64,000 nucleotides of DNA, taken from positions 1 through 64,000 of the forward strand of contig CAKQDG010000003.1 in NCBI GenBank assembly GCA_934219025.1, written 5' to 3'. Below the pieces are notes generated by a model, which saw nothing but the letters and a program-made list of their open reading frames with translations, searched no databases and was not told the DNA's origin. Positions 1 through 64,000 of this stretch are shown here, in pieces. The stretch comes from an uncultured Prevotella sp. (GTDB lineage: Bacteria; Bacteroidota; Bacteroidia; Bacteroidales; Bacteroidaceae). Positions within the stretch are counted from its first letter, which is position 1. Every line of letters starts with the position of its first letter. The position numbers and the translations under genes were made by a program.

Positions 1-24
1 GGAAGCCCTATTTAAAAGACTTCC
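1..24 (-). terminator. Hairpin 3' of the tRNA-His fragment
   Basis: Arms GGAAG (1-5) and CTTCC (20-24) can pair across an AT-rich loop, just downstream (minus strand) of the tRNA-His 3' end. It is probably the host tRNA terminator on the chromosomal side of the integration junction. Short stem, so only moderately sure. Confidence 0.4.
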
Positions 25-30
25 CTCTGA

Positions 31-77
31 TGGGTGGCAGGTGGGACTCGAACCCACGACATTCAGAACCACAATCT
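31..77 (-). other. tRNA-His 3' half, candidate prophage attachment site
   Basis: On the minus strand this reads as the 3' half of a tRNA: an anticodon loop TTGTGGT (anticodon GTG, His) with partial stem, a T arm GTGGG-TTCGAGT-CCCAC and a 3' acceptor strand CTGCCAC followed by CCA. The 5' half (D arm, 5' acceptor strand) is missing and the sequence becomes AT-rich phage-like DNA past 77. Tyrosine integrases commonly use tRNA 3' ends as attachment sites, so this is probably one prophage junction; the intact tRNA would be at the other end, outside the window. Confidence 0.6.
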
Positions 78-159
78 TATATTTTAATTCCATAACTTAT
101 TGATTTTTAGTTTGTTACAATATTTCAAAGAAAAATCAGGGAAACAAAAGGGTAACTTA

Positions 160-624
160 TTATTTTTTAGATAGTAGATTTATTATTCTGTCCTTATCTT
201 CTATCCGTTCTTCAAGAAGTTTTATTTTATCTTCAAGGAGCTTTATTTTGTCCTGTAAAACTTTGGTGTTCTCCGTATGGAGTTCCACATTATTCGTTTG
301 TGTGTTGCCATTGTTCACGTTGTTTACAGTCGTATTGTTGTTGCCGTGAACTCTATTGAACTCTTCGCTAAGGGCATCAAGTTTTGCATCGCCCTCAACA
401 CCGCACAAGCCACAACCGGTAGTAAGCCACTCAAAGGTAGCTTTCATGCCTTTTGCGATTTTAAATAAAGTCTTTTCTGAAAAATTACCTTTGCCGTTTT
501 TTACTTTAGACAAATTACCCTGGTCGATTCCACAGAGCTGCGAAAATTGATTCATAGAAAGTGCATGTTCCTCCCTGTAAGCATCAATACGCTTTAATAT
601 TTCCATGTCGTTAAACTTAGCCAT
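160..624 (-). CDS. XRE-family repressor-like protein with C-terminal coiled coil
   Basis: About 154 residues. The N-terminal two thirds hold an XRE-type helix-turn-helix (SMNQFSQLCGIDQGNLSKVKNGKG region) followed by a helical extension. An Asn-rich linker (HGNNNTTVNNVNNGN) leads to a C-terminal coiled coil of EDKIKLLEERIEDKDR type, likely for oligomerisation. I use the ATG at 624; a GTG lies three codons upstream. It sits next to the attachment site and diverges from the early promoter, the usual place of a lysogeny repressor. Its operators may be the TTATGTAA repeats at 646-736. Family recognised from the HTH; the repressor role is inferred from position. Confidence 0.75.
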   Translation of the reverse strand: MAKFNDMEILKRIDAYREEHALSMNQFSQLCGIDQGNLSKVKNGKGNFSEKTLFKIAKGMKATFEWLTTGCGLCGVEGDAKLDALSEEFNRVHGNNNTTVNNVNNGNTQTNNVELHTENTKVLQDKIKLLEDKIKLLEERIEDKDRIINLLSKK

Positions 625-645
625 ATAAACCACCTTTCTTTAAAG

Positions 646-741
646 TTATGTAACATTATGTTGTATCATGTTAAAAACACACCTAATTATGTATTTTTTC
701 TTTAGAAAATTTGGTTTGTTATGTAATTCTATGTAATTTTG
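646..741 (+). promoter_or_regulatory. Early rightward promoter with TTATGTAA repeats
   Basis: TTTG at 710-713 and TAATTTTG at 734-741 are separated by 20 bp, matching the Bacteroidales -33/-7 consensus (TTTG, TAnnTTTG). TTATGTAA occurs at 646-653 and 719-726, with a related TATGTAA at 730-736; two copies overlap the promoter spacer and the third lies toward the repressor gene. This is what operator repeats of the adjacent repressor would look like. The promoter faces the 858-17932 operon. Confidence 0.6.
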
Positions 742-857
742 CAGTCGTGAAACTTAAAGATACATAGCCTAAATATTAAACCAAAATTAAACTTATGTTT
801 TTATTGGGCAAATATACATAAAAAGGCAATGTAAACCAAATTTTTGAGACTAAAATT

Positions 858-1034
858 ATGACAAGACCAAGAAAAAAAATAAAACTAAGATACGGCAAGG
901 GTATTGAGCTTGCAAAGGCTTTGGGCGTTTCTGTTCAAACAGTATCAAAAGCCATGAAATGGAACACCGATTCTGATACAGAAAACCTCATAAGACAAAG
1001 AGCAAGAGAACTTGGTTTCATAAAACAATTCTAA
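858..1034 (+). CDS. Small helix-turn-helix protein (Cro-like position)
   Basis: 58 residues, ATG to TAA, first gene after the early promoter. The sequence is basic at the N-terminus and then shows an HTH pattern (ELAKALGVSVQTVSKAMK) followed by RARELGF, reminiscent of the DNA-reading helices of LacI-type or Cro-like proteins. By place and size it could be the antirepressor or Cro counterpart of the divergent repressor. No closer family recognised. Confidence 0.6.
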   Translation: MTRPRKKIKLRYGKGIELAKALGVSVQTVSKAMKWNTDSDTENLIRQRARELGFIKQF

Positions 1035-1045
1035 AAAGAATAACA

Positions 1046-1357
1046 ATGAACATGACAATAACCGAGCTTGGTGCATGGATGGCGGACTTCGTTCAGGTAG
1101 GCTTCATGGAAGCCGTAAGAGCTTACGAGCCGACATCCGATGAACTAAAGCTAAAAGAAGTAAAAGCCTGGTGTAAAGCTGCACTGATAGACTACGATAA
1201 GCTAAAAAAACTTATCAAAGCCGGAATGATAACAACGCACAGAAAGGGAGCAGCAAGCAACTCTCCGCTATACTACTCCAAGGCGGAGATAAAGAAAGCC
1301 GTTATACAGGCTAAACTCTCTCAATACATTACAGACAAGACGGTTCTAAATAGTTAG
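1046..1357 (+). CDS. Hypothetical protein, possible DNA-binding
   Basis: 103 residues, 11 bp after the preceding gene. The C-terminal half (YDKLKKLIKAGMITTHRKG then SPLYYSKAEIKKAV) looks like a winged-helix or excisionase-type DNA-binding fold: helix, turn, basic segment, short strand, then a lysine-rich helix. No catalytic motif seen. It is the last coding sequence before the long structured-RNA tract. Function not assigned. Confidence 0.6.
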   Translation: MNMTITELGAWMADFVQVGFMEAVRAYEPTSDELKLKEVKAWCKAALIDYDKLKKLIKAGMITTHRKGAASNSPLYYSKAEIKKAVIQAKLSQYITDKTVLNS

Positions 1358-1387
1358 ACATATAATTCCATTTACATTAGATTTTTT

Positions 1388-1411
1388 CTCCCCGGTTCGT
1401 GAGAATAGGAG
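1388..1411 (+). ncRNA. Conserved-loop hairpin, copy A
   Basis: Arms CTCC and GGAG enclose the loop GGTTCGTGAGAATAG (1394-1408). The same loop sits on different but complementary arms at 2339-2362, 2642-2663 and, on the minus strand, 21770-21795. Here it opens the noncoding tract 34 bp after the preceding gene. Confidence 0.55.
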
Positions 1412-1439
1412 AGTTTTTAAAGACTGGTGTTTTTCATAT

Positions 1440-1808
1440 ATATATTAATTTGTATTTGTTTCCCACCGGGACGGCTAACGACCGACATTCCAGAGCGAGA
1501 CTGACGGTGTGGACGATGAAAGGAAGAGTTCTTTGACATATTGATACAACAAGAGTATCGGGTGTAAGGTAGTAACGGGGAGCATCAAGGGATGCCGTGA
1601 GCCGTGAAGGACGCACCCAATGGCACGGAAGTCCTGCAATAGTGAAAGGAACGTGTCTACGATACGAAAGACCTCTAAATTGATGTTTCAAGTAACATAA
1701 ATGAACTACCCCCATTATAGGGGCAAGCAGAGTGAAAGCGGAATATCGGAGGCATATCCTTCAAGGATATAAGCTAAGTGGATACAGCTTTAACCATATA
1801 AATTCAAA
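1440..1808 (+). ncRNA. Structured noncoding RNA region upstream of tRNA-like element T1
   Basis: No plausible coding frame, but many local helices: CCACCG with CGGTGTGG around 1462-1512, GCATC/GATGC at 1582-1595, CCCC/GGGG around 1709-1723, and ATATCC/GGATAT around 1754-1770. The phrase GGGGCAAGCAG recurs near 2083. Its dense structure, position in a tRNA-like cluster and phage context resemble large ornate phage RNAs such as GOLLD or ROOL, but I cannot match it to either. Boundaries are approximate. Confidence 0.45.
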
Positions 1809-1870
1809 GAAGTGTGTAGCTCAGTCGGTCAGAGCCTAAAAGTCGAGGGTTCGAGTCCCTCCACACTTCC
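1809..1870 (+). ncRNA. tRNA-like element T1 without an anticodon arm
   Basis: Acceptor strands AAGTGTG (1810-1816) and CACACTT (1862-1868) pair perfectly. A canonical D arm (GCTC, loop AGTCGGTCA, GAGC) and a canonical T arm (GAGGG-TTCGAGT-CCCTC) are present. Between them are only about nine bases (CTAAAAGTC), too few for an anticodon stem-loop. It is a tRNA with the decoding arm removed, or a tRNA-like structure with another role. It cannot work as an ordinary elongator tRNA as written. Confidence 0.6.
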
Positions 1871-1910
1871 GACTAATTTTCATTTTTTATTATTATAGTG
1901 GATGATAATT

Positions 1911-2181
1911 CGCCTCTCTGTTGTGAAACACGGAGGTGCTTTTAAAACCATTGGCGGCATGACGTTGGAAGCGGTTAAAATAAGGCTTCTGCGGAATGAG
2001 TAAAGCGTAGGACGCAGATGCACGAAACTTAGGACGTGCCGCCATTTTAAGATTACAACTAAAGCTAAATAAGGGGCAAGCAGCCACAGGGAAAGACCCC
2101 ATCCCCATAAGTACATACCACCACCCTATTCTACTTGCAGGAGGGTGAAACGTTCTGAAACTTGGCGGTGGCTGCTTACTT
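1911..2181 (+). ncRNA. Structured noncoding RNA region upstream of T2
   Basis: A perfect 8-bp long-range helix pairs TGGCGGCA (1952-1959) with TGCCGCCA (2037-2044) and encloses a second helix (TCTGCG with CGCAGA). GGGG/CCCC brackets 2083-2100, starting with the GGGGCAAGCAG phrase also seen near 1720. No coding frame is credible. It has the same arrangement as 1440-1808: a structured body followed by a tRNA-like element. Confidence 0.45.
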
Positions 2182-2298
2182 GGTGAAGCCCGACACGGGG
2201 AACAGGTAGAGCGTGTCATGGATTTGGTGTCGGCAGACTGAAAAGTCTGTTGCATATTGGGATCTCGGAGCGAGGGAGTTCGATTCTCCCCTTCGCCA
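2182..2298 (+). ncRNA. tRNA-like element T2
   Basis: Acceptor GGTGAAG (2182-2188) pairs with CTTCGCC (2291-2297) with one wobble, and the T arm is GGGAG-TTCGATT-CTCCC. In the D-arm place is a 6-bp stem GACACG/CGTGTC with the 14-nt loop GGGAACAGGTAGAG. A CAGAC/GTCTG hairpin follows. At about 117 nt it is longer than a tRNA and the anticodon arm is not canonical. Its 14-nt loop matches those of T3 and T5. Confidence 0.5.
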
Positions 2299-2338
2299 CA
2301 ACATCATCATAAATTGGTATAAATGATAGAATTTCGGT

Positions 2339-2362
2339 ACCGCGGTGCGTGAGTATAGCGGT
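2339..2362 (+). ncRNA. Conserved-loop hairpin, copy C
   Basis: Arms ACCGC (2339-2343) and GCGGT (2358-2362) enclose GGTGCGTGAGTATAG, a two-base variant of the loop at 1394-1408. The arms differ from the other copies yet stay complementary. It lies directly 5' of T3. Confidence 0.55.
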
Positions 2363-2367
2363 GCAAC

Positions 2368-2474
2368 TGCCGAGCCTTCTGTGGGCAACAGGTAAAGCGC
2401 AGAGGACGCAATACACCCTTAACGGGGCTTTCGACGTGTAGGAAACGAGGAGGTTCAAATCCTCCAATCGGCAC
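2368..2474 (+). ncRNA. tRNA-like element T3
   Basis: TGCCGA pairs with TCGGCA as acceptor and the T arm is GGAGG-TTCAAAT-CCTCC. An 8-bp stem (CTTCTGTG/CGCAGAGG, 2376-2405) carries the 14-nt loop GGCAACAGGTAAAG. A TACAC/GTGTA helix enclosing CCC/GGGG takes the anticodon-arm place. Unusual dimensions argue against a normal tRNA. Confidence 0.5.
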
Positions 2475-2529
2475 ACTCTATGTTTGGTAAGCATGGCTTT
2501 TAAATCACGGGTAACGCCGTGAGCCTATC

Positions 2530-2607
2530 GGGACGTGTTAGCTAATGTTTAACAGAAATGCTTCAATCGGTTGGTTGGCTATGGCGGTTCGAGTCCGCCC
2601 ACGTCCC
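2530..2607 (+). ncRNA. tRNA-like element T4
   Basis: 78 nt. Acceptor GGGACGTG pairs with CACGTCCC (8 bp) and the T arm is GGCGG-TTCGAGT-CCGCC. The middle forms one hairpin (TAGCTAAT with GTTGGCTA) instead of separate D and anticodon arms, and contains an AACAG loop phrase as in T2, T3 and T6. It is preceded by the nested hairpin GGCT/AGCC plus CACGG/CCGTG (about 2493-2526). Confidence 0.5.
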
Positions 2608-2641
2608 CTCCATTATATAGGTTATTTTGTGTGTCATGCTT

Positions 2642-2663
2642 CTTCGGTTCGTGAGAATAGAAG
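2642..2663 (+). ncRNA. Conserved-loop hairpin, copy E
   Basis: Arms CTTC (2642-2645) and GAAG (2660-2663) enclose a loop identical to copy A, GGTTCGTGAGAATAG (2646-2660). It lies 10 bp 5' of tRNA-like element T5. Confidence 0.55.
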
Positions 2664-2672
2664 AGGTTTCAA

Positions 2673-2786
2673 GGAGCGGTGCTGTCGCCACAAGGTAAGG
2701 GACAGATGAACTATGGTAAGCCGCAAGGGAACGAGCGGTTCGGACTGGAAATTCGCGCACGAGTGGGTTCAAATCCCACAGCTCCA
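2673..2786 (+). ncRNA. tRNA-like element T5
   Basis: GGAGC pairs with GCTCC as a short acceptor; the T arm is GTGGG-TTCAAAT-CCCAC. A CTGTC/GACAG stem carries a 14-nt loop GCCACAAGGTAAGG, related to those of T2 and T3. A CCGC/GCGG helix occupies the centre. Same general design as T2 and T3; not a standard tRNA. Confidence 0.45.
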
Positions 2787-2912
2787 CTTCTATTGTTAAT
2801 TATTATAATGTTTTCATGTTGATAAATGTTGGTTGAGCACAGTGGTGCTTTAAGTATGTTTTTCAAGGTTAAATTTAGCGCGTAGGCAAATCCGTGAGGA
2901 TAAGCCTATTAA

Positions 2913-2988
2913 GGTCGCACAAGAGGCAGTAGAACAGGGATGTAGCCATAATGATAATCTACTGGCGGTTCGATTCCGTATGCGACCA
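2913..2988 (+). ncRNA. tRNA-like element T6 abutting a start codon
   Basis: GGTCGCA (2913-2919) pairs with TGCGACC (2981-2987), followed by CA and then the ATG of the next gene (2990). The T arm (GGCGG, loop TTCGATT, CCGTA) is imperfect. The middle can form AGTAGA/TCTACT with an AACAGG phrase in its loop. A hairpin TAGGC/GCCTA with inner ATCC/GGAT sits just upstream (2883-2908). Its 3' end may influence translation of the downstream gene. Confidence 0.4.
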
Positions 2989-2989
2989 C

Positions 2990-3613
2990 ATGATTACAGA
3001 AGAACAAAAACGATATGTGATAGAGCATATCAACGATTACCCGAGGGTAAAGGTGGCTAAAGATGCCGGAATATGCCTTCAAACTCTTTATCGCCTTATA
3101 CGTCAGTATGGCGGCAAGGTTCAATTTCATTCCAAGCCGGATCCCGAAGGATGCAAGGAAGCCGTCAAGAAACTTTGGGCGACACATACCATAACAGAAT
3201 GTGCGAACATGACAGGTTTTTCAAGAGAACGTATTTGCTATTGGGTTAAGAAACTTGGTCTTGAACACAACGAAGCGACCAAAGAAAGGATTAAGAGGAA
3301 TAGATTAGAGGCTTTAGCACTCGGAAAGAAAAATGTTTACCGAGTGAAAGTCATACAGGCAATTAAGCGTAAACGGAAAATAGACGAACTCCGCATCCTT
3401 AGTGGTCTACCACAACTTACAAAGCTACATTTTAAAAAATATCCGAATAACAACTATTATCAAGCCATTTATCGGCTTATCTCTAAATACGGATATTTCC
3501 AAGATGAAGAAGTGGGAGGTATATACACTCTATATTATGACGAGTTAACAAAGCGAGCTCCCAGGGAGCACCTTTTCGTTAAACGCTACGGACTAAAATT
3601 TGAAAAAGCATGA
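2990..3613 (+). CDS. Phage protein with two helix-turn-helix motifs
   Basis: 207 residues from the ATG at 2990; an upstream in-frame ATG at 2951 would run through T6, so I prefer the shorter start. Two HTH-like segments are visible: one near the N-terminus (KVAKDAGICLQTLYRLIRQYG) and one around residues 65-90 (TECANMTGFSRERICYWVKKLG). A basic stretch (KRNRLEALALGKK, IKRKRK) follows. Likely a DNA-binding regulator or accessory replication protein. Its stop overlaps the next ATG. Confidence 0.65.
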   Translation: MITEEQKRYVIEHINDYPRVKVAKDAGICLQTLYRLIRQYGGKVQFHSKPDPEGCKEAVKKLWATHTITECANMTGFSRERICYWVKKLGLEHNEATKERIKRNRLEALALGKKNVYRVKVIQAIKRKRKIDELRILSGLPQLTKLHFKKYPNNNYYQAIYRLISKYGYFQDEEVGGIYTLYYDELTKRAPREHLFVKRYGLKFEKA

Positions 3614-3717
3614 CGATAATTATCTACTCTCTACTGCTGACAACGATAGCTGTTGGCGGTGGTTATCTTCTTGGTGAGTGGTTGGTAAAAACCATAAGGT
3701 TATTTATAAAACCATAA
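3610..3717 (+). CDS. 35-residue single-pass membrane peptide
   Basis: Starts in an ATGA overlap with the preceding gene. It is almost entirely hydrophobic (IIYSLLLTTIAVGGGYLLG) with a short basic tail, so a single membrane helix. Its last codons overlap the first AACCATAAGGTT repeat. Function unknown. Confidence 0.5.
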   Translation: MTIIIYSLLLTTIAVGGGYLLGEWLVKTIRLFIKP

Positions 3718-3773
3718 GGTTTTTAATTGTGCAAAAAACAGCCTTAAAAAACCTTAAGGTTACAAAGGTTTTA
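3689..3773. repeat. AAGGTT repeats upstream of the initiator-like gene (candidate origin)
   Basis: ACCATAAGGTT occurs at 3691-3701 and 3711-3721, and a 28-bp sequence built round the palindrome AACCTTAAGGTT lies at 3746-3773. An exact copy of the 28-bp unit is inside the next gene (4044-4071). Repeats in and just before an initiator gene recall the lambda O arrangement. Confidence 0.5.
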
Positions 3774-3786
3774 AAACTTATAAACT

Positions 3787-4638
3787 ATGGATAAAATTCA
3801 ACTCGACAGCTCTCTTTTAAAGCCGTTTGAATTTCTTTCTGTCGAACAAGCCGGAGTTGCCATTAAAGAATACTCCAATTTTCTTAAAACACAAGAGGTC
3901 AAGACGTTAGAAGATAATGCCGCAAATTTAGCTTATCATTATCTAACCGAAAGTACTTTAAGTTTCTGGCAACGACAAGAGGAAACAAGACTAAGAAGAG
4001 CAACAGGCGGAAGCCGTGGCGGAAGACCTAAGAAAAAACAACAAAAAAACCTTAAGGTTACAAAGGTTTTAGAAAGCGAAAATGCTTCAATTTCTCAAAA
4101 TCCCCTTATAGATAATAAAAATATTATTAAAGAGGAAAATATTATACAGGAGAATAATATACGGGATAATAATAATTTATCTAACGATAAATATATTATC
4201 CCTAAAAAAGAAAAAGAAATTAATAAAGAAAAGTCTCCTACCGGAGACACAAAGAAAGCTGATAAAGACAAAGTTGATTTCGATAAATTCGCCGAATACT
4301 ACAACGCAGCCATGCAGCATAAGGCAATCAAGCCTATCAGCCGAATAACAGATAAGCGAAAAGAAACGCTTTCGGCGCGCGCACGTGAGTTCGGCAAGAC
4401 AGCCTTGCAGACTGTTGTTGACAAGGCTGCCGCATCTGACTTCTTGAACGGAAAAAACAATAAAGGGTGGGTTGCAGATTTCGACTGGATTATGCGACCG
4501 AACAATTTTCCGAAAGTTCTTGAAGGAAATTACGACAACGACAAGGTGATGGTTATATCCGATAGCGTTGACCCCGATGTAAAAGACGGAACAAAATTAA
4601 GACAGAGTGAAATGGATTACACTAAAGGACTTTGGTAA
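3787..4638 (+). CDS. Replication initiator-like protein
   Basis: 283 residues. An N-terminal helical domain (about 1-75) is followed by GGSRGGRPKKKQQ, a low-complexity Asn/Ile/Lys linker, then a C-terminal domain (about 165-255) with FAEYYNAAM and WVADFDWIM typical of phage replication proteins that precede a DnaC-like loader. The next gene overlaps by one base and encodes that loader. A 28-bp repeat shared with the upstream region sits at 4044-4071. By analogy with lambda O, this protein may bind repeats within its own gene. Role inferred from order and motifs. Confidence 0.65.
   Translation: MDKIQLDSSLLKPFEFLSVEQAGVAIKEYSNFLKTQEVKTLEDNAANLAYHYLTESTLSFWQRQEETRLRRATGGSRGGRPKKKQQKNLKVTKVLESENASISQNPLIDNKNIIKEENIIQENNIRDNNNLSNDKYIIPKKEKEINKEKSPTGDTKKADKDKVDFDKFAEYYNAAMQHKAIKPISRITDKRKETLSARAREFGKTALQTVVDKAAASDFLNGKNNKGWVADFDWIMRPNNFPKVLEGNYDNDKVMVISDSVDPDVKDGTKLRQSEMDYTKGLW
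4044..4071. repeat. Second copy of the 28-bp AACCTTAAGGTT repeat, inside the initiator gene
   Basis: Identical over 28 bp to 3746-3773. In frame it encodes a Lys-rich linker (KNLKVTKVLE), the kind of disordered segment that tolerates an embedded DNA element. Confidence 0.6.
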
Positions 4639-5222
4639 TGGATATAAGACTAATACAAGAAGCAAGAGCAATGCTCGAAGGTACAGGGTACCCACGCACA
4701 AGTTATGTAAATTTTAAGATACCCGATGCAAAGACGCATCTCATGGATGGAATAAAATATTTCTGCGAAGACGATGCGGTATGGGTTGAAGATTATAACC
4801 TTGTTGCAGAGTGGCTTTCCGACAACAAAGGCAAGGGTCTTATGATGATTGGAAATTGTGGCACGGGTAAGACACTCATCGGAAGCAAGATTATACCACT
4901 GCTGCTTTATCATTATTGCGGCAAGCTGATGACATTCCAATATGCAGCACAGGAGATAAACACCAAGGCTGATGAAATTATACGGCATAAGATAGTTTAT
5001 CTTGACGATATAGGCAGAGAAAAGATGCTGAACAGCTACGGCAACAAGAGGTGGGTGTTTCCTGAAATTGTTGACGATGCAGACAGAAAGGGTAAGCTGC
5101 TCATCATTTCAACAAATCTTGATCCCAAACATCTTGCAGAGAAATATGACGACCGCACAATGGATAGATTGCGGTCTCTTACTCGAATAGTACCATTCAC
5201 AGGAAAATCTTTAAGAAAATGA
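4638..5222 (+). CDS. DnaC/IstB-like helicase-loader ATPase
   Basis: 194 residues from the ATG overlapping the previous stop; the upstream TTG is not needed. Walker A GNCGTGKT is at about 72-79, Walker B IVYLDDIG at about 119-126, and an ISTNLD sensor-type strand follows. This is a short AAA+ ATPase of the DnaC/IstB class, expected to load the replicative helicase at the phage origin with the upstream initiator. Coupled by overlap to both neighbours. Confidence 0.85.
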   Translation: MDIRLIQEARAMLEGTGYPRTSYVNFKIPDAKTHLMDGIKYFCEDDAVWVEDYNLVAEWLSDNKGKGLMMIGNCGTGKTLIGSKIIPLLLYHYCGKLMTFQYAAQEINTKADEIIRHKIVYLDDIGREKMLNSYGNKRWVFPEIVDDADRKGKLLIISTNLDPKHLAEKYDDRTMDRLRSLTRIVPFTGKSLRK

Positions 5223-5509
5223 CAGAAGAACTTACAGAACAAGCCGAAGCCTATGCTGACAAGATAGACGACGGCAATCACACGGCAAGACAGTGTGCAA
5301 TTCTCGCCTTCAAGAAAGGCTTTGAAGCTAAGAAAATCGGCGTATGGCATCCTATGGACGAATATCCAGAGCCATCCGTTCCGGTAATCGTAGTAACGAA
5401 AATCCGAAGACGTTTCAAACACGCGATATTCGACACAGAAAAGCGTTGGCTCGGAATATCCAAGACAATAAATGCCTGGAAATGGGCATACAAGAAAGAT
5501 TTGCTATGA
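5219..5509 (+). CDS. Small protein with DUF551-like WHPMDEYPEP motif
   Basis: 96 residues, ATGA overlap with the loader gene. The central VWHPMDEYPEPSVPVIVV resembles the start of DUF551-type phage domains, which begin with a Trp-Pro motif and a short beta strand. Before it lies a helix common in phage proteins of unknown role. Function unknown. Confidence 0.6.
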   Translation: MTEELTEQAEAYADKIDDGNHTARQCAILAFKKGFEAKKIGVWHPMDEYPEPSVPVIVVTKIRRRFKHAIFDTEKRWLGISKTINAWKWAYKKDLL

Positions 5510-5625
5510 CACAGAAAGGATGCAGGGACTGCATTTGGGGGAAATGCCCTGAGTGCTGCAATAGTCCCAAAGACAGAGCCAACGGAGGTGTAAACTGCAC
5601 CAAGTGGGAGTGGAGGTATGAATAA
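5506..5625 (+). CDS. 39-residue cysteine-rich peptide
   Basis: Starts in an ATGA overlap. Six cysteines in two groups (CRDCIWGKCPECC and VNCTKW) suggest a metal-binding knuckle. Similar tiny Cys-rich proteins occur in Bacteroidales phage early operons. Function unknown. Confidence 0.55.
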   Translation: MTQKGCRDCIWGKCPECCNSPKDRANGGVNCTKWEWRYE

Positions 5626-6001
5626 ACAAACTTTAATCGCAGAAATGGAGTATTATTTTCGAGACCTCACCGCAAGGCAGCTTGCGTGTAAAATGATAGA
5701 CGAAGGCGTTACTGTCCCGATAGATCGGGTTCAAGTTTACGGAGGCTTTTGCCGTGGCTTACAGGATGCCTACAAAGAGCTTTATCCGATAATCATAAAA
5801 CAATCACGTGGTGATGACAAGGTTTATCGGCAGGCTGAATACGAGCTTTGCATGAGTAGCGCGAAGTCTTGTTACGATTTTCACATGGGGACGTTTAAAG
5901 CTGGCTACAAAGACTTTGAACGAGACAAGAAAGGAAGGCTTCTAAGATGCAAGGCTTACTTCTTCAAGGACACAACAATCAGAACAGAAATTAATCAATA
6001 A
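5618..6001 (+). CDS. Hypothetical early protein
   Basis: 127 residues, overlapping the Cys-rich gene by 8 bp. Helical, with no catalytic motif visible; several Cys and Tyr in the C-terminal half (ELCMSSAKSCYDFHMG). Unrecognised. Confidence 0.6.
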   Translation: MNKQTLIAEMEYYFRDLTARQLACKMIDEGVTVPIDRVQVYGGFCRGLQDAYKELYPIIIKQSRGDDKVYRQAEYELCMSSAKSCYDFHMGTFKAGYKDFERDKKGRLLRCKAYFFKDTTIRTEINQ

Positions 6002-6006
6002 AAATT

Positions 6007-6450
6007 ATGGAACAGAACATCACGGTTAAAACAAGTACATGGTTTCTGACTACCGTAGCCTACGAAAAGACTATGGAGAACGGAATGGAAAAGAGAGTGA
6101 AAGAAACTTATGTTGTAAACGCCTTTAGCTTTACAGATGCAGAAAAGAGCATCTTCAACAATATGGGACACAACGACATCGAAGTAACGGATATAACCAA
6201 AGCTCCGTTCGGTGAGATATTCTTCACCGACAACGAGAAGGCGGATAAGTTCTACAAAGTAAAAGCGAATTTTATTACCCTTGACGAAAATACCGGTAAG
6301 GAAAAGAAATCGCTCGTCTACTATCTTGTGCAGGCTACTTCCACAAAGGACGCACAGCACAACTTTGATGATGTTATGGGCAAGTCTATGACCGACTACT
6401 CTATTGAGGCTATCATCGAAACAAAAGTACTGGATGTTTTCATAGTATGA
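6007..6450 (+). CDS. DUF4494-family protein
   Basis: 147 residues. The pattern WFLTTVAYEKTMENGMEKRVKE followed by VVNAFSFTDAE matches DUF4494 proteins, which are common in Bacteroidales phages and mobile elements and often sit near replication or recombination genes. Predominantly beta with a C-terminal strand. Molecular function unknown. Confidence 0.7.
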   Translation: MEQNITVKTSTWFLTTVAYEKTMENGMEKRVKETYVVNAFSFTDAEKSIFNNMGHNDIEVTDITKAPFGEIFFTDNEKADKFYKVKANFITLDENTGKEKKSLVYYLVQATSTKDAQHNFDDVMGKSMTDYSIEAIIETKVLDVFIV

Positions 6451-6596
6451 CAAGCAAAGAGCGTGAAAGGAGAATTGTCGGCATAATCCTCAGAATGAAT
6501 AGCGACGAGTTGAGGGTAGTCAAGGATTTGCCTCGGCTTGTCGCTTCTGCCGGCGCAAGAAAACTTATTGTTGAACACTTAATGAAAAATTTATAA
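6447..6596 (+). CDS. 49-residue hypothetical protein
   Basis: Overlaps the DUF4494 gene as ATGA. Two charged amphipathic helices (SKERERRIVGIILRM and ARKLIVEHLMKNL). Its length and coupling suggest a genuine small gene. Function unknown. Confidence 0.5.
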   Translation: MTSKERERRIVGIILRMNSDELRVVKDLPRLVASAGARKLIVEHLMKNL

Positions 6597-6652
6597 AAGT
6601 GAACTTTTGTATAGGGCAATGTATAATTATAAAATCATAAAATAGATAGATT

Positions 6653-7573
6653 ATGGCAATTATTAAAAAAGACGAAGTAATGCCGGAGCGTCCGGTTATC
6701 ATTACACTTTATGGTATTCCTGGATCGGGTAAAACATCCACAGCAAATACGAGTAATAAACCTTTGCTTATTGATTGCGACCGTGGCGCATCGAGGGCAA
6801 CAAATAGGGTTGATACTCTTGTGGCACAGAATTGGAACGATATAGCGTCAGAAATACCTTCAATGAAAAATTATAAGACCGTTATTGTTGATACTGTCCG
6901 TTCTGTAAGTGAAGATTTTTTGTCTGACTATGTAATATCTCAAAACTATAAACTTAAAACAAACACTCTAAAAAGATTTGGAGAGATTGGTTCTCTTTTT
7001 AAAGAGTTTGTAAACTCTCTAAGAAGTTTTGGTGTTGATATTGTATTTGTGGCACATGATAAAGAAACAGCAGAGGGGGATATTGTAAAACACTCTCCAG
7101 ATTGTATCGGTCAGTCAAAAGAATTGCTACTAAGAATTTCTGATCAAGTTGGCTATATAACTGTTGTTAATGGCAAGAGAACAATTTTATGGGAACCTTC
7201 TGATACAATTACAGGTAAAAATGTTGCGCAGTTCCCACCGACAGAAATCCCCGAACCCACAGATGCTTCTTATCCAACTTTTATGGACAATGTTATCAAA
7301 TCTGTAAAGAAAGCTCTCGTAAATAAATCCGAAGCCCAACGCAAGGCAAACGAAATGGTCGAGGGTTTGCGATTGGAGTTGGATGCAGTAACCACAGATA
7401 AGGCTGCAGCCGAGCTTATGAAGAAGTGTGCTGACCTTCCGCAAGTAATGAAACTTCCGTTCTTTAATGAAATAAAGGAAAATCTTACTTCTAAGGGCTT
7501 TTCTTACGAGGGTGGTAAGTTTACTAAGGCAAAGACCGAAAAGACTTCTAAAACGTCTGAAAATGCGAAATAG
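6653..7573 (+). CDS. RecA-fold ATPase of the Sak4-like recombination group
   Basis: 306 residues. Walker A GIPGSGKTS at 21-29 and Walker B KTVIVD at 75-80, then FVAHDKE and a C-terminal helical extension. This is the phage nucleotide-binding (AAA_24 or Sak4) architecture, thought to act as a single-strand annealing or recombination mediator. The nuclease, ssDNA-binding protein and NinB-like gene that follow support a recombination module. AT content is higher in the first half than in the neighbouring genes. Confidence 0.75.
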   Translation: MAIIKKDEVMPERPVIITLYGIPGSGKTSTANTSNKPLLIDCDRGASRATNRVDTLVAQNWNDIASEIPSMKNYKTVIVDTVRSVSEDFLSDYVISQNYKLKTNTLKRFGEIGSLFKEFVNSLRSFGVDIVFVAHDKETAEGDIVKHSPDCIGQSKELLLRISDQVGYITVVNGKRTILWEPSDTITGKNVAQFPPTEIPEPTDASYPTFMDNVIKSVKKALVNKSEAQRKANEMVEGLRLELDAVTTDKAAAELMKKCADLPQVMKLPFFNEIKENLTSKGFSYEGGKFTKAKTEKTSKTSENAK

Positions 7574-8330
7574 CGGTATTCCTGTTATCCGTGTAACTAC
7601 GATAGAAAGTTTTAGACGTTTCATTGAGCAGTCAGAGTACGATAATTTCGAGATTACCGAGCAGTCGGTGATTGACGGTATCACGCAAGAGTTTACCGGA
7701 AATGAATATACTCGCATCGGAACGGCTTTTCATTCTATTGTTGAAAGCGGAAAACCTAAATGCACCAAAGCCGAGGCAGGGGAACGTAAGTTCCTCTACT
7801 ACGGCAAGGAGCAAGCGGAACCTGTACCTGTCGGTCGCACGTTCGATATTGACGGCTATCCTGTAACTTTGGATGTTGAGCAATGCAAAGTGGCACTGGC
7901 TTATAGAAATGAGCACCCCGATGCTTTCCATGAAGTCCGCCAATTCAAGGACTACGGGGAAGTGATAGTTACAGGTCAGGCGGATATGATTGACGGACTG
8001 GAGATAAGGGATATAAAGACAAAGTTCTCCCCCGTCCGTGATAGTGATTACATCAACTCTTGTCAGTGGAGGTTTTACCTCGACATATTCGGGGCAGACA
8101 CTTTCCATTTTGACTTATTCCAATTTGAGGGTTACAAACTGGAGAAACATGGCTACGATGTTCGAGGACTTAATCTGAAAAGATATGAACCAAGCATTAC
8201 TTGCTATAGATATGACAATATGCAAGCCGATATTGAGTTCCTTCTCGGAATGTTCCTCGATTGGGCTAAACAGAGAAACTTAATGAAATATTTTAAAACT
8301 AAAGAAGAATGGATTTCCAAGGAAAAGTAA
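7563..8330 (+). CDS. PD-(D/E)XK exonuclease
   Basis: 255 residues from the ATG at 7563 (11-bp overlap with the ATPase); an earlier in-frame start would overlap too much. Active-site pattern: H57 in GTAFHSIVE, D141 in GQADMIDG, E147, then D150 and K152 in EIRDIKTK, and QWRFYLDIF, the helix typical of RecB/lambda-exonuclease-like folds. Probably the 5'-3' resection nuclease of the recombination module. Confidence 0.8.
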   Translation: MRNSGIPVIRVTTIESFRRFIEQSEYDNFEITEQSVIDGITQEFTGNEYTRIGTAFHSIVESGKPKCTKAEAGERKFLYYGKEQAEPVPVGRTFDIDGYPVTLDVEQCKVALAYRNEHPDAFHEVRQFKDYGEVIVTGQADMIDGLEIRDIKTKFSPVRDSDYINSCQWRFYLDIFGADTFHFDLFQFEGYKLEKHGYDVRGLNLKRYEPSITCYRYDNMQADIEFLLGMFLDWAKQRNLMKYFKTKEEWISKEK

Positions 8331-8722
8331 TATGGATTGGCGAGAAACGCCAGGGAGTATCAAGCAAAGGTTCTGCGTGGAGCAGTCAAGACTACGCAAT
8401 ACAGGATGCTACACAGCAATACCCAAGAACGATGTGCTTTAACGTCTTCGGAGAGGACAAGATAAAGAACTTCAATATACAGATGGGTGAAGAAATCAAG
8501 GTGTCATTTGATATTGACGCACGTCAGTACAATGGCAAGTTCTATAACGACATCCGTGCATGGAAAGTTGAGCGTCCTAATGCCGGGCAAGCATTACAGC
8601 CCACACCGCAGCAGTCTGCGTTTCAAGACCCGTTTGTTGGAGCTGCAACGCAACAAGCACCTAAACAGCCTGCCAAGCAGACCGCCAATCAGGAACAACA
8701 GAAAGACGATCTTCCCTTTTAG
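8309..8722 (+). CDS. DUF3127 ssDNA-binding-like protein
   Basis: 137 residues. An OB-fold-like N-terminal domain is followed by a Gln/Pro/Ala-rich linker and a DDLPF tail, the acidic-hydrophobic C-terminus that SSB proteins use to recruit partners. DUF3127 is the usual SSB substitute in Bacteroidales phages. It overlaps the nuclease gene by 22 bp. Confidence 0.75.
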   Translation: MDFQGKVIWIGEKRQGVSSKGSAWSSQDYAIQDATQQYPRTMCFNVFGEDKIKNFNIQMGEEIKVSFDIDARQYNGKFYNDIRAWKVERPNAGQALQPTPQQSAFQDPFVGAATQQAPKQPAKQTANQEQQKDDLPF

Positions 8723-8760
8723 GGATGTTGTTAGTATGATTGAAGAAACAGCAAGTAGGT

Positions 8761-9198
8761 ATGATATACAACTTGTCAGACTCTCTTGAACGTGAACAGT
8801 TCACCACTCGCGCTAAATTCCTTCTGGAACGTGGCACGGTGGTGGAACTCACGGAAAAGAAACAGAGAACGCTTAATCAAAATGCGTACCTTCATGCAGC
8901 TCTCGGGTTTTTCGCCCTACAGGTCGGTTTGCCTATGCAAGAAGTTAAAGAGGTCTATTTCAAGGCGACTTGTAACCCGGACTTGTTTACTCGCACACGG
9001 CAAGACAAAATCCTCGGTGGTGAACGTGATTATCTCCGCTCAACCAAGGACTTGACAAAAGAAGAACTCTCCATTGCGATAGACCGGTTCTTGAAATTCG
9101 CATCCGAAAAAGCCGGTATCTATATTCCTCCTTCTGATGAATATATTGCCGTACAACGCATGCAGTATGAGGTACAACGAAATCAAAAATACTTATGA
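8761..9198 (+). CDS. NinB-like recombination protein
   Basis: 145 residues from the ATG at 8761 (a TTG seven codons upstream is less likely). KKQRTLNQNAYLHAALGFFA is the hallmark of NinB/Orf-type proteins; RSTKDLTKEELSIAIDRFL matches their C-terminal helix. In lambda, Orf modulates recombination through SSB. Placed directly after the ssDNA-binding gene. Confidence 0.75.
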   Translation: MIYNLSDSLEREQFTTRAKFLLERGTVVELTEKKQRTLNQNAYLHAALGFFALQVGLPMQEVKEVYFKATCNPDLFTRTRQDKILGGERDYLRSTKDLTKEELSIAIDRFLKFASEKAGIYIPPSDEYIAVQRMQYEVQRNQKYL

Positions 9199-9458
9199 AC
9201 AAGTTAAAAGGAACATTTATTGATGTCCTCAGTAAACAAGATAGAGAATACTATATCAACTATCGTACTGACGATATTCAAGACCCTCGCGAAGCAGCCC
9301 GGTTTAATGCTCTTTATGTTAAAAGAGTCAGATATGAAAAAGACAAAAGGTGGACAGAAAAACTTGCATGGAGTGTCGTTCGGGATGTTGAACCTCTTGA
9401 GATAGCCCTCGCAAGAAATGTCCTTTACTCGGCTATGGTATGGGGAAAGACGCACTAA
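9195..9458 (+). CDS. Hypothetical protein
   Basis: 87 residues, ATGA overlap with the NinB-like gene. Tyr/Arg-rich, mostly helical, no motif recognised. Confidence 0.55.
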   Translation: MNKLKGTFIDVLSKQDREYYINYRTDDIQDPREAARFNALYVKRVRYEKDKRWTEKLAWSVVRDVEPLEIALARNVLYSAMVWGKTH

Positions 9459-9673
9459 CAAATTCTTTTCTTCGCCACGTATCTGTTATTCTTGACGGCT
9501 TAAACTATCAGGATGTTAGCAAGTGTGGCTGTAGGGTCGCCAATGCTTATCGGTTGGCTCGCAAAGAACTTAGAAAGATAAATGAAAAAAGAAATTTACT
9601 TCCGAAGACTTCCACATCCCGTAAATCTTGCAAAAATAAAACAACGCTTCAAACTGACACCGATAACGGTTAA
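9440..9673 (+). CDS. Hypothetical protein overlapping its neighbours
   Basis: 77 residues. The first 50 look like a real small helical protein (NAYRLARKELRKI); the Ser/Lys/Thr-rich tail overlaps the next gene by about 90 bp in another frame. Either the C-terminus is genuine overlap or the annotation is a shadow there. Function unknown. Confidence 0.4.
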   Translation: MGKDALTNSFLRHVSVILDGLNYQDVSKCGCRVANAYRLARKELRKINEKRNLLPKTSTSRKSCKNKTTLQTDTDNG

Positions 9674-9770
9674 CGGTATTAGTATAGCCACAATAGCCGA
9701 TGGTGATGAGGATGTTTTTCAGAAATGCGTGGATATGGGATTCTTTGATGTTAGAAACAAAAAACTATGA
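9582..9770 (+). CDS. Hypothetical 62-residue protein
   Basis: Begins MKKEIYFRRLPHPVNLAK and ends in an acidic helix. The ATG follows an A-rich leader as is usual here, and the stop overlaps the next ATG. Unrecognised. Confidence 0.5.
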   Translation: MKKEIYFRRLPHPVNLAKIKQRFKLTPITVNGISIATIADGDEDVFQKCVDMGFFDVRNKKL

Positions 9771-10078
9771 CAGAACAAACAATAACATTTACCCCTTCCG
9801 CCGACCTGCGGAAAGGTTTTCATTGCCTTGCAAGGGGCTTGGCTTTAATCTTTGTGTCTCTAGGCAAATTAATCAACCATGCGGTATATAAATATCCGTG
9901 GGCGTTCATTGTCGGACTATTCCTCGGCTATCTTGTAATCAGCTTTCTTGTTGTCGGCAAGGCTCGCTCGGAGCGTGATGCCGTGAATAAGAGGAACTAC
10001 GAGCTGCAACAAAAGATAGAGCAGCTACAAATGGCTAAGGATGCTAAAGCGGAGGTGAGATATGTCTGCACGGATTAA
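9767..10078 (+). CDS. Single-pass membrane protein with coiled-coil tail
   Basis: 103 residues. A hydrophobic stretch (WAFIVGLFLGYLVISFLVV) at about 45-63 is followed by a charged coiled coil (ELQQKIEQLQMAKDAKAE). A second, weaker hydrophobic segment lies before it. The layout resembles inner-membrane spanins, but the early-operon location argues against lysis. Function unknown. Confidence 0.55.
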   Translation: MTEQTITFTPSADLRKGFHCLARGLALIFVSLGKLINHAVYKYPWAFIVGLFLGYLVISFLVVGKARSERDAVNKRNYELQQKIEQLQMAKDAKAEVRYVCTD

Positions 10079-10787
10079 TGTAGGTATTCCCTATAACGGA
10101 CAATTCAGAATCTGGTTTCCCCGAATGACGGAGGAACAGATGAAGGAGATAGCGGAAATTTGCTCTTCGTCATTCCTCGTAATAGGGGGAATTTACGAGG
10201 TTGTCTACGGTATGATGATAGACACAAGAGAGAAACTGAAAGAAACTCCATATTTTCGGCATGAGGTCAAACATCTTGTGAACAAAACTATTTCCGATTA
10301 TGTCAAGATGCAAAAGGAAACTTTATATGTCATGGATATAAAGGAACAGTTTTGGCTTGACTATATGGATCGTTATGATGAGCTAATAAAAGCCCCTATA
10401 GACAGACTTATTCGTAACGCTGCAAATGTTCTAAGGATGCAAAAGGAAAAGTACTACACGGAGAAGGCTTATATCGTGGCTACACTAACGGTGATGAATT
10501 TTGCTGTACTGAGATACGAGTACCTAATAGATTATCAGCTTGACAACAGATTTAGAAAAATCCTCACGTTTGAAAAAATGGCTGCTATCCGAAAGGATTG
10601 GGGGGATATGATGGAGAAGGTAAAAATCAAAGGCATTAGGATATATGAGTACAAAAGATATAAACATGCCTGTGATAATTTCTATAATTTCCTCAGAAAT
10701 CCCGAAGTAGCAAACAAATGCGGAGAGTATGCATCTAAGTTGAATAATATACCTAAACCTATAAAAGTAAGAGAAGACAATGAGTAA
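10062..10787 (+). CDS. Hypothetical helical protein
   Basis: 241 residues, 17-bp overlap with the membrane protein gene. Predominantly alpha-helical with many aromatic and Lys residues; no known motif seen. Possibly an accessory factor of the recombination or anti-host region. Confidence 0.6.
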   Translation: MSARINVGIPYNGQFRIWFPRMTEEQMKEIAEICSSSFLVIGGIYEVVYGMMIDTREKLKETPYFRHEVKHLVNKTISDYVKMQKETLYVMDIKEQFWLDYMDRYDELIKAPIDRLIRNAANVLRMQKEKYYTEKAYIVATLTVMNFAVLRYEYLIDYQLDNRFRKILTFEKMAAIRKDWGDMMEKVKIKGIRIYEYKRYKHACDNFYNFLRNPEVANKCGEYASKLNNIPKPIKVREDNE

Positions 10788-10983
10788 TCCATTCGCAAAG
10801 AAGGAGAAACGAAACGTCATAATGGTCTTGTCGGATGGCTCACGAATAAGAGCAACAGCCGATATAGTACCAAGACGGTGGTTCTCACAAGCCGACTACG
10901 AGGCGGAACTTGTTGAGGAAATCAACAAATCACAGCCTGGGGCGGTAAACAAAGTTGTAAACATCCATCTAATGAGAAACTAA
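10780..10983 (+). CDS. Hypothetical 67-residue protein
   Basis: Overlaps the preceding gene by 8 bp. Compact beta-rich start (VIMVLSDGSRIRATADIVP) followed by a helix (SQADYEAELVEEINKS). Unrecognised. Confidence 0.55.
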   Translation: MSNPFAKKEKRNVIMVLSDGSRIRATADIVPRRWFSQADYEAELVEEINKSQPGAVNKVVNIHLMRN

Positions 10984-11072
10984 TGACAAACGTAATACTA
11001 ACCACCTTCATAGCAGCAGTCCTCTTCTTGTACTGCGCACTATCGGGAGGTAATAAAGACAAAGAGAAATGA
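10983..11072 (+). CDS. 29-residue membrane peptide
   Basis: TAATG overlap start and ATGA overlap stop. Hydrophobic helix (NVILTTFIAAVLFLYCALSG) plus a short charged tail. One of several membrane micropeptides of this operon. Confidence 0.45.
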   Translation: MTNVILTTFIAAVLFLYCALSGGNKDKEK

Positions 11073-11344
11073 AGAACTTCACATTAATACAAGCAAGTAC
11101 CGACTGCAACGGAGTATTCCTTGATATACTTCAAGAGATTGCCGATGCCGGATTTACTCTAAGGTCGCCCAACGGAACAGCAACAAAGATGCCGATGGTT
11201 AAGGATGGCAAACTCCGGGAGTACTGCGAGAATATTACTATCTCCCTTACAGGTCTTAACGACCTTGTACACTTTATAGAACTTGTGGGCAAAGTGATAG
11301 TGGGAGTTGATACATTAACCATTTACGATTATTACGTGGAATGA
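11069..11344 (+). CDS. Hypothetical protein
   Basis: 91 residues with a mixed alpha/beta pattern (FLDILQEIADAGF, VIVGVDTLTIYDYYVE). Overlaps both neighbours by 4 bp. Unrecognised. Confidence 0.55.
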   Translation: MKNFTLIQASTDCNGVFLDILQEIADAGFTLRSPNGTATKMPMVKDGKLREYCENITISLTGLNDLVHFIELVGKVIVGVDTLTIYDYYVE

Positions 11345-11535
11345 AACTACGACAAGCAAAGAAACTTCTGATGCGTCCGTGGAACAAAGTACCTAAGTAC
11401 TGGATGGAGATAATTATAAAAGAAAGAACTCTCGACGGTGTTCTCTTCCCTTACCGCGACCACCGCTTAGAGAAAGCCAACGTTGTGTTGGGTAGGTATT
11501 TTAGGAGATTTGATAAAAAATGCAAGCAACAATAA
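11341..11535 (+). CDS. Hypothetical basic 64-residue protein
   Basis: Lys/Arg-rich (MKLRQAKKLLMRPWNK start). The LMRPWNKVPKYW phrase is seen in short phage proteins of Bacteroidales. Function unknown. Confidence 0.5.
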   Translation: MKLRQAKKLLMRPWNKVPKYWMEIIIKERTLDGVLFPYRDHRLEKANVVLGRYFRRFDKKCKQQ

Positions 11536-11597
11536 CCCTCGTCCTCGTAGCTGCATGGGCTTACCACAGCTACAAGGGCATTAAACAGAATAAGTGA
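11520..11597 (+). CDS. 25-residue membrane peptide
   Basis: ATG inside the end of the previous gene, stop one base before the next ATG. Contains ATITLVLVAAWAYHSY and a basic tail. A tentative micropeptide supported mainly by its tight fit between genes. Confidence 0.35.
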   Translation: MQATITLVLVAAWAYHSYKGIKQNK

Positions 11598-11598
11598 T

Positions 11599-12174
11599 AT
11601 GGAAGAGAGAAAATATAAGCTGACAGACGAAACAAAAGGAGTCTTCGGTGTAACCTTACATCGTATTGTAGCCATTAAGGACTTTGCAAACGTTAAGCCT
11701 GGCGACAAAGGCGGTTGGGTAGAAAAGGAAGATAATCTGTCGCACTATGGCAATGCGTGGGTCTATGACGATGCGTGGGTCTATGGCAACGCAAGGGTCT
11801 ATGACGATGCAAGTGTCTATGGCAACGCAAGGGTCTATGGCAAAGTATGGGTCTATGGCAATGCAAGGGTCTATGGCAATGCAAGGGTCTATGGCAATGC
11901 ACAGGTCTATGGCGATGCATGGGTCTATGGCGATGCAGAGGTCTGTAATAGAGCTGATTATATCGTATTCAAGAACTTTTGGAGTAGCGGACGTTACTTC
12001 ACGTGGACGCGAAGTAATAATAAATGGAAAGTCGGCTGCTTCTACGGAACTGGCGAAGAACTGATTGCCAAAGCCTACAAGGACAGCGAAAAGTCGGGAA
12101 GAGAATACGAGAGAGTGGTAAGATATGTAGAGAGCATCCTTGCTGACGAGGAGAAAGATAAACAGAACAAGTGA
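11599..12174 (+). CDS. Beta-solenoid hexapeptide-repeat protein
   Basis: 191 residues. An N-terminal segment (YKLTDETKGVFG, KPGDKGGWVEKEDNLS) leads into about eleven hexapeptides of VYGNAR / VYDDAW type (about residues 48-115), then a C-terminal alpha/beta domain. The DNA is an array of 18-bp units. Such repeats form left-handed or related beta-solenoids, known from YdcK-like and polymer-forming phage proteins. No catalytic residues visible. Copy number may vary between related phages through recombination of the units. Confidence 0.7.
   Translation: MEERKYKLTDETKGVFGVTLHRIVAIKDFANVKPGDKGGWVEKEDNLSHYGNAWVYDDAWVYGNARVYDDASVYGNARVYGKVWVYGNARVYGNARVYGNAQVYGDAWVYGDAEVCNRADYIVFKNFWSSGRYFTWTRSNNKWKVGCFYGTGEELIAKAYKDSEKSGREYERVVRYVESILADEEKDKQNK
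11747..11945 (+). repeat. Tandem 18-bp repeats encoding VYGNA-type hexapeptides
   Basis: About eleven in-frame 18-bp units of GTCTATGGCAATGCA type with small substitutions. Their near identity at DNA level suggests recent expansion or ongoing slippage. Confidence 0.75.
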
Positions 12175-12175
12175 T

Positions 12176-12373
12176 ATGATAGTAGATATAATCATTACAG
12201 CATTAAGCATCATCTGTGCCGCCTTTGTGTGGTTCAGAGTGGGCAGGCAGAAAGCCTTTGACGAAATCATGCACGACTACAAGGAAATGGTGAAGGTATG
12301 CCAGACTCAACAACTGATAATTAAAACTTACGAACAAGAATATGGAGAGCTGACAGATGGGACTAATGAATAG
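12176..12373 (+). CDS. Small membrane-anchored protein
   Basis: 65 residues from the ATG right after the previous stop. An N-terminal membrane helix (IIITALSIICAAFVWF) is followed by a helical cytoplasmic tail. Overlaps the next gene. Function unknown. Confidence 0.5.
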   Translation: MIVDIIITALSIICAAFVWFRVGRQKAFDEIMHDYKEMVKVCQTQQLIIKTYEQEYGELTDGTNE

Positions 12374-12665
12374 AATTAAAGCAGTGTGGAGAGTGCTGAC
12401 AAAGAAGAACTATATACTCCATTCCGGAAATGAAGATGAAGAAGAATTAGCAAAGGGTGCACTCATTGGGGACGCCCTTGCACTTGAAAACTTGTCCGTA
12501 ATAAACATAGAACGCCTTCAGATGATATATAGTATTCTATACGACCGCAGCGTAATATTGCAGGGTTTTCATGAAGAAGAGTGGGACTATTATGTTCCTA
12601 CCGTAATCTACGACTGCGAGAGTGAGGAAGATTTCAACGAACTTAGAGAGCAGGAGGTTGAATGA
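12357..12665 (+). CDS. Hypothetical acidic protein
   Basis: 102 residues with an acidic C-terminus. Middle: EELAKGALIGDALALENLS. Unrecognised. Confidence 0.55.
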   Translation: MGLMNRIKAVWRVLTKKNYILHSGNEDEEELAKGALIGDALALENLSVINIERLQMIYSILYDRSVILQGFHEEEWDYYVPTVIYDCESEEDFNELREQEVE

Positions 12666-12683
12666 TGATGGGAGGATAGATGA

Positions 12684-13091
12684 ATGGTTAGAATAAGCAA
12701 GGTAAAGGTAACGATAAGTTTGGAGAAACTTACCGCACTGAAAAATAGAATATCATTCCTTGAAGAAATACTTGCTATGTATGAGCCTCCAGAGAAGGCA
12801 ATTCGTCTCTTAAATGCTGACGGGAGTCCTGTCTATCGGTTATCTCCTATTCACCCTCTATACAAGAAAGGTCCGAAGAACACCATAGACTCGCTACCAG
12901 ACATTTTCACGGAAAAGCAACTTGAAGACCTGCGCGTGAGTATCGGAAAATCAAAGGAAGGAACGAAACACATGCTTAGCGTATGGAAAAACCGTGGCTA
13001 TATTGTCAAAGAAAGCGAAGAAACGTGGAGAAAGACTGATACTTATATTACAAGAATAAAGCAGGCAAGACTTGTTGATATTGAATATTAA
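12684..13091 (+). CDS. Hypothetical protein with winged-helix-like end
   Basis: 135 residues. Coiled-coil start (LEKLTALKNRISFLEEILAMY), then LPDIFTEKQLEDLRVSIGKSK and HMLSVWKNRGYIVKESEETW, a recognition helix plus wing pattern. May bind DNA. Family not identified. Confidence 0.5.
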   Translation: MVRISKVKVTISLEKLTALKNRISFLEEILAMYEPPEKAIRLLNADGSPVYRLSPIHPLYKKGPKNTIDSLPDIFTEKQLEDLRVSIGKSKEGTKHMLSVWKNRGYIVKESEETWRKTDTYITRIKQARLVDIEY

Positions 13092-13108
13092 TTAAAAAAT
13101 AAGAAAAG

Positions 13109-13501
13109 ATGAAAACAAACAGCGGAAAGATTTACAGAGTTGAATACACCACTCCGAATATGGAAAAGGGAGTATTAGGTTTTGAAACATTGGTATATGC
13201 CTCATGCGAAGAGCATGCTTGGCAGATATTCTATGCAGCCAATAAAGATGCGACAATAAAAAACGTTGAGGAGGTCGATGATTGCATCTCTCAGCATTAC
13301 GAAGAGAAAAGTATGGTCCCCGAATTTGCCGTTGCCGAAGATATGATGTATGCGATGCTTGATGTGCTTAGGGACGACAAGAATGTAAAAATCTATAACG
13401 CCGAACACGTTATTGATATTGCTTGTAGCATGGCTAAAACCGCCATTAAAGAGGCAGAGGTGCTATACGATGAGAATCACCCCAAAAAAGAAGAGAAATA
13501 G
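13109..13501 (+). CDS. Hypothetical protein
   Basis: 130 residues. The first half is beta-rich (KIYRVEYTTPNMEKGVLGF, then EEHAWQIFYAANKDATI), which resembles short phage domains that handle host factors. Unrecognised. Confidence 0.5.
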   Translation: MKTNSGKIYRVEYTTPNMEKGVLGFETLVYASCEEHAWQIFYAANKDATIKNVEEVDDCISQHYEEKSMVPEFAVAEDMMYAMLDVLRDDKNVKIYNAEHVIDIACSMAKTAIKEAEVLYDENHPKKEEK

Positions 13502-13519
13502 TATTTAACCAGCCTTGTG

Positions 13520-13562
13520 CGTTGCCGTGGAAACGGCAGTGTACTTAAAAATAAAAACAACA
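13520..13562 (+). promoter_or_regulatory. Leader hairpin before the next small gene
   Basis: GCCGT and ACGGC enclose GGAA in the gap between genes, about 20 bp before the ATG at 13563, followed by an A-rich stretch. Possibly a processing site or translational leader. Confidence 0.35.
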
Positions 13563-13763
13563 ATGATTACCTATTTAACAATAACCTTTGAGAAGAACGG
13601 AATCAACCATTCTATACAGATACCGAGAGTAGATGATAGTATTCCTTACAACCTTGCAGAGGTGTTTGATGAATTAATTAAGCAGACTAATGCAAATGAG
13701 GAAATAGTGATTGAACAACTGATTAATGAGTTTGGGTATAAAAAGGAAGGAGGTGAGGAATGA
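13563..13763 (+). CDS. Hypothetical 66-residue protein
   Basis: I use the ATG at 13563, after an A-rich leader, rather than the upstream one at 13515. Beta start (TYLTITFEKNGI) and helical end rich in Glu. Overlaps the next gene as ATGA. Confidence 0.5.
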   Translation: MITYLTITFEKNGINHSIQIPRVDDSIPYNLAEVFDELIKQTNANEEIVIEQLINEFGYKKEGGEE

Positions 13764-13951
13764 AAGAATACAAAATTGGTGAGGAAATCACATTGGTTGT
13801 AAAGGAAGTACAAAAAGGCGTAGGCTGTCCTGATTGCTTTTTTTTTAATGAGGGGGAAGGCTGCCTTTATTCAGACATAACTTGTTTTCCTCATTTTCGT
13901 TCAGATGGCAAGAACATAATCTTCGTAGAAAAGAAAGGAGGTGAGGAATGA
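13760..13951 (+). CDS. Cysteine-containing 63-residue protein
   Basis: GCPDCFFFNEGEGC and a fourth Cys (ITCFP) form a likely small metal site. Similar short proteins with CxxC-x(n)-C patterns occur in Bacteroidales phages. Function unknown. Confidence 0.55.
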   Translation: MKEYKIGEEITLVVKEVQKGVGCPDCFFFNEGEGCLYSDITCFPHFRSDGKNIIFVEKKGGEE

Positions 13952-14199
13952 ACTTCTATTCAATGACAATCATATTAGCCTTAATAGTTGCTGTATGCTA
14001 TCTGGCTACTCTTTATGCAAATGTAACCAACTGGAAGAAAGACAAAGAAAACGCCCTTGAAAAGATGAAGGAAGCAAATAATCACCTCTTTAAGATTTGG
14101 GCGGTTGCTGATGATATTAAGTCAAGTTTAACAAGGTTGGAGGACGACATCTTTGACATCAAGGAATACACTAAAAGCAATGAGGGCAGCAAAGATTAA
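13948..14199 (+). CDS. Membrane-anchored coiled-coil protein
   Basis: 83 residues: an N-terminal membrane helix (IILALIVAVCYLATLYA) followed by a charged coiled coil. Overlaps both neighbours. Function unknown. Confidence 0.5.
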   Translation: MNFYSMTIILALIVAVCYLATLYANVTNWKKDKENALEKMKEANNHLFKIWAVADDIKSSLTRLEDDIFDIKEYTKSNEGSKD

Positions 14200-14410
14200 T
14201 TATATTCACGTAGGCAACATAGCCTACAAAGTTATTAACGGATTTACAGAAAGGATAGACACAATGGAATTGGAAGATTTAACCAATGAGGAATTAAGGT
14301 TGCTTCGGGCAATCCTGTGTAAAGATTATCTTATGAGTGGAGACATCAAGATACAAGAGGTAATCAAAAAGGCATTAAACATTATAAACGATAAAATAGC
14401 AAGATTATGA
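14180..14410 (+). CDS. Hypothetical 76-residue protein
   Basis: I use the ATG at 14180 overlapping the previous gene by 20 bp. Beta start (INYIHVGNIAYKVING) and a helical second half. Unrecognised. Confidence 0.5.
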   Translation: MRAAKINYIHVGNIAYKVINGFTERIDTMELEDLTNEELRLLRAILCKDYLMSGDIKIQEVIKKALNIINDKIARL

Positions 14411-14793
14411 CAAGAAAAGAAGCCACAGAGCTACTTCCTTTAATAGAGGCATATAGCAAAGGGAAGACTATTGAATGGTATTCAAGCAATACTAATAGAT
14501 GGATAGATCAAGGAGAAGACTGTGATTTTGCATTTTCGCCTAAGACTTATCGTATCAAGCTATCTCCTACCCATAGACCCTTTGTCAACGTAGAAGAGTG
14601 TTGGAATGAAATGTTGAAACATCAGCCATTTGGGTGGGTGAAAGGAAAATGTGGAATTTATACAAATGTAACTATTGTAAACCCAGATGAAGCATCTGTA
14701 TCAACGGGAATATCTGATTTCCATAGCTTTGGTGATATGCTTAAAGATTACACTTTTGCCGATGGAACTCCATTCGGAATAAAGGAGGAATAA
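14407..14793 (+). CDS. Hypothetical protein with WIDQGEDCDFAFSPKTYRIK motif
   Basis: 128 residues. The N-terminal part (AYSKGKTIEWYSSNTNRW then the motif) matches a small phage domain found repeatedly in Bacteroidales and Enterobacteria phages, of unknown role. The C-terminal half is a separate segment with PFVNVEECWNEMLKHQPFGW. Confidence 0.55.
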   Translation: MTRKEATELLPLIEAYSKGKTIEWYSSNTNRWIDQGEDCDFAFSPKTYRIKLSPTHRPFVNVEECWNEMLKHQPFGWVKGKCGIYTNVTIVNPDEASVSTGISDFHSFGDMLKDYTFADGTPFGIKEE

Positions 14794-14939
14794 TGCTCGG
14801 AGATATAATAGCAGCAATAAAGTTGTGGTGGAAACAGAATATCACTTGCAGGCACGACTACCACTATAAGGAGATTAACCCTTACAACTCGTGGGAGCAG
14901 TGCAGCAAGTGTGGGAGAATTAAAAATTATAGAGGATAA
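14793..14939 (+). CDS. 48-residue zinc-ribbon-like protein
   Basis: TAATG start. CRHDYH and CSKCGRIK supply three Cys and a His, the half-site pattern of a short zinc ribbon. Ends 4 bp before thyX. Function unknown. Confidence 0.5.
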   Translation: MLGDIIAAIKLWWKQNITCRHDYHYKEINPYNSWEQCSKCGRIKNYRG

Positions 14940-14943
14940 AATA

Positions 14944-16854
14944 ATGAAACTGATTAATCCAAAAGTAGAAATGTGGTTTGGTGGTTATTGTGCTTTTGCA
15001 CTTCCTGAGATATGGAAGCATATTGCAAGATGTGCAAGGACGTGCTACCAAAGTGAGCCAAGAAGTAATGGTGAAACTGATGAAGAGTTTGTAAAGAGAG
15101 TTATACTTCGTAATCATTCCTATGAAGAAATAGCTAAAAGCAGAGAGTTGCAACTTAAATTGCATCTTTCAGTGTTGGAGCATGGAACTGTATATCTATT
15201 TTTAGCTAACAAGAATTATGACATATCTTTAATTTATAGGGATGACCCTTACTCTATGGTCTATCTTGATGAGTTTAATAATTCGTATGTAACTACAAAC
15301 ATGCGTGTTATTGTAGAGAATGGTAGAATGTGTGATTTGGAGTATCTTTGTCCTCCTGATGCTCATTTCTATCTTAGAACTACTTTCAACATCATTACAG
15401 ATATTGGTGTAGCAAGGGAACTCGCAAGGCATAGAAGCCATAGTATAAGTGAAGAGAGTACGAGGTTTTGTGTTAGTGGCAATACTTATTTAAGTTTTAA
15501 AAATGAACATAATAAATATACTATAAAAGAGTTATATGATAATAAAAAGCATTTATCACAAATACTAATTAAGTATTTAAATGAAGATACAGGAATGTTT
15601 GAGTATGCTAAACCTAAAAATGTATTTTATAATGGTAAAAAACAAACTTATAAAGTTAAAACAAAATTAGGCTATGAGTTAACCTGTACTAAAGAACATC
15701 TAATATATACTCCAATAGGATATAAAAGTCTTGAAACTTTAAAAGTCGGAGACCCTATCTATGTTAATGGTGTAAATACGCAACATCTTTATCAAAACAA
15801 AGATTGGTTATATAATCAATATATTACCCTTAAGAAATCTGTTGCAGACATAAGTAGGCAATTTAAATATAAAGAAGATGTATTAAGGAAATGGTTATAT
15901 AAATTAAGAATAGTCAAACCTATTAGTAAAGATATTAAGCTTTACAAGGATAAAGACTGGCTTTATAGACAGAATATTACACTCAACAAAACTTTTGTCG
16001 ATATAGCAAATGAATTTGGTTATAATTTAAGTACCATTAAAAATTGGGCAAGGAAATTCAAATTACCACAAAAGGGTACAGGCTATTTTAATAAAGGACG
16101 TGTTCCTTGGAATAAAGGCTTGGATGAATGTAATGATAAGGTAAAAATACAAGCTAATGCTTTAAGAGAATATCATTATGATAATTCTAAGAAAGGAATC
16201 AAAATTATGAAAGAAAATACTATTAAATATCAAAAACATAATAGTGGAATTTGTAGTATTTGCGGAACAAATAAGAATTTGAATGTACACCATATAGACA
16301 AAGATAGGGGTAATAATAATCCATGTAATCTTATAACCTTATGTGAAAGTTGCCATCTAAGAGTACACAAACATAGTTTATTATCTTTGTATGCTGATAA
16401 TATCGTTAGTATTGAAAAAGCGGAAATAGAAGATGTTTATGATATAGAGATGCCTATATATCATAATTACATAGCTAATGGGATTGTTGCCCATAATTGC
16501 AATTACAGCAAAAAGAAATTTGGTAATGAACTTACCTTTATTATCCCTAATTGGGTAGAAACACGTTGTCCTAATGAAGAACATAATGGCCCTTCCATGT
16601 ATTGGTCTTCTGCTTGTAAAGAGGCTGAAAGTAATTATCTTAGACTTCTTGAAAATGGCTGGACACCTCAGCAAGTAAGACAAGTACTTCCTTTAAGCAC
16701 CAAAGTTCAAACCATTCACACGGCTTTTAATGATGATTGGGAAGAGTTTATTAAACTTAGGGCTGACGCTTGCAGTGGAAGTGTGCATCCCAATATGAAA
16801 GTGGTAGCAAATATGATTAAGAATGAACTCTATGGAATTAAAGCAGGATGCTAA
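14944..16854 (+). CDS. thyX: FAD-dependent thymidylate synthase ThyX interrupted by an intein
   Basis: 636 residues from the ATG at 14944; a longer frame start at 14911 lies in the previous gene. The ThyX signature begins at RHR (162-164) and runs to TRF (173-175). An intein (176-518) is inserted straight after it, and the C-extein resumes with CNYSKKKFGNE. Spliced ThyX would be about 293 residues, near normal for this family. ThyX makes dTMP from dUMP with methylene-tetrahydrofolate and FAD; with the dUTPase downstream it supplies dTTP for phage replication. Confidence 0.9.
   Translation: MKLINPKVEMWFGGYCAFALPEIWKHIARCARTCYQSEPRSNGETDEEFVKRVILRNHSYEEIAKSRELQLKLHLSVLEHGTVYLFLANKNYDISLIYRDDPYSMVYLDEFNNSYVTTNMRVIVENGRMCDLEYLCPPDAHFYLRTTFNIITDIGVARELARHRSHSISEESTRFCVSGNTYLSFKNEHNKYTIKELYDNKKHLSQILIKYLNEDTGMFEYAKPKNVFYNGKKQTYKVKTKLGYELTCTKEHLIYTPIGYKSLETLKVGDPIYVNGVNTQHLYQNKDWLYNQYITLKKSVADISRQFKYKEDVLRKWLYKLRIVKPISKDIKLYKDKDWLYRQNITLNKTFVDIANEFGYNLSTIKNWARKFKLPQKGTGYFNKGRVPWNKGLDECNDKVKIQANALREYHYDNSKKGIKIMKENTIKYQKHNSGICSICGTNKNLNVHHIDKDRGNNNPCNLITLCESCHLRVHKHSLLSLYADNIVSIEKAEIEDVYDIEMPIYHNYIANGIVAHNCNYSKKKFGNELTFIIPNWVETRCPNEEHNGPSMYWSSACKEAESNYLRLLENGWTPQQVRQVLPLSTKVQTIHTAFNDDWEEFIKLRADACSGSVHPNMKVVANMIKNELYGIKAGC
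15469..16497 (+). mobile_element. Intein with HNH homing endonuclease inside ThyX
   Basis: 343 codons. It begins with Cys (CVSGNTYLSF), has a block-B-like segment (KLGYELTCTKEHLIYT), and ends HNYIANGIVAHN followed by Cys, the classic splice junction. In the middle, two HTH-like repeats (NKDWLYNQYITLKKSVADI and DKDWLYRQNITLNKTFVDI) precede an HNH domain: CSIC at about 437, HH at about 449-450 and CESCH at about 467. All parts look intact, so splicing and homing are plausible. It is noticeably more AT-rich than the exteins. Confidence 0.9.
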
Positions 16855-16875
16855 ATACCAAATAAAGAATTTAAA

Positions 16876-17202
16876 ATGAACAATGAGAAAATCTATATCT
16901 CCGCACCAATTAGCGGATATGACCTCACGGAACGAAAAGCTCTATTCTCACAGATAGAGGATATACTTGCAGAAGAAGGCTATAAGCCTGTAAATCCATT
17001 CAACAACCCCCTACCCGACTCCGCACCATACACCGAGCATTTGAAGCAAGATATAAAGCTCCTGCTTGACTGCGACGGAATGGTAAGACCGAGCCGATGG
17101 AGAATATCCAAAGGTTGTGAGATTGAAGCAAGGATTGCCGAAGCCTGCGGAATACCCATCATCGGCACCATAGAAGATGACGGAACTCTAAATATATATT
17201 AA
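16876..17202 (+). CDS. DUF4406 protein, nucleoside 2-deoxyribosyltransferase-like
   Basis: 108 residues. Begins KIYISAPISGYDLTERKALF and ends with the Rossmann-like CEIEARIAEACGIPI pattern of DUF4406, related to nucleoside 2-deoxyribosyltransferases and often found next to phage nucleotide genes. Between ThyX and dUTPase it may act in nucleotide salvage. Catalytic activity not shown. Confidence 0.7.
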   Translation: MNNEKIYISAPISGYDLTERKALFSQIEDILAEEGYKPVNPFNNPLPDSAPYTEHLKQDIKLLLDCDGMVRPSRWRISKGCEIEARIAEACGIPIIGTIEDDGTLNIY

Positions 17203-17204
17203 CC

Positions 17205-17378
17205 GTGGATGACCTCACGGAATTATCCTACAAACACCTCATACGGCAGCTTGAAGAAGAAAACAAGCTGCTGCGTGAGGAAATCATACAACTTAGAAAA
17301 TATTTAAACAAAAGAGAAAATGAAAGTAAAATTCAAAAAGTTGCATCCCGATGCAAAAATACCGACAAAAGCGCATGA
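17205..17378 (+). CDS. GTG-start coiled-coil peptide
   Basis: 57 residues starting at a GTG two bases after the previous stop. A leucine-zipper-like stretch (LIRQLEEENKLLREEIIQL) is followed by a basic tail that overlaps the start of the dUTPase gene by 59 bp. No alternative ATG in frame. Plausible but unproven. Confidence 0.4.
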   Translation: MDDLTELSYKHLIRQLEEENKLLREEIIQLRKYLNKRENESKIQKVASRCKNTDKSA

Positions 17379-17772
17379 CGATGATTTCTGCTACGACTGC
17401 TACGCGGTCAGTGAAGAAGAGATAGCACCAAACGTATGGAAGTACGGATTAGGGTTTGCCCTACAGATTGAGGATAAGCTCTCTATCCCCGGTCGTCAGC
17501 TTTTCTCACAATGTATAACAGCCCGTCCTCGTTCCTCTGTATGGAAAACAAGAATGGTTCTGTCGAATTGTTTAGGCACTATTGACGAGGGTTACACGGG
17601 CGAAATTTCTGCCGTGTTCTACCACGTTATGCCAAACATGCCGCGATATAAACGTGGTGATAAAATTTGCCAAATCCACTTTGAAAGTTGTGCCAACATA
17701 GAATTTAAAGAAGTCAAGGAATTGACACCAACAGAACGAGGAGATAACGGCTATGGAAGCTCGGACAAATGA
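17320..17772 (+). CDS. dut: dUTPase
   Basis: 150 residues, the typical trimeric dUTPase length. Five motifs are visible in order: AHDDDFCYDCYA (I), ARPRSSVWK (II), GTIDEGYTGEISAVFYH (III), RYKRGDKICQI (IV) and RGDNGYGSS (V). It hydrolyses dUTP to dUMP, the ThyX substrate, and keeps uracil out of phage DNA. Confidence 0.85.
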   Translation: MKVKFKKLHPDAKIPTKAHDDDFCYDCYAVSEEEIAPNVWKYGLGFALQIEDKLSIPGRQLFSQCITARPRSSVWKTRMVLSNCLGTIDEGYTGEISAVFYHVMPNMPRYKRGDKICQIHFESCANIEFKEVKELTPTERGDNGYGSSDK

Positions 17773-17932
17773 TATTTACTACATCGACTTCGGTTGTTCC
17801 AAAGTCTACTATCAGATATATCCGGACAACACCGTGATATGCAAGGATGGCAAAACCCATATTCCCCTAACCAAGTTCCTTGATTATCTTGCCACAGCAA
17901 GGGAACTCGGACACAAGACGGGCAAGATATAA
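17753..17932 (+). CDS. Hypothetical 59-residue protein
   Basis: Overlaps the end of the dUTPase gene by 20 bp. Ends with LTKFLDYLATARELGHKTGK. Last gene of the early operon, followed at once by a terminator. Unrecognised. Confidence 0.5.
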   Translation: MEARTNDIYYIDFGCSKVYYQIYPDNTVICKDGKTHIPLTKFLDYLATARELGHKTGKI

Positions 17933-17938
17933 ATCATT

Positions 17939-17980
17939 ATCCCCACAAGGCACGTTCATAGCCCTGTGGGGATTTTCTAT
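17939..17980 (+). terminator. Terminator between converging operons
   Basis: ATCCCCACA and TGTGGGGAT form a 9-bp stem followed by TTTTC and TTTCTTT. It ends the early plus-strand operon and lies against the stop of the converging membrane protein gene. Confidence 0.75.
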
Positions 17981-18426
17981 TTCTTTATGAACAATTTCCC
18001 TATCCTCCAACTCTGCCTCACCACAAAGGCGTAACAATACAATATACACGTCAGAATAATCAGTATCACATCTGCATCGTACATTTCATTGGTGATGAAC
18101 CATGATCCGTAAAAGGCACGCACCACATTAACACCAATAGCATATACGAAAGGTATTCTGTATATCCAACACAACTGAAAGAAATAACTCGCTGGCATCA
18201 TTATAAGCACAGGGAAGATATACGTCATGCAATACAGATATGCTATACAGCTCTCGTTCTCTTTGATACACACAAGTATCTCCCTCGGGTTGCTATGGAA
18301 GTCAAACACTCCATACCAATGTCCAAGCATTATCACTATCGGGATGTATTTCAATGCCCATTCGTACCACCAAAAGATACTTTTGTCAAGTCCGTTCAAC
18401 GGCTTCACACCTTTAATTTCATTCAT
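17977..18426 (-). CDS. Polytopic membrane protein
   Basis: 149 residues from the ATG at 18426. About four hydrophobic segments (YIPIVIMLG, CMTYIFPVLIMMPASYF, VYAIGVNVV, VILIILTCILYCYAFVV), ending in a basic tail. It is the last minus-strand gene of the late block and has its own -7-like box (TATATTTG at 18457-18464). Function unknown; holin-related or superinfection roles are guesses. Confidence 0.55.
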   Translation of the reverse strand: MNEIKGVKPLNGLDKSIFWWYEWALKYIPIVIMLGHWYGVFDFHSNPREILVCIKENESCIAYLYCMTYIFPVLIMMPASYFFQLCWIYRIPFVYAIGVNVVRAFYGSWFITNEMYDADVILIILTCILYCYAFVVRQSWRIGKLFIKK

Positions 18427-18479
18427 AAGCAAGGTAATTTAGTTAGTTTAGTTTCGCAAATATAGGCACAAAATAAATC

Positions 18480-18521
18480 GGCTGTCATTCCTGTTAGCTT
18501 TGATTAACAAAAATAACAGCC
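18480..18521 (-). terminator. Terminator after the 118-residue protein gene
   Basis: GGCTGT and ACAGCC close an imperfect hairpin containing a T-rich segment, followed on the minus strand by GATTTATTTT. It separates 18531-18887 from the promoter-like box of the next gene. Confidence 0.5.
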
Positions 18522-18530
18522 GTTTAAGAT

Positions 18531-18887
18531 TTATTCTTTCATCGCCCTCATATACCGCCATATCTTGCTTTCTTCGTGCGCATAGTCCTCATCGTTGAAA
18601 TAGAACTCGTATGCTGCTTTCAGTATATCGCCATCACTCAACACCTTACACGTATCGGCATAGAATGTATTGTATGCTACGTATTTATCCCAGATAGTTG
18701 TTCCTTCGGGAAACTCCAAATCCTTTGTAGCTTCCTCTATCATCCTTGTCGACCACTTCGGTTCGGTATGCTCAACTCCTTCTTTATCGGTATATTTCAG
18801 TCCTTTCAAGGCTTTTTCTGCGGATTTTTCACAAAAATGCCCATAATCCGCTAAATTTATTGCGTTTAGCATTATATACATCACCAT
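18531..18887 (-). CDS. Hypothetical phage protein
   Basis: 118 residues; the ATG at 18872 (MLNAINLADYGHF) is an alternative start. Helical, with AKWSTRMIEEA-like and YEFYFNDEDY segments seen in Bacteroidales phage proteins near tail genes. Unrecognised role. Confidence 0.5.
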   Translation of the reverse strand: MVMYIMLNAINLADYGHFCEKSAEKALKGLKYTDKEGVEHTEPKWSTRMIEEATKDLEFPEGTTIWDKYVAYNTFYADTCKVLSDGDILKAAYEFYFNDEDYAHEESKIWRYMRAMKE

Positions 18888-18898
18888 ATCATTTCCTC

Positions 18899-19372
18899 CT
18901 AACTTAATTTCTCCACAAGTGTCTTGACTAAATCTTTCAGCTCTCCGACACCTTTTTCAAGCGAGCCGATTCTTTCATCCTGCTTCTTCTTCTCGGCAAG
19001 TTGTGGATTCCACTCCGTGAGTATCTTCTCACAACTTTCAGCTCTCGCCTTGTGCTTTTCCATAGATGCAAGAATATCCTCGCTTTCAGCTTTCATGGCT
19101 TCCACCTCCCTTAATATTCCCTCTCTGTCTGTACTTAGCACAACATTGCCCGAACTAACAACGCTACTGTCGGCAGGCATCGTATAGGTCTTGTTTGTTC
19201 CGCTTTCCTCTATCGTTACATCCACGACCATACCGAGCGCATTGCCACCATTATACTGCTGTGGAAATCTCGGCATCGTTGCCGTTACGACCTTGCCCAT
19301 ATCTGCTGTCAGTTCCTCACCCTTGTGTAGCATATACACCGGGTAGCCTTGCTTTACTTCCTTGAATGTCAT
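18899..19372 (-). CDS. Structural-type protein with beta head and coiled coil
   Basis: 157 residues. The first 75 are beta-rich (VKQGYPVYMLHKGEEL, VVDVTIEE) and the rest is a long coiled coil (EAMKAESEDILASMEKHKARAE to VGELKDLVKTLVEKL). Probably a tail-associated or fibre-associated protein, given its neighbours. Not assigned to a family. Confidence 0.5.
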   Translation of the reverse strand: MTFKEVKQGYPVYMLHKGEELTADMGKVVTATMPRFPQQYNGGNALGMVVDVTIEESGTNKTYTMPADSSVVSSGNVVLSTDREGILREVEAMKAESEDILASMEKHKARAESCEKILTEWNPQLAEKKKQDERIGSLEKGVGELKDLVKTLVEKLS

Positions 19373-19452
19373 TTCTTCCTCTTTTTACGTGAAACAAAAC
19401 GGAAGAGCCTGCGCACGGCTTTCTTCTCCGTAGGCGCAAGCTCCTCCACCAT
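19369..19452 (-). CDS. 27-residue basic peptide
   Basis: The ATG follows the previous stop directly and the stop overlaps the next ATG. Highly basic C-terminus (RRLFRFVSRKKRKK). The exact fit between two genes supports it, but it is too short for certainty. Confidence 0.35.
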   Translation of the reverse strand: MVEELAPTEKKAVRRLFRFVSRKKRKK

Positions 19453-20259
19453 TCATGCACCTGTCGTTGTTGTAGTGCCCGTTGTCTTCAAAGCCGCTAT
19501 CAAGGTAGCGTTCTGTCGCTGCTGACTGAGTTCAAGCCTTGCATCTTGATACTTCTGCTGCAATTCCTGTTGCCAATGGCAGTTCATCGTGTCGATAATC
19601 CTCTGCGTGTTGGCATTGTCGTTGGTCTTTAGCTCACAAGCCAGTTGGCTCATCTGATAGCCTATATTACTAAAGCCGCGTTCCAACCCTGTATTGGTGT
19701 AGCTGAAACCTTGCTGCATGCCGTTCACGATGTCCTTCTGTCCGAGTTGGTTCTCATATCCCATCTTGATGATGTTCTGTTGTGTCTGACAGCAGCAGTC
19801 TTTCATCTGTTGGATAATGTTCAAGTCGCCCAGATTGATAGCGTTGATTACTCTCTCTGCGGAATAGCCTACCTTGCCGCCTACTTCCTGTATTGCAGCC
19901 TGTACTGCGCATACTCCGCTCTGCAACTGATTGAAGTCGCAATTCAGGTTACTTGCCAACTGACCGAGGGCTACATTGTTGCCCTTGATAGCATCCATCA
20001 GTAAGTTGGTGTTGTTTCCGTCCTGCATCTGTGTGGATAGTTGGTTCAGCTTCGCCTGTATCTCTGCGTCCTGCACTTGATTGCCTCTGTTTCCCCAACC
20101 GAAACCACCATTACCAAACATTGCCATAAACATGATGTATGCAAATGGGTTATTCATCCATTGGTTCATAGCGTCATTGTCCCTGTTTGCCATTGCAGCC
20201 CATGCCAAAGCGTCGTTGTTCCTCGCTCCGTCGCAACATATTATCTTCTCTGCTTCCAT
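19453..20259 (-). CDS. Asn/Gln-rich structural protein
   Basis: 268 residues from the ATG at 20259, about 45 bp after a strong promoter; upstream starts would be nearly leaderless. Rich in Asn, Gln, Gly and Cys (MNNPFAYIMFMAMFGNGGFGWGN, then repeated IQEVG/INLGDLNIIQQM helical units) and ends in a Thr/Gly tail. Proteins of this type are abundant near the tails of Bacteroidales phages. Role uncertain; virion component is likely. Confidence 0.55.
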   Translation of the reverse strand: MEAEKIICCDGARNNDALAWAAMANRDNDAMNQWMNNPFAYIMFMAMFGNGGFGWGNRGNQVQDAEIQAKLNQLSTQMQDGNNTNLLMDAIKGNNVALGQLASNLNCDFNQLQSGVCAVQAAIQEVGGKVGYSAERVINAINLGDLNIIQQMKDCCCQTQQNIIKMGYENQLGQKDIVNGMQQGFSYTNTGLERGFSNIGYQMSQLACELKTNDNANTQRIIDTMNCHWQQELQQKYQDARLELSQQRQNATLIAALKTTGTTTTTGA

Positions 20260-20303
20260 AATTAAATGTGTTTGTGTTGTTTCTTCCATTATTGGAATTG
20301 TTG

Positions 20304-20334
20304 CAAAGATAGCGAGGGTTTTATCATAAGCAAC
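20304..20334 (-). promoter_or_regulatory. Late promoter for the Asn/Gln-rich protein gene
   Basis: On the minus strand GTTG and TATCTTTG are 19 bp apart, a good match to the Bacteroidales consensus. It lies about 45 bp before the chosen start. Confidence 0.65.
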
Positions 20335-20389
20335 ACTTTGCCAAACGTGGTAAAATGTTACCAAAAAAGATGTAACGAAATTTCTTGTT

Positions 20390-20482
20390 TTTGCTTACAT
20401 AACCATGTAAACAACTTTCACTCAATCACTTACACGGCTAAATTTGCTTACACTTACACGTTTGCTTACATGTTTGCTTACA
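20390..20482. repeat. Four TTTGCTTACA repeats upstream of the late promoter
   Basis: TTTGCTTACA occurs at 20390-20399, 20443-20452, 20461-20470 and 20473-20482; partial CTTACAC copies lie between. All lie 56-150 bp upstream of the minus-strand promoter, the position of activator binding sites. The rest of the 20260-20629 gap holds this promoter and a terminator, and no gene. Confidence 0.6.
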
Positions 20483-20502
20483 TCACATTTTACATGACGG
20501 CA

Positions 20503-20537
20503 AAAAGAAAACGCCATGTCTCACGACACAGCGTTAA
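20503..20537 (-). terminator. Rho-independent terminator
   Basis: AACGC and GCGTT enclose a second helix (TGTC/GACA), and on the minus strand the stem is followed by TTTTCTTTTT. It ends transcription from the gene at 20630-20929 before the next late promoter. Confidence 0.75.
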
Positions 20538-20629
20538 CCTCAGTATTACAATCTTTTTAACTTAAAAATTTAACCAAAATTGCTTACTATCTAACCTATA
20601 ACTATGTTTAAATAACAATAATAACAAAA

Positions 20630-20929
20630 TTACCTAATTTTATAAACGTATGAATCCAACTCCTTTTTAGTCCATTCTCTCGATACTTCCCCGACTTTCT
20701 TCCTGCCGTTGCTTAGCTTGCCTTGTCGTCTTAATTCGTCAAACTTGCTTCGCGACACACCGAGGTAACGGATGGCTTCCGTCTTGTTGAACTTCCGTTC
20801 CGTATCGAAGGACTGAAGGCATTGTAAGAACTTTTCGTTCTGCTCCTCCGTAGTGGAACATCTGCCACTGTCTATCCTGTCTATCAGCTCGACAAGTATA
20901 GCTCTTATTAATTGTAGTGTTCCGCTCAT
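20630..20929 (-). CDS. Excisionase/MerR-like DNA-binding protein
   Basis: 99 residues. The C-terminal half KTEAIRYLGVSRSKFDELRRQG with REWTKKELDSYV is the winged-helix pattern of excisionase/HTH_17 proteins. The N-terminal half is helical. It sits in the lysis and tail block, so a late regulator acting on the nearby repeats is possible; this is inference. Confidence 0.65.
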   Translation of the reverse strand: MSGTLQLIRAILVELIDRIDSGRCSTTEEQNEKFLQCLQSFDTERKFNKTEAIRYLGVSRSKFDELRRQGKLSNGRKKVGEVSREWTKKELDSYVYKIR

Positions 20930-21378
20930 AGCCTTCTCTTAATTAGCCACAACAAAGGTAGCAATAATATTACACATAAGCAAACCAAAGGTACAAAATA
21001 ATTCACCTTTATCTGTTGCCATTTGCTTAGCTTTTTCTCTACTGGGTAAGGCACACTTATGGAATCCGTCTTGATTAAGGTGTCTATCTTGGTTTTATCC
21101 ATATTGTGATACCTCCATTCCGTGTGCCATCTGTCCTTATATACCGTGTCGTTCTTTGTCCACACGCTTACGCTGTCGTGGATCCAAACGCTATCCCTTT
21201 TCAGGATGCTGTCTACTCTCGTCTTGTATTCCGTATGATATTCGGGCACACTGACGTATTTTACACTTCGACAACTTGTCAAAGCACTGATGATACCGCA
21301 TATCGCCATTGCCGTTATGAAGGCAAGAAATGCACTGAATAGGTTCACTATTGCTTTATAAAAGTAATTATCATCCAT
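20926..21378 (-). CDS. Candidate unimolecular spanin (u-spanin)
   Basis: 150 residues. An N-terminal signal-like hydrophobic segment ends in a lipobox (SALTSC, Cys36). A beta-rich periplasmic domain full of repeated D-S-V/W patterns follows, and a strong C-terminal membrane helix (YFVPLVCLCVILLLPLLWL) with KRRL completes it. Lipoprotein at the N-terminus plus transmembrane at the C-terminus is the u-spanin layout of phage T1 gp11, which fuses inner and outer membranes at lysis. Endolysin and holin are near neighbours. Confidence 0.6.
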   Translation of the reverse strand: MDDNYFYKAIVNLFSAFLAFITAMAICGIISALTSCRSVKYVSVPEYHTEYKTRVDSILKRDSVWIHDSVSVWTKNDTVYKDRWHTEWRYHNMDKTKIDTLIKTDSISVPYPVEKKLSKWQQIKVNYFVPLVCLCVILLLPLLWLIKRRL

Positions 21379-21829
21379 ATTTGCACAATTTTTAAATTTT
21401 GTTTTTCACTATTTTTCCAAATTTTCCCTATGTTTTGGATGTTCTTTTATCCTATTTTCTGCAAAACGGATATTTCTGTATCTAAATTTGCACAACTTCC
21501 ACCAATTTACAGAACTTTTTTACTCAACTTTCTAAACTTTAGGTAAAAGTATATCTAAACTTTGCATAAAATCGGATATTTTAGGTAAAAATCAGCATAC
21601 AAAATAGTGTAAAATAAATTTGGTATTCTGAACTTTTTTACATGTCTGCCGTTTAAAGCATTTTTGTAGATACAGAATTTATAAATTTCACAAAAGTATA
21701 GCAGTTTTCCTCAATCTATCTATAAATCTTTAGAATCTGCTTTTCAAAATATTCTAAACTTTTTAAAATCTCCGCTATTCTCACGAACCACGGAGTAAAC
21801 AAAACATTATAATAAACATAAGAAGTATT
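21379..21829. other. 450-bp intergenic region between endolysin and spanin genes
   Basis: Very AT-rich and without a credible gene. It holds the fourth conserved-loop hairpin (21770-21795), AAAGTTTAGA-type repeats on the minus strand (around 21525-21560 and 21750), and a weak -7-like box TACTTTTG (21691-21698). It may encode a noncoding RNA or long leader. Confidence 0.4.
21770..21795 (-). ncRNA. Conserved-loop hairpin, minus-strand copy
   Basis: Read on the minus strand, CTCCG and CGGAG enclose TGGTTCGTGAGAATAG, the same loop as in the 1388-2663 copies on a different stem. It lies 35 bp after the endolysin stop. Confidence 0.6.
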
Positions 21830-22261
21830 CTATTTTTTACCGAAGAACCTCTCTGCCTCCCACGTCCTTCTCTTCACAAGTCCCGGCAGCTTCTTCCCTC
21901 CGCCATAGACCCACCGCATGAACTCCGCCTTTATCTCCTTTTCGGGAGCGTGGGCGATTATTTTCTTGCGCAGTGTTGAGCCGCCGAAGTTCCCCATGCC
22001 GAGGTTAAAGCAGAAGTCTACGCAGGCATCGAACTTGAATTGGTTGTCTATGCCTTCCGTGTTCGTCAGGTAGCGTTCTATCGGAGCGAGGTCTTGTCGT
22101 AACCATTCCTCTGCTGCAGCTTTGGTGCAGGTGGTTGAGGGCGTTACCCCCTTGGTGTGTCCGTGTCCGCACGTCCATACCCCGGCAGGACACTTGTAGG
22201 CTTTTGCCTTGTAGCCCTCAAATTCCTTTATCTTCTCTATTAGAGTGTTGCTTGATTTCAT
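21830..22261 (-). CDS. GH24 lysozyme-type endolysin
   Basis: 143 residues. Catalytic pattern E15 (EFEGYKAKAY), C24 in place of the Asp, then T30 (WTCGHGHT), the E-8aa-C/D-5aa-T triad of T4/P22-type lysozymes. It cleaves the peptidoglycan glycan strand. No signal peptide, so it needs the holin encoded just upstream. Confidence 0.9.
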   Translation of the reverse strand: MKSSNTLIEKIKEFEGYKAKAYKCPAGVWTCGHGHTKGVTPSTTCTKAAAEEWLRQDLAPIERYLTNTEGIDNQFKFDACVDFCFNLGMGNFGGSTLRKKIIAHAPEKEIKAEFMRWVYGGGKKLPGLVKRRTWEAERFFGKK

Positions 22262-22276
22262 AATTATTCCTTTTTA

Positions 22277-22339
22277 CCTTAGTACAAACCTTAGTACAAA
22301 CCTTAGTACAATAAAATACTAACCCCTTGCACCTTAGTA
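22277..22339. repeat. Tandem CCTTAGTACAAA repeats between holin and endolysin
   Basis: The 12-bp unit CCTTAGTACAAA occurs at 22277-22288 and 22289-22300, with a shortened copy at 22301-22310 and an 8-bp copy at 22332-22339. They lie in the endolysin leader, so may control lysis timing. Confidence 0.6.
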
Positions 22340-22351
22340 TTTTCGTTTTCT

Positions 22352-22831
22352 TTACTTCTCTTTCATCGCATCCTCCAGCGCTTCGCCCACATCCTCGTTC
22401 TTCTTCTTGATGAGCGAGATGATGAAGCGTTTCACGCTGAATTTATTGCTTATTCCGTGCAGGGCGCACACGTGTCCCACGATGCTGTCTATCTCCCAAA
22501 TGCAGCCGAAGCCCAAACCCACGGCTGCCGTTGTCGTGTGGTCTGTCCACCCGAGAGGTTCGAAGATTGCCATGCCGAGAAGTGCACCCACAAGGAGGTA
22601 TGTCAGATAATCAACCGCCTTGTTGCAGGTTCTGCGCCCTGCTCTTGAAAAGCGGAAGTGCTCGTGTTTCTTAATGCTTTCGCTGACACCGAACCAAAAG
22701 TCGGCACATATTAGCACAACGATGAACACGAGCATCCACCTTAAATCATAGAGGGCAGTCAAGGCTTCACCGCCCATAGTGGTGATGATGGCTGCCTTGC
22801 CCGAAGATGTTGCTATACTGTTCTTTACCAT
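22352..22831 (-). CDS. Phage holin-family protein
   Basis: 159 residues. Membrane helices LRWMLVFIVVLICADFWFGV and YLTYLLVGALLGMAIFE plus a third weaker one; the DFWFGV..ES..K pattern is typical of the phage holin 4 family. Charged C-terminal tail. Directly precedes the endolysin. Confidence 0.75.
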   Translation of the reverse strand: MVKNSIATSSGKAAIITTMGGEALTALYDLRWMLVFIVVLICADFWFGVSESIKKHEHFRFSRAGRRTCNKAVDYLTYLLVGALLGMAIFEPLGWTDHTTTAAVGLGFGCIWEIDSIVGHVCALHGISNKFSVKRFIISLIKKKNEDVGEALEDAMKEK

Positions 22832-23052
22832 TCCCCACCTCCCTTCACCAAATACCTAACCGCCGTTCCCACAGCCACCGCCACGCAGCCACGGATTATA
22901 TCCCCCTTCTCGAACTTTCCCGAGTTATAGTGGCATCTGTCGTTGTCCTCGTGGACTATCATCGCCATGAGGGCATATCCGCCCCCGAAAAGCACGGCGA
23001 TGAGAAAATACACCGCCATGCCCAGTATGTTACGTTGAGTCGTCTTATTCAT
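22825..23052 (-). CDS. Small two-helix membrane protein
   Basis: 75 residues; hydrophobic segments MAVYFLIAVLFGGGYALMAMIV and GCVAVAVGTAVRYLV. Overlaps the holin gene by 7 bp. Possibly a second holin or antiholin. Confidence 0.5.
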   Translation of the reverse strand: MNKTTQRNILGMAVYFLIAVLFGGGYALMAMIVHEDNDRCHYNSGKFEKGDIIRGCVAVAVGTAVRYLVKGGGEW

Positions 23053-23070
23053 GATTAGCCAAATTAATTC

Positions 23071-23532
23071 TTAATTCCTAATTACTAAAGCGAGATAAGG
23101 TATCGCCAAACCCAACAGCTCCGCATTGCTCCACCGCCCCTTTTCGTCAAGCGGATAAAGCAGGGCATAGATAATAGCGAGCATCACGGGAATACCCGGA
23201 TTGACCGCCAGTCCCCACAATATGCAGAACACCGCAGCAAGACAAGCCGCCCACTTGTGTACCTTGCTGTCCTCGTCTTTATAGTGAGGTGCGGCAGCCA
23301 CGAAGAGCAGTGCCGCAGGAGCGAGGAAGCCGAGGAACTGAAAATCTTCGGGTGCTCGCTCTATCATCCACGGCATCAGAAGAGCTGCCGACAAGCCGAT
23401 GCTAAGGCTGAACTGCCACGCATCGCCCTTGTAAGCATATTCGCTGATTACCTCCTGTCTGCCGTACTTCCTCACCATTGCAAAGAGATAGGATGCAAGG
23501 ATGGCGAAAGATAACATTGCCATTTCTTCCAT
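23071..23532 (-). CDS. Polytopic membrane protein in the lysis cassette
   Basis: 153 residues with about five hydrophobic segments (LSFAILASYLFAMV, LSIGLSAALLMPWM, LAPAALLFVAAAP, AACLAAVFCILWGLAV, IPVMLAIIYALLYPL). Between the tail and holin genes. Function unknown. Confidence 0.55.
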   Translation of the reverse strand: MEEMAMLSFAILASYLFAMVRKYGRQEVISEYAYKGDAWQFSLSIGLSAALLMPWMIERAPEDFQFLGFLAPAALLFVAAAPHYKDEDSKVHKWAACLAAVFCILWGLAVNPGIPVMLAIIYALLYPLDEKGRWSNAELLGLAIPYLALVIRN

Positions 23533-23535
23533 ACC

Positions 23536-24129
23536 CTATACCTCCATCTTTAGTTGTGAGGGGTAGCCTGCCGTAACATCATAGGCGAGTACCTTGTCTA
23601 TGTCCGTCATATCGCTGACTTCCGCCTTGTGGCTTGCCGTAACATTGAAGCACTGCAAAGCGTACATTTCGAGAGCTGACAGAAGCTGAATAGCCTTGTC
23701 GCAGTCCACTTCTATCTTCATCTCCCCGAGCCACAGGGTCGTGATCTTGTTTCCTGCTGCCTTGGCTATGGTCGTCGAGTTCATCAGTCCGACACGTGTT
23801 GCCTTGTCGAGCCAAACAACAGAGCCATTGAGGGAAAAGCCGTTGACCTTATCGCTTGTGTCGTACTCCGATATAGCTTTTAGTTTCTCCCTTTTTGCCT
23901 GTCTGAGGCGGATAGATGCAATCTTGGTTTTGTACTCCTCGTATGCCTTACGTGCATCCTCTTCAGACGTAACGTCGCTTGAATACGAACACTCCACACA
24001 CTCGTAAGACTGCTTGTCTTCGCTTAGCTTAGCGTCAAAACGAAGTATCACAGTTTTGTCGAACTCCTCCTTCTCCTTGTAGTCGTCAACAGGAATGAAC
24101 GTGCTGACGAACGAAATTTTCTTATCCAT
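23536..24129 (-). CDS. DUF4376-domain tail-associated protein
   Basis: 197 residues. The C-terminal half (VNGFSLNGSVVWLDKATRVGLMN, then ITTLWLGEMKIEVDCDKA) matches DUF4376, often found at the C-terminus of phage tail-tip or fibre-assembly proteins. It follows the fibre gene, so a fibre chaperone or tip role is plausible. Confidence 0.65.
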   Translation of the reverse strand: MDKKISFVSTFIPVDDYKEKEEFDKTVILRFDAKLSEDKQSYECVECSYSSDVTSEEDARKAYEEYKTKIASIRLRQAKREKLKAISEYDTSDKVNGFSLNGSVVWLDKATRVGLMNSTTIAKAAGNKITTLWLGEMKIEVDCDKAIQLLSALEMYALQCFNVTASHKAEVSDMTDIDKVLAYDVTAGYPSQLKMEV

Positions 24130-24161
24130 ATTTACTTTCTTTTAAATTGTTTAATCAGCTA

Positions 24162-26291
24162 TTACGCTACCACATTGCTGCTCGCATCCTCGCTGTCCGA
24201 AGAGAGAAGGAGAGATGGAGAGGTGGAGAGACAAGCGAAGAACGGAATTGCCGTGTTGCCGTTGCTCTTGATGAAGTACGACGTCGTCGAACCACCACAA
24301 TACCAAGCGCCGGCGCCGTCGCTCTGGGTTGATGTCCACCAATTCGTCAGGAACGACGATTTACCGCTACCCATATCCGGATATTTCATCACTAAGCCTT
24401 CCATAATCATATCAATGTTGGCAATGAAAATCTTTCGTTGATATAGTGTTGGCAGGTAGCCCTTATATGTTTTGCCGTTGCTTTTCACCTCAAAATTGTA
24501 GCACCAATCACAAGCAGGGGTTTCGATATTCCTTTCATCGCCCTCGGCGATAATAGTCTGCGTAGCAAGTAAACCGTTATAAGCGAATCTTCCCCAGCTT
24601 GCGTAATTCTTATCATTTCCATTAAGAGGAATATTCTTGAACTCAACATTCCGAGTCGCCCACTGCTTAGATGGCGGCACTTTTGCAAAATCACTCATCT
24701 TGTCGATACTTATCAGTATATCTCCGCTATACTTCTGCGATTCCATAGTAGCGATGCGGATGAATACAAGATGGTCGGTACTCTTACCGCCTGCATCCCA
24801 TTCATCGTAAGTATATTGTTTGTCCTCATCGTCAATCAGCCAGATACCGCTCTCATAGGTATGGAACGACAGATTAATGCGGTAGGAACTTGCTGCGGCA
24901 GTCCTCGTAACGGAATATCTATCCATAGCCTCATACATTCCCTCAATCTTGTCAACATTGATTGTATATGACGTCCCGATTTTAAATCTCAATTCCACCC
25001 TGCCGTTGCTGTCGGTAGTATAATCCGTCGTTTCTCCGCCTACGGTAACATGTACTGTAAAGCCTTCCCACGCTGAATATACATCATCGTCGCCAGCTTT
25101 GTTAACCTTAATGGTGAGAGTTTCATAGACTTCTGCCTCGTCAACATATTTTACGTCAATAATTCTACTTCCCACGGCTGCGATATGCTCTATCGGGTCG
25201 GGAGTGGCACATCCCTCGATATACGGCAGAACTACCCTGTAAGTTGCACCCTTCTCAACAGAAAAAGAAGTCTGTCCGTTGCTGTCGGTGGTATATTGGT
25301 GAGGGTTACTGCCGTTGTTGATATACACATTCAAAACGAGTCCCTCAACACTCTTACCCTCCACGTTGGTAGTACAATTCACCGTAACATGCTCGTCGCT
25401 GTCAGTAAGATTAATACTCTGTTCCTCTCCTGTGCGTCGGATTACCGTCAAGACATTGCCGTCAAGTCTTACATCCACCTTCTCCGCTCCTTCGGTTGCG
25501 GTGTTGCAATTAGCCGTTGCTTCCTCCGCCTTTGTCTTGGCAAGAGTGGCTTCACTCGCAGCATCGGTAGCCTTTTGGGTTGCGGCATCACAATCCGCCT
25601 TTGTCTTGGCAAGAGTGGCTTCACGTTGCTTTTCGGCATCAACACGACTTTGCTCAGCAGAAACACGACTTTGCTCGGCTGTAGCTCTCGATGCTTCCGC
25701 TTCCTTTCTATCCGTTTCACTGGACTGACGGGACAACTCATCGGTGTTGCGCTTGGCTTCAGCTTGTGCTCGGAGCTGTTCTGCTTCCGTTCTTGATTGC
25801 TCGGCAGTGGCTCTTGATTGCTCGGCAGAAACACGATTATTCTCCGCTTCAACACGTGAGGATTCCGCCTTTACTCTTGCATCCTCTACTGGAACGATAG
25901 CCTCGCACGCTTCTGTAGCTTTCTTCGCTTTGGCGGTAGCGTCATTTGCGTTGGCAACGGCAGTGTTTACCGTGTCTGTAGCTGCAACGGCTTTAGATGT
26001 AGCGGAATTAGCCTTTTCCGTAGCGGCATCAGCCCTCTCGGCAGCGGTGTTCGCTCTTGCTGTAGCTTCCGAAGCATTAGCCGCACCGCTGTAAGCCGCC
26101 TGTCCGTCTACGAGCACTCCCCACCATTCATCTTCACCATTCGGCTCATGGTTAAGGTTGCCCTCCTGCTTGCTCCAGTAGGTAGTGTTCTTGTAAGTTA
26201 CTACGTGCATCCTGCCGTAGGTAGCTTCGGGGGAATATGCGCCCTTGGGAGCAAATCCCACACGTCCCAAATTGATTGTTTTCTTTTCCAT
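24162..26291 (-). CDS. Tail fibre / receptor-binding protein with C-type-lectin-like end
   Basis: 709 residues. An N-terminal virion-anchoring region (GRVGFAPKGAYS) is followed by a long Ala/Glu/Arg coiled coil (about 75-270) of AEQSRVSAEQ-type units, two carboxypeptidase-regulatory or Ig-like beta domains (about 290-450), and a C-terminal domain ending TNWWTSTQSDGAGAWYC with KSNGN. That end resembles the lectin-like display fold used by variable phage receptor binders. The last 25 residues are Ser-rich low complexity. Confidence 0.7.
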   Translation of the reverse strand: MEKKTINLGRVGFAPKGAYSPEATYGRMHVVTYKNTTYWSKQEGNLNHEPNGEDEWWGVLVDGQAAYSGAANASEATARANTAAERADAATEKANSATSKAVAATDTVNTAVANANDATAKAKKATEACEAIVPVEDARVKAESSRVEAENNRVSAEQSRATAEQSRTEAEQLRAQAEAKRNTDELSRQSSETDRKEAEASRATAEQSRVSAEQSRVDAEKQREATLAKTKADCDAATQKATDAASEATLAKTKAEEATANCNTATEGAEKVDVRLDGNVLTVIRRTGEEQSINLTDSDEHVTVNCTTNVEGKSVEGLVLNVYINNGSNPHQYTTDSNGQTSFSVEKGATYRVVLPYIEGCATPDPIEHIAAVGSRIIDVKYVDEAEVYETLTIKVNKAGDDDVYSAWEGFTVHVTVGGETTDYTTDSNGRVELRFKIGTSYTINVDKIEGMYEAMDRYSVTRTAAASSYRINLSFHTYESGIWLIDDEDKQYTYDEWDAGGKSTDHLVFIRIATMESQKYSGDILISIDKMSDFAKVPPSKQWATRNVEFKNIPLNGNDKNYASWGRFAYNGLLATQTIIAEGDERNIETPACDWCYNFEVKSNGKTYKGYLPTLYQRKIFIANIDMIMEGLVMKYPDMGSGKSSFLTNWWTSTQSDGAGAWYCGGSTTSYFIKSNGNTAIPFFACLSTSPSLLLSSDSEDASSNVVA

Positions 26292-26309
26292 ATACGTATA
26301 TAAGTTTAA

Positions 26310-27113
26310 TTAAACATTCACTATAAGCTCTCCGTCATTGGAGAGAGAGAAGCGGTTCTCATCGCCACCCTGTATGCTCACTTGCAGCGTCATGTCGCTG
26401 TCGTCAATATCAAAGGTAGGATAATCCACCGTTCCCTTGCTGTAATATTCCGTGCGCACATATTCGTCTGTGGCTTCGTCCCACTTCATCCAATAGCCAT
26501 CCTCGCCTATGATATTAGGGTGGTCGGCTTGGTTCTTTGCTCGCTCGGTCTGACGCTTACATTCTTCGTTCTGTTCCTCCCTTGCAAGTTCGGCAGTCTG
26601 TCGTTTCTCTTCTGCCGAAACACGCTGTTTCTCCGCTTCGGAAACGGAGTCTACAAAGTCGGATGCAGGCTTCCTTAACCACGCATAATAGTCTTCGAGC
26701 GTTCCCGTGTTGCCGTCGAGCAGCCAAAGGTCATAGGCACTCATGCCGGGCAAGCCGACGAGTACGTTGCTCTGCAAGCTCACCATGAAGTCCTCGAAAT
26801 CCGTGTCGTCGTCGCTCTCCTCGCAGGAATGGGCGACGAGCGTAAAGGCTTGGTCGGCACAGATAGTCTTTTCGGGTGAGCCTGCTGTTGCATCGTTGAG
26901 CACTAAAGCTCTTGCGCCTGTGCTTTTCTGCATGGATGCGGAATATACAAAGCTAATCACGCAGCCCGAAACGCTGAAATTAGTTATCTCTTGCTTTTGG
27001 TAAGCGGAACGGACGTATAGCTTCAGCGTTCTGCCTTCAAGCGAAACCGCCTCGCCGTTTGTCTTTACTTCCCACGACACCTGAATGTCGTTGCCGATTC
27101 TGATTTTTCGCAT
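26310..27113 (-). CDS. Baseplate/fibre-connecting protein
   Basis: 267 residues. The N-terminal 100 residues resemble the BppU-type beta domain (IQVSWEVKTNGEAV, EGRTLKLYV). A coiled coil (SEAEKQRVSAEEKRQTAELARE) and a C-terminal beta segment follow. It lies between the tail hub and the fibre, in the usual place for an adaptor. Confidence 0.6.
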   Translation of the reverse strand: MRKIRIGNDIQVSWEVKTNGEAVSLEGRTLKLYVRSAYQKQEITNFSVSGCVISFVYSASMQKSTGARALVLNDATAGSPEKTICADQAFTLVAHSCEESDDDTDFEDFMVSLQSNVLVGLPGMSAYDLWLLDGNTGTLEDYYAWLRKPASDFVDSVSEAEKQRVSAEEKRQTAELAREEQNEECKRQTERAKNQADHPNIIGEDGYWMKWDEATDEYVRTEYYSKGTVDYPTFDIDDSDMTLQVSIQGGDENRFSLSNDGELIVNV

Positions 27114-27167
27114 ATTGATAGAGTTTTGATTGTTATTTAATTTTTGACGGGAGGTCTGGGAGGTCTG

Positions 27168-30100
27168 CTATTCCACGAAAACCTCGAAACGTTCCCTTAC
27201 TCCGCCATCGAAGCTGTAGAAGTATATTGCCAACTGGTTAAACGAAGAGTTTTTCTTCTTGCCCCAATGCAGGGCTTCGCCGCTCATGATGTATTCTCCG
27301 CTGTTGATCAACTGGAGAGTGCCGCTCTGGCATATAGGCTTCTCCGAAAACCATTTGTCGTTAGCCTGTTCGGCAAGTGCAGGGGTGGTAATGCCGTTTG
27401 CTGTGTCTGCGATGTATGCGGCACTGACCTTGGCGGCACGATAGTAGTATAGGGTCTTCCCCTTGTTGAGCGCACTTGTCGGCTCATATCCTTCACCTGT
27501 AGTAGACGACGGGAACAGACGGCTCTTGAAAGCTGTGTCGATAATGTAGTTGCCGTCGCTGTCGATGTGATATACGCTGTCGTCGTATAATGTCGTTCCC
27601 GACACGGAAGAAAACCTGGACTGATTGTTGAAGAATGTGCCGAGACGTTCCGCTCCGTATTCCGTGAGAACGGAATTGGTAAGGTCTTTGTTCTCCAGTC
27701 CGTTCGGTCCGAGATTGTAGAGCAGGTTGTCGTCGTTGTCGTAATACGAGAGTACCATCATTCCGCTGTTGGGGTCTACTCCAAACTGGATGTTGCAGTG
27801 TCCGTCGCCGTTGAAAACTTTCATAAGTCCGTCTTCGGCTTTGATAAAGCCCTCACCTCGATTTTTCGTGGCAAGTATTCCTGCGGTCAACTGTCCGTCG
27901 GCATCCACAGTAGTAGTAACCTCTCCCTTGTTATTCCTCACCTCAAAGTTGTCAGCCGTAACGGTTATCTTTCTGTTCCTTATGTTAATCCCCGTAGCAA
28001 GCAGCTCATCAACGCTCACGCCATCCTCGGTGTAGTCGGTCATGCGTCCGCCCTGTTCCAACTTCACACCGCCTATCCATACTTCACTATTAGCGGCAAG
28101 GCGACAAGGGAGGATGTTGCGGACAACACCCTGCTCACGTGTCGAGAAACCGCTCTTTTGCGATGAAGGAGTGAACATCGGCTTGGCGATGTAGAAGTAA
28201 CTGCCGTAGGTACGGAAGTAGATGCGAGCCGAAGACAAAGCGGAGCTTGCCTTAAAGGTGATAGAGTGCTCCGTATAGGCAGAAGCGGATGCGGCAACCT
28301 CAACATAATTGACACCGCTATCGGACTTGACAGACTGATCCACTCCGTCCACACATACCGTCATTCCACTATTGTCTATCGTGTCGAGGGATATTCCCGA
28401 CAGATAAATGCGCATGACAGAAGGGTTTTTCGCCTTGAAGGTGATAGTCCACCAACTTGCCGTGATATATGCACCCACGGCTTGCGAAATCTCGCAGTAG
28501 CTTGCGCCCGAAGCCTTGACGATATATTGTCCGCCCCATCCGTCAACGGCAGAGGCAATATGTCGGGTAGTTCCCGTAATATCCCAGTTTGCCGTATAGC
28601 TCGATGCAGCGTTGAAGCCGGCATTATAGAAGTAGTTACCGAAGAGCTGATAGATGCAATAGGCTATACGGATGCGTTGCCAGTCAGATGTAAGGGTATG
28701 AGGAAGGTAGCCATCGGGCTGCGTCCCCACCTGTCCGAAGTTATCCGCCACACGCTCGCAGGCTTCTGGATAGAGGAAGCTCTTTATCGTTCCGCTGCCC
28801 TTCGCCCAGAACGAGAGGGTATAGACCTCGCCACTGTCGGGAGCGAAGATATCGTTCATATAGAGCACGTCCACCTCGCCAGAAGAAGTATTCCTGTAGT
28901 GCAAGGCTTGCAGCTTGCGGAACCCGGTATCAAGCGCACCCTCCTGAATATCGCTGCCCGTCGCCCTCGTCCACTTCTCATCAGACAAGACAGGCAGGAA
29001 GTTGCCGCTATTGGCAGGGTCGCTCTCATTCAAAGACCACGGAGAGCAGACGTTACCCTCTTCGAGCTGTGCCCAGTTGAGGGTAATCAGTCCGTTCTCC
29101 TGCGGCTTTGTATTGTCGTAATTGCCCGTATTGTGGAGTGGATAAGCCATAAAGTAATATTCCCCGGTAGAGGGAACGGTAAAGCTGTCGTTGCCCTCCA
29201 ATGTTGCCGTAATGTCTGTAGTGCTGTCGATGTCGATATTCTTGACGAACGTCCATGCCAAATTGAAGATAAACGCTCTCAACACACCGCCACCGTTCTT
29301 CAGCGCAGCGTCTATATGTCCGTTCACTGACAGAGAGTAATACTTCCCTGCTTCAAGCGTAAACTTCCGTTGTCCTATTCCATAGATGCGAGAGGTATTG
29401 AAGAAGTACGAACGTGGAATAAGGTTGCGCCCACGGACAGACTGCTGGTCTACCTTCAGAGAGATGCCCTCGGCAGTCTGCTCAATGGTGGATATGCTTT
29501 CAGTCAATTCATTGTATTTACCTTCAACATCCGTAGCGTCAGCCTTTTTGGTTGAAAGCTCCTCAACACTCGACTTGATACTGTCCGTCAGTACTTCCAA
29601 TTTCGCTACCGAAGCAGCAAAAGACACAGAGAAGTACAGATAAACCCAAAACCAATCGGAGAACGTCCCTTCATCGTCATATACCCGAGCCTTGACGCTG
29701 ACATGACCGCTTGAACATGGAACAACCCTTTCTTCTATTGTTTGGTTGTTTATCGACTTAATCTTAATCGAACCCGAAGTGAAATCACTTTGACTTACCT
29801 CACCGATGCAATTGTAAGCCTGCAAGGATGATTTGTCAAGCTGAATATTGACAGCAGCAGTACCCTTATATCCTCTTATCACAGCAAAGTTGTTCGTTCC
29901 GTCAGAGATAGTAACCTTTCCGTCTTTGTCTGTTTCAAAGGCAAGGGATGCTGGCGACATGGTATAAGACCAGCCTCCTTCACCTGCTATTCCCTGTTCG
30001 CCTTTTTCTCCTTGTTTTCCGTCTTCTCCCTTGCTTACCTGCTTCTGCCATACAGATGTATTCTCGTCCGTAGGTTCGAGTTCCGTTCCGTCAGCAGCAA

Positions 30101-33100
30101 TACACAGCCACAGACTGCCGTTATGGGTAACACGGTCGTAATATTCATACTTCGTTCCGTTCTGCCATTCCCCCTTGTCGCATGGCACACGTACAGGGGT
30201 GCTGTTGTCAGAAGACTTGACATAGAACGTTCCTATAAACTTATTCCCCTTAGGCGAAATCTGTGTCTTGACACAATCTGCCAACGAGAATGTCTTGATA
30301 CCTCCATACTGGATAATGGCAGGAGCGAGGTCGCCCACGGTCTGAATCTCGATAGCGTTCTGTCGTTCCTCATCCGACACATTACCCAAACAGCACACGG
30401 CATCGCCAACCTGAGGAACATCGCTGCTCTTCTCGTAGTAAGTACCCGGCATAGTGTTGCTGAGTGTAATCCACCCGAATTTCTGTCCGTCATAGAGGAT
30501 GTTTCCGTCAGCATCCGTAATCTGCTCGTTCTCCGAAGACACGGCTGTAACCTTGCGCCAGTATCTTCTGTTGGAAACATTCTCATACACACCCTCCTTA
30601 ATGCCGAACGACTGAGAGAAGGCAAGGTCGCCCACCTTCCACATATTCTCCGTTGCCGTAGTTCCGTTGTCGGCAAGAAAGTAACACTTGTAGCCTGTGG
30701 TAACAGAACTGCCGTCCAAAGCCGTTGTTACCTTCACCTCCTCAACGTGCATCAGCGTACTGCCCGCAGGCGAGAAGATGAAGTTTCCGCCCACATACGA
30801 CAGCTTTCTTATCTCCAGCTCATGGAATACCGCCTTCCCCCACACCTCGAGGTCAGTAAGCGAGAGCTTAAACTTTCCGTCCTCGCGTCGCTTCATGCCA
30901 TAGCCCGACTGAGCGGCATAGTCGTAGTCGGAGGAAGCCATATCCCTGAATACCACATCTCCATCCCCGGAAATGTAATACCCCTTGCCTTGGATAATCC
31001 TAAGGAAAGCATCGCCAAGCTCCGAAATGGAATAGTTTGTGCCGAGGGCTATGCCTTTGAGAAAGGTGATTACACCATTAGCATTGTCATTCGTCTGCTT
31101 TGATAAGTATAACTTATCTGTAATATTTGCATTAAAGGAGTTTCCGTTTCCTGACAGTAAAGATGACAAACTGCGTACTGTTTCACCCTTAACAGAGTTT
31201 ACTATTTGTTTTATATCCGACTCTGTAACTTCAAGAGAATTGGTTAAATCCACCTCGATAGATGCTAAAGTGCTGTTTTCAACCTTTACAGAGTAGTTGC
31301 TCACAAATACCTCTTTGGGTTCTGTATTGCCGTTATATTTTATCGCAAGTTTTGTATTTTCGTTAAGCTTATTTGCGAAATCCGGGTTTTCGGCAAGATA
31401 TACACGAGAGAATTTTATTGAATAATTAAACTGATCTTCATTATTCTCGCTCATGTATTTTACGAGGGCATCGTCAAGCCTTTTTTCTGCCGCATAGACA
31501 AGCGAAGGTGGCATTTGTATTCCTGTGATAACAAATTTATCGCCTTTCTTTGGTTTAAATCCTGCTGCTGCATTTGGCATAACTATACCGAGCGTGGATG
31601 TTTCTTTCTGAACGGCTATCCAAATTTCTTTCTCTTGCGTGTTTTGGTTCTTGTTGTCAGAAATAGAAGCGTCGTCATTTGAAAAGATGTAATCCCCTTG
31701 AAACCCGCTTTCTGTGTCAAGTTTACCTGTTGCTACAAGATTGCCATTTCCATCCGTATTTACGATGTTGTAGCAATTGTTGTTGCCGCTATCCCAATGT
31801 GACTCTATTGGGAATACACACGCCGGACAACCCTGGCAGTCAATCATGTTTATCTTTGCGCTTTCGCTCGCCAATGCTTGTTTAAACAGATTAAAGCCAA
31901 ATTCCCCATCAAAAACATGAAGTTTTATATAGAAATATTGATGCAAGAATGTTTCCCCATCGCTTCCTTTTACATCTGAATCGTTACTGTCAAATGCCAC
32001 GTCTGCAATTTCCCCGAATAGCTCACCTTTAGAGTTTTTTACTCCATTTATCGTTGGTTTTATATCATCGTATGACACTGAACCTTGATGTGGCAAACCT
32101 TGTTTGTATAAGTTTTTGAACACATAATAATCCTCTGTGTCGGGGATTTTATACGTGTTATTTTTGGCATAGTAAAATCTTTCTGCACCATTAGATGAAC
32201 GGTACACTGACGGCATAAGATTTGAAACTGGATCTACCCAATTGCGACCTGTAATGTATAGGCGGCCAGTTTGTGAAGTTTTTTCATCCCGACTGAACAC
32301 CCATCCTTTTGTGGTAAACTCATATTTTGCTTCCATACAAGGTATTGCGGATAAGTCCGAAACTTCTATTCCACTTTCGTTAAGTCCTACTTCTTTGCTG
32401 TCAGTAATAATTGAATACTGATTTTTCGGCTTAATACCAAGATAAAACTTGTTGTTTGGTGTAGCTATACATTTTATTGTATCATTATTATCTTTTGTAA
32501 TCTCAGGGTTCGCTAATTCCACCCTACAATAAATAACGACAGCACAGGTATCACTTGTTAAAAAAACATGTTTTTTATCAGACGATTCTGAGTAATCTGT
32601 AAATCCAGGGGGTATAGTTCCCCATGCTGAAGGTTTATATTCCCCTTTAGCTCCACCACTATAATATTCGTATGCCTCTTTTTTTGTTTTCCCCTCACCT
32701 ATGTAAAAGCCGTAAAAAATATTAAACTTCAAACCTACTGATGTTTCTTTTTCCTTAACTGAAACCTGAAAGTCTTTAAAATCTAAAAAGCCCTCAACTT
32801 TTAAAGAATTTACATCTGTTATTATGTAAAATGAATATCTATCACTAAGCACTTCTCGGGTTCCGCTTCCATTTGTAATAGTGCCGTGTCCGGCAGATGT
32901 TTTATAATATCCTAATCCTGCCTCAAACTGTAAATTATCCTGCGTCGCAACCTTGTAAGACAATAGAGTGGCAATATAAGGTGTAACACCTATAATGTTT
33001 GTAGAATATTCATCCTGTGTAAATTTTCCAAAAGCCAACTCCTCTTGATATATATTTGAGTTCCATTTGAACACTTTTTCAAGATTAATGTATGAAATGA

Positions 33101-33938
33101 GTTGTTTGTCAAAATTTTTTGTTTCATATATAGCCGTACCATACTCATCGTTGTTTGGGTAATAATAAGGGATATTATCTGATGAGCCATAACCTGTAAT
33201 CATATCTACAAGCTTTGTGCTCGCATTCTCCTTACTGATAGATAACAGTTCGCTATCTCTTCCGTATTCAAGGATGTGTTCCGTTAAATCATATTGTACC
33301 TTTCCTACATGACAAACGTTACCAACCCAATAGTAATCAAGTTCGTATTCTGTATTTATAAGCTGCAGAACATTAGTTAGGTACTGATTTTCAAACGATA
33401 TTTCTTTTACCTCATCTGTTCCGTAACCTTCATCGATAACAAGATAATATCCTTTTTCCGCTTCGGTCTTACCATTTGGATTGTACAACCCGCAATAAGA
33501 CATGGAGCTATTTACACGTGCAACAAACTCGTAAATATCACCACCAAAAGTAAACTTTGTTTGGTTGCTTCTGTATTTATCTATCATTTGTGTTGCCGTG
33601 TCGCTTGTTACAACATCGAAAAACAGTGTATTATCCAACAATTCCCTCCTGGATGTAAACGTGAGTTCGTGTTTGTAAAGATTATTACTATTATCTTTGC
33701 TTGACGATGGTATAGATGTTATATAATATTTATCTCCGTCAAGTTCAACGTATTCCCCGTAAGTCCATTCTTTATCTAAAGGTGTAGGAAAATAGAGAGT
33801 TGCGGTTATAGTCGGAGCACCACCCATACGCTTTCTTTCGTTGGTGTATGTTCCTATAACGGCAACGTTATCGTCTGATGGAAAGTTCTCAACTTTACCA
33901 TTTACGACTCTCTTTATGTATAGTGCTTCTACTTTCAT
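27168..33938 (-). CDS. Giant tail hub / tail tip protein
   Basis: 2256 residues. N-terminal tail-tip domain (about 1-300) with TATLYFPTPLDKEWTYGEYVE, then a large beta region (300-1000). A collagen-like stretch is GEDGKQGEKGEQGIAGEGG. Carbohydrate-binding-module-like beta sandwiches (about 1500-2000; WSLNESDPANSG, SSARIYFRTYGS) and a C-terminal fibre-like end follow. Probably the central tip protein carrying receptor or polysaccharide-binding domains. Confidence 0.65.
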   Translation of the reverse strand: MKVEALYIKRVVNGKVENFPSDDNVAVIGTYTNERKRMGGAPTITATLYFPTPLDKEWTYGEYVELDGDKYYITSIPSSSKDNSNNLYKHELTFTSRRELLDNTLFFDVVTSDTATQMIDKYRSNQTKFTFGGDIYEFVARVNSSMSYCGLYNPNGKTEAEKGYYLVIDEGYGTDEVKEISFENQYLTNVLQLINTEYELDYYWVGNVCHVGKVQYDLTEHILEYGRDSELLSISKENASTKLVDMITGYGSSDNIPYYYPNNDEYGTAIYETKNFDKQLISYINLEKVFKWNSNIYQEELAFGKFTQDEYSTNIIGVTPYIATLLSYKVATQDNLQFEAGLGYYKTSAGHGTITNGSGTREVLSDRYSFYIITDVNSLKVEGFLDFKDFQVSVKEKETSVGLKFNIFYGFYIGEGKTKKEAYEYYSGGAKGEYKPSAWGTIPPGFTDYSESSDKKHVFLTSDTCAVVIYCRVELANPEITKDNNDTIKCIATPNNKFYLGIKPKNQYSIITDSKEVGLNESGIEVSDLSAIPCMEAKYEFTTKGWVFSRDEKTSQTGRLYITGRNWVDPVSNLMPSVYRSSNGAERFYYAKNNTYKIPDTEDYYVFKNLYKQGLPHQGSVSYDDIKPTINGVKNSKGELFGEIADVAFDSNDSDVKGSDGETFLHQYFYIKLHVFDGEFGFNLFKQALASESAKINMIDCQGCPACVFPIESHWDSGNNNCYNIVNTDGNGNLVATGKLDTESGFQGDYIFSNDDASISDNKNQNTQEKEIWIAVQKETSTLGIVMPNAAAGFKPKKGDKFVITGIQMPPSLVYAAEKRLDDALVKYMSENNEDQFNYSIKFSRVYLAENPDFANKLNENTKLAIKYNGNTEPKEVFVSNYSVKVENSTLASIEVDLTNSLEVTESDIKQIVNSVKGETVRSLSSLLSGNGNSFNANITDKLYLSKQTNDNANGVITFLKGIALGTNYSISELGDAFLRIIQGKGYYISGDGDVVFRDMASSDYDYAAQSGYGMKRREDGKFKLSLTDLEVWGKAVFHELEIRKLSYVGGNFIFSPAGSTLMHVEEVKVTTALDGSSVTTGYKCYFLADNGTTATENMWKVGDLAFSQSFGIKEGVYENVSNRRYWRKVTAVSSENEQITDADGNILYDGQKFGWITLSNTMPGTYYEKSSDVPQVGDAVCCLGNVSDEERQNAIEIQTVGDLAPAIIQYGGIKTFSLADCVKTQISPKGNKFIGTFYVKSSDNSTPVRVPCDKGEWQNGTKYEYYDRVTHNGSLWLCIAADGTELEPTDENTSVWQKQVSKGEDGKQGEKGEQGIAGEGGWSYTMSPASLAFETDKDGKVTISDGTNNFAVIRGYKGTAAVNIQLDKSSLQAYNCIGEVSQSDFTSGSIKIKSINNQTIEERVVPCSSGHVSVKARVYDDEGTFSDWFWVYLYFSVSFAASVAKLEVLTDSIKSSVEELSTKKADATDVEGKYNELTESISTIEQTAEGISLKVDQQSVRGRNLIPRSYFFNTSRIYGIGQRKFTLEAGKYYSLSVNGHIDAALKNGGGVLRAFIFNLAWTFVKNIDIDSTTDITATLEGNDSFTVPSTGEYYFMAYPLHNTGNYDNTKPQENGLITLNWAQLEEGNVCSPWSLNESDPANSGNFLPVLSDEKWTRATGSDIQEGALDTGFRKLQALHYRNTSSGEVDVLYMNDIFAPDSGEVYTLSFWAKGSGTIKSFLYPEACERVADNFGQVGTQPDGYLPHTLTSDWQRIRIAYCIYQLFGNYFYNAGFNAASSYTANWDITGTTRHIASAVDGWGGQYIVKASGASYCEISQAVGAYITASWWTITFKAKNPSVMRIYLSGISLDTIDNSGMTVCVDGVDQSVKSDSGVNYVEVAASASAYTEHSITFKASSALSSARIYFRTYGSYFYIAKPMFTPSSQKSGFSTREQGVVRNILPCRLAANSEVWIGGVKLEQGGRMTDYTEDGVSVDELLATGINIRNRKITVTADNFEVRNNKGEVTTTVDADGQLTAGILATKNRGEGFIKAEDGLMKVFNGDGHCNIQFGVDPNSGMMVLSYYDNDDNLLYNLGPNGLENKDLTNSVLTEYGAERLGTFFNNQSRFSSVSGTTLYDDSVYHIDSDGNYIIDTAFKSRLFPSSTTGEGYEPTSALNKGKTLYYYRAAKVSAAYIADTANGITTPALAEQANDKWFSEKPICQSGTLQLINSGEYIMSGEALHWGKKKNSSFNQLAIYFYSFDGGVRERFEVFVE

Positions 33939-35431
33939 TCTTCTACATTAGTTTGTTGTTCTGTTGATGTTTCATTCTCCTTTTGTAGTCTAACCTCTTC
34001 GTCTGGAGTTGAAATTGTATTCTTTTCAATGCCGGTCTTTGTAGAAATAAGACCGCTACCTTTCAATGTGCACAACATCTGATTATAGCTATTTTCGTCA
34101 AACGGTTGCCATGGTTTAAACGCAGCGCTAATCTTCATCTGCTCAAACTCTGTAATGGCATTTTTGTTTTCACCACTTGATACAAGTTGTTTAGCTAAGC
34201 CTTCTTTGAATAGTCTTGCATGTTTACTTACAAAATTCTGCCATTCTATAACAGAATTTGCGGCATTTTCTATGTCAAGCGAACGTGTCATTTGAATAGC
34301 CAAACCACTAATATCGCCACTTGATTTAACATCCTTAGGAAGAATGAATGTACATCCGGTCGCAATTTCTATCTGGTCGAGAATCGTCTGCATGAAGTCA
34401 ATCATGTTTTGAGGAGAAGGCGGAGCTTTAAACTCTACATTACCCTTTCCGTCTATAGTTGTATCTTGCAGTATTATTGAACCTGCAAGTTTCTGGGCTT
34501 TTTCGTTTATCTTTCCTTTTATGTATAGTATTCCCCACCCATGCCGTTTTTGGATAACTGCAAATAGGTTGAAGATTATTTCGAAAAGTTCGATTAAGTC
34601 CTGACCTTTATCCCAGGCAACTGCTCCGCGTTTTGTTACGAGAGGACTTTCGGAAAACCCGTGTTTCTCCGAATAAATTAAATCCCATCCGGATTTTACC
34701 TCTCCCGTTTCCGTGCTCACAACCACGCTATCAGAATAATGGTAATGCCAAGTGTCATCGTATGCATCTATATGCCTTACTCCATCTTCTGTTCTGTAAT
34801 AAACACAATCAAGCAATGGCTCTCCGTTATCATCCTTGTGTGTTATAATCTGATACCCATCAGCATAAGAAAACAAACGTGATTTAACTTCGTTTTTCTC
34901 GTTCATATATATGAGCAACCCAACATCACCAAAACTTTGCTGAATATCGACGGCACGCGTTTCTATGCCATCTTGATTACTTTGTTCCCAATGCCACTTG
35001 AAATCGGCAAAGTTTTTCTTCAACCCCTCTGTCGGATCGCTGTCATGTAGGGTAAACACACGCTTATTCCCACATAGAGAAAGAGTTTTCTTTTCTTTGA
35101 TGCGAATTTGCATAGGAAGACCGAACTTCTTAAATTCTATCTCTTGATAGCCGCCATCTTCAAGCTTTACGCAGATGCTTGGAAGGTTCTTATCGAAAAT
35201 GACATCATGACTTTCCGGATCAAGCTCTTTTGCAAAACGCTCTTGGCTTACAATCACCTTTTTATATTCCGGTAGTTTTGCTTCCCTCTTACAGAAAGAA
35301 TAAACTTCCTTACCGTCGTCTACATCTCTTATATAAACACTACTTACACCACGTGTAAAAGGCTTTTTAAGTAAAAGCTTTTGAGGGTTTGATAAAAGGT
35401 CGCTAATTATGTCTTGTCTTTTCCTTCCCAT
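33935..35431 (-). CDS. Portal protein
   Basis: 498 residues in the SPP1 gp6-like length range. Features typical of portals: an N-terminal helical region, ADGYQIITHKDDNGEPLLDCVYYR, a long stem-helix segment (FEIIFNLFAVIQKRHGW), and a C-terminal helix with SGDISGLAIQMTRSLD. It lies directly downstream of the terminase genes. It forms the ring through which DNA enters the head. Confidence 0.7.
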   Translation of the reverse strand: MGRKRQDIISDLLSNPQKLLLKKPFTRGVSSVYIRDVDDGKEVYSFCKREAKLPEYKKVIVSQERFAKELDPESHDVIFDKNLPSICVKLEDGGYQEIEFKKFGLPMQIRIKEKKTLSLCGNKRVFTLHDSDPTEGLKKNFADFKWHWEQSNQDGIETRAVDIQQSFGDVGLLIYMNEKNEVKSRLFSYADGYQIITHKDDNGEPLLDCVYYRTEDGVRHIDAYDDTWHYHYSDSVVVSTETGEVKSGWDLIYSEKHGFSESPLVTKRGAVAWDKGQDLIELFEIIFNLFAVIQKRHGWGILYIKGKINEKAQKLAGSIILQDTTIDGKGNVEFKAPPSPQNMIDFMQTILDQIEIATGCTFILPKDVKSSGDISGLAIQMTRSLDIENAANSVIEWQNFVSKHARLFKEGLAKQLVSSGENKNAITEFEQMKISAAFKPWQPFDENSYNQMLCTLKGSGLISTKTGIEKNTISTPDEEVRLQKENETSTEQQTNVEE

Positions 35432-35439
35432 AATCTAAA

Positions 35440-35958
35440 TTAGTCTTTAAATCCATAATGTTTTTTGCATGCATCTTTTGAAGGCCAATAACTACATTCT
35501 CTATGTGTGTGAGGACACACGCAGTCATGCTTTTGTGGCACAACAATTATTCGCTTTTGCTTCATACTCTCCTCCATGTTAAATTTATCGTTCAACTTAA
35601 CACGGATGTCGGCTTTCATTTTTATCGCATCTTTAGGTTCAATCCTGTGCTCCTCTAACATTCTATCAATCGAATATAGAAGCTTAAAGAGTTCGCTTTT
35701 GTTTTCCTCTTTGGTTACGACCTTTTCGGATATTTCCCCAATACCAAATGGCTCTAAGGCCGTAATCATAGGTTTAAAGGTAGAATTATTATATCTTTCC
35801 TCTCCGTTTCCTTTTGTGCGATAAGCATATCTATATGCTTTATCTTTATCATCAAGCATATTGTACAGAATGGCGAAGATTATATCTTTCTCTGTCGCCT
35901 TTGAGAACTCCTCTTTAATACTACTCAGTATCAAGTCAATATCACTATTGTTTAGCAT
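35440..35958 (-). CDS. Protein between terminase and portal, possible small terminase
   Basis: 172 residues. Helical N-terminal domain and C-terminal Cys/His cluster (HDCVCPHTHRECSYW, DACKKHYG) that may bind zinc. Position fits a small terminase or packaging accessory factor, but no HTH signature is convincing. Confidence 0.45.
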   Translation of the reverse strand: MLNNSDIDLILSSIKEEFSKATEKDIIFAILYNMLDDKDKAYRYAYRTKGNGEERYNNSTFKPMITALEPFGIGEISEKVVTKEENKSELFKLLYSIDRMLEEHRIEPKDAIKMKADIRVKLNDKFNMEESMKQKRIIVVPQKHDCVCPHTHRECSYWPSKDACKKHYGFKD

Positions 35959-35978
35959 ATCTTGTCAGTTTAGTTTTG

Positions 35979-37598
35979 CTAATACCATAAGGTATCATCG
36001 TATATTGTTTGCTGAACACCCGTATATCTTTCCTCGTAACGATTCTCGTCTGCCGACTGAAAACCATACTCTAACTCTCTTCCGTATTCCATCTCTACAC
36101 ATGGACGCATACGCATAGCGCATGGGTCAAGCAAGTCCATTGAACGTCCTCTTCCAAGCGTGGCGTTCATTTGCTTTTTTGTTAACAACCTCTGCCTCCC
36201 GTTTAGCAAGGTTGAAAATCTTACAACTGCACACTCTTCTAAAAATTCATTCTGGACAGTTACTCTGAATTTAAGATTTTGATGCGTATATGTTTTATTG
36301 GCAACCGTTTCAGAAAACGATATATTGCCATCATTTATCATTCTAACAAGCCTTAGGTAACATAAGTCTTTAGTTGTTGCTGCTGTATAAGCATACAAAC
36401 CTATTGGTTTTGTCGCGGAAAGATAAGGTATAGCTTCAGGGATATAATCATTAAAATATCTTCCGGCTGTCGCATCGTAAATAATATGCGAAGGTGCAAT
36501 ACCGCAATTTTGCGCAAATGACATTACTTGTTGCGCGTTCTGCCGTGGTGTAGAGTGTGTTACAATTAACATATCAAACACATGAAAGCCATTCCATGCT
36601 AAGGCTATCATATTATCTGTACCAAAGTCGGCAAGGTCTACTGTTACCCATAATTCACCATTTTGCTTAGGATCCACAAGAAATACATCTCTTGCAGCAG
36701 ACGGACTGATTGGTGCGTTAAGCTCATCTTCGGGATCTACATTAAAGTTTCCCTCAAGAAGTGCTTGCGACATCTTGCCTCCCGATGCTGCAACAGAACC
36801 TATATAGTCGGGATTCTTCTCAACAAGTCCTTTGTTGCCCGATAGCTTGCCTTGATAGAACACAAAGCTCTTGATAAGATTTTCATAAGTAAAGTTACCT
36901 CCAACGGCCTTTAATTTACGCTCTATATCTATACGACATTTTTGATAGACTTCTGCCTTGGTGTTTCCCCAAACTACGTCTTTTACATCTGGACCATTAA
37001 CATAGAAGTATCTTACGACACCATCTCTTTCTGGTATTATAAACCCATCGGGTCCAATGTACCAATCAAGAAATATCCTCGTCCAATGACTTCTTTTAGG
37101 GTTGAGGGTTGCAAATATCTTTCCGGTAAAAGTCTTACTCTGTCCTCGGTTACGTGTCATAACATAAGAAAAACCTTCCCATGACATCTCGGTAAGCTCA
37201 TCTATGGCAATCGCATCATATTCCCAACCTTTAGCACGCTCTTGTAGCTTATCCATATTAGAGTCATCCAAATAGGTAAGGTCGCAAAATGTGCCATTCG
37301 GGAATGACACCCTCGGACTGTCCGACTCTCTCACTCGGATATAATCAGTTCCGTATATTTGTTTGAATTTTTCCACGAAACCACCTCCGGCTTTTTGGTT
37401 TCCCAAACTCCTTCGGCTAATCATGCATCTAAAATCCGGGTCTGTCATCAAAGGTTCAGCAAAAGCAAGCACAAGGGCATAGCTTTTGCCTCCGCCCGCC
37501 GCGCCGCCACCGAGCACAACATCCACAGACGTACTTGTGTACGCCTCCTGAAACCCTGGATTAGGTTTGATTATTATATCTTCACTGCGTTCCGTCAT
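35979..37598 (-). CDS. terL: Terminase large subunit
   Basis: 539 residues. Walker A GGAAGGGKS (31-39), Walker B DAIAIDE (128-134), coupling motif near FATLNPK, then a RNase H-fold nuclease domain with VTVDLADFGTD and IIYDATAGRYFND acidic positions. It cuts and packages DNA into proheads. Confidence 0.9.
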   Translation of the reverse strand: MTERSEDIIIKPNPGFQEAYTSTSVDVVLGGGAAGGGKSYALVLAFAEPLMTDPDFRCMISRRSLGNQKAGGGFVEKFKQIYGTDYIRVRESDSPRVSFPNGTFCDLTYLDDSNMDKLQERAKGWEYDAIAIDELTEMSWEGFSYVMTRNRGQSKTFTGKIFATLNPKRSHWTRIFLDWYIGPDGFIIPERDGVVRYFYVNGPDVKDVVWGNTKAEVYQKCRIDIERKLKAVGGNFTYENLIKSFVFYQGKLSGNKGLVEKNPDYIGSVAASGGKMSQALLEGNFNVDPEDELNAPISPSAARDVFLVDPKQNGELWVTVDLADFGTDNMIALAWNGFHVFDMLIVTHSTPRQNAQQVMSFAQNCGIAPSHIIYDATAGRYFNDYIPEAIPYLSATKPIGLYAYTAATTKDLCYLRLVRMINDGNISFSETVANKTYTHQNLKFRVTVQNEFLEECAVVRFSTLLNGRQRLLTKKQMNATLGRGRSMDLLDPCAMRMRPCVEMEYGRELEYGFQSADENRYEERYTGVQQTIYDDTLWY

Positions 37599-37650
37599 AC
37601 TGCAAAAGTATAAATATATAACCTTATAAGCATCCCTTGTTGCGCTCCTT

Positions 37651-37715
37651 ATTTGTCATACGACAAATGCTTAAAACAAAAAGCTTTATAGTTATTCAGT
37701 TAAAGTTTACCTTTG
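37651..37715. promoter_or_regulatory. Divergent promoter region between terL and head genes
   Basis: Plus strand: TTTA (37685-37688), 19 bp, TACCTTTG (37708-37715). Minus strand: a TACTTTTG -7-like box lies just before the terL start. Between them ATTTGTC-ATAC-GACAAAT (37651-37668) is an inverted repeat that could bind a dimeric regulator of both late arms. Confidence 0.55.
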
Positions 37716-37742
37716 CGTAGGTTTTAATTAAAATATCAACAA

Positions 37743-38375
37743 ATGAAGTTTACAAAAGAACAACTTTTAGACACCCTAAAAGAAAAACTCACAGAAAACG
37801 GAAAACACCTTTCCGTTAGCGAGAAGACAATCAAAAGTTTAAGTGATACCCACTATGACCTTTTGACAAATGAAGAGACAGAGTTAAACGATTTGGTCGG
37901 CAAGATATTGCCTTTGTATGTTTCTTTAAACGGAAACTACGAAAAAGACAATGCGGACTTTATCAAGAAATGGAAAGAAGAACATCCGGATAATACTCCT
38001 AATAACAAAAAGGATGACACACCGGATAATTCCTCAAAAAGACTGGAAGCCCTTATAGAAGAGGTTAAGGCTTTAAAGGCAAAAAACGATGAGAATGAAA
38101 AAATCAAACTTATCTCTTCAAAAAGAAGTGAGCTACTAAAAATGTTTAAGGAAAAAGGAATAAAAGATGATAAATGGACTGAAAAGTACATGAACAAGCT
38201 TTCCTTAACCGAAAACACGGATATTGAGAAAGAAACCGAAGATGCTTTGGATTTTTATAATCTATCTCACTCAAAGGGCGGTAATAAAACACCAGGTAAT
38301 CCTGACGGTAATGCTGACAATAATCCTATATCAGCAAAAAGATGGGAAGGTGTAAATAAAGTCCTTAATAGGTGA
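37743..38375 (+). CDS. Scaffold-like protein
   Basis: 210 residues, highly charged and helical: an N-terminal helical domain, a Pro/Asn/Asp-rich linker, a coiled coil (RLEALIEEVKALKAKNDENEK) and a flexible tail. Composition and place before the capsid genes fit a scaffolding protein. No protease motif seen. Confidence 0.6.
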   Translation: MKFTKEQLLDTLKEKLTENGKHLSVSEKTIKSLSDTHYDLLTNEETELNDLVGKILPLYVSLNGNYEKDNADFIKKWKEEHPDNTPNNKKDDTPDNSSKRLEALIEEVKALKAKNDENEKIKLISSKRSELLKMFKEKGIKDDKWTEKYMNKLSLTENTDIEKETEDALDFYNLSHSKGGNKTPGNPDGNADNNPISAKRWEGVNKVLNR

Positions 38376-38406
38376 AAAGTAAATAATTTTAATTATTAAA
38401 AGAATT

Positions 38407-39159
38407 ATGGACAACTATTATTCAAGACAAGCTTACGGTGGCGCATTTGTCGGCAGAACGCTCATTCAGGCACACGGTAACATCGGAGGACACAAGAATG
38501 TCTTTGTTAAGCTCGCTACGAGCGGAAAGAAGGCATTGTGCTACCCTACATCGGGTGGAGTTCTTGTAAACCCATTCCCGGGTCGAGCAAAGATTTATGC
38601 CGGAGATATTTGCGAATACACACCTAATCAGGATGCAACACATGGAGCAAGCGTAAAAGTACTAAAGTATTACGAGTTGGCAAAAGATGCCACCAATTCT
38701 GATACCACTTATAAATTTGTCCGCGATGGATATCATCACATCCCGTTTGTTGGAGACAATATTATGGTGGGGCAGAAAGACTTTACAACTAAAGCTCTTG
38801 GTGTTACGATTACAAAAGTAGAGAAAGGAACAGAAGGTTCTATCGACGTTTGGAATGTAACAGTATCTGCAACATTCGGAACAGTACAGAAAAAGGGTGA
38901 TATACTCGTAGAAGCAGAAAAGGCGGGCGCATCTGTTTCTCCAATGGTAACAAATCCTAACGCTTACGCTGATAAGGATGCGGATTTTCTGTATGACCCA
39001 CGTACAGGTGATGCCGATTACGATGGAGCACTTTATTTGTTTACTCCTGCATTGGCAAACGAAGATACAATCATAGACCTTGTAGCTATAGGAAATCTTC
39101 CTCCTGCTGTACTCGCACTCAACAAGAGCCGTGTAAAGAGTTGGTTCTGGTTTAACTAA
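38407..39159 (+). CDS. Head fibre / capsid-associated protein
   Basis: 250 residues, beta-rich. The N-terminal part (GRTLIQAHGNIGG, KIYAGDICEYTPN) resembles head fibre or decoration proteins placed just before the major capsid gene in Bacteroidales phages. Probably an exposed capsid component. Confidence 0.55.
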   Translation: MDNYYSRQAYGGAFVGRTLIQAHGNIGGHKNVFVKLATSGKKALCYPTSGGVLVNPFPGRAKIYAGDICEYTPNQDATHGASVKVLKYYELAKDATNSDTTYKFVRDGYHHIPFVGDNIMVGQKDFTTKALGVTITKVEKGTEGSIDVWNVTVSATFGTVQKKGDILVEAEKAGASVSPMVTNPNAYADKDADFLYDPRTGDADYDGALYLFTPALANEDTIIDLVAIGNLPPAVLALNKSRVKSWFWFN

Positions 39160-39205
39160 ACAAGCGGACAAAACAACACTATTAAGACTTTAAATTAGAC
39201 GATTT

Positions 39206-40387
39206 ATGCAGAGATTTGATTTTAACAATACAGATTACGCTCTGTTGTTTAGATCTAAAGATGGCGGAAACGAACTGTTCCAGTCCCTTGTAGACAACAC
39301 GGAGATACTTAACACAAATGAAAACTGGGCACTCTCACAGGGGCGTATCGCAGATGTTCCAACACCAACCGATGATAAAGGTGTTGCAGCATTTCAGATT
39401 GAATCATACAAACTGAAAGCCGCACCTCTTATGGACTTGCGCGCACCTCTTGGTGAATCAAACCAGATGGATGCAGAAGGTTTGGATATTTACACAGCTT
39501 CCATTCCGGACTTTATCGCAAGAGGTTGGGTTGAGACCGCAGCGCAGCGTGCTTACAAAGAGAGAATTTTCAATCAGTTTGGCAATTCAGACAGACTGCT
39601 TGCCCGTTGGATAGAAGACACCCTCGTTACGGGTTTGAGTTCAGCAAAGGCAACCCTAAACAACATGACGGGGCAGTTGGAAACAACAGGTAAGATTGAC
39701 TATGTAGGACTTGGAGCCGGTGCTTACGCAAGAATCCATAACGCCAATATCCCACAAGAGAACTTTGAGAAGGCAGGCGAAAAAGTCTGGACTGCTGCTG
39801 ACTGCAAAATTCTCACACAGATGCGCAAGAAGGAGGATAAGTACCGTGATAGTCGCGGTGGTTACAATGGTCCACTCGTTTGGAAGATGACAAAGAAGTT
39901 CTATAATGAAACTTTCTTGCAGAATCAAGAAGTGAGAGACCTTTATGTAACATGGTGTAAGGCTAATTATATCGCCTACGTAGAAGGTATGCCAATCACA
40001 AACGAGCAGTTTTTGAAGTCTATTGCGGACATTCAGGGTATTTCTCCGATTGAGATTGTTACAGAAAAGGAGCGCAATAAGACTCGTTCAACTGACACCT
40101 TTGTACAAGGTTGGAAGGATAATATTGTAGTGCTTCGCCCTGCTGGAGATGCAGTAGAGTTTAAGTATACTGATATTCTTGATCGCGAGATGTATTCTAA
40201 GTATGGCGCAAAGTCCATCGACTGCACGTTTGCAACTATGCTTAACGGCTTGGTTGTAGCAATGAATACTACTACAGACAATGGTCGCCTACAGGAGTGG
40301 CATACAGATGTTATGATGTCGGCAACACCGGCACTTCTGTCGTTCACAAACCATGTGATTATAGACACAGCCGTAGCTGGCGACTAA
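39206..40387 (+). CDS. Major capsid protein
   Basis: 393 residues, a normal size for an HK97-fold capsid protein. An extended N-arm (NTNENWALSQGRIADVPTP) and long helix are followed by a beta-rich core ending VAMNTTTDNGR and TNHVIIDTA. Position between the head fibre-like protein and connector genes supports the call. Homology is inferred from order and size. Confidence 0.7.
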   Translation: MQRFDFNNTDYALLFRSKDGGNELFQSLVDNTEILNTNENWALSQGRIADVPTPTDDKGVAAFQIESYKLKAAPLMDLRAPLGESNQMDAEGLDIYTASIPDFIARGWVETAAQRAYKERIFNQFGNSDRLLARWIEDTLVTGLSSAKATLNNMTGQLETTGKIDYVGLGAGAYARIHNANIPQENFEKAGEKVWTAADCKILTQMRKKEDKYRDSRGGYNGPLVWKMTKKFYNETFLQNQEVRDLYVTWCKANYIAYVEGMPITNEQFLKSIADIQGISPIEIVTEKERNKTRSTDTFVQGWKDNIVVLRPAGDAVEFKYTDILDREMYSKYGAKSIDCTFATMLNGLVVAMNTTTDNGRLQEWHTDVMMSATPALLSFTNHVIIDTAVAGD

Positions 40388-40421
40388 ATATAAAAACCGA
40401 ACAATATCCAATCACTTCATT

Positions 40422-40808
40422 ATGGGAATAGCAAAGTTTGATATATTGAATTATCTGAGTGGAATGACAAACTTCGTTTTCGACAAGGCTGTTCTTGAAC
40501 GAATTGCTATCGAGTGCGGAGTCGTAGATGTGGAATCTTACATAGATCTGACAGAAGAAAACAAAGATAGATGCAAGATGATGCTATTAGAAACTATTGT
40601 CTTTGGTCCACATCAGACAGCATCCTCTACAAATCAGCATGGTTCATATACTCAAACTTTGGGTTCTCAAAGTATTACTACGGCATCGTTAGAGAACATC
40701 AAAGCCGAACTCCGAAGGTTGTACAACAAGTATAATGAAGAGGAAAAGCTCGAAGCATTAACTAATGGTGATGGCGAAATGACTTGGATAAACGAGCTTG
40801 ATTATTGA
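40422..40808 (+). CDS. Head-tail connector protein
   Basis: 128 residues, helical, directly after the capsid gene. Fits the gp6/gp15-type adaptor position. No decisive motif. Confidence 0.5.
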   Translation: MGIAKFDILNYLSGMTNFVFDKAVLERIAIECGVVDVESYIDLTEENKDRCKMMLLETIVFGPHQTASSTNQHGSYTQTLGSQSITTASLENIKAELRRLYNKYNEEEKLEALTNGDGEMTWINELDY

Positions 40809-40809
40809 T

Positions 40810-41181
40810 ATGTACACGGACAGAAATGCTCTGCAAGAATATGCTTACGAGGGAACGTTTTATAAAAACGAAACAAATACCCCAATTGACGGTAATTTAC
40901 TCGGAGAAGATAGCGAATTTGAAGATGTTATACTTGTAACTAAGTGTGATATTCAGGAAACAAACAAACTTTTCAACTCTGGTGTTATTACTATGGGATA
41001 TACAATATACTTTCCAACACCAACCGACGAAGAAGGAAGTGAAAAAATACCCGAACAACTAAAACCTGGTATTCGTTTCCGTGGAGACATGTACGGAATG
41101 GCAGTAGAGGGAATGGTGATAGGTATATATCCAACACAGATGCATGGCTGCGTAGCATACATTAAGGGAACTGATATTTAA
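40810..41181 (+). CDS. Head closure-like protein
   Basis: 123 residues from the ATG at 40810. Mostly beta (ITMGYTIYFPTPTDEEG, GIRFRGDMYGMAVEG), consistent with a small head-completion or stopper protein by order. Confidence 0.5.
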   Translation: MYTDRNALQEYAYEGTFYKNETNTPIDGNLLGEDSEFEDVILVTKCDIQETNKLFNSGVITMGYTIYFPTPTDEEGSEKIPEQLKPGIRFRGDMYGMAVEGMVIGIYPTQMHGCVAYIKGTDI

Positions 41182-41190
41182 GGAAAAGAT

Positions 41191-41589
41191 ATGGCAAAGA
41201 AACCCCAACAAAGATTATCACGGATAGAGAACTTCTTTTCTATGCTTCTTGCACAGAAAAACCTCTCTAAAAATATTATAGTCGGAGAATTGCCCCCGAC
41301 CACTGATAAAGAATGGGATGATTTTGTGAATGTAGATGTAGGACAGCAACAAGATTACAATGCGTACACAACCGGATATGCCAATATATATCTTTACGCA
41401 AGACCTAAGGGCAGCCCACTAAGAAAAGATATTAAAAATCTTGACAGAATGGAGGGTATTCTTGATGATATAATAGAAAACTCCGACAACGAGAATTATG
41501 TTATCCAGGAACTTTATAGGGATTGCGGTTACGATTCTAATAGACAGTTCCATTTTGATATGATTGCCGTTTCGGTTATTGTGAGATAA
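41191..41589 (+). CDS. Tail terminator-like protein
   Basis: 132 residues with the alpha/beta pattern of tail terminator or tail-completion proteins (NAYTTGYANIYLYARPKG, MIAVSVIVR at the end). Called mainly from position before the tail tube gene. Confidence 0.5.
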   Translation: MAKKPQQRLSRIENFFSMLLAQKNLSKNIIVGELPPTTDKEWDDFVNVDVGQQQDYNAYTTGYANIYLYARPKGSPLRKDIKNLDRMEGILDDIIENSDNENYVIQELYRDCGYDSNRQFHFDMIAVSVIVR

Positions 41590-41625
41590 ACTAACATAAA
41601 ATTAAACGTTTAAAATTATACAATT

Positions 41626-42228
41626 ATGGCAGTAAACAACACTGGTGCTAATGCTTTTAAGCTTATTAAGCCTAAGTACATCGTAGCTACACTATTCACC
41701 GGAAAGGAAACAGACGAAACGTCTCCACTTGGTGATACTTATATCCTTGAGGATGTTGTACGTGATACAACTTCTATTTCTCAGGATGACAATGAAACAA
41801 CAGATATTGAACGTGAAACATCTGATACCCCAATTACGTCTATTGTAACACTGGGTAAATGGCAGCTGTTTTCTGAGGTCGCAGATACTAATGGCACTCT
41901 TCTTGCAGGACTTTGCGGTTTTACTTACGACTCTAAAGCAAAGAAGGCTTATGCACCTTCAAGTTATGAGCAGAAATATGCAAAGATCGCCGTTGCCTTT
42001 ACTAATCCTAAGGATGCAACAAAGCTTACAGCATTTGTACTCCCGAAGGTTCAGCTTAACTCAAAAATGACTATTGAGTCTTTGAACTCGAACTTGGGAC
42101 GTATCGCACTTGCTGGAACAGCACAGCTTGTAACCGCTAAAGTTCCAGATGGAAGCGGTGGTTCTACAACCAAAAATATTCAGACTCCGTTCTGGACTGA
42201 AGAGGAGTATACATTACCTACGGCTTAA
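41626..42228 (+). CDS. Major tail (tube) protein
   Basis: 200 residues, beta-rich (ITSIVTLGKWQLFSE, AVAFTNPKDATKLTAFVLPK), in the usual slot between connector genes and chaperone/tape measure. It is followed by the strongest terminator seen in the block, as fits a gene needed in high copy. Confidence 0.65.
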   Translation: MAVNNTGANAFKLIKPKYIVATLFTGKETDETSPLGDTYILEDVVRDTTSISQDDNETTDIERETSDTPITSIVTLGKWQLFSEVADTNGTLLAGLCGFTYDSKAKKAYAPSSYEQKYAKIAVAFTNPKDATKLTAFVLPKVQLNSKMTIESLNSNLGRIALAGTAQLVTAKVPDGSGGSTTKNIQTPFWTEEEYTLPTA

Positions 42229-42256
42229 TATCTTTATATTTCTTTCATATATTTTC

Positions 42257-42293
42257 AAGGGGCGGTGGCTTTTTATGCCGCCAGCCCCTTTTT
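42257..42293 (+). terminator. Strong terminator after the tail tube gene
   Basis: AAGGGGC-GGTGGC pairs with GCCGCC-A-GCCCCTT (13 bp with one bulge) around TTTTTAT, followed by a short T run. It may reduce expression of the chaperone and tape measure relative to the tube. Confidence 0.8.
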
Positions 42294-42305
42294 AATTACA
42301 CTTAT

Positions 42306-42749
42306 ATGGGCAAGCTTTACAATACAATAATAAGCTATATTCTTGACTGCTTGGAAGAAGATGCAAAGCGTATACTTCAAGAATGTGTCGACGAGAGAGA
42401 ATACGAGCATAGAACAAAAAATCTTTACGACTCGTACGGGTATGGCATTTACCTCAATGGAAGGTTAAAGAGAAAAGGTTACTTATCAACATCTCCGCAA
42501 GCTACAGAAAAAAAGAAGTGGTACGGAAGAGTTGTGAAGGGACGGACAGAGATAAGTAAATATCTAAGAAATGGATACTCTCCGGGTAATGGTATAGAGT
42601 TGATTACCGTTGCTGCAATGCCGTATGCTGAAATCCTCGAAGATGGAAGCGGCAGATTAAAGCGTTCATATAGGGTAATAACAATGTCGTTTCAAAAATT
42701 GACAGATATTTCAAAAATGTACAATGGTAAAGTTAAAATAATAAGATAG
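42306..42749 (+). CDS. Small tail-assembly protein
   Basis: 147 residues, basic C-terminus (SYRVITMSFQKLTDISKMY). Between tail tube and chaperone genes. Possibly tail completion or minor tail protein; no family recognised. Confidence 0.5.
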   Translation: MGKLYNTIISYILDCLEEDAKRILQECVDEREYEHRTKNLYDSYGYGIYLNGRLKRKGYLSTSPQATEKKKWYGRVVKGRTEISKYLRNGYSPGNGIELITVAAMPYAEILEDGSGRLKRSYRVITMSFQKLTDISKMYNGKVKIIR

Positions 42750-42754
42750 AAAAT

Positions 42755-43297
42755 ATGGCAATATATAAAGTCGACAAAAGTGGGTTAAAAGAGCAAGAGG
42801 ATGCTAAAATAACCCCAACATCTTTCCTTTCTGATGAAGCAATGGAGAAACTTGCTCAAATAATGAACGATTCCCCAACAATCGTAAAGTTAAACAATAC
42901 AGAATGGAGAATACATGCCCTTAAACCCGGTACACAGTGGCTTATCGCAGAAGAAGCATGTAAGATAGTCAAAAAAGAGAAAATGTCAATGGGAGATGTA
43001 ATAAAAGAATTTTCCTTAAATCTTCCATCCGTAGCAAGAGTTATAACGTTAGCTCTCTTGAATGATAAAGAAGCAATTTACGGAGAAGACTATCAGAAAA
43101 TTTACGATCAGCTATTGTGGGGAGATTACGAAGTTAAAGATTGGGCAACCTTGCTCGTTGAAATTCTAAATCTTATAGATGTGGATTTTTTTTTCGCGAG
43201 TACCAATGTGATACAGACCATAAGGACGCAAGCTCTGGGAAGGAAGAAACAAGCAGCCGAATTATCCCTTCAAGAACAGAATACGGACAAATGGTAG
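42755..43297 (+). CDS. Tail assembly chaperone, short form (G-like)
   Basis: 180 residues, helical after a beta start. A T9 run at 43186-43194 (Asp144-Phe-Phe-Phe) is the likely slippery site. The zero frame reads on to stop at 43297. A -1 shift joins an uninterrupted frame to 43509, giving about 251 residues. This copies the lambda G / G-T arrangement that precedes the tape measure in many siphoviruses. Confidence 0.65.
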   Translation: MAIYKVDKSGLKEQEDAKITPTSFLSDEAMEKLAQIMNDSPTIVKLNNTEWRIHALKPGTQWLIAEEACKIVKKEKMSMGDVIKEFSLNLPSVARVITLALLNDKEAIYGEDYQKIYDQLLWGDYEVKDWATLLVEILNLIDVDFFFASTNVIQTIRTQALGRKKQAAELSLQEQNTDKW

Positions 43298-43509
43298 ACT
43301 TTCTAAGAGCTAACACGTGGTGCTCGCAAGAAGAATACAAATGGCAAATGACGGTTCCACAAATAAGACTTGCATCTATTGATTTTACCCACATAGAATA
43401 TATTTCCGATGAAGACAAGAAGAAAGACAAATTAAGAAACGCCACTGTACTTGATACCGCAAATTTGAATGACCTCGGAATACCAATTATTAAACCGCAC
43501 AAAAATTAA
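43195..43509 (+). CDS. Tail assembly chaperone, -1 frame extension (T-like)
   Basis: Read in the -1 frame from the T9 run: REYQ, then ASSGKEETSSRII, SRTEYGQMVDFLRANTW, QMTVPQIRLASID to a stop at 43509. About 104 residues are open with protein-like composition, though an internal ATG (43291, overlapping the short-form stop) could also start a 72-residue product. The frameshifted fusion is the more likely use. Confidence 0.6.
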   Translation, partial: REYQCDTDHKDASSGKEETSSRIIPSRTEYGQMVDFLRANTWCSQEEYKWQMTVPQIRLASIDFTHIEYISDEDKKKDKLRNATVLDTANLNDLGIPIIKPHKN

Positions 43510-43512
43510 ATT

Positions 43513-46500
43513 ATGGCAGATATATCAGCAATAGGAAGTGCTCTCGTTATAGACGAGAAAGTTCTAAATCGAATAAAAGAAGCAGACGATAAGTTGGTTT
43601 CATTACAAAAAACCGCAGATGAAACAGCTAAAAAAATCGGAACATCCTTCAAGGGAATGTCCGACAGTATTAATCCGTTCCTTACAGCTCTCGATAATGT
43701 TATTACAAAATTGGGAAGTATTAACACGGTTGCAGGCAACGTAGGTAGCGGCTTATCTCGGATTAACACAAACGTGGGAAACCTTGGGTCTGGAGCATCA
43801 CAAGCCACACAAGGTATAGTTGATTTGGTTAATCAGCTCTCACAGATTGGTGGCAAGGGTGCAAGTGGTGTTATGCAAGCGGTATATGCTTTTCAAAGGT
43901 TGCAGGAATCTATGAAAGGTAATAGTGGTATGAATATAGCCCAACTCACAGAGGAGATTAACAATATAAACACAAAACTTACAGATACAGAAAACCTTTT
44001 AACAAAGAGCGAGCAAGACGCACTTGTTAAAAGAAGGGCATTATTGCAAGATGAACTTAAAACGCAGCAGAGAACTTACGATGAAAGGGTTATCGCTTTT
44101 CAGACTGCCATTGACAAGATGCAGGCAGCCGAAACTTCATTAAATGCAAAACAAAGAAAGAATGCAAATGAAAGAGCAAAATTTTATCGTGATAACAATT
44201 ACCAGACGAACACAACTTTTGAGGGATCTTTAAAATTTGCAGACACAGCCAACACTTACAATCGAATGGCTACTGCCGTAAATTACCTAAATACCGCAAA
44301 AAAGCAGCTCACAATAACAGATGCCGACTACGATGCAAAAGTACAGACGCTTGATGCAAAAATACACAGCATTACCCTAACAATGAAGCAGCTTAGTATG
44401 ACTACTGAGCAAAGGTTAGCAATACAGAAAAACGCAAACAAAGAAGCTGAAGCGGAAATAAACAGACAGATTAAAGAAGATGCTGCAAATCAAAAACGCA
44501 TCCAATCTATACGTGCTCTAAATGCTGAACTCGCTAAACAAAAAAACTACGAAAAGAATACCTCTTTTACTGGAGCAATAAGTTTTGCAGATACAGCGAA
44601 TACTTACAACAGACAAGCAAAAGCCGTTGAATACCTTACCGTTGCAAAGAAAAATCTTAGCCTCACAGATTCCGACTACCAAACAAAAGTAGATGCAATT
44701 AACCAAAAACTACATGCCCTAACAAACTCCATGAAGGAGAGAATGATGACATCAGAACAAATTGCAGATGTTCAAAAGAAAGTCAATGCGGAAATTCTAC
44801 AAGAAATAGATTCCCTCCAAAAAGAGCAAGCCGCCTACCAAAAGCGCACACAAGCCATAAAAGAAATGCAAGCAGAACTTGCAAAAGAAAAGAATTATAA
44901 CACTAACACAACCTTAGATGGAGCATTAAAGTTTTCCGAAACGGCAAATACGGTAAACCGAAGGATAAAGGCTATTGAATATTTACAGGTGGCACGCAAT
45001 AAGCTTAGTACAACAAGTAAAACTTATGCTGAAGATGAAGAACGTATTCGTAAAACTATCGATAGGCTTGTAGAGGCAAATAAAAATGCTACATCTTCAA
45101 CAGAAGAACTTGCAAGAAGAAGACAGCAGTCGTATAGTAAACAAGCAAATTTGTACAAAGAGCAAAACTACCAACAGAATACTACATACCAAGGCGCGCT
45201 TGATTTCTCCGCTACCGCAAATACCCTGAATAGACAAATAAAGGCTATCGAATATTTAAAAGAAGCGCGGTTAAAGTTATCACAAACCGACTCCGATTAC
45301 AAGCAAAAGCTCGAAATCTTAAATAATGCTATAAAACAACATTCAAAGGCATTAAAAGATGCAGGTGTAAACGCTCGCTCTCTTGGAGAACAAACATCAT
45401 ATCTAAGCGGTTATGTTTCACGTTTAGCACAAAGGACAGCAGTTGTATTCTCAATGAGTGCAGCAAAAGGCTTCGTTGAACAGATTGCAGAAGTCCGAGG
45501 TCAGTTTGAACTCTCAGAACGCTCTCTTGAAGCAATCTTACAGAATAAGCCAAAGGCGGATGAGATATTTAACAAAACGGTAGAACTTGCCGTTAAATCA
45601 CCATTCCGTATCAAAGACTTGGTGGATTACACCAGACAACTCTCTGCATACAGAATACAAAGCGACAAGCTTTATGATACCACCAAACGTCTTGCAGATG
45701 TATCGGCAGGTCTTGGTGTTGATATGGGACGACTTATCCTCGCTTACGGACAAGTCAAAGCAGCTGCATACCTACGTGGAAGTGAGGTGAGACAGTTTAC
45801 GGAAGCAGGTATCAATATGTATGGAGAGTTGCAAAGTTACTTCAAAGAAGTTAAGGGCGAGGCATACACTACGGCTCAAATTGTAGATATGATTTCCAAA
45901 AGAAAGGTAACTTTCGAGGATGTGGAAGCTATTTTTCAACGCATGACCGACAAGGGCGGTACATTCTACAATATGCAGGAAATACAAGCGGAAACCCTAC
46001 AAGGTAAGATTTCCAACCTGAAAGATGCGTTCGATGTAATGCTTAATGATATAGGCAAAGAAAACGAGGATACATTTAAGGGGCTTATTAGTGGAGCTAC
46101 CATACTACTCAATAATTGGGATAAAATCGCAGCGGTAGGAAAAGATTTAGCAGGAGTACTTGCTCTTATCATGCTTCAAGCAAACAAAACCGGTGTTAGT
46201 TTGAAGGAAATGTGGACAAGCACAGGTTTTACAACATATTCCATTAAAGGTAAAGGCGCACTTGGCATTTTGGCAAACTCATTCAAAACACTTGGCTCCG
46301 CTGCAAGGTCAGCTGGATTACTTATGAAAAATGCCCTGGTTGGCAATCTTCCATTATTAGCATTTGCATCTTTAGCGCAACTTGTATGGAATGCAGTAAG
46401 TGCATATACAAGTTTCCGGGAGGAACAGGAGAAAATTAACAGTGAAACAATAGAAGCAAAGAAGCGACTCGGTGAACTGTCTGCCGAATACGAACGCATA

Positions 46501-49500
46501 AAAGACAAATATGCATCAAAAAAAGACAGTACCGGCAATCGTATTGTAACCGATCAGACAAAATTTCAAAAAGAAGCCAAAAGTGTCCTTGATAGTCTGA
46601 ACGACGAATTAAAAGCACACAAATTAGAAATACCTATCGAAGTAAAAGAACCAAACGCTGGAGATATAGATAAAGCTATTCAATCTTCTAAGACAAAACT
46701 CGATAAATTCATCCAGATGGCACAAGATGCAAAGTCTTACATCAATGGCGAGGATAATTCTTGGTGGAATAGTAACAATCTCAACTTGTTTGGTATTCCT
46801 TTATGGGCAGATAGTTTCTCAACAGATATGAAGGAACTTGACGATGCAGCTAACGATGTGCGAGAGTTTTCTTCAAGAGCACAAACAGCCATCGATGCAC
46901 TCGGAGAGGGATATGATAAGTTGTCCGCAAAATCCAGAGCAGCATACGACACTATTAAAGATGGTGCAAAACCAGGTGAACTTGATGTCGAATACCTACA
47001 GAGAGTAAACGAGATAATGGGGCAGATATTCAAAAACGAATCGCATAACAAATCGTTTAAAGAATATGCTGACAAACTACGTGAACAACTATATGGACTT
47101 GATGATAACCTCGGAGCTGTACTTGGCGGTTCGTTTAAGAGAGCAAAAGAGGAGGCTAACCATGAATTACAGGGGCTATTCGATACGATAAACAATATAT
47201 ACGGTTCATACTTAAAGAAATTGAAGCCTGCGGAAGTTAAAGTTTTTTTTGATAATGTTGCCACTCAAAACAACCTTAACGAGTTACAAAAGAAAATTTT
47301 ATTAACTATCGCTGCAAATGTATATCATTTTAAGGTGGATGCAGACCCACAAAGTATGAATACCACACAACAGAAAATATATTCATTTATGGATGATTTA
47401 CAAGCAGAGGCAGATAGACGAAAGATAAAAATCAGCCTCGCTGTTATCAACCCAAAAAATGCACTCGATGCCGTTAAAGGATTTCAAAGCTCTGCGAAGG
47501 ACATTAAAGAGTTAATAGACCAGATTAATAGGGGAAAGATACAATGGTTTCACGGATCCAACCTCGGCATTAGCTCTACGATGAAATGGAACAATCAAAA
47601 TGTAGGTACAAATACTGTTTTTCAAAAATCTACCGCTATTGCATTCCTCCAGGATCAGTTAAAAAATGTTCTCGAAAAGAATACTCTTGCAGGCGGTACT
47701 GACCCTTTTGCGACAAAGAACACGAATAGAAGAAACACCAACAAAACAGACAAGGCACAGCGAGACATTCTTTCCGAGCGTATTTCCCTGCTGAAAGAAA
47801 TGAATCAGCAGTACGAGAAGCTGGATAAGTATCTCGATGATGAAACGGCGGCTACACAGGTGATGAAGCAGTATGCTGACAACATTAAGTTTGTTGGTAT
47901 GCCCGATGATGTTATCAAGGGTTTTGTTCCAGACAAGCAAGGTCTTATCGCTGCATTGAAGAAAATAGAGCCAACTATCGCCGACTTCAAGAAACGTACC
48001 CAACTCAAAAACGACATCATAGAATTGCAGGTTCAGCTCGATACAGAGTATATGCAACAGCAGTTAGATGATGTAAAGAACGAGGTCAGCAAGGCTTTTG
48101 ATAACTTGGAGCTATACAAGAAGCTCAAAGGAGAAGGTCTTTCGGACGGAATGATTAAGGGTATGTTTGGCGACCTAACATCTTCGTTTGATGAGGTGAG
48201 AAGCAAGATTGATAGCGAGTTTACTGCAAAGTTTGGCGATAAGTCAAAGTGGAGCACCGATATTGCAAAGCAGTGGCAGGAGCAGATGGATAATCTTGAC
48301 AAGAAAGTCTATCAAGACCAAGTGAACCAAGCGCAGGAGTTAATAAAGGCATACAAGCAACAGCTCTCAGACCAGTTGCAGTTAGATGCTTGGTATATCG
48401 CCGAGCGTGATAAAATTCAGAACAATGCAAACATATCCAAGGATAAGGACTTGCAGAAGCAGTTGCAGGATAATCTTGATAAGCAGTATGCACAAAAGAC
48501 AGATGCAAACACTTGGAAGGATTTCCAAAACAGCGATATGTATATTGCTATATTCGAGAACCTCGACCAAACATCTAAGCGTGTTCTTACCGCAATGCGT
48601 GCAAGGCTCGATGGATTGCGTTCATCTCTTAAAAATCTTTCGCCTGAACAACTAAAACAGATAGTTGAACAGATAGACAAGATTGATACACTTCTTGTTG
48701 AGAAAGACCCATACAAGAGCCTTGGTAAGAATTTCGCAGAATATTTGAAGTTTGCAGCAAAGCGCAAGAAGCTGGAGAAGGAACATATCGAAGCAACAAA
48801 GCAGGAACAAATCTTGAAGAATCAGCAGAGCAATGCAAACAAAAACGTAAGTCGAGACGAGGCTGCATACAACGCCGCAGTAAAGAAGTATGGTATTACA
48901 TCGCAAGAGGCGCAGGAAGCCAAAATCCTTTGGGAATTAGACAAGAGCAGACTTGATGTTATTACAGAGCAGCTTGTCGCCCAGGGCAAGATAACAGAGG
49001 AACAGGCGAAACAAATTCGTAATGGTCAGAAGTTAGAGAAAACACTACAACAGCAGGTACAGAATATTGGAAAGGGCTTCTCTGATGCCGCAAGCTCTAT
49101 TTCCGAATTATTCGAGTCTATGAACGATTGGGGGCTTAATATCGAAATGCCCGATGAATTGTCCGAGGTTGTCAGCGGTATCAGTAAGATTGGTTCTTCC
49201 CTTGAAAGTATAGATATTACCAAGCCTTTCTCTATTATCAAGGGTACGATTGGCGTTCTTGGTGGAATAGGAAAGACCGTTGGTGGTATCTTTGGATGGG
49301 GTACAAAAGACAAGAAACTGCAAAAGGAAATCGAGGAGCACCAAAAAGCTATCGAGAAATTGCAGAATGCTTACAACGACCTCAAAGAGGCGATGGATAA
49401 CGCCTATGATATAGCTGAGTTGGCTAAATACAATGACGAGATGATTAAGAATCTCGAAATGCAGAATGCCAACTTGGAGTCTATGATTAAGGCGGAGCAG

Positions 49501-50280
49501 GATAAGAAGAAATCCGACGACGACAAGATTGAGGAATATCGCAAGCAAATTGAGGCTAACAATAAGGCTATCAAGGAAGCTGAGCAAACTCTTACAGAGG
49601 AGCTTGGAGGCTTCGGCAAGGAGTCTAACTTCAAGTCAGCAGCGCAAGCGTTCGCCGAGGCTTGGGTAGATGCTTTCAACGAGGGCAGCGATACTCTTGA
49701 AGCTCTAGAGAATAAATTTGATGATTACTTCAACAATATGCTAAAGAAGCAATTAACCGCAAGAGCGGCAGAGAAGTACATACAGCCTATTCTCGATGCG
49801 TTCGATGCAGCCGTTGCAGAGAATAGTGATGGAGACAACAACGGATTGGAAGTAACCAGGTCGGAAATTGAAGCCATCAATAAACTCAAAGACAAGAACC
49901 TAGCTGCATTCGATGAATACGCCAAGGCTCTTATGGAGGTACTCAATGTTAAGCCAAGCGGCAGCTCTAACATCTCTGCCTTACAGCAGGGCATTCAGTC
50001 TGTAACGGAATCAACCGCACAAGCTCTTGAATCGGTTTTGAATAGTATGAGATATTACCTAGCTCAGCAGCAAGCAGATGTAAGGACTATTCGCGATACG
50101 TTATTAGAAAGGTTGGGTAATACTCTAACATCTATATCGCAAGACTCGGCAAACTCCCCTATTCTTGTGGAGCTAAGATTACAGACCGGGTTACTAACAG
50201 ACATCCGTGATACATTAGACTCTTGTGTTAAGGCCGGACACAAACAAGGACGTAGTGGTATTAAGGTATTCATGAACTAA
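43513..50280 (+). CDS. Tape measure protein
   Basis: 2255 residues. Long coiled-coil N-terminal half with four related blocks marked by NNYQTNTTFEGSLKF, KNYEKNTSFTGAISF, KNYNTNTTLDGALKF and QNYQQNTTYQGALDF (starting near residues 223, 343, 460 and 551). Then a conserved tape-measure domain (about 640-850, FVEQIAEVRGQFELSERSLE, LRGSEVRQFTEAGINMYGEL), further helices, and hydrophobic segments near 880 and 960. At about 0.15 nm per residue the tail would be roughly 340 nm. Confidence 0.85.
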   Translation: MADISAIGSALVIDEKVLNRIKEADDKLVSLQKTADETAKKIGTSFKGMSDSINPFLTALDNVITKLGSINTVAGNVGSGLSRINTNVGNLGSGASQATQGIVDLVNQLSQIGGKGASGVMQAVYAFQRLQESMKGNSGMNIAQLTEEINNINTKLTDTENLLTKSEQDALVKRRALLQDELKTQQRTYDERVIAFQTAIDKMQAAETSLNAKQRKNANERAKFYRDNNYQTNTTFEGSLKFADTANTYNRMATAVNYLNTAKKQLTITDADYDAKVQTLDAKIHSITLTMKQLSMTTEQRLAIQKNANKEAEAEINRQIKEDAANQKRIQSIRALNAELAKQKNYEKNTSFTGAISFADTANTYNRQAKAVEYLTVAKKNLSLTDSDYQTKVDAINQKLHALTNSMKERMMTSEQIADVQKKVNAEILQEIDSLQKEQAAYQKRTQAIKEMQAELAKEKNYNTNTTLDGALKFSETANTVNRRIKAIEYLQVARNKLSTTSKTYAEDEERIRKTIDRLVEANKNATSSTEELARRRQQSYSKQANLYKEQNYQQNTTYQGALDFSATANTLNRQIKAIEYLKEARLKLSQTDSDYKQKLEILNNAIKQHSKALKDAGVNARSLGEQTSYLSGYVSRLAQRTAVVFSMSAAKGFVEQIAEVRGQFELSERSLEAILQNKPKADEIFNKTVELAVKSPFRIKDLVDYTRQLSAYRIQSDKLYDTTKRLADVSAGLGVDMGRLILAYGQVKAAAYLRGSEVRQFTEAGINMYGELQSYFKEVKGEAYTTAQIVDMISKRKVTFEDVEAIFQRMTDKGGTFYNMQEIQAETLQGKISNLKDAFDVMLNDIGKENEDTFKGLISGATILLNNWDKIAAVGKDLAGVLALIMLQANKTGVSLKEMWTSTGFTTYSIKGKGALGILANSFKTLGSAARSAGLLMKNALVGNLPLLAFASLAQLVWNAVSAYTSFREEQEKINSETIEAKKRLGELSAEYERIKDKYASKKDSTGNRIVTDQTKFQKEAKSVLDSLNDELKAHKLEIPIEVKEPNAGDIDKAIQSSKTKLDKFIQMAQDAKSYINGEDNSWWNSNNLNLFGIPLWADSFSTDMKELDDAANDVREFSSRAQTAIDALGEGYDKLSAKSRAAYDTIKDGAKPGELDVEYLQRVNEIMGQIFKNESHNKSFKEYADKLREQLYGLDDNLGAVLGGSFKRAKEEANHELQGLFDTINNIYGSYLKKLKPAEVKVFFDNVATQNNLNELQKKILLTIAANVYHFKVDADPQSMNTTQQKIYSFMDDLQAEADRRKIKISLAVINPKNALDAVKGFQSSAKDIKELIDQINRGKIQWFHGSNLGISSTMKWNNQNVGTNTVFQKSTAIAFLQDQLKNVLEKNTLAGGTDPFATKNTNRRNTNKTDKAQRDILSERISLLKEMNQQYEKLDKYLDDETAATQVMKQYADNIKFVGMPDDVIKGFVPDKQGLIAALKKIEPTIADFKKRTQLKNDIIELQVQLDTEYMQQQLDDVKNEVSKAFDNLELYKKLKGEGLSDGMIKGMFGDLTSSFDEVRSKIDSEFTAKFGDKSKWSTDIAKQWQEQMDNLDKKVYQDQVNQAQELIKAYKQQLSDQLQLDAWYIAERDKIQNNANISKDKDLQKQLQDNLDKQYAQKTDANTWKDFQNSDMYIAIFENLDQTSKRVLTAMRARLDGLRSSLKNLSPEQLKQIVEQIDKIDTLLVEKDPYKSLGKNFAEYLKFAAKRKKLEKEHIEATKQEQILKNQQSNANKNVSRDEAAYNAAVKKYGITSQEAQEAKILWELDKSRLDVITEQLVAQGKITEEQAKQIRNGQKLEKTLQQQVQNIGKGFSDAASSISELFESMNDWGLNIEMPDELSEVVSGISKIGSSLESIDITKPFSIIKGTIGVLGGIGKTVGGIFGWGTKDKKLQKEIEEHQKAIEKLQNAYNDLKEAMDNAYDIAELAKYNDEMIKNLEMQNANLESMIKAEQDKKKSDDDKIEEYRKQIEANNKAIKEAEQTLTEELGGFGKESNFKSAAQAFAEAWVDAFNEGSDTLEALENKFDDYFNNMLKKQLTARAAEKYIQPILDAFDAAVAENSDGDNNGLEVTRSEIEAINKLKDKNLAAFDEYAKALMEVLNVKPSGSSNISALQQGIQSVTESTAQALESVLNSMRYYLAQQQADVRTIRDTLLERLGNTLTSISQDSANSPILVELRLQTGLLTDIRDTLDSCVKAGHKQGRSGIKVFMN

Positions 50281-50291
50281 AAAGCAGCACA

Positions 50292-50330
50292 ACAAAGCGC
50301 AAGGAGTAAGACCTTACGCTTTGTTTTTTT
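50292..50330 (+). terminator. Terminator after the tape measure gene
   Basis: ACAAAGCG pairs with CGCTTTGT and AAGG with CCTT, followed by T7. It also lies at the end of the converging minus-strand cassette array (last stop at 50336). Confidence 0.8.
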
Positions 50331-50335
50331 CTATC

Positions 50336-50485
50336 TTACACCCCGGGCTTGTAGTACAGAGTAAGAACAAGACACATTCCATTAGCTGCCACTCCCTTAT
50401 GCATGGTTGCAAGCAATGCTCTCGCCTTATCGTTTGGAGATGTAATATTGCCCCAAATTTTTCTAATATCCTTATCTGTCCTCAT
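50336..50485 (-). CDS. TRD cassette 11 (readable)
   Basis: 49 residues, no homopolymer tract. Core RKIWGNITSPNDKARALLATM and CLVLTLYYKPGV. The pattern (short strand, GN-x-TSPNDKARAL, terminal hydrophobic strand) fits target-recognition segments that precede motif IX in fused C5 methyltransferases. It is the last cassette, and its start lies in the VTYILESYEDR coding end of cassette 10. Confidence 0.6.
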   Translation of the reverse strand: MRTDKDIRKIWGNITSPNDKARALLATMHKGVAANGMCLVLTLYYKPGV

Positions 50486-50614
50486 AACTTTCAAGAATAT
50501 ATGTTACACCATTATTACCACCGCCCTTGTACATGGTAGCGCATAGGGTAACAGATTTCTCTCGCCCCCCCGAAGCTGCTTGTGAATTAAATCCAATTGA
50601 TGCTTTGCCGTCAT
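50472..50614 (-). CDS. TRD cassette 10 (ambiguous frame, G7)
   Basis: From the ATG at 50614, a G7 tract (50566-50572 region) leads to an early stop at 50504-50506. With one extra G it ends VTLCATMYKGGGNNGVTYILESYEDR-like at 50472 (47 residues). However another frame read through G7 is GKASIGFNSQAASGGREKS, which is more TRD-like at its N-terminus but lacks an ATG. Either a second indel occurred, or the frame is switched elsewhere. Confidence 0.45.
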
Positions 50615-50766
50615 TGCTCTCTTAATTCTAAAACAAACGGACGTAGGTCAAAACCACCTACTCCATGAGAATAGTAAGCGGTCAACGTTCCGCATTTCTT
50701 CTTGGGGGGGGTATGTATAACTATTGACTTATACAAAGTCGGGTAAAATACTAATCTATGTTGCAT
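50611..50766 (-). CDS. TRD cassette 9 (readable at C8)
   Basis: 51 residues. A C8 tract (50704-50711) encodes the TPP of VIHTPPKKKCGTLTAYYSHG and is in frame, so the peptide reads to FDLRPFVLELREQ. KCGTLTAYYSHGVGG is the clearest TRD-like phrase (small-residue/threonine loop). Loss or gain of one C would truncate it. Confidence 0.65.
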   Translation of the reverse strand: MQHRLVFYPTLYKSIVIHTPPKKKCGTLTAYYSHGVGGFDLRPFVLELREQ

Positions 50767-50910
50767 AAACTTCTAATATATATGGTCTATAACCTCTTGT
50801 ATCATATCCTTTATGATAAGATGCTTCGATACCCCCCCGATGGAATATTCCACCAAAGAGAATGTTCTTAATCCTCCGTTAATCTGTGGATGTACTTGGT
50901 ATCTTCTCAT
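50756..50910 (-). CDS. TRD cassette 8 (out of frame at G7)
   Basis: G7 (50831-50837) currently diverts the frame to a stop at 50773. With G8 it reads 51 residues: MRRYQVHPQINGGLRTFSL, then IGGGIEASYHKGYDTRGY and YILEVYAT. The full-length frame ends in the cassette-typical strand LEVY. So it is OFF in this sequence. Confidence 0.6.
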
Positions 50911-51040
50911 ATAAACTTAAAATTATCGCCCTTACATTTCTGTTCGGGTCGCATCCTTTCCAATCATTCGCCATTAAAGCTTGACATTTTCTTTTTTTTG
51001 TCTGCCACGGCTTGAAATGATCAAGCAAATACTCTCTCAT
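50879..51040 (-). CDS. TRD cassette 7 (readable)
   Basis: 53 residues from the ATATGAGAG start; a longer frame from 51070 runs into cassette 6. No G tract, but an A8 run (TKKRK). KCQALMANDWKGCDPNRNVRAI is a recognisable TRD phrase, ending ILSLYEKI. Confidence 0.65.
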   Translation of the reverse strand: MREYLLDHFKPWQTKKRKCQALMANDWKGCDPNRNVRAIILSLYEKIPSTSTD

Positions 51041-51221
51041 ATACTTCAAGTAAGTAATTAATCTGTCCACCCGACATTACGGAACTTGTCTTCTCGTCGG
51101 GTCTGCAAGAATAGGCAAGCAGAGTGCTTCTTGTGCCATATTTCCGCTCGCCTAATGAATATTCTTTCCATACCTTTTTGCCGAGTTCCGTGCGGTATTG
51201 GTTAAGTATTTTCTTTCTCAT
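51021..51221 (-). CDS. TRD cassette 6 (readable)
   Basis: 66 residues, no tract. MRKKILNQYRTELGKKVWKEY then RSTLLAYSCRPDEKTSSVM and INYLLEVYERVFA. Its N-terminal half matches cassette 0 (ILNxYRxELGxK and RPDxK), showing that the two are paralogues on either side of the catalytic gene. Confidence 0.7.
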   Translation of the reverse strand: MRKKILNQYRTELGKKVWKEYSLGERKYGTRSTLLAYSCRPDEKTSSVMSGGQINYLLEVYERVFA

Positions 51222-51366
51222 ATAATTCTAACACCTTTATCCCCAAACCGCCACCTGCATCTGTTTGACAACAAATTGCCCCCCCGTAAATGGAGTAAAA
51301 CCTATGACGTTGCCGGGTAGTATTTCCCCATTCGTGATTTCCGTTAAGCTGTATCGGTCTTTTCAT
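51202..51366 (-). CDS. TRD cassette 5 (readable at G7)
   Basis: 54 residues. GNTTRQRHRFYSIYGGAICCQTDAGGG with a G7 tract (51279-51285) in frame at YGGA. Phrases of the RVYSxxGxxPxxxxGGG type are typical of fused C5-methyltransferase TRDs. Ends IKVLELYEKENT. Confidence 0.7.
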   Translation of the reverse strand: MKRPIQLNGNHEWGNTTRQRHRFYSIYGGAICCQTDAGGGLGIKVLELYEKENT

Positions 51367-51508
51367 AAAATATAATCAACATATTGTCTTTTGCCACCGA
51401 GGTAAGAGAACTTGATTTAAGCCCTCTAAGCTCTATTTTTTGAAGGTGCGAAGAATTACACCATTCACCAACAGAACGTCCCCTAATAGCTGCTATATTC
51501 GCTCTCAT
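51344..51508 (-). CDS. TRD cassette 4 (readable)
   Basis: 54 residues, no tract. RGRSVGEWCNSSHLQKIELRG then LKSSSLTSVAKDNMLIIFYEK. Compare the RGR...QxLExR...KSxxLTTVxKDN pattern common in fused phage C5-methyltransferase TRDs. This is the cassette that convinced me of the family. Confidence 0.75.
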   Translation of the reverse strand: MRANIAAIRGRSVGEWCNSSHLQKIELRGLKSSSLTSVAKDNMLIIFYEKTDTA

Positions 51509-51631
51509 AAAGATTTAACAAGCAATCACTCTGTGAATTGTTCCCTGCTCCGTGAGCACCGACACACAAAGCCATCGCCTTGTTTGATTTTATAAGCCCC
51601 CCCCCCTACGGCTAATTCTTATTTGTCTCAT
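51483..51631 (-). CDS. TRD cassette 3 (out of frame at G10)
   Basis: G10 (51597-51606) leads to an early stop after 13 residues. G11 (or G8) opens 48-49 residues: MRQIRISRRGG(G), LIKSNKAMALCVGAHGAGNN, SQSDCLLNLYESEYSSY. KAMALCVGAHGAGNN is TRD-like. OFF in this sequence and, with the longest tract, probably the most unstable. Confidence 0.6.
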
Positions 51632-51799
51632 ATACTCTAAATATATACCCCCCCGATGTGCAGTCTGTAAACACTGATGTTTTACAGAAACAAATGATAT
51701 TGTACCAAATTCCGTTAGACTTCCTTTGTGTCCGTCATTCTGATATGGTCTTAGCCCATCCCTTGTAACAGATACCCCGTATAGTCTACATTCTTTCAT
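51612..51799 (-). CDS. TRD cassette 2 (out of frame at G7)
   Basis: Present frame runs 69 codons to 51590 across the cassette 3 start. With one extra G in the G7 tract (51648-51654) it ends QTAHRGGYIFRVYETNKN at 51612 (62 residues), matching the shared cassette end. YGVSVTRDGLRPYQNDGHKG then LTEFGTISF and CLQTAH resemble the DGxRxYQND...GT... TRD type. Confidence 0.6.
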
Positions 51800-51933
51800 A
51801 TATCTCTATTATTCCTGTGTGCTGTCTGTGCCCCGGAAAATACCACCAATCCTTGTATTTTGTATTCAAGGCTGCTGATTTCTTTATGGGGGGGGGTAAC
51901 ACCATTACCCATATTAAACGCTTGCATCCTCAT
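51786..51933 (-). CDS. TRD cassette 1 (out of frame at C9)
   Basis: C9 (51888-51896) leads to a stop at 51796 after a non-typical tail. C8 opens 48 residues: NMGNGVTPPIKKSAALNTKY, KDWWYFPGH, TGIIEIYERM. FNMGNGVxPxIKKSA is TRD-like. Starts inside the end of the catalytic gene. Confidence 0.6.
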
Positions 51934-53138
51934 ATATTTTACGAAGTCTTTGCTGTTCCAAGCGATACCCAAGTTCGGCAAGCTCACGCTTTTCTGCATC
52001 TGTAAGGTCTGAATATTCACTCGAGCCGTTCAGCCAATCCATAACTTCATTTACGCTAACTTGCGGCTCTAACAGATAATCCTTTAGCTTTTTCTTGTCT
52101 GTCCGTTCTATAAGTTGTCGGACTGTATCATCTTTCAGATAGTACTTTTCATCCGCTTTCTCTTGAAGTATATCCTTGATTACAAGTCCTCTGTCTTCCG
52201 GCTGCGGAATATCCGTCTGCAGTGGCGGTAAGGCAAATGGATCGTTCTCGTCATAGAACAATGAATCTCCTGCAACTTCCCTTGTTCTTATGTTAGTCCA
52301 ATAAATACGCCTTCTGTTTTGTGCCGATACCAAAGCTGAATTAATGTGAACACCGCGCACACCGATAGCGTGAGAAAGGCATCTTTCCCATTTCTCCAAC
52401 ATCTTGACGTTTTCAAGAAAGAAATAAATATCCGGATTATACTTACGTAATTCTGTAAGTATTCGCATGTATTCCCAAAACAGATAGGACTGACCTTCAA
52501 ACTGAAAGTTCTGTGATTTTAATTCAAGGTATCTTTTAAGGGTATAAATCTCTTCGCCTTTCTTTGTACTCATACCTTTCATCTTGCCGGAAAACGAAAA
52601 GTTAGTACACGGTGAGCCTCCCATAATTATATCGGGAACACCATATTTTTCTACAATTTCATCCACATTTAACTCCGTTACACTACCCAACTGGATAGTA
52701 TCGGGGAAGTTATGCTGCGTGTTGGCTATTGCGTATTTGTCTATTTCAGATGCAAGGTAAGTATCTATCTTTGCACCTATGCCACGGAGAGACATTTGCC
52801 CCCCCCGAAATTCCGTCAAACAAAGACAAAACCTTTATGTCGTTCAGTTTCTCTTTTGGTATGAAGCTGAAAATATACTTTATCGTCTCGATGTTCCACC
52901 CATTACCCAAGCCTTTGTATTGCTGTGTTTCAGATGTAATAAACTCGTAATCATGCGGCAGCGTTTGCAACTCCGCACACTCTTGCGGTGTTAGTCTACG
53001 TATTGCGGCAACATATTTTATTCCGTTCACCTCGAAGTCTATACCCTGCTTGTTGTCAGGCATGGAGCTTTGAAACTCTTTTAACTGCTTCTCTTTTACC
53101 TGTCGATAAATATCTCTTGCTATTTCTTCTTTTCCCAT
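51914..53138 (-). CDS. Circularly permuted cytosine-C5 DNA methyltransferase, phase-variable, currently frameshifted
   Basis: A G8 tract (52799-52806) splits the gene into a 130-codon N-terminal frame and the rest. With G7 it reads 407 residues: motif IX RRLTPQECAELQTLP (47-61), motif X YKGLGNGW...IKYIF (74-90), motif I KVLSLFDGISGG (102-113), motif IV GGSPCTNFSFSG with catalytic Cys177, ENV (242-244), motif VIII QNRRRIYW (273-280). IX-X before I-VIII is a circular permutation, as known for a few C5 methyltransferases. No TRD is recognisable between or after these motifs; the C-terminal 130 residues are helical and end KIYEDASV. It would transfer methyl from SAM to C5 of cytosine. OFF in this sequence. 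Confidence 0.85.
52799..52806 (-). repeat. G8 phase-variation tract in the methyltransferase gene
   Basis: Eight G on the minus strand at DGISGG in motif I, the SAM-binding loop. G7 keeps the frame into QMSLRGIGAK; G8 gives ANVSPWH and a stop. Slipped-strand mispairing would switch the enzyme on or off. Confidence 0.8.
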
Positions 53139-53320
53139 ATATTCAATACTAAATTATCCATAATAAAAGTAACAATAGTACCACTCTTTAAGTCAGGGCG
53201 TACCTGATAGGAACGCATAGATGAGCGGTTACACCACGTATTTCTTATTCCACTATCATACTCTTTTCTAAACTTTCGCCCCAACTCGTTACGATACTTA
53301 TTTAAGATGATTTCAACCAT
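53120..53320 (-). CDS. TRD cassette 0, upstream of the catalytic gene (readable)
   Basis: 66 residues, no tract. IILNKYRNELGRKFRKEY, SYQVRPDLKSGTIVT and LVLNIWEKKK. Paralogue of cassette 6. Its ATATGG-containing end includes the start of the methyltransferase, and its own ATG lies in the end of the preceding gene, so the catalytic gene itself sits inside the cassette series. Confidence 0.7.
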   Translation of the reverse strand: MVEIILNKYRNELGRKFRKEYDSGIRNTWCNRSSMRSYQVRPDLKSGTIVTFIMDNLVLNIWEKKK

Positions 53321-53814
53321 TTACTACACTTGATATCATGACGGTTGCAAGTTGCATCCTTCCCGTTAACAACCTCCACGTTTACATCTCCATAACAGTA
53401 CAATTCAAGATTACCGTCGTTTTTAATTATTACATTTGGCGTTTTGCAGATATACAGCTTACAAATGTTTCCACTTCGGTTATATATTACAGAACAATCC
53501 CCTACAACTAAATTTATGGTTGCAGTAAGGACAAACCCGGATTTAGGATTTACATACATAGTGCTTGTATATCCATCTTTGTTTCTTAGGTATTGACCGT
53601 GTACGTAATTTCTGAAAACGCTCTCTTCAAGATATTCCAAACTTACACCCCAGCCAAATGCCATAGCATCGGCAAGAAACTCTATACCATTGCTGTCAAG
53701 AACAAGATCCATGAGATCTTTCTCTGTCTTGCATGCATCCCATAAGTCTTTATACTTTCCACATAAGCCTAACTTTAGAGCATTTCTTTTTAATGACAGT
53801 AATTCATTCTTCAT
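53302..53814 (-). CDS. Hypothetical protein with beta-rich C-terminus
   Basis: 170 residues. A helical N-terminal half (LSLKRNALKLGLCGKYKDLW, LMDLVLDSNGIEFLADAMAFGWGV) and a beta-rich second half (NLVVGDCSVIYNRSGNICKLYIC). The first half is seen in many Bacteroides phage proteins of unknown role. Overlaps cassette 0 by 19 bp. Confidence 0.55.
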   Translation of the reverse strand: MKNELLSLKRNALKLGLCGKYKDLWDACKTEKDLMDLVLDSNGIEFLADAMAFGWGVSLEYLEESVFRNYVHGQYLRNKDGYTSTMYVNPKSGFVLTATINLVVGDCSVIYNRSGNICKLYICKTPNVIIKNDGNLELYCYGDVNVEVVNGKDATCNRHDIKCSKWLKSS

Positions 53815-53816
53815 AT

Positions 53817-54110
53817 TTAAAGCCTTTCTCTTATTCTGTTTAGATAAACAATATACGCTTTATCATACTCTATATACATTCTCGCCTTTTTTACGCACCT
53901 CATAACGCTACGTTGCGTTAAAGAAGTCATTAAGGCAAGTTGTCTATAACATACCGCATATCTGTCGTGGAGAATATATAGACACAAATTTCTTGCAGCA
54001 GCCCTCTTGAATGGAATGTTGCCGTTGCCGGTATATATTTCTTCATCGGATATTCCGACAGTAAAACATACAAGCTTTCTAACCTTTTCTTCTATATATT
54101 CTACCAACAT
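53817..54110 (-). CDS. DnaA domain IV-like DNA-binding protein
   Basis: 97 residues. RAAARNLCLYILHDRY, YRQLALMTSLTQRSVMRCVKKA follow the helix-turn-helix of DnaA domain IV (or related transposase/ClsN-type). Short stand-alone versions occur in phages as regulators or replication-inhibiting factors. Located in the modification operon. Confidence 0.6.
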   Translation of the reverse strand: MLVEYIEEKVRKLVCFTVGISDEEIYTGNGNIPFKRAAARNLCLYILHDRYAVCYRQLALMTSLTQRSVMRCVKKARMYIEYDKAYIVYLNRIRERL

Positions 54111-54449
54111 TTAGTGCTCCTTAAAAATATTTCCAAATATAGGCGACCACTGTTTTGCGTTTTCATCCAAAAAACCTCTTTCAACAAGCATATCACGCAT
54201 CACTTTAGGACAACTCGGCAATAAAATATGCGTTGAGTTGCTATTTTTCCCAGGATTCTTTACCTCAAACGCCTTAAGCATCAAATGAGGAATATCTGAA
54301 TGTTTGCGCTTTGTAATATAATTCTGAATAAACGGAATAAATATACCATCACATACAACACCCCGGGCATCCTCTGCTCGGACAATTCGACAATCTTTAA
54401 ATCTACCGAAGTCTATATCTATATAATCACCCGGATTAACCCACCCCAT
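54111..54449 (-). CDS. Hypothetical protein
   Basis: 112 residues. Beta-rich first half (GDYIDIDFGRFKDCRIVRAED, GVVCDGIFIPF) and helical end. Next gene starts 1 bp after its stop. Unrecognised. Confidence 0.5.
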   Translation of the reverse strand: MGWVNPGDYIDIDFGRFKDCRIVRAEDARGVVCDGIFIPFIQNYITKRKHSDIPHLMLKAFEVKNPGKNSNSTHILLPSCPKVMRDMLVERGFLDENAKQWSPIFGNIFKEH

Positions 54450-54450
54450 A

Positions 54451-55026
54451 TCAAACCTCCTTTTCTTTCTTTATTGCATCTACAACAATCTCGTTTGCTA
54501 TCGCTTGCTGCCCATGCTTAAAATCTTCTTTCAACTCAGCTTCTGTCTCTGGAGAAACCTCACTGTTCATAATATCATCAAGCTCTTTTGTCTTTTCTGT
54601 AAGATACTGCAAGCGTTCTTGTGAGAACTTTGCAGCTTCCTCCATATCAACAAAAGCAACAATGGGATGTGTAAGATTTGCTTCCGTCATAATTATTTCA
54701 GCATCAAGAATGTCCATATAAGTTACACCAGTACCCGGATATTCGTCTTTTTCGTGCCCCTTGGCTGCCTTGTGCATCTCTACAAGATTACAGAGCCATA
54801 CATAAAGGTTCGTTTCAACAACCTCTCCATTTATATTTACTGCCCAGGCTTTTGTTCTTACCTCAAAACCTGTGTGCGTGTGGAATATTGCAGCGTCTTT
54901 GAGTATCACAACAATAAAACGACCAAAATCCACAACGTCTTTTATTTTACTTTTATCAATACCGGTTATTGTATTTAGTAGCCCAGCATTGTTATCCACC
55001 TTTTTCTTCTTTGCTATCCTTGCCAT
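54451..55026 (-). CDS. Hypothetical protein
   Basis: 191 residues. Lys-rich start, DFGRFIVVILKDAAIFHTHTGF beta core, helical middle (VWLCNLVEMHKAAKGHE) and acidic helical C-terminus. May belong to virion or regulatory functions. Unrecognised. Confidence 0.5.
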   Translation of the reverse strand: MARIAKKKKVDNNAGLLNTITGIDKSKIKDVVDFGRFIVVILKDAAIFHTHTGFEVRTKAWAVNINGEVVETNLYVWLCNLVEMHKAAKGHEKDEYPGTGVTYMDILDAEIIMTEANLTHPIVAFVDMEEAAKFSQERLQYLTEKTKELDDIMNSEVSPETEAELKEDFKHGQQAIANEIVVDAIKKEKEV

Positions 55027-55038
55027 AATATTTTGATT

Positions 55039-55542
55039 TTATAAATTCTTCCTTCTTCCGTACTCACATATCAACGTTGCATCGCATTTATTGTCATCCA
55101 TATTCTTGCATTTCGGTGTCCGTCTGAAATCCACGTCAGGGAACAGTCGTCTTGCAGCGTTTATGGATGTCGGCTTGTTGTTTATGCTTTTCTTTCCGTC
55201 CTTGCTTTTATATACCTTGTCTTCCGTTATCCACATCTCCTTCTGCCATGTCTTAGGCGGCACGAGGTGATACGGAATACCCAAGGCGATAAGAAGTCCT
55301 TGCAACACCCCAAAAGTCTCTCCAAACGAGAATGTAGCCTTTGCCGATGAACCGAACACGGCATGGATACTCTCCATACAGCAGACGATTTCGCCCCCCG
55401 ACAATACAGCAGCATTTTTTAGGTATAGTACTACATCATAGTAGTCATTCTCCGCAATGGACAGAAAATCTATATCTTGCCCTTTTATAACTGTTATATA
55501 ACCCTTACTTCCCGGGTCAATGCCTATATATGTCTTACTCAT
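55039..55542 (-). CDS. RuvC-like Holliday junction resolvase
   Basis: 167 residues. Catalytic pattern IGIDPGSKG (D9), MESIHAVFG, and a final NKCDATLI acidic pair, as in RuvC-type nucleases. It would resolve recombination or replication junctions before packaging. Stop overlaps nothing; start overlaps the preceding gene by 8 bp. Confidence 0.8.
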   Translation of the reverse strand: MSKTYIGIDPGSKGYITVIKGQDIDFLSIAENDYYDVVLYLKNAAVLSGGEIVCCMESIHAVFGSSAKATFSFGETFGVLQGLLIALGIPYHLVPPKTWQKEMWITEDKVYKSKDGKKSINNKPTSINAARRLFPDVDFRRTPKCKNMDDNKCDATLICEYGRRKNL

Positions 55543-56113
55543 TTTTCAACAATTTTATTTCATCTTTAATATAAAACACCGCTTTCTCTAAATCCTCGAT
55601 ACGCTTTTCCCTTTCAGATTTATCCCCGTCAATCTTGCCTTTTCTCATCAAATACTTCAATGCATTTCCAATAGCAAAATCAAAATGCCTACAAATATCC
55701 AAAGGCTCAACACCGCACAAGTCCTTTAGCCAAGAGTAGTGGGACGGATGATTAACTTGCTCTTCCTTCGTTTCGATATATTCACATCCGTTTCGATGTA
55801 AGTTTGGCTTAATATCGGCAATAGTCCCATACTGCATAATAAAGTCAAGAAAAACATAATAAAACCTCTTCACTTCAAACATTTGGAGTGATACAGATGC
55901 AATATTGTGCGGTGCATTAATAATGAGTATCTGAAAAATTGGTTGTTGTTGAGACAGAAGAGTTATCTTATCACCGGAACACGTTTCTATATTTACGGCA
56001 TATCCACTCGGAAGCCAATCATCATCATGTATTTTTGCCTCTAAACGTATCTGTTCGTTTTCGTCCGGTAGTGTAAACCTTAATCCCTCTTTTATATCTT
56101 CTTTCTTAATCAT
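55535..56113 (-). CDS. Protein with C-terminal DUF3310-like domain
   Basis: 192 residues. The C-terminal part VNHPSHYSW, CGVEPLDICRHFDFAIGNALKYLMR matches DUF3310, frequent in phages and thought to relate to nucleotide metabolism. The first 110 residues are a separate beta-rich domain. Confidence 0.7.
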   Translation of the reverse strand: MIKKEDIKEGLRFTLPDENEQIRLEAKIHDDDWLPSGYAVNIETCSGDKITLLSQQQPIFQILIINAPHNIASVSLQMFEVKRFYYVFLDFIMQYGTIADIKPNLHRNGCEYIETKEEQVNHPSHYSWLKDLCGVEPLDICRHFDFAIGNALKYLMRKGKIDGDKSEREKRIEDLEKAVFYIKDEIKLLKNE

Positions 56114-56132
56114 ATCCTATTCCTCCTTGTCT

Positions 56133-57080
56133 TTAATCATCATCTTTAATGAAACTTTCCGATACAGGCTCTCTGAGATATTTCTTGAAATTACCTCCGT
56201 TTATCCACTTATTGTAAATATCCTCGCCATCACCCGACCTTTTTATCATATCTATGACTTTAAGCCAATTACGTTTTATGTGAGGGTATCTTTTGTTTTC
56301 TGTAATTTTCTGCCGAGGAGAGGATTCAGGACAACCCAAACATCCAATCCTTTTACACCCTCTATCATACAATTCGCAATGCCGTATATTGAGCGTATCA
56401 AGAAATCCCCAAACATCATCATCTGTCCAATTTATAATTGGAGAAATCAGTAAGCTTTCCTTCCCTCGAATACACCCCAATACACTTTCCTTGTCAATAT
56501 TGTAAATACCTATAGATGGTTTTCTTCCACGTTTTTCCTTATTACGCTTAACTCTAAAAGCATCCAATTCTTCAAGAGTTCCGCTAAATTTACGTCCACT
56601 TATTTCTACTTCCTTACGGTTAGACCGTTGAGTACTTTCTGAATGACGCACACCTATCAGTGTAACCTTTCCTGCCCCTGCACCTTCCTTAAAAACAGAG
56701 CAACACCATCTTATTTTTCTTGTTGGCAACAACTTACGTTTTATCGCCTCATTAAAAATACTTACATTTGGCTTTATCATCTCAACATCTGGATATTGTT
56801 GTCTAACAAAGCGTATCACTTCGGGCGGATCAACACTCGTGAGGTTCATGTGTGCCTGGAACTTTACTCCTGCCAACTTTGCTATATGGTAAAGACACTG
56901 ACTGTCCTTACCGCCACTGAAGGCGAGGAAATATCCGTTCTCGGAGTCGTAAGATGTTGCAAGACGCTCCGCCCTGCGAAGCAAAACTACGCTGTAAAGT
57001 ATTTTGCTCTGCATCTCAGAAGAAAACCTTTGAGTTATTTCCTTGTATGTAATATCCAGTTCGGAATTTATCATACACAA
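56133..57080 (-). CDS. PAPS reductase-family protein
   Basis: 315 residues. ATP-pyrophosphatase loop SGGKDS (55-60), a helical domain with RKIRWCCSVFKEGAG and IGVRHSES, then INWTDDDVWGFLDTLNIRHCELYDRG and a four-Cys segment (CKRIGCLGCPES). This is the PAPS reductase/DndC-like superfamily, seen in many phages. Members act in sulfur transfer to nucleotides or DNA; here it sits between methyltransferases, so DNA modification is possible but unproven. Confidence 0.7.
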   Translation of the reverse strand: MCMINSELDITYKEITQRFSSEMQSKILYSVVLLRRAERLATSYDSENGYFLAFSGGKDSQCLYHIAKLAGVKFQAHMNLTSVDPPEVIRFVRQQYPDVEMIKPNVSIFNEAIKRKLLPTRKIRWCCSVFKEGAGAGKVTLIGVRHSESTQRSNRKEVEISGRKFSGTLEELDAFRVKRNKEKRGRKPSIGIYNIDKESVLGCIRGKESLLISPIINWTDDDVWGFLDTLNIRHCELYDRGCKRIGCLGCPESSPRQKITENKRYPHIKRNWLKVIDMIKRSGDGEDIYNKWINGGNFKKYLREPVSESFIKDDD

Positions 57081-57091
57081 CGTGTTTAATT

Positions 57092-57718
57092 TTACAATGT
57101 TGGTAACTCTTTACCGTCCGTAGTTCCAAACAAGAACTCTGATGCTTTAGTTATGCGCCCATACTGCCCGATAACCTTAGAACGCTTCCGGTCTTTCATC
57201 TCCTTACCTGAGTTATCCAAATCCTCGCTACCATCAGCTCTGTAGTCCGTAGACACCTCACGTTCATCAAGAGCATTCTTCCTTACATCCTCTTCCAGGT
57301 TTCTTAGCTGCCTATCAATAAGAATATCACGTATGACGCAATTTAACTCCTCGCCTTTGGTTTCTCTAAGCAAACGCTTTTCAACCGGACACGAGGGCAT
57401 ATAAAGCTGTTCTGTGGCTTTTATTCTCTCCTTTTCGGGAACACTGAAAACACCATAGTCTTCAAGATATAGATACGGATAAATGTTCACTACACCCATA
57501 ACGGGAGACATTCTGCCGCAATCGAGGATAATATTAAGCAATCCATGACCGTTACGTCTTGCAATAGCGTAGCTCTCATCAAGATTACGCTTTCTGACAA
57601 GAATAACAGCCTCTATCCAAAAGTTGTCATCCTTACCCTTGCCTTTATATTGTTTTGGTAGCTCTTTCAGGTGTGCATTTTGAAGAGCCACCGCTAAAGA
57701 TTCTTCCTTTATTCTCAT
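57092..57718 (-). CDS. Hypothetical protein
   Basis: 208 residues, charged. Internal VRKRNLDESYAIARRNGHGLL and LYLEDYGVFSVPEKERIK. Ends with KASEFLFGTTDGKELP. Between the N6-methyltransferase-like and PAPS reductase-like genes. Unrecognised. Confidence 0.5.
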   Translation of the reverse strand: MRIKEESLAVALQNAHLKELPKQYKGKGKDDNFWIEAVILVRKRNLDESYAIARRNGHGLLNIILDCGRMSPVMGVVNIYPYLYLEDYGVFSVPEKERIKATEQLYMPSCPVEKRLLRETKGEELNCVIRDILIDRQLRNLEEDVRKNALDEREVSTDYRADGSEDLDNSGKEMKDRKRSKVIGQYGRITKASEFLFGTTDGKELPTL

Positions 57719-57719
57719 A

Positions 57720-58340
57720 CTATATCCATTTTACAACCGTATCGCCTTTATATCCCTTTTGCCACACAAACCAAGCATAACAGACGCAGCTATTTGTTTT
57801 GTACGTGCTGAAATCCCCGTTTCTTGCGCAATTCTGCCGCTCCGAGAACACATATACCGTCTTTGGCGGATTTGCATCAAAAAGCTTTCTTCTTGCTTTC
57901 CCTTCAAGAAACGTGAGTTTTAGGAACATCGCCACTTTATTTCCGTTAGGGATGTATGACAGAGCCTTTTCCGTAAACTCCTTTGCTTTTGAATATGGCG
58001 GATTGGTAATAATATCACCCATCCAACTTCCACTACCCGACAGAAAATCAAGAGTTTCATTGCCCATTCTGTCTACAATATCACTTTCGCGGACTTCCTT
58101 GCCGTATTCTTTCATCTTCTTTGACAGATGCCCTTCCCCACACGCAGGCTCCCATATCTTGTCAGAAAACTTTTCTCGCTTAAACAGCGCATCTATTGTT
58201 ACAGGGTCTGTAGCATAATAATCCCTTTCTGCTCTTTGCTCTTTTGAATGATTGGAAGCACCAATTATCTTGAACAAATCACCAGGCTTACCCTTCCAGT
58301 CCTTTTCACTCACTCGCAGCCTCCTTTCCTTTGTTTTCAA
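57720..58340 (-). CDS. N6-adenine DNA methyltransferase-like protein
   Basis: 206 residues. SAM-binding motif WEPACGEGH (63-71) and catalytic DIITNPPYSKAKEF with NPPY at 113-116 place it in the N6-adenine/N4-cytosine amino-methyltransferase class. It is short and has no obvious separate TRD. Methylating phage DNA against host restriction is the likely use. Confidence 0.75.
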   Translation of the reverse strand: MKTKERRLRVSEKDWKGKPGDLFKIIGASNHSKEQRAERDYYATDPVTIDALFKREKFSDKIWEPACGEGHLSKKMKEYGKEVRESDIVDRMGNETLDFLSGSGSWMGDIITNPPYSKAKEFTEKALSYIPNGNKVAMFLKLTFLEGKARRKLFDANPPKTVYVFSERQNCARNGDFSTYKTNSCVCYAWFVWQKGYKGDTVVKWI

Positions 58341-58869
58341 GCCATTTCTCTATTGTTGTATCATTCATAGAGAATGTCTTTCCGAATACATTAGTCAGCT
58401 TTATATCGCATTGCAGATACGGCAAGTCTTTGATAACATCACTTTTTGGCTCAACGGCATCCGTAATATAGAACAACGCCTTTCTTTGTCTGTAGTCATC
58501 ATGCCATAGTATTAAACACCCCTCCATCCTATCAAAGAAATCCGCCCAGGTATTATTCATGACAACTATCTGCTCCGATACAGACACAGATACGGGTAAT
58601 TCCGGATTACACCCAAACACATACAAAGACAGCGTAGATGATGTCTGTTCTCTTGTCGCTTTGTCCGCAATATAAACTCTTGCAGAATTACTCTCAGGAT
58701 AAGATTCTACATATACTCCCTTCTGTTTGCCAACAGCATTCAGTCCGGTCATGGATTTATATCTAATAAAGCCGTAATCATCCTCCAGACTTGTGTCTTT
58801 CTCGTCCAGAGCAACATAAACCCCGTCCTGCTTCTTGTATCTCCGTATGTAAAATTTCTTCTCTGCCAT
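58306..58869 (-). CDS. Hypothetical first gene of the modification operon
   Basis: 187 residues from the ATG at 58869, placed right after a promoter; the upstream start at 58920 would overlap the promoter. Basic beta-rich N-terminus (KKFYIRRYKKQDGVYVALDE) and mixed rest. Overlaps the methyltransferase gene by 35 bp. Unrecognised. Confidence 0.55.
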   Translation of the reverse strand: MAEKKFYIRRYKKQDGVYVALDEKDTSLEDDYGFIRYKSMTGLNAVGKQKGVYVESYPESNSARVYIADKATREQTSSTLSLYVFGCNPELPVSVSVSEQIVVMNNTWADFFDRMEGCLILWHDDYRQRKALFYITDAVEPKSDVIKDLPYLQCDIKLTNVFGKTFSMNDTTIEKWLENKGKEAASE

Positions 58870-58890
58870 GCTATATATATTTACACAATA

Positions 58891-58921
58891 CAAAGTTAAA
58901 TGCAATCCAAACAACAACAAA
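58891..58921 (-). promoter_or_regulatory. Promoter of the modification operon
   Basis: On the minus strand TTTG and TAACTTTG are 19 bp apart, an exact Bacteroidales consensus, 22 bp before the chosen ATG. Confidence 0.7.
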
Positions 58922-58929
58922 ACACATCT

Positions 58930-60604
58930 ATCTTCTATATATATATTATTATATTAATTTAACAATTATCGCATCTATATATATTAAAATATTTAACAAT
59001 GTACGCATATAGATAAGGGTTATCATATGTCTAACCATATATTATCATATAGTTCAATATATGTGTATACAATAGGAACAATGATAATATATGAACATAT
59101 ATAACCCTTATAGAAGTATAAACATACGAGCCGTCCGGACAACAGACCACAACACGGCAAAAACACAGAAAAGACAAAATAAGACGTTCTAAGACGTTTT
59201 CTTGCTACAAGACTTATAATTTACCACAGAAAACATAAAACTCGCTTAAAACGGCTTAAAAGTGGGTTAAATCGAATTTGACAACATGCGTGTACTTGCT
59301 GAAAAATAAAAAAATAAAAAAATTTTGAAAAAGAGCGGGTCCGGGTGCTGCTCCCTGGTTGCCGGGGGGGGGGGATGCAAACACGGCAAACACGGCAAAT
59401 ATAGACTACATGCAAGACGGTTATACTCTATATTGCAAGCGTAACGAACGTCATGCACACAATACAAGCGCATGTAAGCGCATTAAATAGCAAGTAAGTA
59501 CAATTACACGGAAACAACATACAAGCGTCTCTTATATGCGCTTACATGCAATTACAGATTATGCAACACGCATGTATATATGTAATAAGGCGAATTGCAC
59601 ACTATCTTACATATAACTTAATCGCACACGCTCTTATATTGCAGTGGGAGATATTTGCACTCGACATATACAACTGCAATTATACGCATATATATTATAT
59701 ATAATAGGTACACACACGCTAAAACACGTATATTTGTCAATATTTTCGAAAATAAACACTATTTCGTAAAAATAATCTGAGAAAAGCTTGCACGTATCAA
59801 AAAACCGCCGTATCTTTGCAACGTAAAATTTAAGGAACACGATTTATTAGCAAGAAATCAACCTTATATTACATGCGCTCTTTGACTTGCTTACAATACG
59901 CGGTGCAACGACATACATTATAGCATGCGGCGCGAGCGGCTGACAATTGCAGTTATACGTGTATAACAGCAAACAGGTACGACACAACGTGCGGTGCATA
60001 AGATATTGAGACTTAACGCGGTAATTATACTAATATACATATACGCATAACAGCAGCGTAATATAATATGCTGTTAGTCGTATAGTACTTAACTATATGG
60101 TTACTTATGCTACCAGACGGGCGGCGTCTGGATAATCTGAGTGTATAACAGCTAAATTATACACGTGCTAAGCAATAACACGTTAAACTAAAATGCAAAG
60201 GTAGGGTGCACAACGTACACCGTGCAACATTAATCTAATTAGCAATTACATCGCTATATATTACACTGATTATGATAGCTATCATAACAGCAACGATATA
60301 TACATATATCTAATTGCATGTAATTAGTGGTACGGCATGGTAGAGTCGTATGGTTATACCAATACAGATATGGAGTACATCAACGGATGGAAACGGCTGT
60401 ATATAACTATACAGATAGCTACTGAGTATAGGGGGCGGCTCCCTATAGTGCCACAATAATAAAACCCGCTACAATTGCAGCGGGCTGTACAATATACGGA
60501 TAATCCGCATAACTTGCACGATTTATTAGCATCTGCAAAGTTATTGCTATAATTCCGTATCTGCAATTAAGTAAACATTTATTAATAATTAAACAGATAC
60601 AATT
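58930..60604. other. 1.7 kb noncoding region rich in inverted repeats
   Basis: No credible gene on either strand. Short inverted repeats are dense, e.g. CAGACG/CGTCTG (about 60115-60131), CCCGCT/AGCGGG (60465-60484) and GATAGCTATC (60274-60283). ATAACAGC occurs four times (60023-60292). A G11 run is at 59364-59374. It could contain an origin, structured RNA or a long regulatory leader for the ATPase gene. Confidence 0.6.
59787..59818 (+). promoter_or_regulatory. Promoter-like sequence before the AAA+ gene
   Basis: CTTG, then 20 bp, then TATCTTTG (59811-59818) fits the Bacteroidales consensus loosely. If used, the transcript would have a leader of nearly 790 nt before the ATG at 60605. Confidence 0.5.
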
Positions 60605-61894
60605 ATGTGTAAACTTAATCAAAGTAAGTTACGCGCCGCCGGGTACACGGCGTTCGAAATGTGCGCTGCAAATTACATCGTTGATAATGATTTGCAGCCG
60701 GGCGCGACGTTTTGTGGTGTTCCGGGACATAAGAGATATGGTAAGTCCCCGGAAAGAATTGAAGTCAACGAAAATAGCAGTGAAACGCTGCAATTCACGC
60801 GAAATACCGCCCGTGAGGGCTTGAAAGTGGTTACAATAGATATTGCAACCTACAGCAACGGAAATAACACTAACAACAATAATAATAACCCTAAAAAGCA
60901 AAACAAAATGAACAACAACAATAATAACAACAGCACAAACAACAACAATAATATGGATATAAACAACATGCTCGCATCTTTGTTTTCTCAGCAGCAACAA
61001 GCCGGGTACGACAAAGCAGCACAAGAGTACAGCGAACAAATTTCAGCACTGCAAAAGCAGATAGAAGAGCTAAAGAACAAAGGTACAGGAACTATAATCA
61101 ACGTTACAATAGACGGAAAACAACACAAGACGGAAACAGATAATATCCTTAACGAACACTTTGAGAACGTCTTACAATTGCTTGCAAGTGGTTCAAATGT
61201 TTACCTATACGGCCCGGCCGGTAGTGGTAAGAACGTAATGTGTGAACAGCTTGCAAAAGCTCTTGACGTTGATTTTTACTATCAGAATACAATCCTTACA
61301 AAGTTTGATTTATCCGGATATACAGACGCAAACGGAAATTATCAAGAAACGGAATTCTTTAAGGCGTGGAAAAACGGCGGCTTGTTTATGTGCGACGAGC
61401 TTGATAATTCACAAGCTGAGGCTATAATTGCACTTAATGCAGCACTCGCAAACGGATATTTCACTTTTCCAGGATACGGCAAACTAAAGAAACATCCGGA
61501 CTTCTATTGTATTGCAGCCGGCAACACAAACGGACAAGGTGCCACTGAAGAGTATTGCGGCCGTTACCAGATGGATGAAAGCAGCCGTGATAGATTTGCT
61601 TTTGTTGAAATAAATTATGATAGCCGAATTGAAGACAATATCTGCAAAGAACATAAAGACGTTGCAGAATTCGTTCGTGAACTTAGAACAGCAGCGACTC
61701 AATTACAGATTAAATTAATAGCCGGATATCGTGCAATGAATAACCTTTGTAAATTCTATAACAAAGATACAAAGTTTGTTCTTAATGCTTTCGTATTCCG
61801 TGGAATGAACAAAGACGATATTAATCAGATATTCGCCTTACTTACTTGCAAGACAAACAAGTACTATAAAGCAATAGCAGAAATGTTAAAGTAA
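60605..61894 (+). CDS. MoxR-type AAA+ ATPase with Asn-rich linker
   Basis: 429 residues. The first 85 residues form a small domain, followed by a low-complexity Asn-rich linker (about 85-120) and a coiled coil. The AAA+ module has Walker A GPAGSGKN (about 204-211), Walker B LFMCDELD (about 260) and an AAGNTNGQG sensor. Resembles MoxR/CbbQ chaperones that remodel a partner; the partner may be the next gene. Confidence 0.75.
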   Translation: MCKLNQSKLRAAGYTAFEMCAANYIVDNDLQPGATFCGVPGHKRYGKSPERIEVNENSSETLQFTRNTAREGLKVVTIDIATYSNGNNTNNNNNNPKKQNKMNNNNNNNSTNNNNNMDINNMLASLFSQQQQAGYDKAAQEYSEQISALQKQIEELKNKGTGTIINVTIDGKQHKTETDNILNEHFENVLQLLASGSNVYLYGPAGSGKNVMCEQLAKALDVDFYYQNTILTKFDLSGYTDANGNYQETEFFKAWKNGGLFMCDELDNSQAEAIIALNAALANGYFTFPGYGKLKKHPDFYCIAAGNTNGQGATEEYCGRYQMDESSRDRFAFVEINYDSRIEDNICKEHKDVAEFVRELRTAATQLQIKLIAGYRAMNNLCKFYNKDTKFVLNAFVFRGMNKDDINQIFALLTCKTNKYYKAIAEMLK

Positions 61895-61904
61895 TTATTA
61901 ATCC

Positions 61905-61930
61905 GTGCACTCTATATAATTAGAGTGCAC
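61905..61930 (+). terminator. Perfect 10-bp hairpin between the ATPase and next gene
   Basis: GTGCACTCTA and TAGAGTGCAC close the loop TATAAT. No T run follows, so it may be a processing site or attenuator rather than a simple terminator. Confidence 0.55.
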
Positions 61931-61946
61931 ACAAAGAAAGAAAATC

Positions 61947-62747
61947 ATGAAATATATAACAGAGAAATATAATAGTTTATTGGATTTTAAAAAATCATTA
62001 GAAAGAGAAAGCGTCGGCTATACGGCTAAAGAATTTAATCCGGACTTCATTGGTTGCCAAAGCGAAGAAAAAGCAAATGAATTGTTATTAAACGGCGATC
62101 AAAAGTCAGTAAGAATGATTAATGAAAAACAAAAAAAGAGTTTTGTTCAAAGCAAGAACAAACTTTATAAATCAAATATCGGCTTTACGCCCTGTATGGG
62201 GGCGGTTATGGCCGGACATCCGTGCAATATGTATAATATCCGTTCGGTTAAATACAAAGATAGTAAGATTATTAATATATTTTATGCGCTTGATGTTGAT
62301 TGGCGTGTTAACCATAAAGATATTGCCGCGGTTGGAGCAAAAATATTAAATGTTGTTGCAAGCCTGGAACATATTGGATATAGAGTAAATCTGTATGTTA
62401 CATCCGTTAGCCACCCTGTTATAGGGGCAAAAAGAAAATGCGACTTCAATAAATTGCTATCTTTGTTTATAAGAATAAAAGAAAGTGGGAAACAATTAAA
62501 TATCTCAAAAATAGCGTTCCCCCTGGCAAATCCCGCATTTTATAGGTGGTTTTCATTCAAGTGGAATAATACGGTGTGCAAAGATATTGTAAATACTGTT
62601 GTACTTACTACAGAAGACTATATTTTCAAATATAAAGAGAGCATCTGTAAAAACTTTAGATTTACAGAAAAAGATTTTATTATAGAATCTTATTACACTC
62701 TGAAAAACAAATCAGAAACAGCAATAATGAAAGATATATTAAGATAA
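61947..62747 (+). CDS. Protein paired with the AAA+ ATPase
   Basis: 266 residues. FTPCMGAVMAGHPCNMYNIRSV then IINIFYALDVDWRV, IAAVGAKILNVVASLE and SKIAFPLANPAFYRWF. This resembles phage domains found next to MoxR-type ATPases, and may be the substrate or effector. Not assigned with confidence. Confidence 0.5.
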   Translation: MKYITEKYNSLLDFKKSLERESVGYTAKEFNPDFIGCQSEEKANELLLNGDQKSVRMINEKQKKSFVQSKNKLYKSNIGFTPCMGAVMAGHPCNMYNIRSVKYKDSKIINIFYALDVDWRVNHKDIAAVGAKILNVVASLEHIGYRVNLYVTSVSHPVIGAKRKCDFNKLLSLFIRIKESGKQLNISKIAFPLANPAFYRWFSFKWNNTVCKDIVNTVVLTTEDYIFKYKESICKNFRFTEKDFIIESYYTLKNKSETAIMKDILR

Positions 62748-62750
62748 AAA

Positions 62751-62797
62751 TCCGTATCGGTTAAAAGCCAACAGCCGGGTGCAAGTCCCGGAACGGA
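62751..62797 (+). ncRNA. Short tRNA-like structured leader, copy 1
   Basis: TCCGT pairs with ACGGA and CCGGG-TGCAAGT-CCCGG forms a T-arm-like hairpin with a 7-nt loop. It ends GGAACGGAACAAACATTAAT, very similar to the end of the element at 63767. Confidence 0.5.
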
Positions 62798-62829
62798 ACA
62801 AACATTAATAACTAAAAACAAATACAATT

Positions 62830-63102
62830 ATGAAAGTAAATGTAATATTCGGTAGCGACAAAGAAAAAAGTAACTTAAAAAAGAGTTTAGTAATTATTGC
62901 AATTATTATATCCTTTGTATGCGGGTGCCAAATTGGATACCACGGAGCAAATCATAAAATCCGCATGCAGCGCAAACAATATGCTGCAAGAATGCAAGAA
63001 CTACAAAGCGATAATGAAGAATTGCAAGACAATTGGAACGACTTAAACAAAGTATATAAAGAACGAGTTTTCCAGAATATCAACACTAAATTAGAAAGAT
63101 AA
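62830..63102 (+). CDS. Membrane protein with coiled-coil tail
   Basis: 90 residues. One membrane helix (LVIIAIIISFVCGCQIGYHG) and a Gln/Glu-rich coiled coil (ARMQELQSDNEELQDNWNDL). Follows the structured leader. Function unknown. Confidence 0.5.
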   Translation: MKVNVIFGSDKEKSNLKKSLVIIAIIISFVCGCQIGYHGANHKIRMQRKQYAARMQELQSDNEELQDNWNDLNKVYKERVFQNINTKLER

Positions 63103-63103
63103 A

Positions 63104-63193
63104 ATGATACTATTATTATTTATTGCATCCTTAGTCATGTATGCCGCCGGGATATACGTCGGCATACATATTAAAGAATTTACTACAGAGTGA
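63104..63193 (+). CDS. 29-residue membrane peptide
   Basis: Starts one base after the previous stop. Mostly hydrophobic (ILLLFIASLVMYAAGIYVGI). Tentative micropeptide. Confidence 0.4.
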   Translation: MILLLFIASLVMYAAGIYVGIHIKEFTTE

Positions 63194-63197
63194 TTTA

Positions 63198-63256
63198 AAG
63201 CCGTTCTAACGGCTTATCTTACCAAAGGTGGGCAATTACTCACCTTATAGTTTTAA
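63198..63256 (+). terminator. Two hairpins between small genes
   Basis: AGCCGT/ACGGCT and AAGGTG/CTCACCTT stem-loops follow the membrane peptide and are followed by a T-rich stretch. Possible terminator or processing signals. Confidence 0.45.
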
Positions 63257-63280
63257 ACGTCTTAAATCAAGCGAAAAAAA

Positions 63281-63460
63281 ATGAAAAATATTACTTTAAC
63301 AATTAAACAACTTTGGTGCTTAAAAATAATTTTCAAAAGCATAATTGACGCCCTGGAAAAAAGTAAGAACGGAAATTATTATGTAAACAACAAAAAATTC
63401 TTACTTGTATTAAATGCAAAAGAATACCGTTCATTAATAGAAATTGACAAAAAGCTATAA
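63281..63460 (+). CDS. Hypothetical 59-residue protein
   Basis: Lys/Ile/Asn-rich (LKIIFKSIIDALEK, FLLVLNAKEYRSLIE). One gene below the usual length cut. Stop lies 2 bp before the next ATG. Unrecognised. Confidence 0.45.
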   Translation: MKNITLTIKQLWCLKIIFKSIIDALEKSKNGNYYVNNKKFLLVLNAKEYRSLIEIDKKL

Positions 63461-63462
63461 GT

Positions 63463-63759
63463 ATGAAAGAATTAAAGAGATTGGTTGCATCCCTCAAATT
63501 ATTAGGGGTGGTTGCAAAAATTGAGAATACAGAAATCGAAACGTTACCAAACGGAACAAAGGTTGAAACGTCTGAGGCGGTTATCCGCAAAGATAATTGT
63601 ATGTGGTACGTGTTTATGGATACATCCGAAATAGAAACACGCTTTGAAGTTCATTTTTATCTTAATGATAATTGCGTATACGACCAGGTATATTATAACT
63701 CAATATTCGGTGTTGCAAAGCAAATCTTTGTAGACTTAGAGCTAACTGAAAGCAAATAG
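63463..63759 (+). CDS. Hypothetical protein
   Basis: 98 residues, alpha/beta. Ends IFVDLELTESK. Located before the second structured leader and ArdA. Unrecognised. Confidence 0.5.
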   Translation: MKELKRLVASLKLLGVVAKIENTEIETLPNGTKVETSEAVIRKDNCMWYVFMDTSEIETRFEVHFYLNDNCVYDQVYYNSIFGVAKQIFVDLELTESK

Positions 63760-63766
63760 AAAATCA

Positions 63767-63815
63767 GCCGTTGGAAAGCTAAAGACTTGCATCCTAAAGC
63801 GAGATTAGGAACGGC
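63767..63815 (+). ncRNA. Short tRNA-like structured leader, copy 2
   Basis: GCCGTT pairs with AACGGC and CCTAA-AGCGAGA-TTAGG forms a hairpin with a 7-nt loop, the same layout as at 62751. The 3' side (GGAACGGCACAA then TTATTAAT) is shared. It precedes the ArdA gene. Confidence 0.5.
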
Positions 63816-63845
63816 ACAATTTATTAATTATTAAATGATAATGAT

Positions 63846-64000
63846 ATGGATATACTAAAAGCAGCCGTGTATTGCGGCACGTACGGCAAATATAATGCCG
63901 GTAGTCTGAGTGGTGGTTGGTTGCAACTTGCCGACTACAAAGACGCAAATGAGTTCCTAAAAGCTTGCAAGGAGCTGCATAAGGATGAAAAAAGTCCGGA
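63846..64000 (+). CDS. ardA: ArdA-type antirestriction protein, N-terminal part (cut by window edge)
   Basis: 51 codons visible. AAVYCGTYGKYNAGSLSG, GWLQLADYKDANEFL, ACKELHKDE is the ArdA signature start. ArdA mimics DNA and blocks type I restriction and some methylation complexes. With the methyltransferases it strengthens the case for an anti-restriction strategy. The rest lies outside the window. Confidence 0.85.
   Translation, partial: MDILKAAVYCGTYGKYNAGSLSGGWLQLADYKDANEFLKACKELHKDEKSP

What the first reader, a model, noticed from the sequence alone, without database searches (positions are those of the whole stretch)
50336..53320. An array of twelve separately encoded target-recognition cassettes around one C5 methyltransferase
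Seen: eleven consecutive minus-strand ORFs of 47-66 codons follow the catalytic gene (starts 51933, 51799, 51631, 51508, 51366, 51221, 51040, 50910, 50766, 50614, 50485), and one (53320) precedes it. Each shares a design: M(R/K) start, a core like the TRD of fused C5 methyltransferases (RGR...SSSLTSVAKDN, KCQALMANDWKG, KCGTLTAYYSHG, QRHRFYSIYGG), and a terminal strand of LEVYE type that in fused enzymes leads into motif IX. Cassettes 0 and 6 are paralogues. Known: C5 methyltransferases recognise DNA through a TRD between motifs VIII and IX, and two-subunit enzymes such as M.AquI exist. Inference: each peptide pairs with the catalytic subunit in trans and sets a different specificity. I know of no described system with a dozen stand-alone phase-variable TRDs.
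Basis: partly seen in the sequence, partly recalled or inferred. Interest (0 to 1): 0.97.

Follow-up and report, generated by a model that had tools for sequence, protein, structure and literature searches.

The report
Phase-variable array of methyltransferase specificity mini-genes
A phage DNA-methylating enzyme is flanked by a dozen tiny gene cassettes, most of them related to the DNA-reading domain of ordinary enzymes of this kind, which are likely made as separate interchangeable parts that would give one enzyme many target sequences, while runs of repeated Gs whose length varies between near-identical phage sequences likely switch single parts on and off.

Summary
Real and unusual. Minus strand 53320-50336 holds a circularly permuted C5 methyltransferase (motifs IX-X before I-VIII), split by a frame change at a G tract in motif I, with one cassette before and eleven overlapping cassettes after it. 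Seven of twelve cassettes are open here; five change frame at a G/C tract. Eight of twelve types match the region after motif VIII, where fused viral methyltransferases read DNA (22 of 22 matches at E<=0.01). Cassette 11 is 59% identical over 37 residues to the stretch before motif IX of a Phocaeicola phage enzyme. Of the 120 closest relatives listed, 15 carry one cassette fused in frame, 14 before motif IX and one at the C-terminus; 105 carry none. In five near-identical contigs all four cassette tracts vary, with four open/closed patterns. The cassette frames tested are under purifying selection, and a relative lacks cassettes in ways that fit crossovers at the junction repeat and in a G tract. 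Assembly in trans and separate specificities are inferred; two AlphaFold models were uninformative there. Nine searches of open-access papers listed nothing like it. Most likely a switchable specificity array built from a phage C5 methyltransferase.

The parts
53120..53320 (-). Cassette 0 (upstream TRD cassette, 66 aa, open); its end overlaps the start of the catalytic gene
   Evidence: best match iE 1.8e-5 in VIII-IX of L013; paralogue of cassette 6; same type fused in frame before motif IX in P0035 and P0048
52746..53138 (-). 5' part of the permuted C5 methyltransferase: motifs IX and X, then motif I up to the G tract
   Evidence: PF00145 profile positions 243-321 matched, E 4.5e-11; sequence RRLTPQEC ... 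YKGLGNGW ... VLSLFDGISGG
52799..52806 (-). Run of 8 G (C on + strand) inside motif I where the frame changes
   Evidence: the same tract and frame change in L001
51914..52819 (-). Main part of the permuted C5 methyltransferase: rest of motif I to VIII, then a conserved helical tail without recognisable TRD
   Evidence: PF00145, E 1.3e-23; intact 413-436 aa relatives in L002-L008; best 120 of 7998 relatives listed
51786..51933 (-). Cassette 1; frame changes at the tract 51888-51896 (C on this strand)
   Evidence: open homologue in L002 at 6881-7030; no significant match to fused TRDs
51612..51799 (-). Cassette 2; frame changes at the G tract 51648-51654
   Evidence: piece before the tract matches VIII-IX of L080, iE 1.6e-5
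51483..51631 (-). Cassette 3; frame changes at the G tract 51597-51606
   Evidence: open homologue in L002 matches VIII-IX of L035, iE 0.0098; own piece only 0.018
51344..51508 (-). Cassette 4 (54 aa, open, no tract)
   Evidence: 30 protein clusters of similar length; hhalign to six chosen fused enzymes P 96.4%, E 1.2e-9; Ka/Ks 0.05-0.25
51202..51366 (-). Cassette 5 (54 aa, open; carries G tract 51279-51285)
   Evidence: Match in VIII-IX of L040, iE 0.0048
51021..51221 (-). Cassette 6 (66 aa, open, no tract)
   Evidence: Match after motif VIII of the SJC10 enzyme (no motif IX was found in it), iE 0.0024, and in VIII-IX of L013, iE 0.014; Ka/Ks 0.03 against L001
50879..51040 (-). Cassette 7 (53 aa, open)
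   Evidence: best match to fused TRDs only iE 0.44; absent from L002, where its neighbours join at the shared junction repeat
50756..50910 (-). Cassette 8; frame changes at the G tract 50832-50838
   Evidence: weak match of the second piece, iE 0.047; 82 bases of the first half 98.8% identical in L002
50611..50766 (-). Cassette 9 (51 aa, open; carries a tract 50704-50711, C on this strand)
   Evidence: weak match, iE 0.018; homologue open in 3 of 5 and closed in 2 of 5 near-identical contigs
50472..50614 (-). Cassette 10; frame changes at the G tract 50565-50571
   Evidence: second piece matches VIII-IX of L082, iE 0.0021; homologue open in 4 of 5 contigs
50336..50485 (-). Cassette 11 (49 aa, open, last; no tract)
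   Evidence: 49 protein clusters of similar length; 22 of 37 residues identical, E 1e-9 for the single comparison, to the stretch before motif IX of Phocaeicola phage BD26P1 methyltransferase; same type fused at the C-terminus of P0152

Best explanation
A circularly permuted phage C5-cytosine methyltransferase without a recognisable target-recognition domain is surrounded by twelve short coding cassettes, eight of them related in sequence to the recognition domains of fused enzymes, which are predicted to be translated as separate peptides that dock on the catalytic chain and set its DNA target, with G/C tracts likely switching single cassettes on and off. Shown: the permutation, the sequence relation, the natural fusions, the tract polymorphism, the purifying selection on the cassettes tested, and cassette gain or loss at junction repeats and a G tract. 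Inferred: permutation puts the two free ends of the catalytic chain (before motif IX, after motif VIII) on either side of the empty TRD slot, so a TRD can be supplied in trans; cassettes are translated by coupling at the overlapping TATGA junctions; each gives its own m5C motif; slippage in the tracts sets which cassettes, and whether the catalytic gene itself, are in frame; and the resulting mixed methylation patterns protect some phages of a population from host restriction.
For: (1) Both catalytic ORFs match PF00145, in permuted order; of the 120 closest listed relatives 116 have motif IX before motif IV and the other four begin after the IX signature but still have GNGW (motif X) before motif I; 116 have only 120-139 residues after motif VIII, 3 differ, and in 1 motif VIII was not found. 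(2) 22 cassettes or pieces against 74 fused enzymes: at iE<=0.01, 10 of 22 queries hit and 22 of 22 hits lie between VIII and IX (or the C-terminus where no IX was found), a region holding 44.6% of the residues; of 440 shuffled queries 1 hits. At iE<=0.1: 15 of 22 queries, 43 of 43 hits inside; shuffles 7 of 440, 6 of 9 inside. At iE<=1: 17 of 22, 90 of 92 inside; shuffles 60 of 440, 57 of 111 inside (hits are not independent because the targets are related). (3) Profile-profile, with fused enzymes chosen for such modules: cassette 4 family E 1.2e-9, cassette 11 family E 2.4e-5, both in VIII-IX. (4) In the enzyme of Phocaeicola phage BD26P1 a cassette-11-like stretch (22 of 37 identical) sits just before motif IX. 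(5) 15 of 120 permuted enzymes carry a cassette fused in frame, 14 before IX and one at the C-terminus, 105 carry none at iE<=1e-3. (6) ORFs of cassette size are numerous: 30 clusters of type 4 and 49 of type 11 (that search only admits proteins of 0.55-1.75 times the query length). (7) Ka/Ks 0.03-0.25 in the 9 of 13 cassette comparisons that gave a ratio, also for pieces of cassettes 1 and 2, which are frame-interrupted here. (8) Five near-identical contigs differ at all four cassette tracts and show four open/closed patterns; the tract-free cassette 4 is open in all five. (9) In L002 cassette 7 is absent with a join at the shared TATATGAGA, and cassette 9 is absent with 8 and 10 joined at their G tracts.
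Against: No expression or methylation data. Cassettes 1 and 7 have no significant match to any fused TRD; 8 and 9, and 3 on its own, are weak. None of the seven open cassettes tested reaches a Pfam family, and tblastn of six cassettes against annotated phages found no relative. AlphaFold2 models of two natural fusions were of low confidence over the cassette (pLDDT about 45-56 and 44-62) and the second made it helical, unlike known TRDs (recalled), so docking is untested. The conserved tail after motif VIII could itself read DNA. Fusions occur, so some lineages work in cis; ten of the fourteen N-terminal ones are one close group. The array was found in only 8 IMG/VR contigs, five of them near-identical. 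Homopolymer lengths in assemblies can be wrong, and one of the tract differences (last tract of L008) is a base change, not a length change. Fragments of permuted M.MpeI and M.SssI split between VIII and the TRD did not complement in published work (passage).
Confidence: 0.72

Rival explanations
1. Silent-donor model: the cassettes are not expressed parts but a store of TRD sequences that recombine into one expressed, fused position next to the catalytic gene, as with silent pilin or Vls cassettes.
For: 14 of 120 permuted enzymes have a cassette fused in frame directly upstream of motif IX; cassettes differ between relatives by joins at the junction repeat and in G tracts.
Against: Cassettes keep an ATG at the junction (9 of 9 Tyr-Glu junctions use TAT) and the frames tested are under purifying selection; tracts inside cassettes make no sense in silent donors; 105 of 120 enzymes have no fused cassette and would have no TRD.
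Confidence: 0.12
2. Frameshift-fusion model: the cassettes are read with the catalytic chain as one multi-TRD polypeptide through programmed or slippage frameshifts at TATGAG junctions and G tracts, a split-frame version of the multispecific phage enzymes.
For: Each Tyr-Glu junction shifts the frame in the same sense; G runs favour slippage (general knowledge); related fused enzymes carry several TRD-like modules in one chain.
Against: Up to eleven successive shifts would be needed; the overlaps look like ordinary coupled starts; tracts differ in the DNA itself; open cassettes without G/C tracts occur (0, 4, 6, 7, 11).
Confidence: 0.08
3. Decay model: the locus is a multi-TRD methyltransferase gene falling apart, with frameshifts from mutation or sequencing error.
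For: The catalytic gene and five of twelve cassettes are frame-interrupted in the window; homopolymers are prone to error.
Against: Ka/Ks 0.03-0.25, also for pieces of interrupted cassettes 1 and 2; tracts sit at the same or nearly the same offsets in homologous cassettes of other contigs; intact catalytic chains in L002-L008 and in most of 120 protein clusters; 79 cassette-size protein clusters of two types.
Confidence: 0.03
4. The conserved helical tail of the catalytic chain is the real recognition domain, and the cassettes tune or extend it, for example as phase-variable modulators.
For: The tail is conserved in the relatives aligned and well modelled as helices (P0148 residues 411-450, pLDDT 84-92).
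Against: Most cassettes are related to the TRD region of fused enzymes; TRDs are the variable part of C5 enzymes while the tail is conserved; in the BD26P1 enzyme a cassette-11-like stretch fills the space before motif IX.
Confidence: 0.05

Closest known systems
Multispecific C5 methyltransferases of Bacillus phages (SPR, SPbeta, phi3T, rho11)
   Same: One phage C5 enzyme with several small TRD modules (recalled; titles of primary papers seen in reference lists)
   Different: There the TRDs are in one polypeptide between VIII and IX and fixed (recalled); here they are separate overlapping ORFs on both sides of a permuted enzyme, many with slippage-prone tracts
M.BssHII and other naturally permuted C5 methyltransferases
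   Same: Motifs IX and X precede I-VIII and the N-terminus lies in the variable region (passage of PMC5944983); M.BssHII is also multispecific (title in a reference list)
   Different: A single chain with its own TRDs (recalled); no cassette array or tracts known to me
M.AquI, two-subunit C5 methyltransferase
   Different: Its second subunit carries TRD plus IX and X (recalled) and there is one partner; here IX-X are on the catalytic chain and a dozen TRD-like peptides would compete or alternate
Type I restriction-modification systems with several or phase-variable HsdS subunits
   Same: Separate specificity part, exchangeable in trans; switching changes methylation (recalled)
   Different: Adenine methylation, large two-TRD HsdS subunits, inversion or recombination (recalled); here cassettes of about 50 residues related to single TRDs of a C5 enzyme, and homopolymer tracts
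Homopolymer contingency loci (Campylobacter, Neisseria type)
   Same: G/C runs inside coding sequence that vary in length and switch frame
   Different: In a phage, and seven tract-bearing cassettes serving one enzyme

Membership tests
C5-cytosine DNA methyltransferase (PF00145) | Catalytic motifs I, IV (PC), VI (ENV), VIII (QxRxR), IX, X | tested here: met
   PF00145 hits on both pieces; motifs read
Naturally permuted C5 methyltransferases (M.BssHII type) | Motifs IX-X precede motifs I-VIII | tested here: met
   116 of 120 listed relatives; the other 4 begin after the IX signature, with motif X before motif I; window ORF order
Naturally permuted C5 methyltransferases (M.BssHII type) | TRD within the same chain | tested here: not met
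   No cassette-like stretch in 105 of 120 relatives at iE<=1e-3; met in 15 of 120
Two-subunit C5 methyltransferase (M.AquI type) | Chain break between motif VIII and TRD | tested here: met
   Catalytic ORF ends after VIII and tail; TRD-related cassettes are separate ORFs
Two-subunit C5 methyltransferase (M.AquI type) | Second subunit carries TRD together with IX and X | tested here: not met
   IX-X lie in 53138-52746 at the start of the catalytic chain
Multispecific phage C5 methyltransferases | Several TRDs between VIII and IX in one polypeptide | tested here: not met
   Cassettes are separate overlapping ORFs
Homopolymer phase-variable genes | Coding tract whose length varies and changes the frame | tested here: met
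   Four cassette tracts vary among L004-L008 with four open/closed patterns
Homopolymer phase-variable genes | Reversible switching within one clonal population | not testable with these tools
   No raw reads or cultures
Type I HsdS specificity subunit | HsdS (Methylase_S) domain | tested here: not met
   No such Pfam family for the seven open cassettes given (E up to 1; cassette 7 inside a slightly longer ORF); cassettes 1, 2, 3, 8 and 10 were not given
Working TRD in trans | Docks on the catalytic chain and sets the methylated motif | tested here: inconclusive
   AlphaFold2 models of natural fusions had low confidence over the cassette

The most novel reading that the evidence does not exclude
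A combinatorial methylation coat: one TRD-less phage methyltransferase with a set of stand-alone, about 50-residue specificity peptides that are switched independently by G/C tracts and swapped as modules at a repeated start/stop junction, so that a single phage population carries many methylation states and restriction systems of new hosts always meet some resistant particles. It would be the smallest exchangeable specificity subunit of any DNA methyltransferase known to me.
Probability: 0.5. Interest if true: 0.95.

Novelty: new variant of a known kind. Interest (0 to 1): 0.88.

Why it matters
If right, it shows that the recognition domain of a C5 methyltransferase can be a free peptide of about 50 residues, and that circular permutation opens the slot for it. 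It would add slippage-driven, modular switching of DNA methylation to phage counter-defence, where phase variation is mainly described in bacteria (general knowledge). It also makes a testable kit: natural cassettes with one catalytic subunit would let the target sequence of each recognition module be read out singly, a long-standing problem in predicting specificity from sequence.
Full report
What was checked. The window is a phage genome: tape-measure protein, portal and terminase. Its 20 kb 30000-50200 has no close relative among 50,697 annotated phage records; distant similarity of the methyltransferase region is mostly to Bacteroides and Phocaeicola phages. None of the 52 phage records matched by a permuted chain covers 80% of it in one place. 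No whole genome is held for the window.

Anatomy. Read 5' to 3' on the minus strand: cassette 0 (53320-53120) overlaps the start of an ORF with C5-methyltransferase motifs IX and X and the beginning of motif I (53138-52746); at a run of eight G (52799-52806) the coding frame passes to a second ORF with the rest of motif I through VIII and a conserved tail (52819-51914). Both match PF00145, the first to profile positions 243-321, the second best to 14-116. The enzyme is thus circularly permuted. Eleven cassettes follow, each starting inside the end of the preceding one, at TATGAG or TATGAA in nine of the eleven cases; the Tyr codon of the Tyr-Glu end is TAT in all nine, supplying the next ATG (222 of 383 Tyr codons in ten large genes are TAT). 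Cassettes 0, 4, 5, 6, 7, 9 and 11 are open as they stand; 1, 2, 3, 8 and 10 change frame at a G/C run, as does the catalytic gene.

Tracts. Eight runs of seven or more G/C lie in this 3 kb and one in the other 61 kb; a Markov model of the stretch gives 0.2. They sit at the same or nearly the same offsets in homologous cassettes of other contigs. Between the window and L001, four of the five shared tracts (catalytic gene and cassettes 1, 2, 3, 5) differ in length.

Relatives. Eight IMG/VR contigs with the system were found. L002-L008 have an intact catalytic ORF of 413-436 aa. L004-L008 are near-identical (catalytic chains 97-100% identical) and carry five cassettes (one upstream, then types 1', 4, 9, 10). 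All four tract-bearing cassettes differ in their tract among these five contigs (the last tract of L008 differs by a base change, the others by length), giving four different open/closed patterns; L004 and L008 share one; tract-free cassette 4 is open in all. This is what phase variation would leave behind; assembly error is not excluded for any single tract.

Selection. Thirteen cassette comparisons were made between the window and relatives or among relatives, covering cassettes 1, 2, 4, 5, 6, 8, 9 and 11; 0, 3, 7 and 10 were not tested, and interrupted cassettes were represented by single pieces. Nine gave a Ka/Ks, all 0.03 to 0.25; three had saturated synonymous sites; one had no synonymous change. 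Catalytic gene: 0.06 and 0.04. Pieces of interrupted cassettes 1 and 2 are as constrained as open ones, so they are not decaying.

Are the cassettes TRDs? Of 82 loci considered (79 of the 80, L012 being a duplicate of L001, and three phage records) 80 gave a methyltransferase ORF, the best where several qualified, and 74 were different; 69 of these have a motif IX after VIII, in five none was found and the region was taken to the C-terminus. In the eighteen printed the region after VIII is often long and holds several similar modules. Of 22 cassettes or pieces (13 from the window, 9 from relatives), 10 match at iE<=0.01, with 22 of 22 matches inside the region; at iE<=1 it is 17 queries and 90 of 92 matches; five queries have none (cassette 1 from the window and from L002, first piece of 8, the upstream cassette of L005, and the non-TRD ORF of L004). 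Of 440 shuffled queries one reaches 0.01 and 60 reach 1, with 57 of 111 matches inside. For the window: cassettes 0, 2, 4, 5, 6, 10, 11 match at 0.01 directly, 3 through its L002 homologue; 8 and 9 weakly; 1 and 7 not. Profile comparison gives E 1.2e-9 for the cassette-4 family (13 of 30 clusters against six fused enzymes) and 2.4e-5 for the cassette-11 family (10 of 49 against four), both in VIII-IX; the fused enzymes were chosen because they have such modules. The clearest case is the enzyme of the isolated Phocaeicola phage BD26P1: 22 of 37 residues shortly before its motif IX are identical to cassette 11 (E 1e-9 for this single comparison). Cassettes 0 and 6 likewise match one module of the Bacteroides phage SJC10 enzyme.

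Natural fusions. A search with the L002 catalytic chain scored 7998 proteins; the best 120 were listed. 116 have motif IX before IV; four begin after the IX signature. In 15 of 120 a cassette is fused in frame: type 0 before IX in two, the upstream type of L004-L008 before IX in twelve (ten of them one close group), type 11 at the C-terminus in one; 105 carry none at iE<=1e-3. Cassettes thus join at the two chain ends that would border the TRD slot. Cassette-size ORFs are common: 30 clusters of type 4 (43-88 aa) and 49 of type 11 (46-91 aa) (the search admits only similar lengths, and a few run on into a neighbour); 20 of 30 and 44 of 49 start at the same M(R/K) by a pattern test.

Recombination. 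Against the window, L002 is 73% identical over the catalytic part up to cassette 3, 89% over cassettes 5-6, 98.8% over 82 bases of the first half of 8 and 84% over the second half of 10 and most of 11. Cassette 7 is absent with a join at the shared TATATGAGA, cassette 4 is absent with a join near the Tyr-Glu codons, and cassette 9 is absent with the halves of 8 and 10 joined at the G run. Cassettes appear to be exchanged as modules; whether L002 lost them or the window gained them is open.

How it would work. Inferred: the catalytic chain lacks a TRD; permutation leaves the TRD slot open between its own ends; each cassette peptide fills the slot and sets a target; tracts switch single cassettes and the catalytic gene; overlapping starts couple translation. 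Phage orphan methyltransferases can protect against restriction enzymes, as shown for lactococcal 936-type phages (passages of PMC4190342), which is the likely use here.

Against what is known. PMC5944983 (passages) says that naturally permuted enzymes have N-termini in the variable region, and that C5 enzymes bisected naturally or artificially between VIII and the TRD complement; it also reports that permuted M.MpeI and M.SssI split there did not, which counts against easy assembly in trans. Multispecific phage enzymes are known from primary papers whose titles I saw in reference lists. Nine full-text searches of open-access papers listed no array of stand-alone TRDs (titles and abstract starts seen). 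I file it as a new variant, because each ingredient is known and the combination, as far as I found, is not.

Noticed in passing
window 14911-16854 (+): Thymidylate synthase ThyX gene interrupted by an intein (PF02511 plus PF14890).
   Followed up: no
window 53302-53814 (-): 170-aa protein of unknown function directly upstream of cassette 0; homologues sit at the same place in L001 and L002. No Pfam or PHROG family above threshold.
   Followed up: partly
window 59364-59374 (+): Run of 11 G outside the array, not inside any ORF of 100 aa or more.
   Followed up: partly
window 56133-57080 (-): PAPS-reductase-family gene near the methyltransferase locus (PF01507); such genes also occur in DNA-modification systems (recalled).
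   Followed up: no
window 2531-2608 (+): tRNA with anticodon TCA, called tRNA-SeC by ARAGORN; it might be an opal-suppressor-like tRNA.
   Followed up: no
window 43513-50280 (+) and 27168-33938 (-): Two giant ORFs of nearly equal length (2255 and 2256 aa) on opposite strands; the first is a tape-measure protein, the second was not searched.
   Followed up: no
L003 5993-6151, L004 7459-7602: A small basic ORF (MRSNTRRSQLDHERYM...) starts at the same kind of TATGAG junction after the last cassette; its L004 copy has no match to TRDs of fused enzymes.
   Followed up: partly
L013, L020, L058 (VIII-IX regions): Canonical viral C5 enzymes with long VIII-IX regions holding several TRD-like modules are common among the loci fetched, so multispecific enzymes may be far more widespread than the Bacillus phages.
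   Followed up: partly
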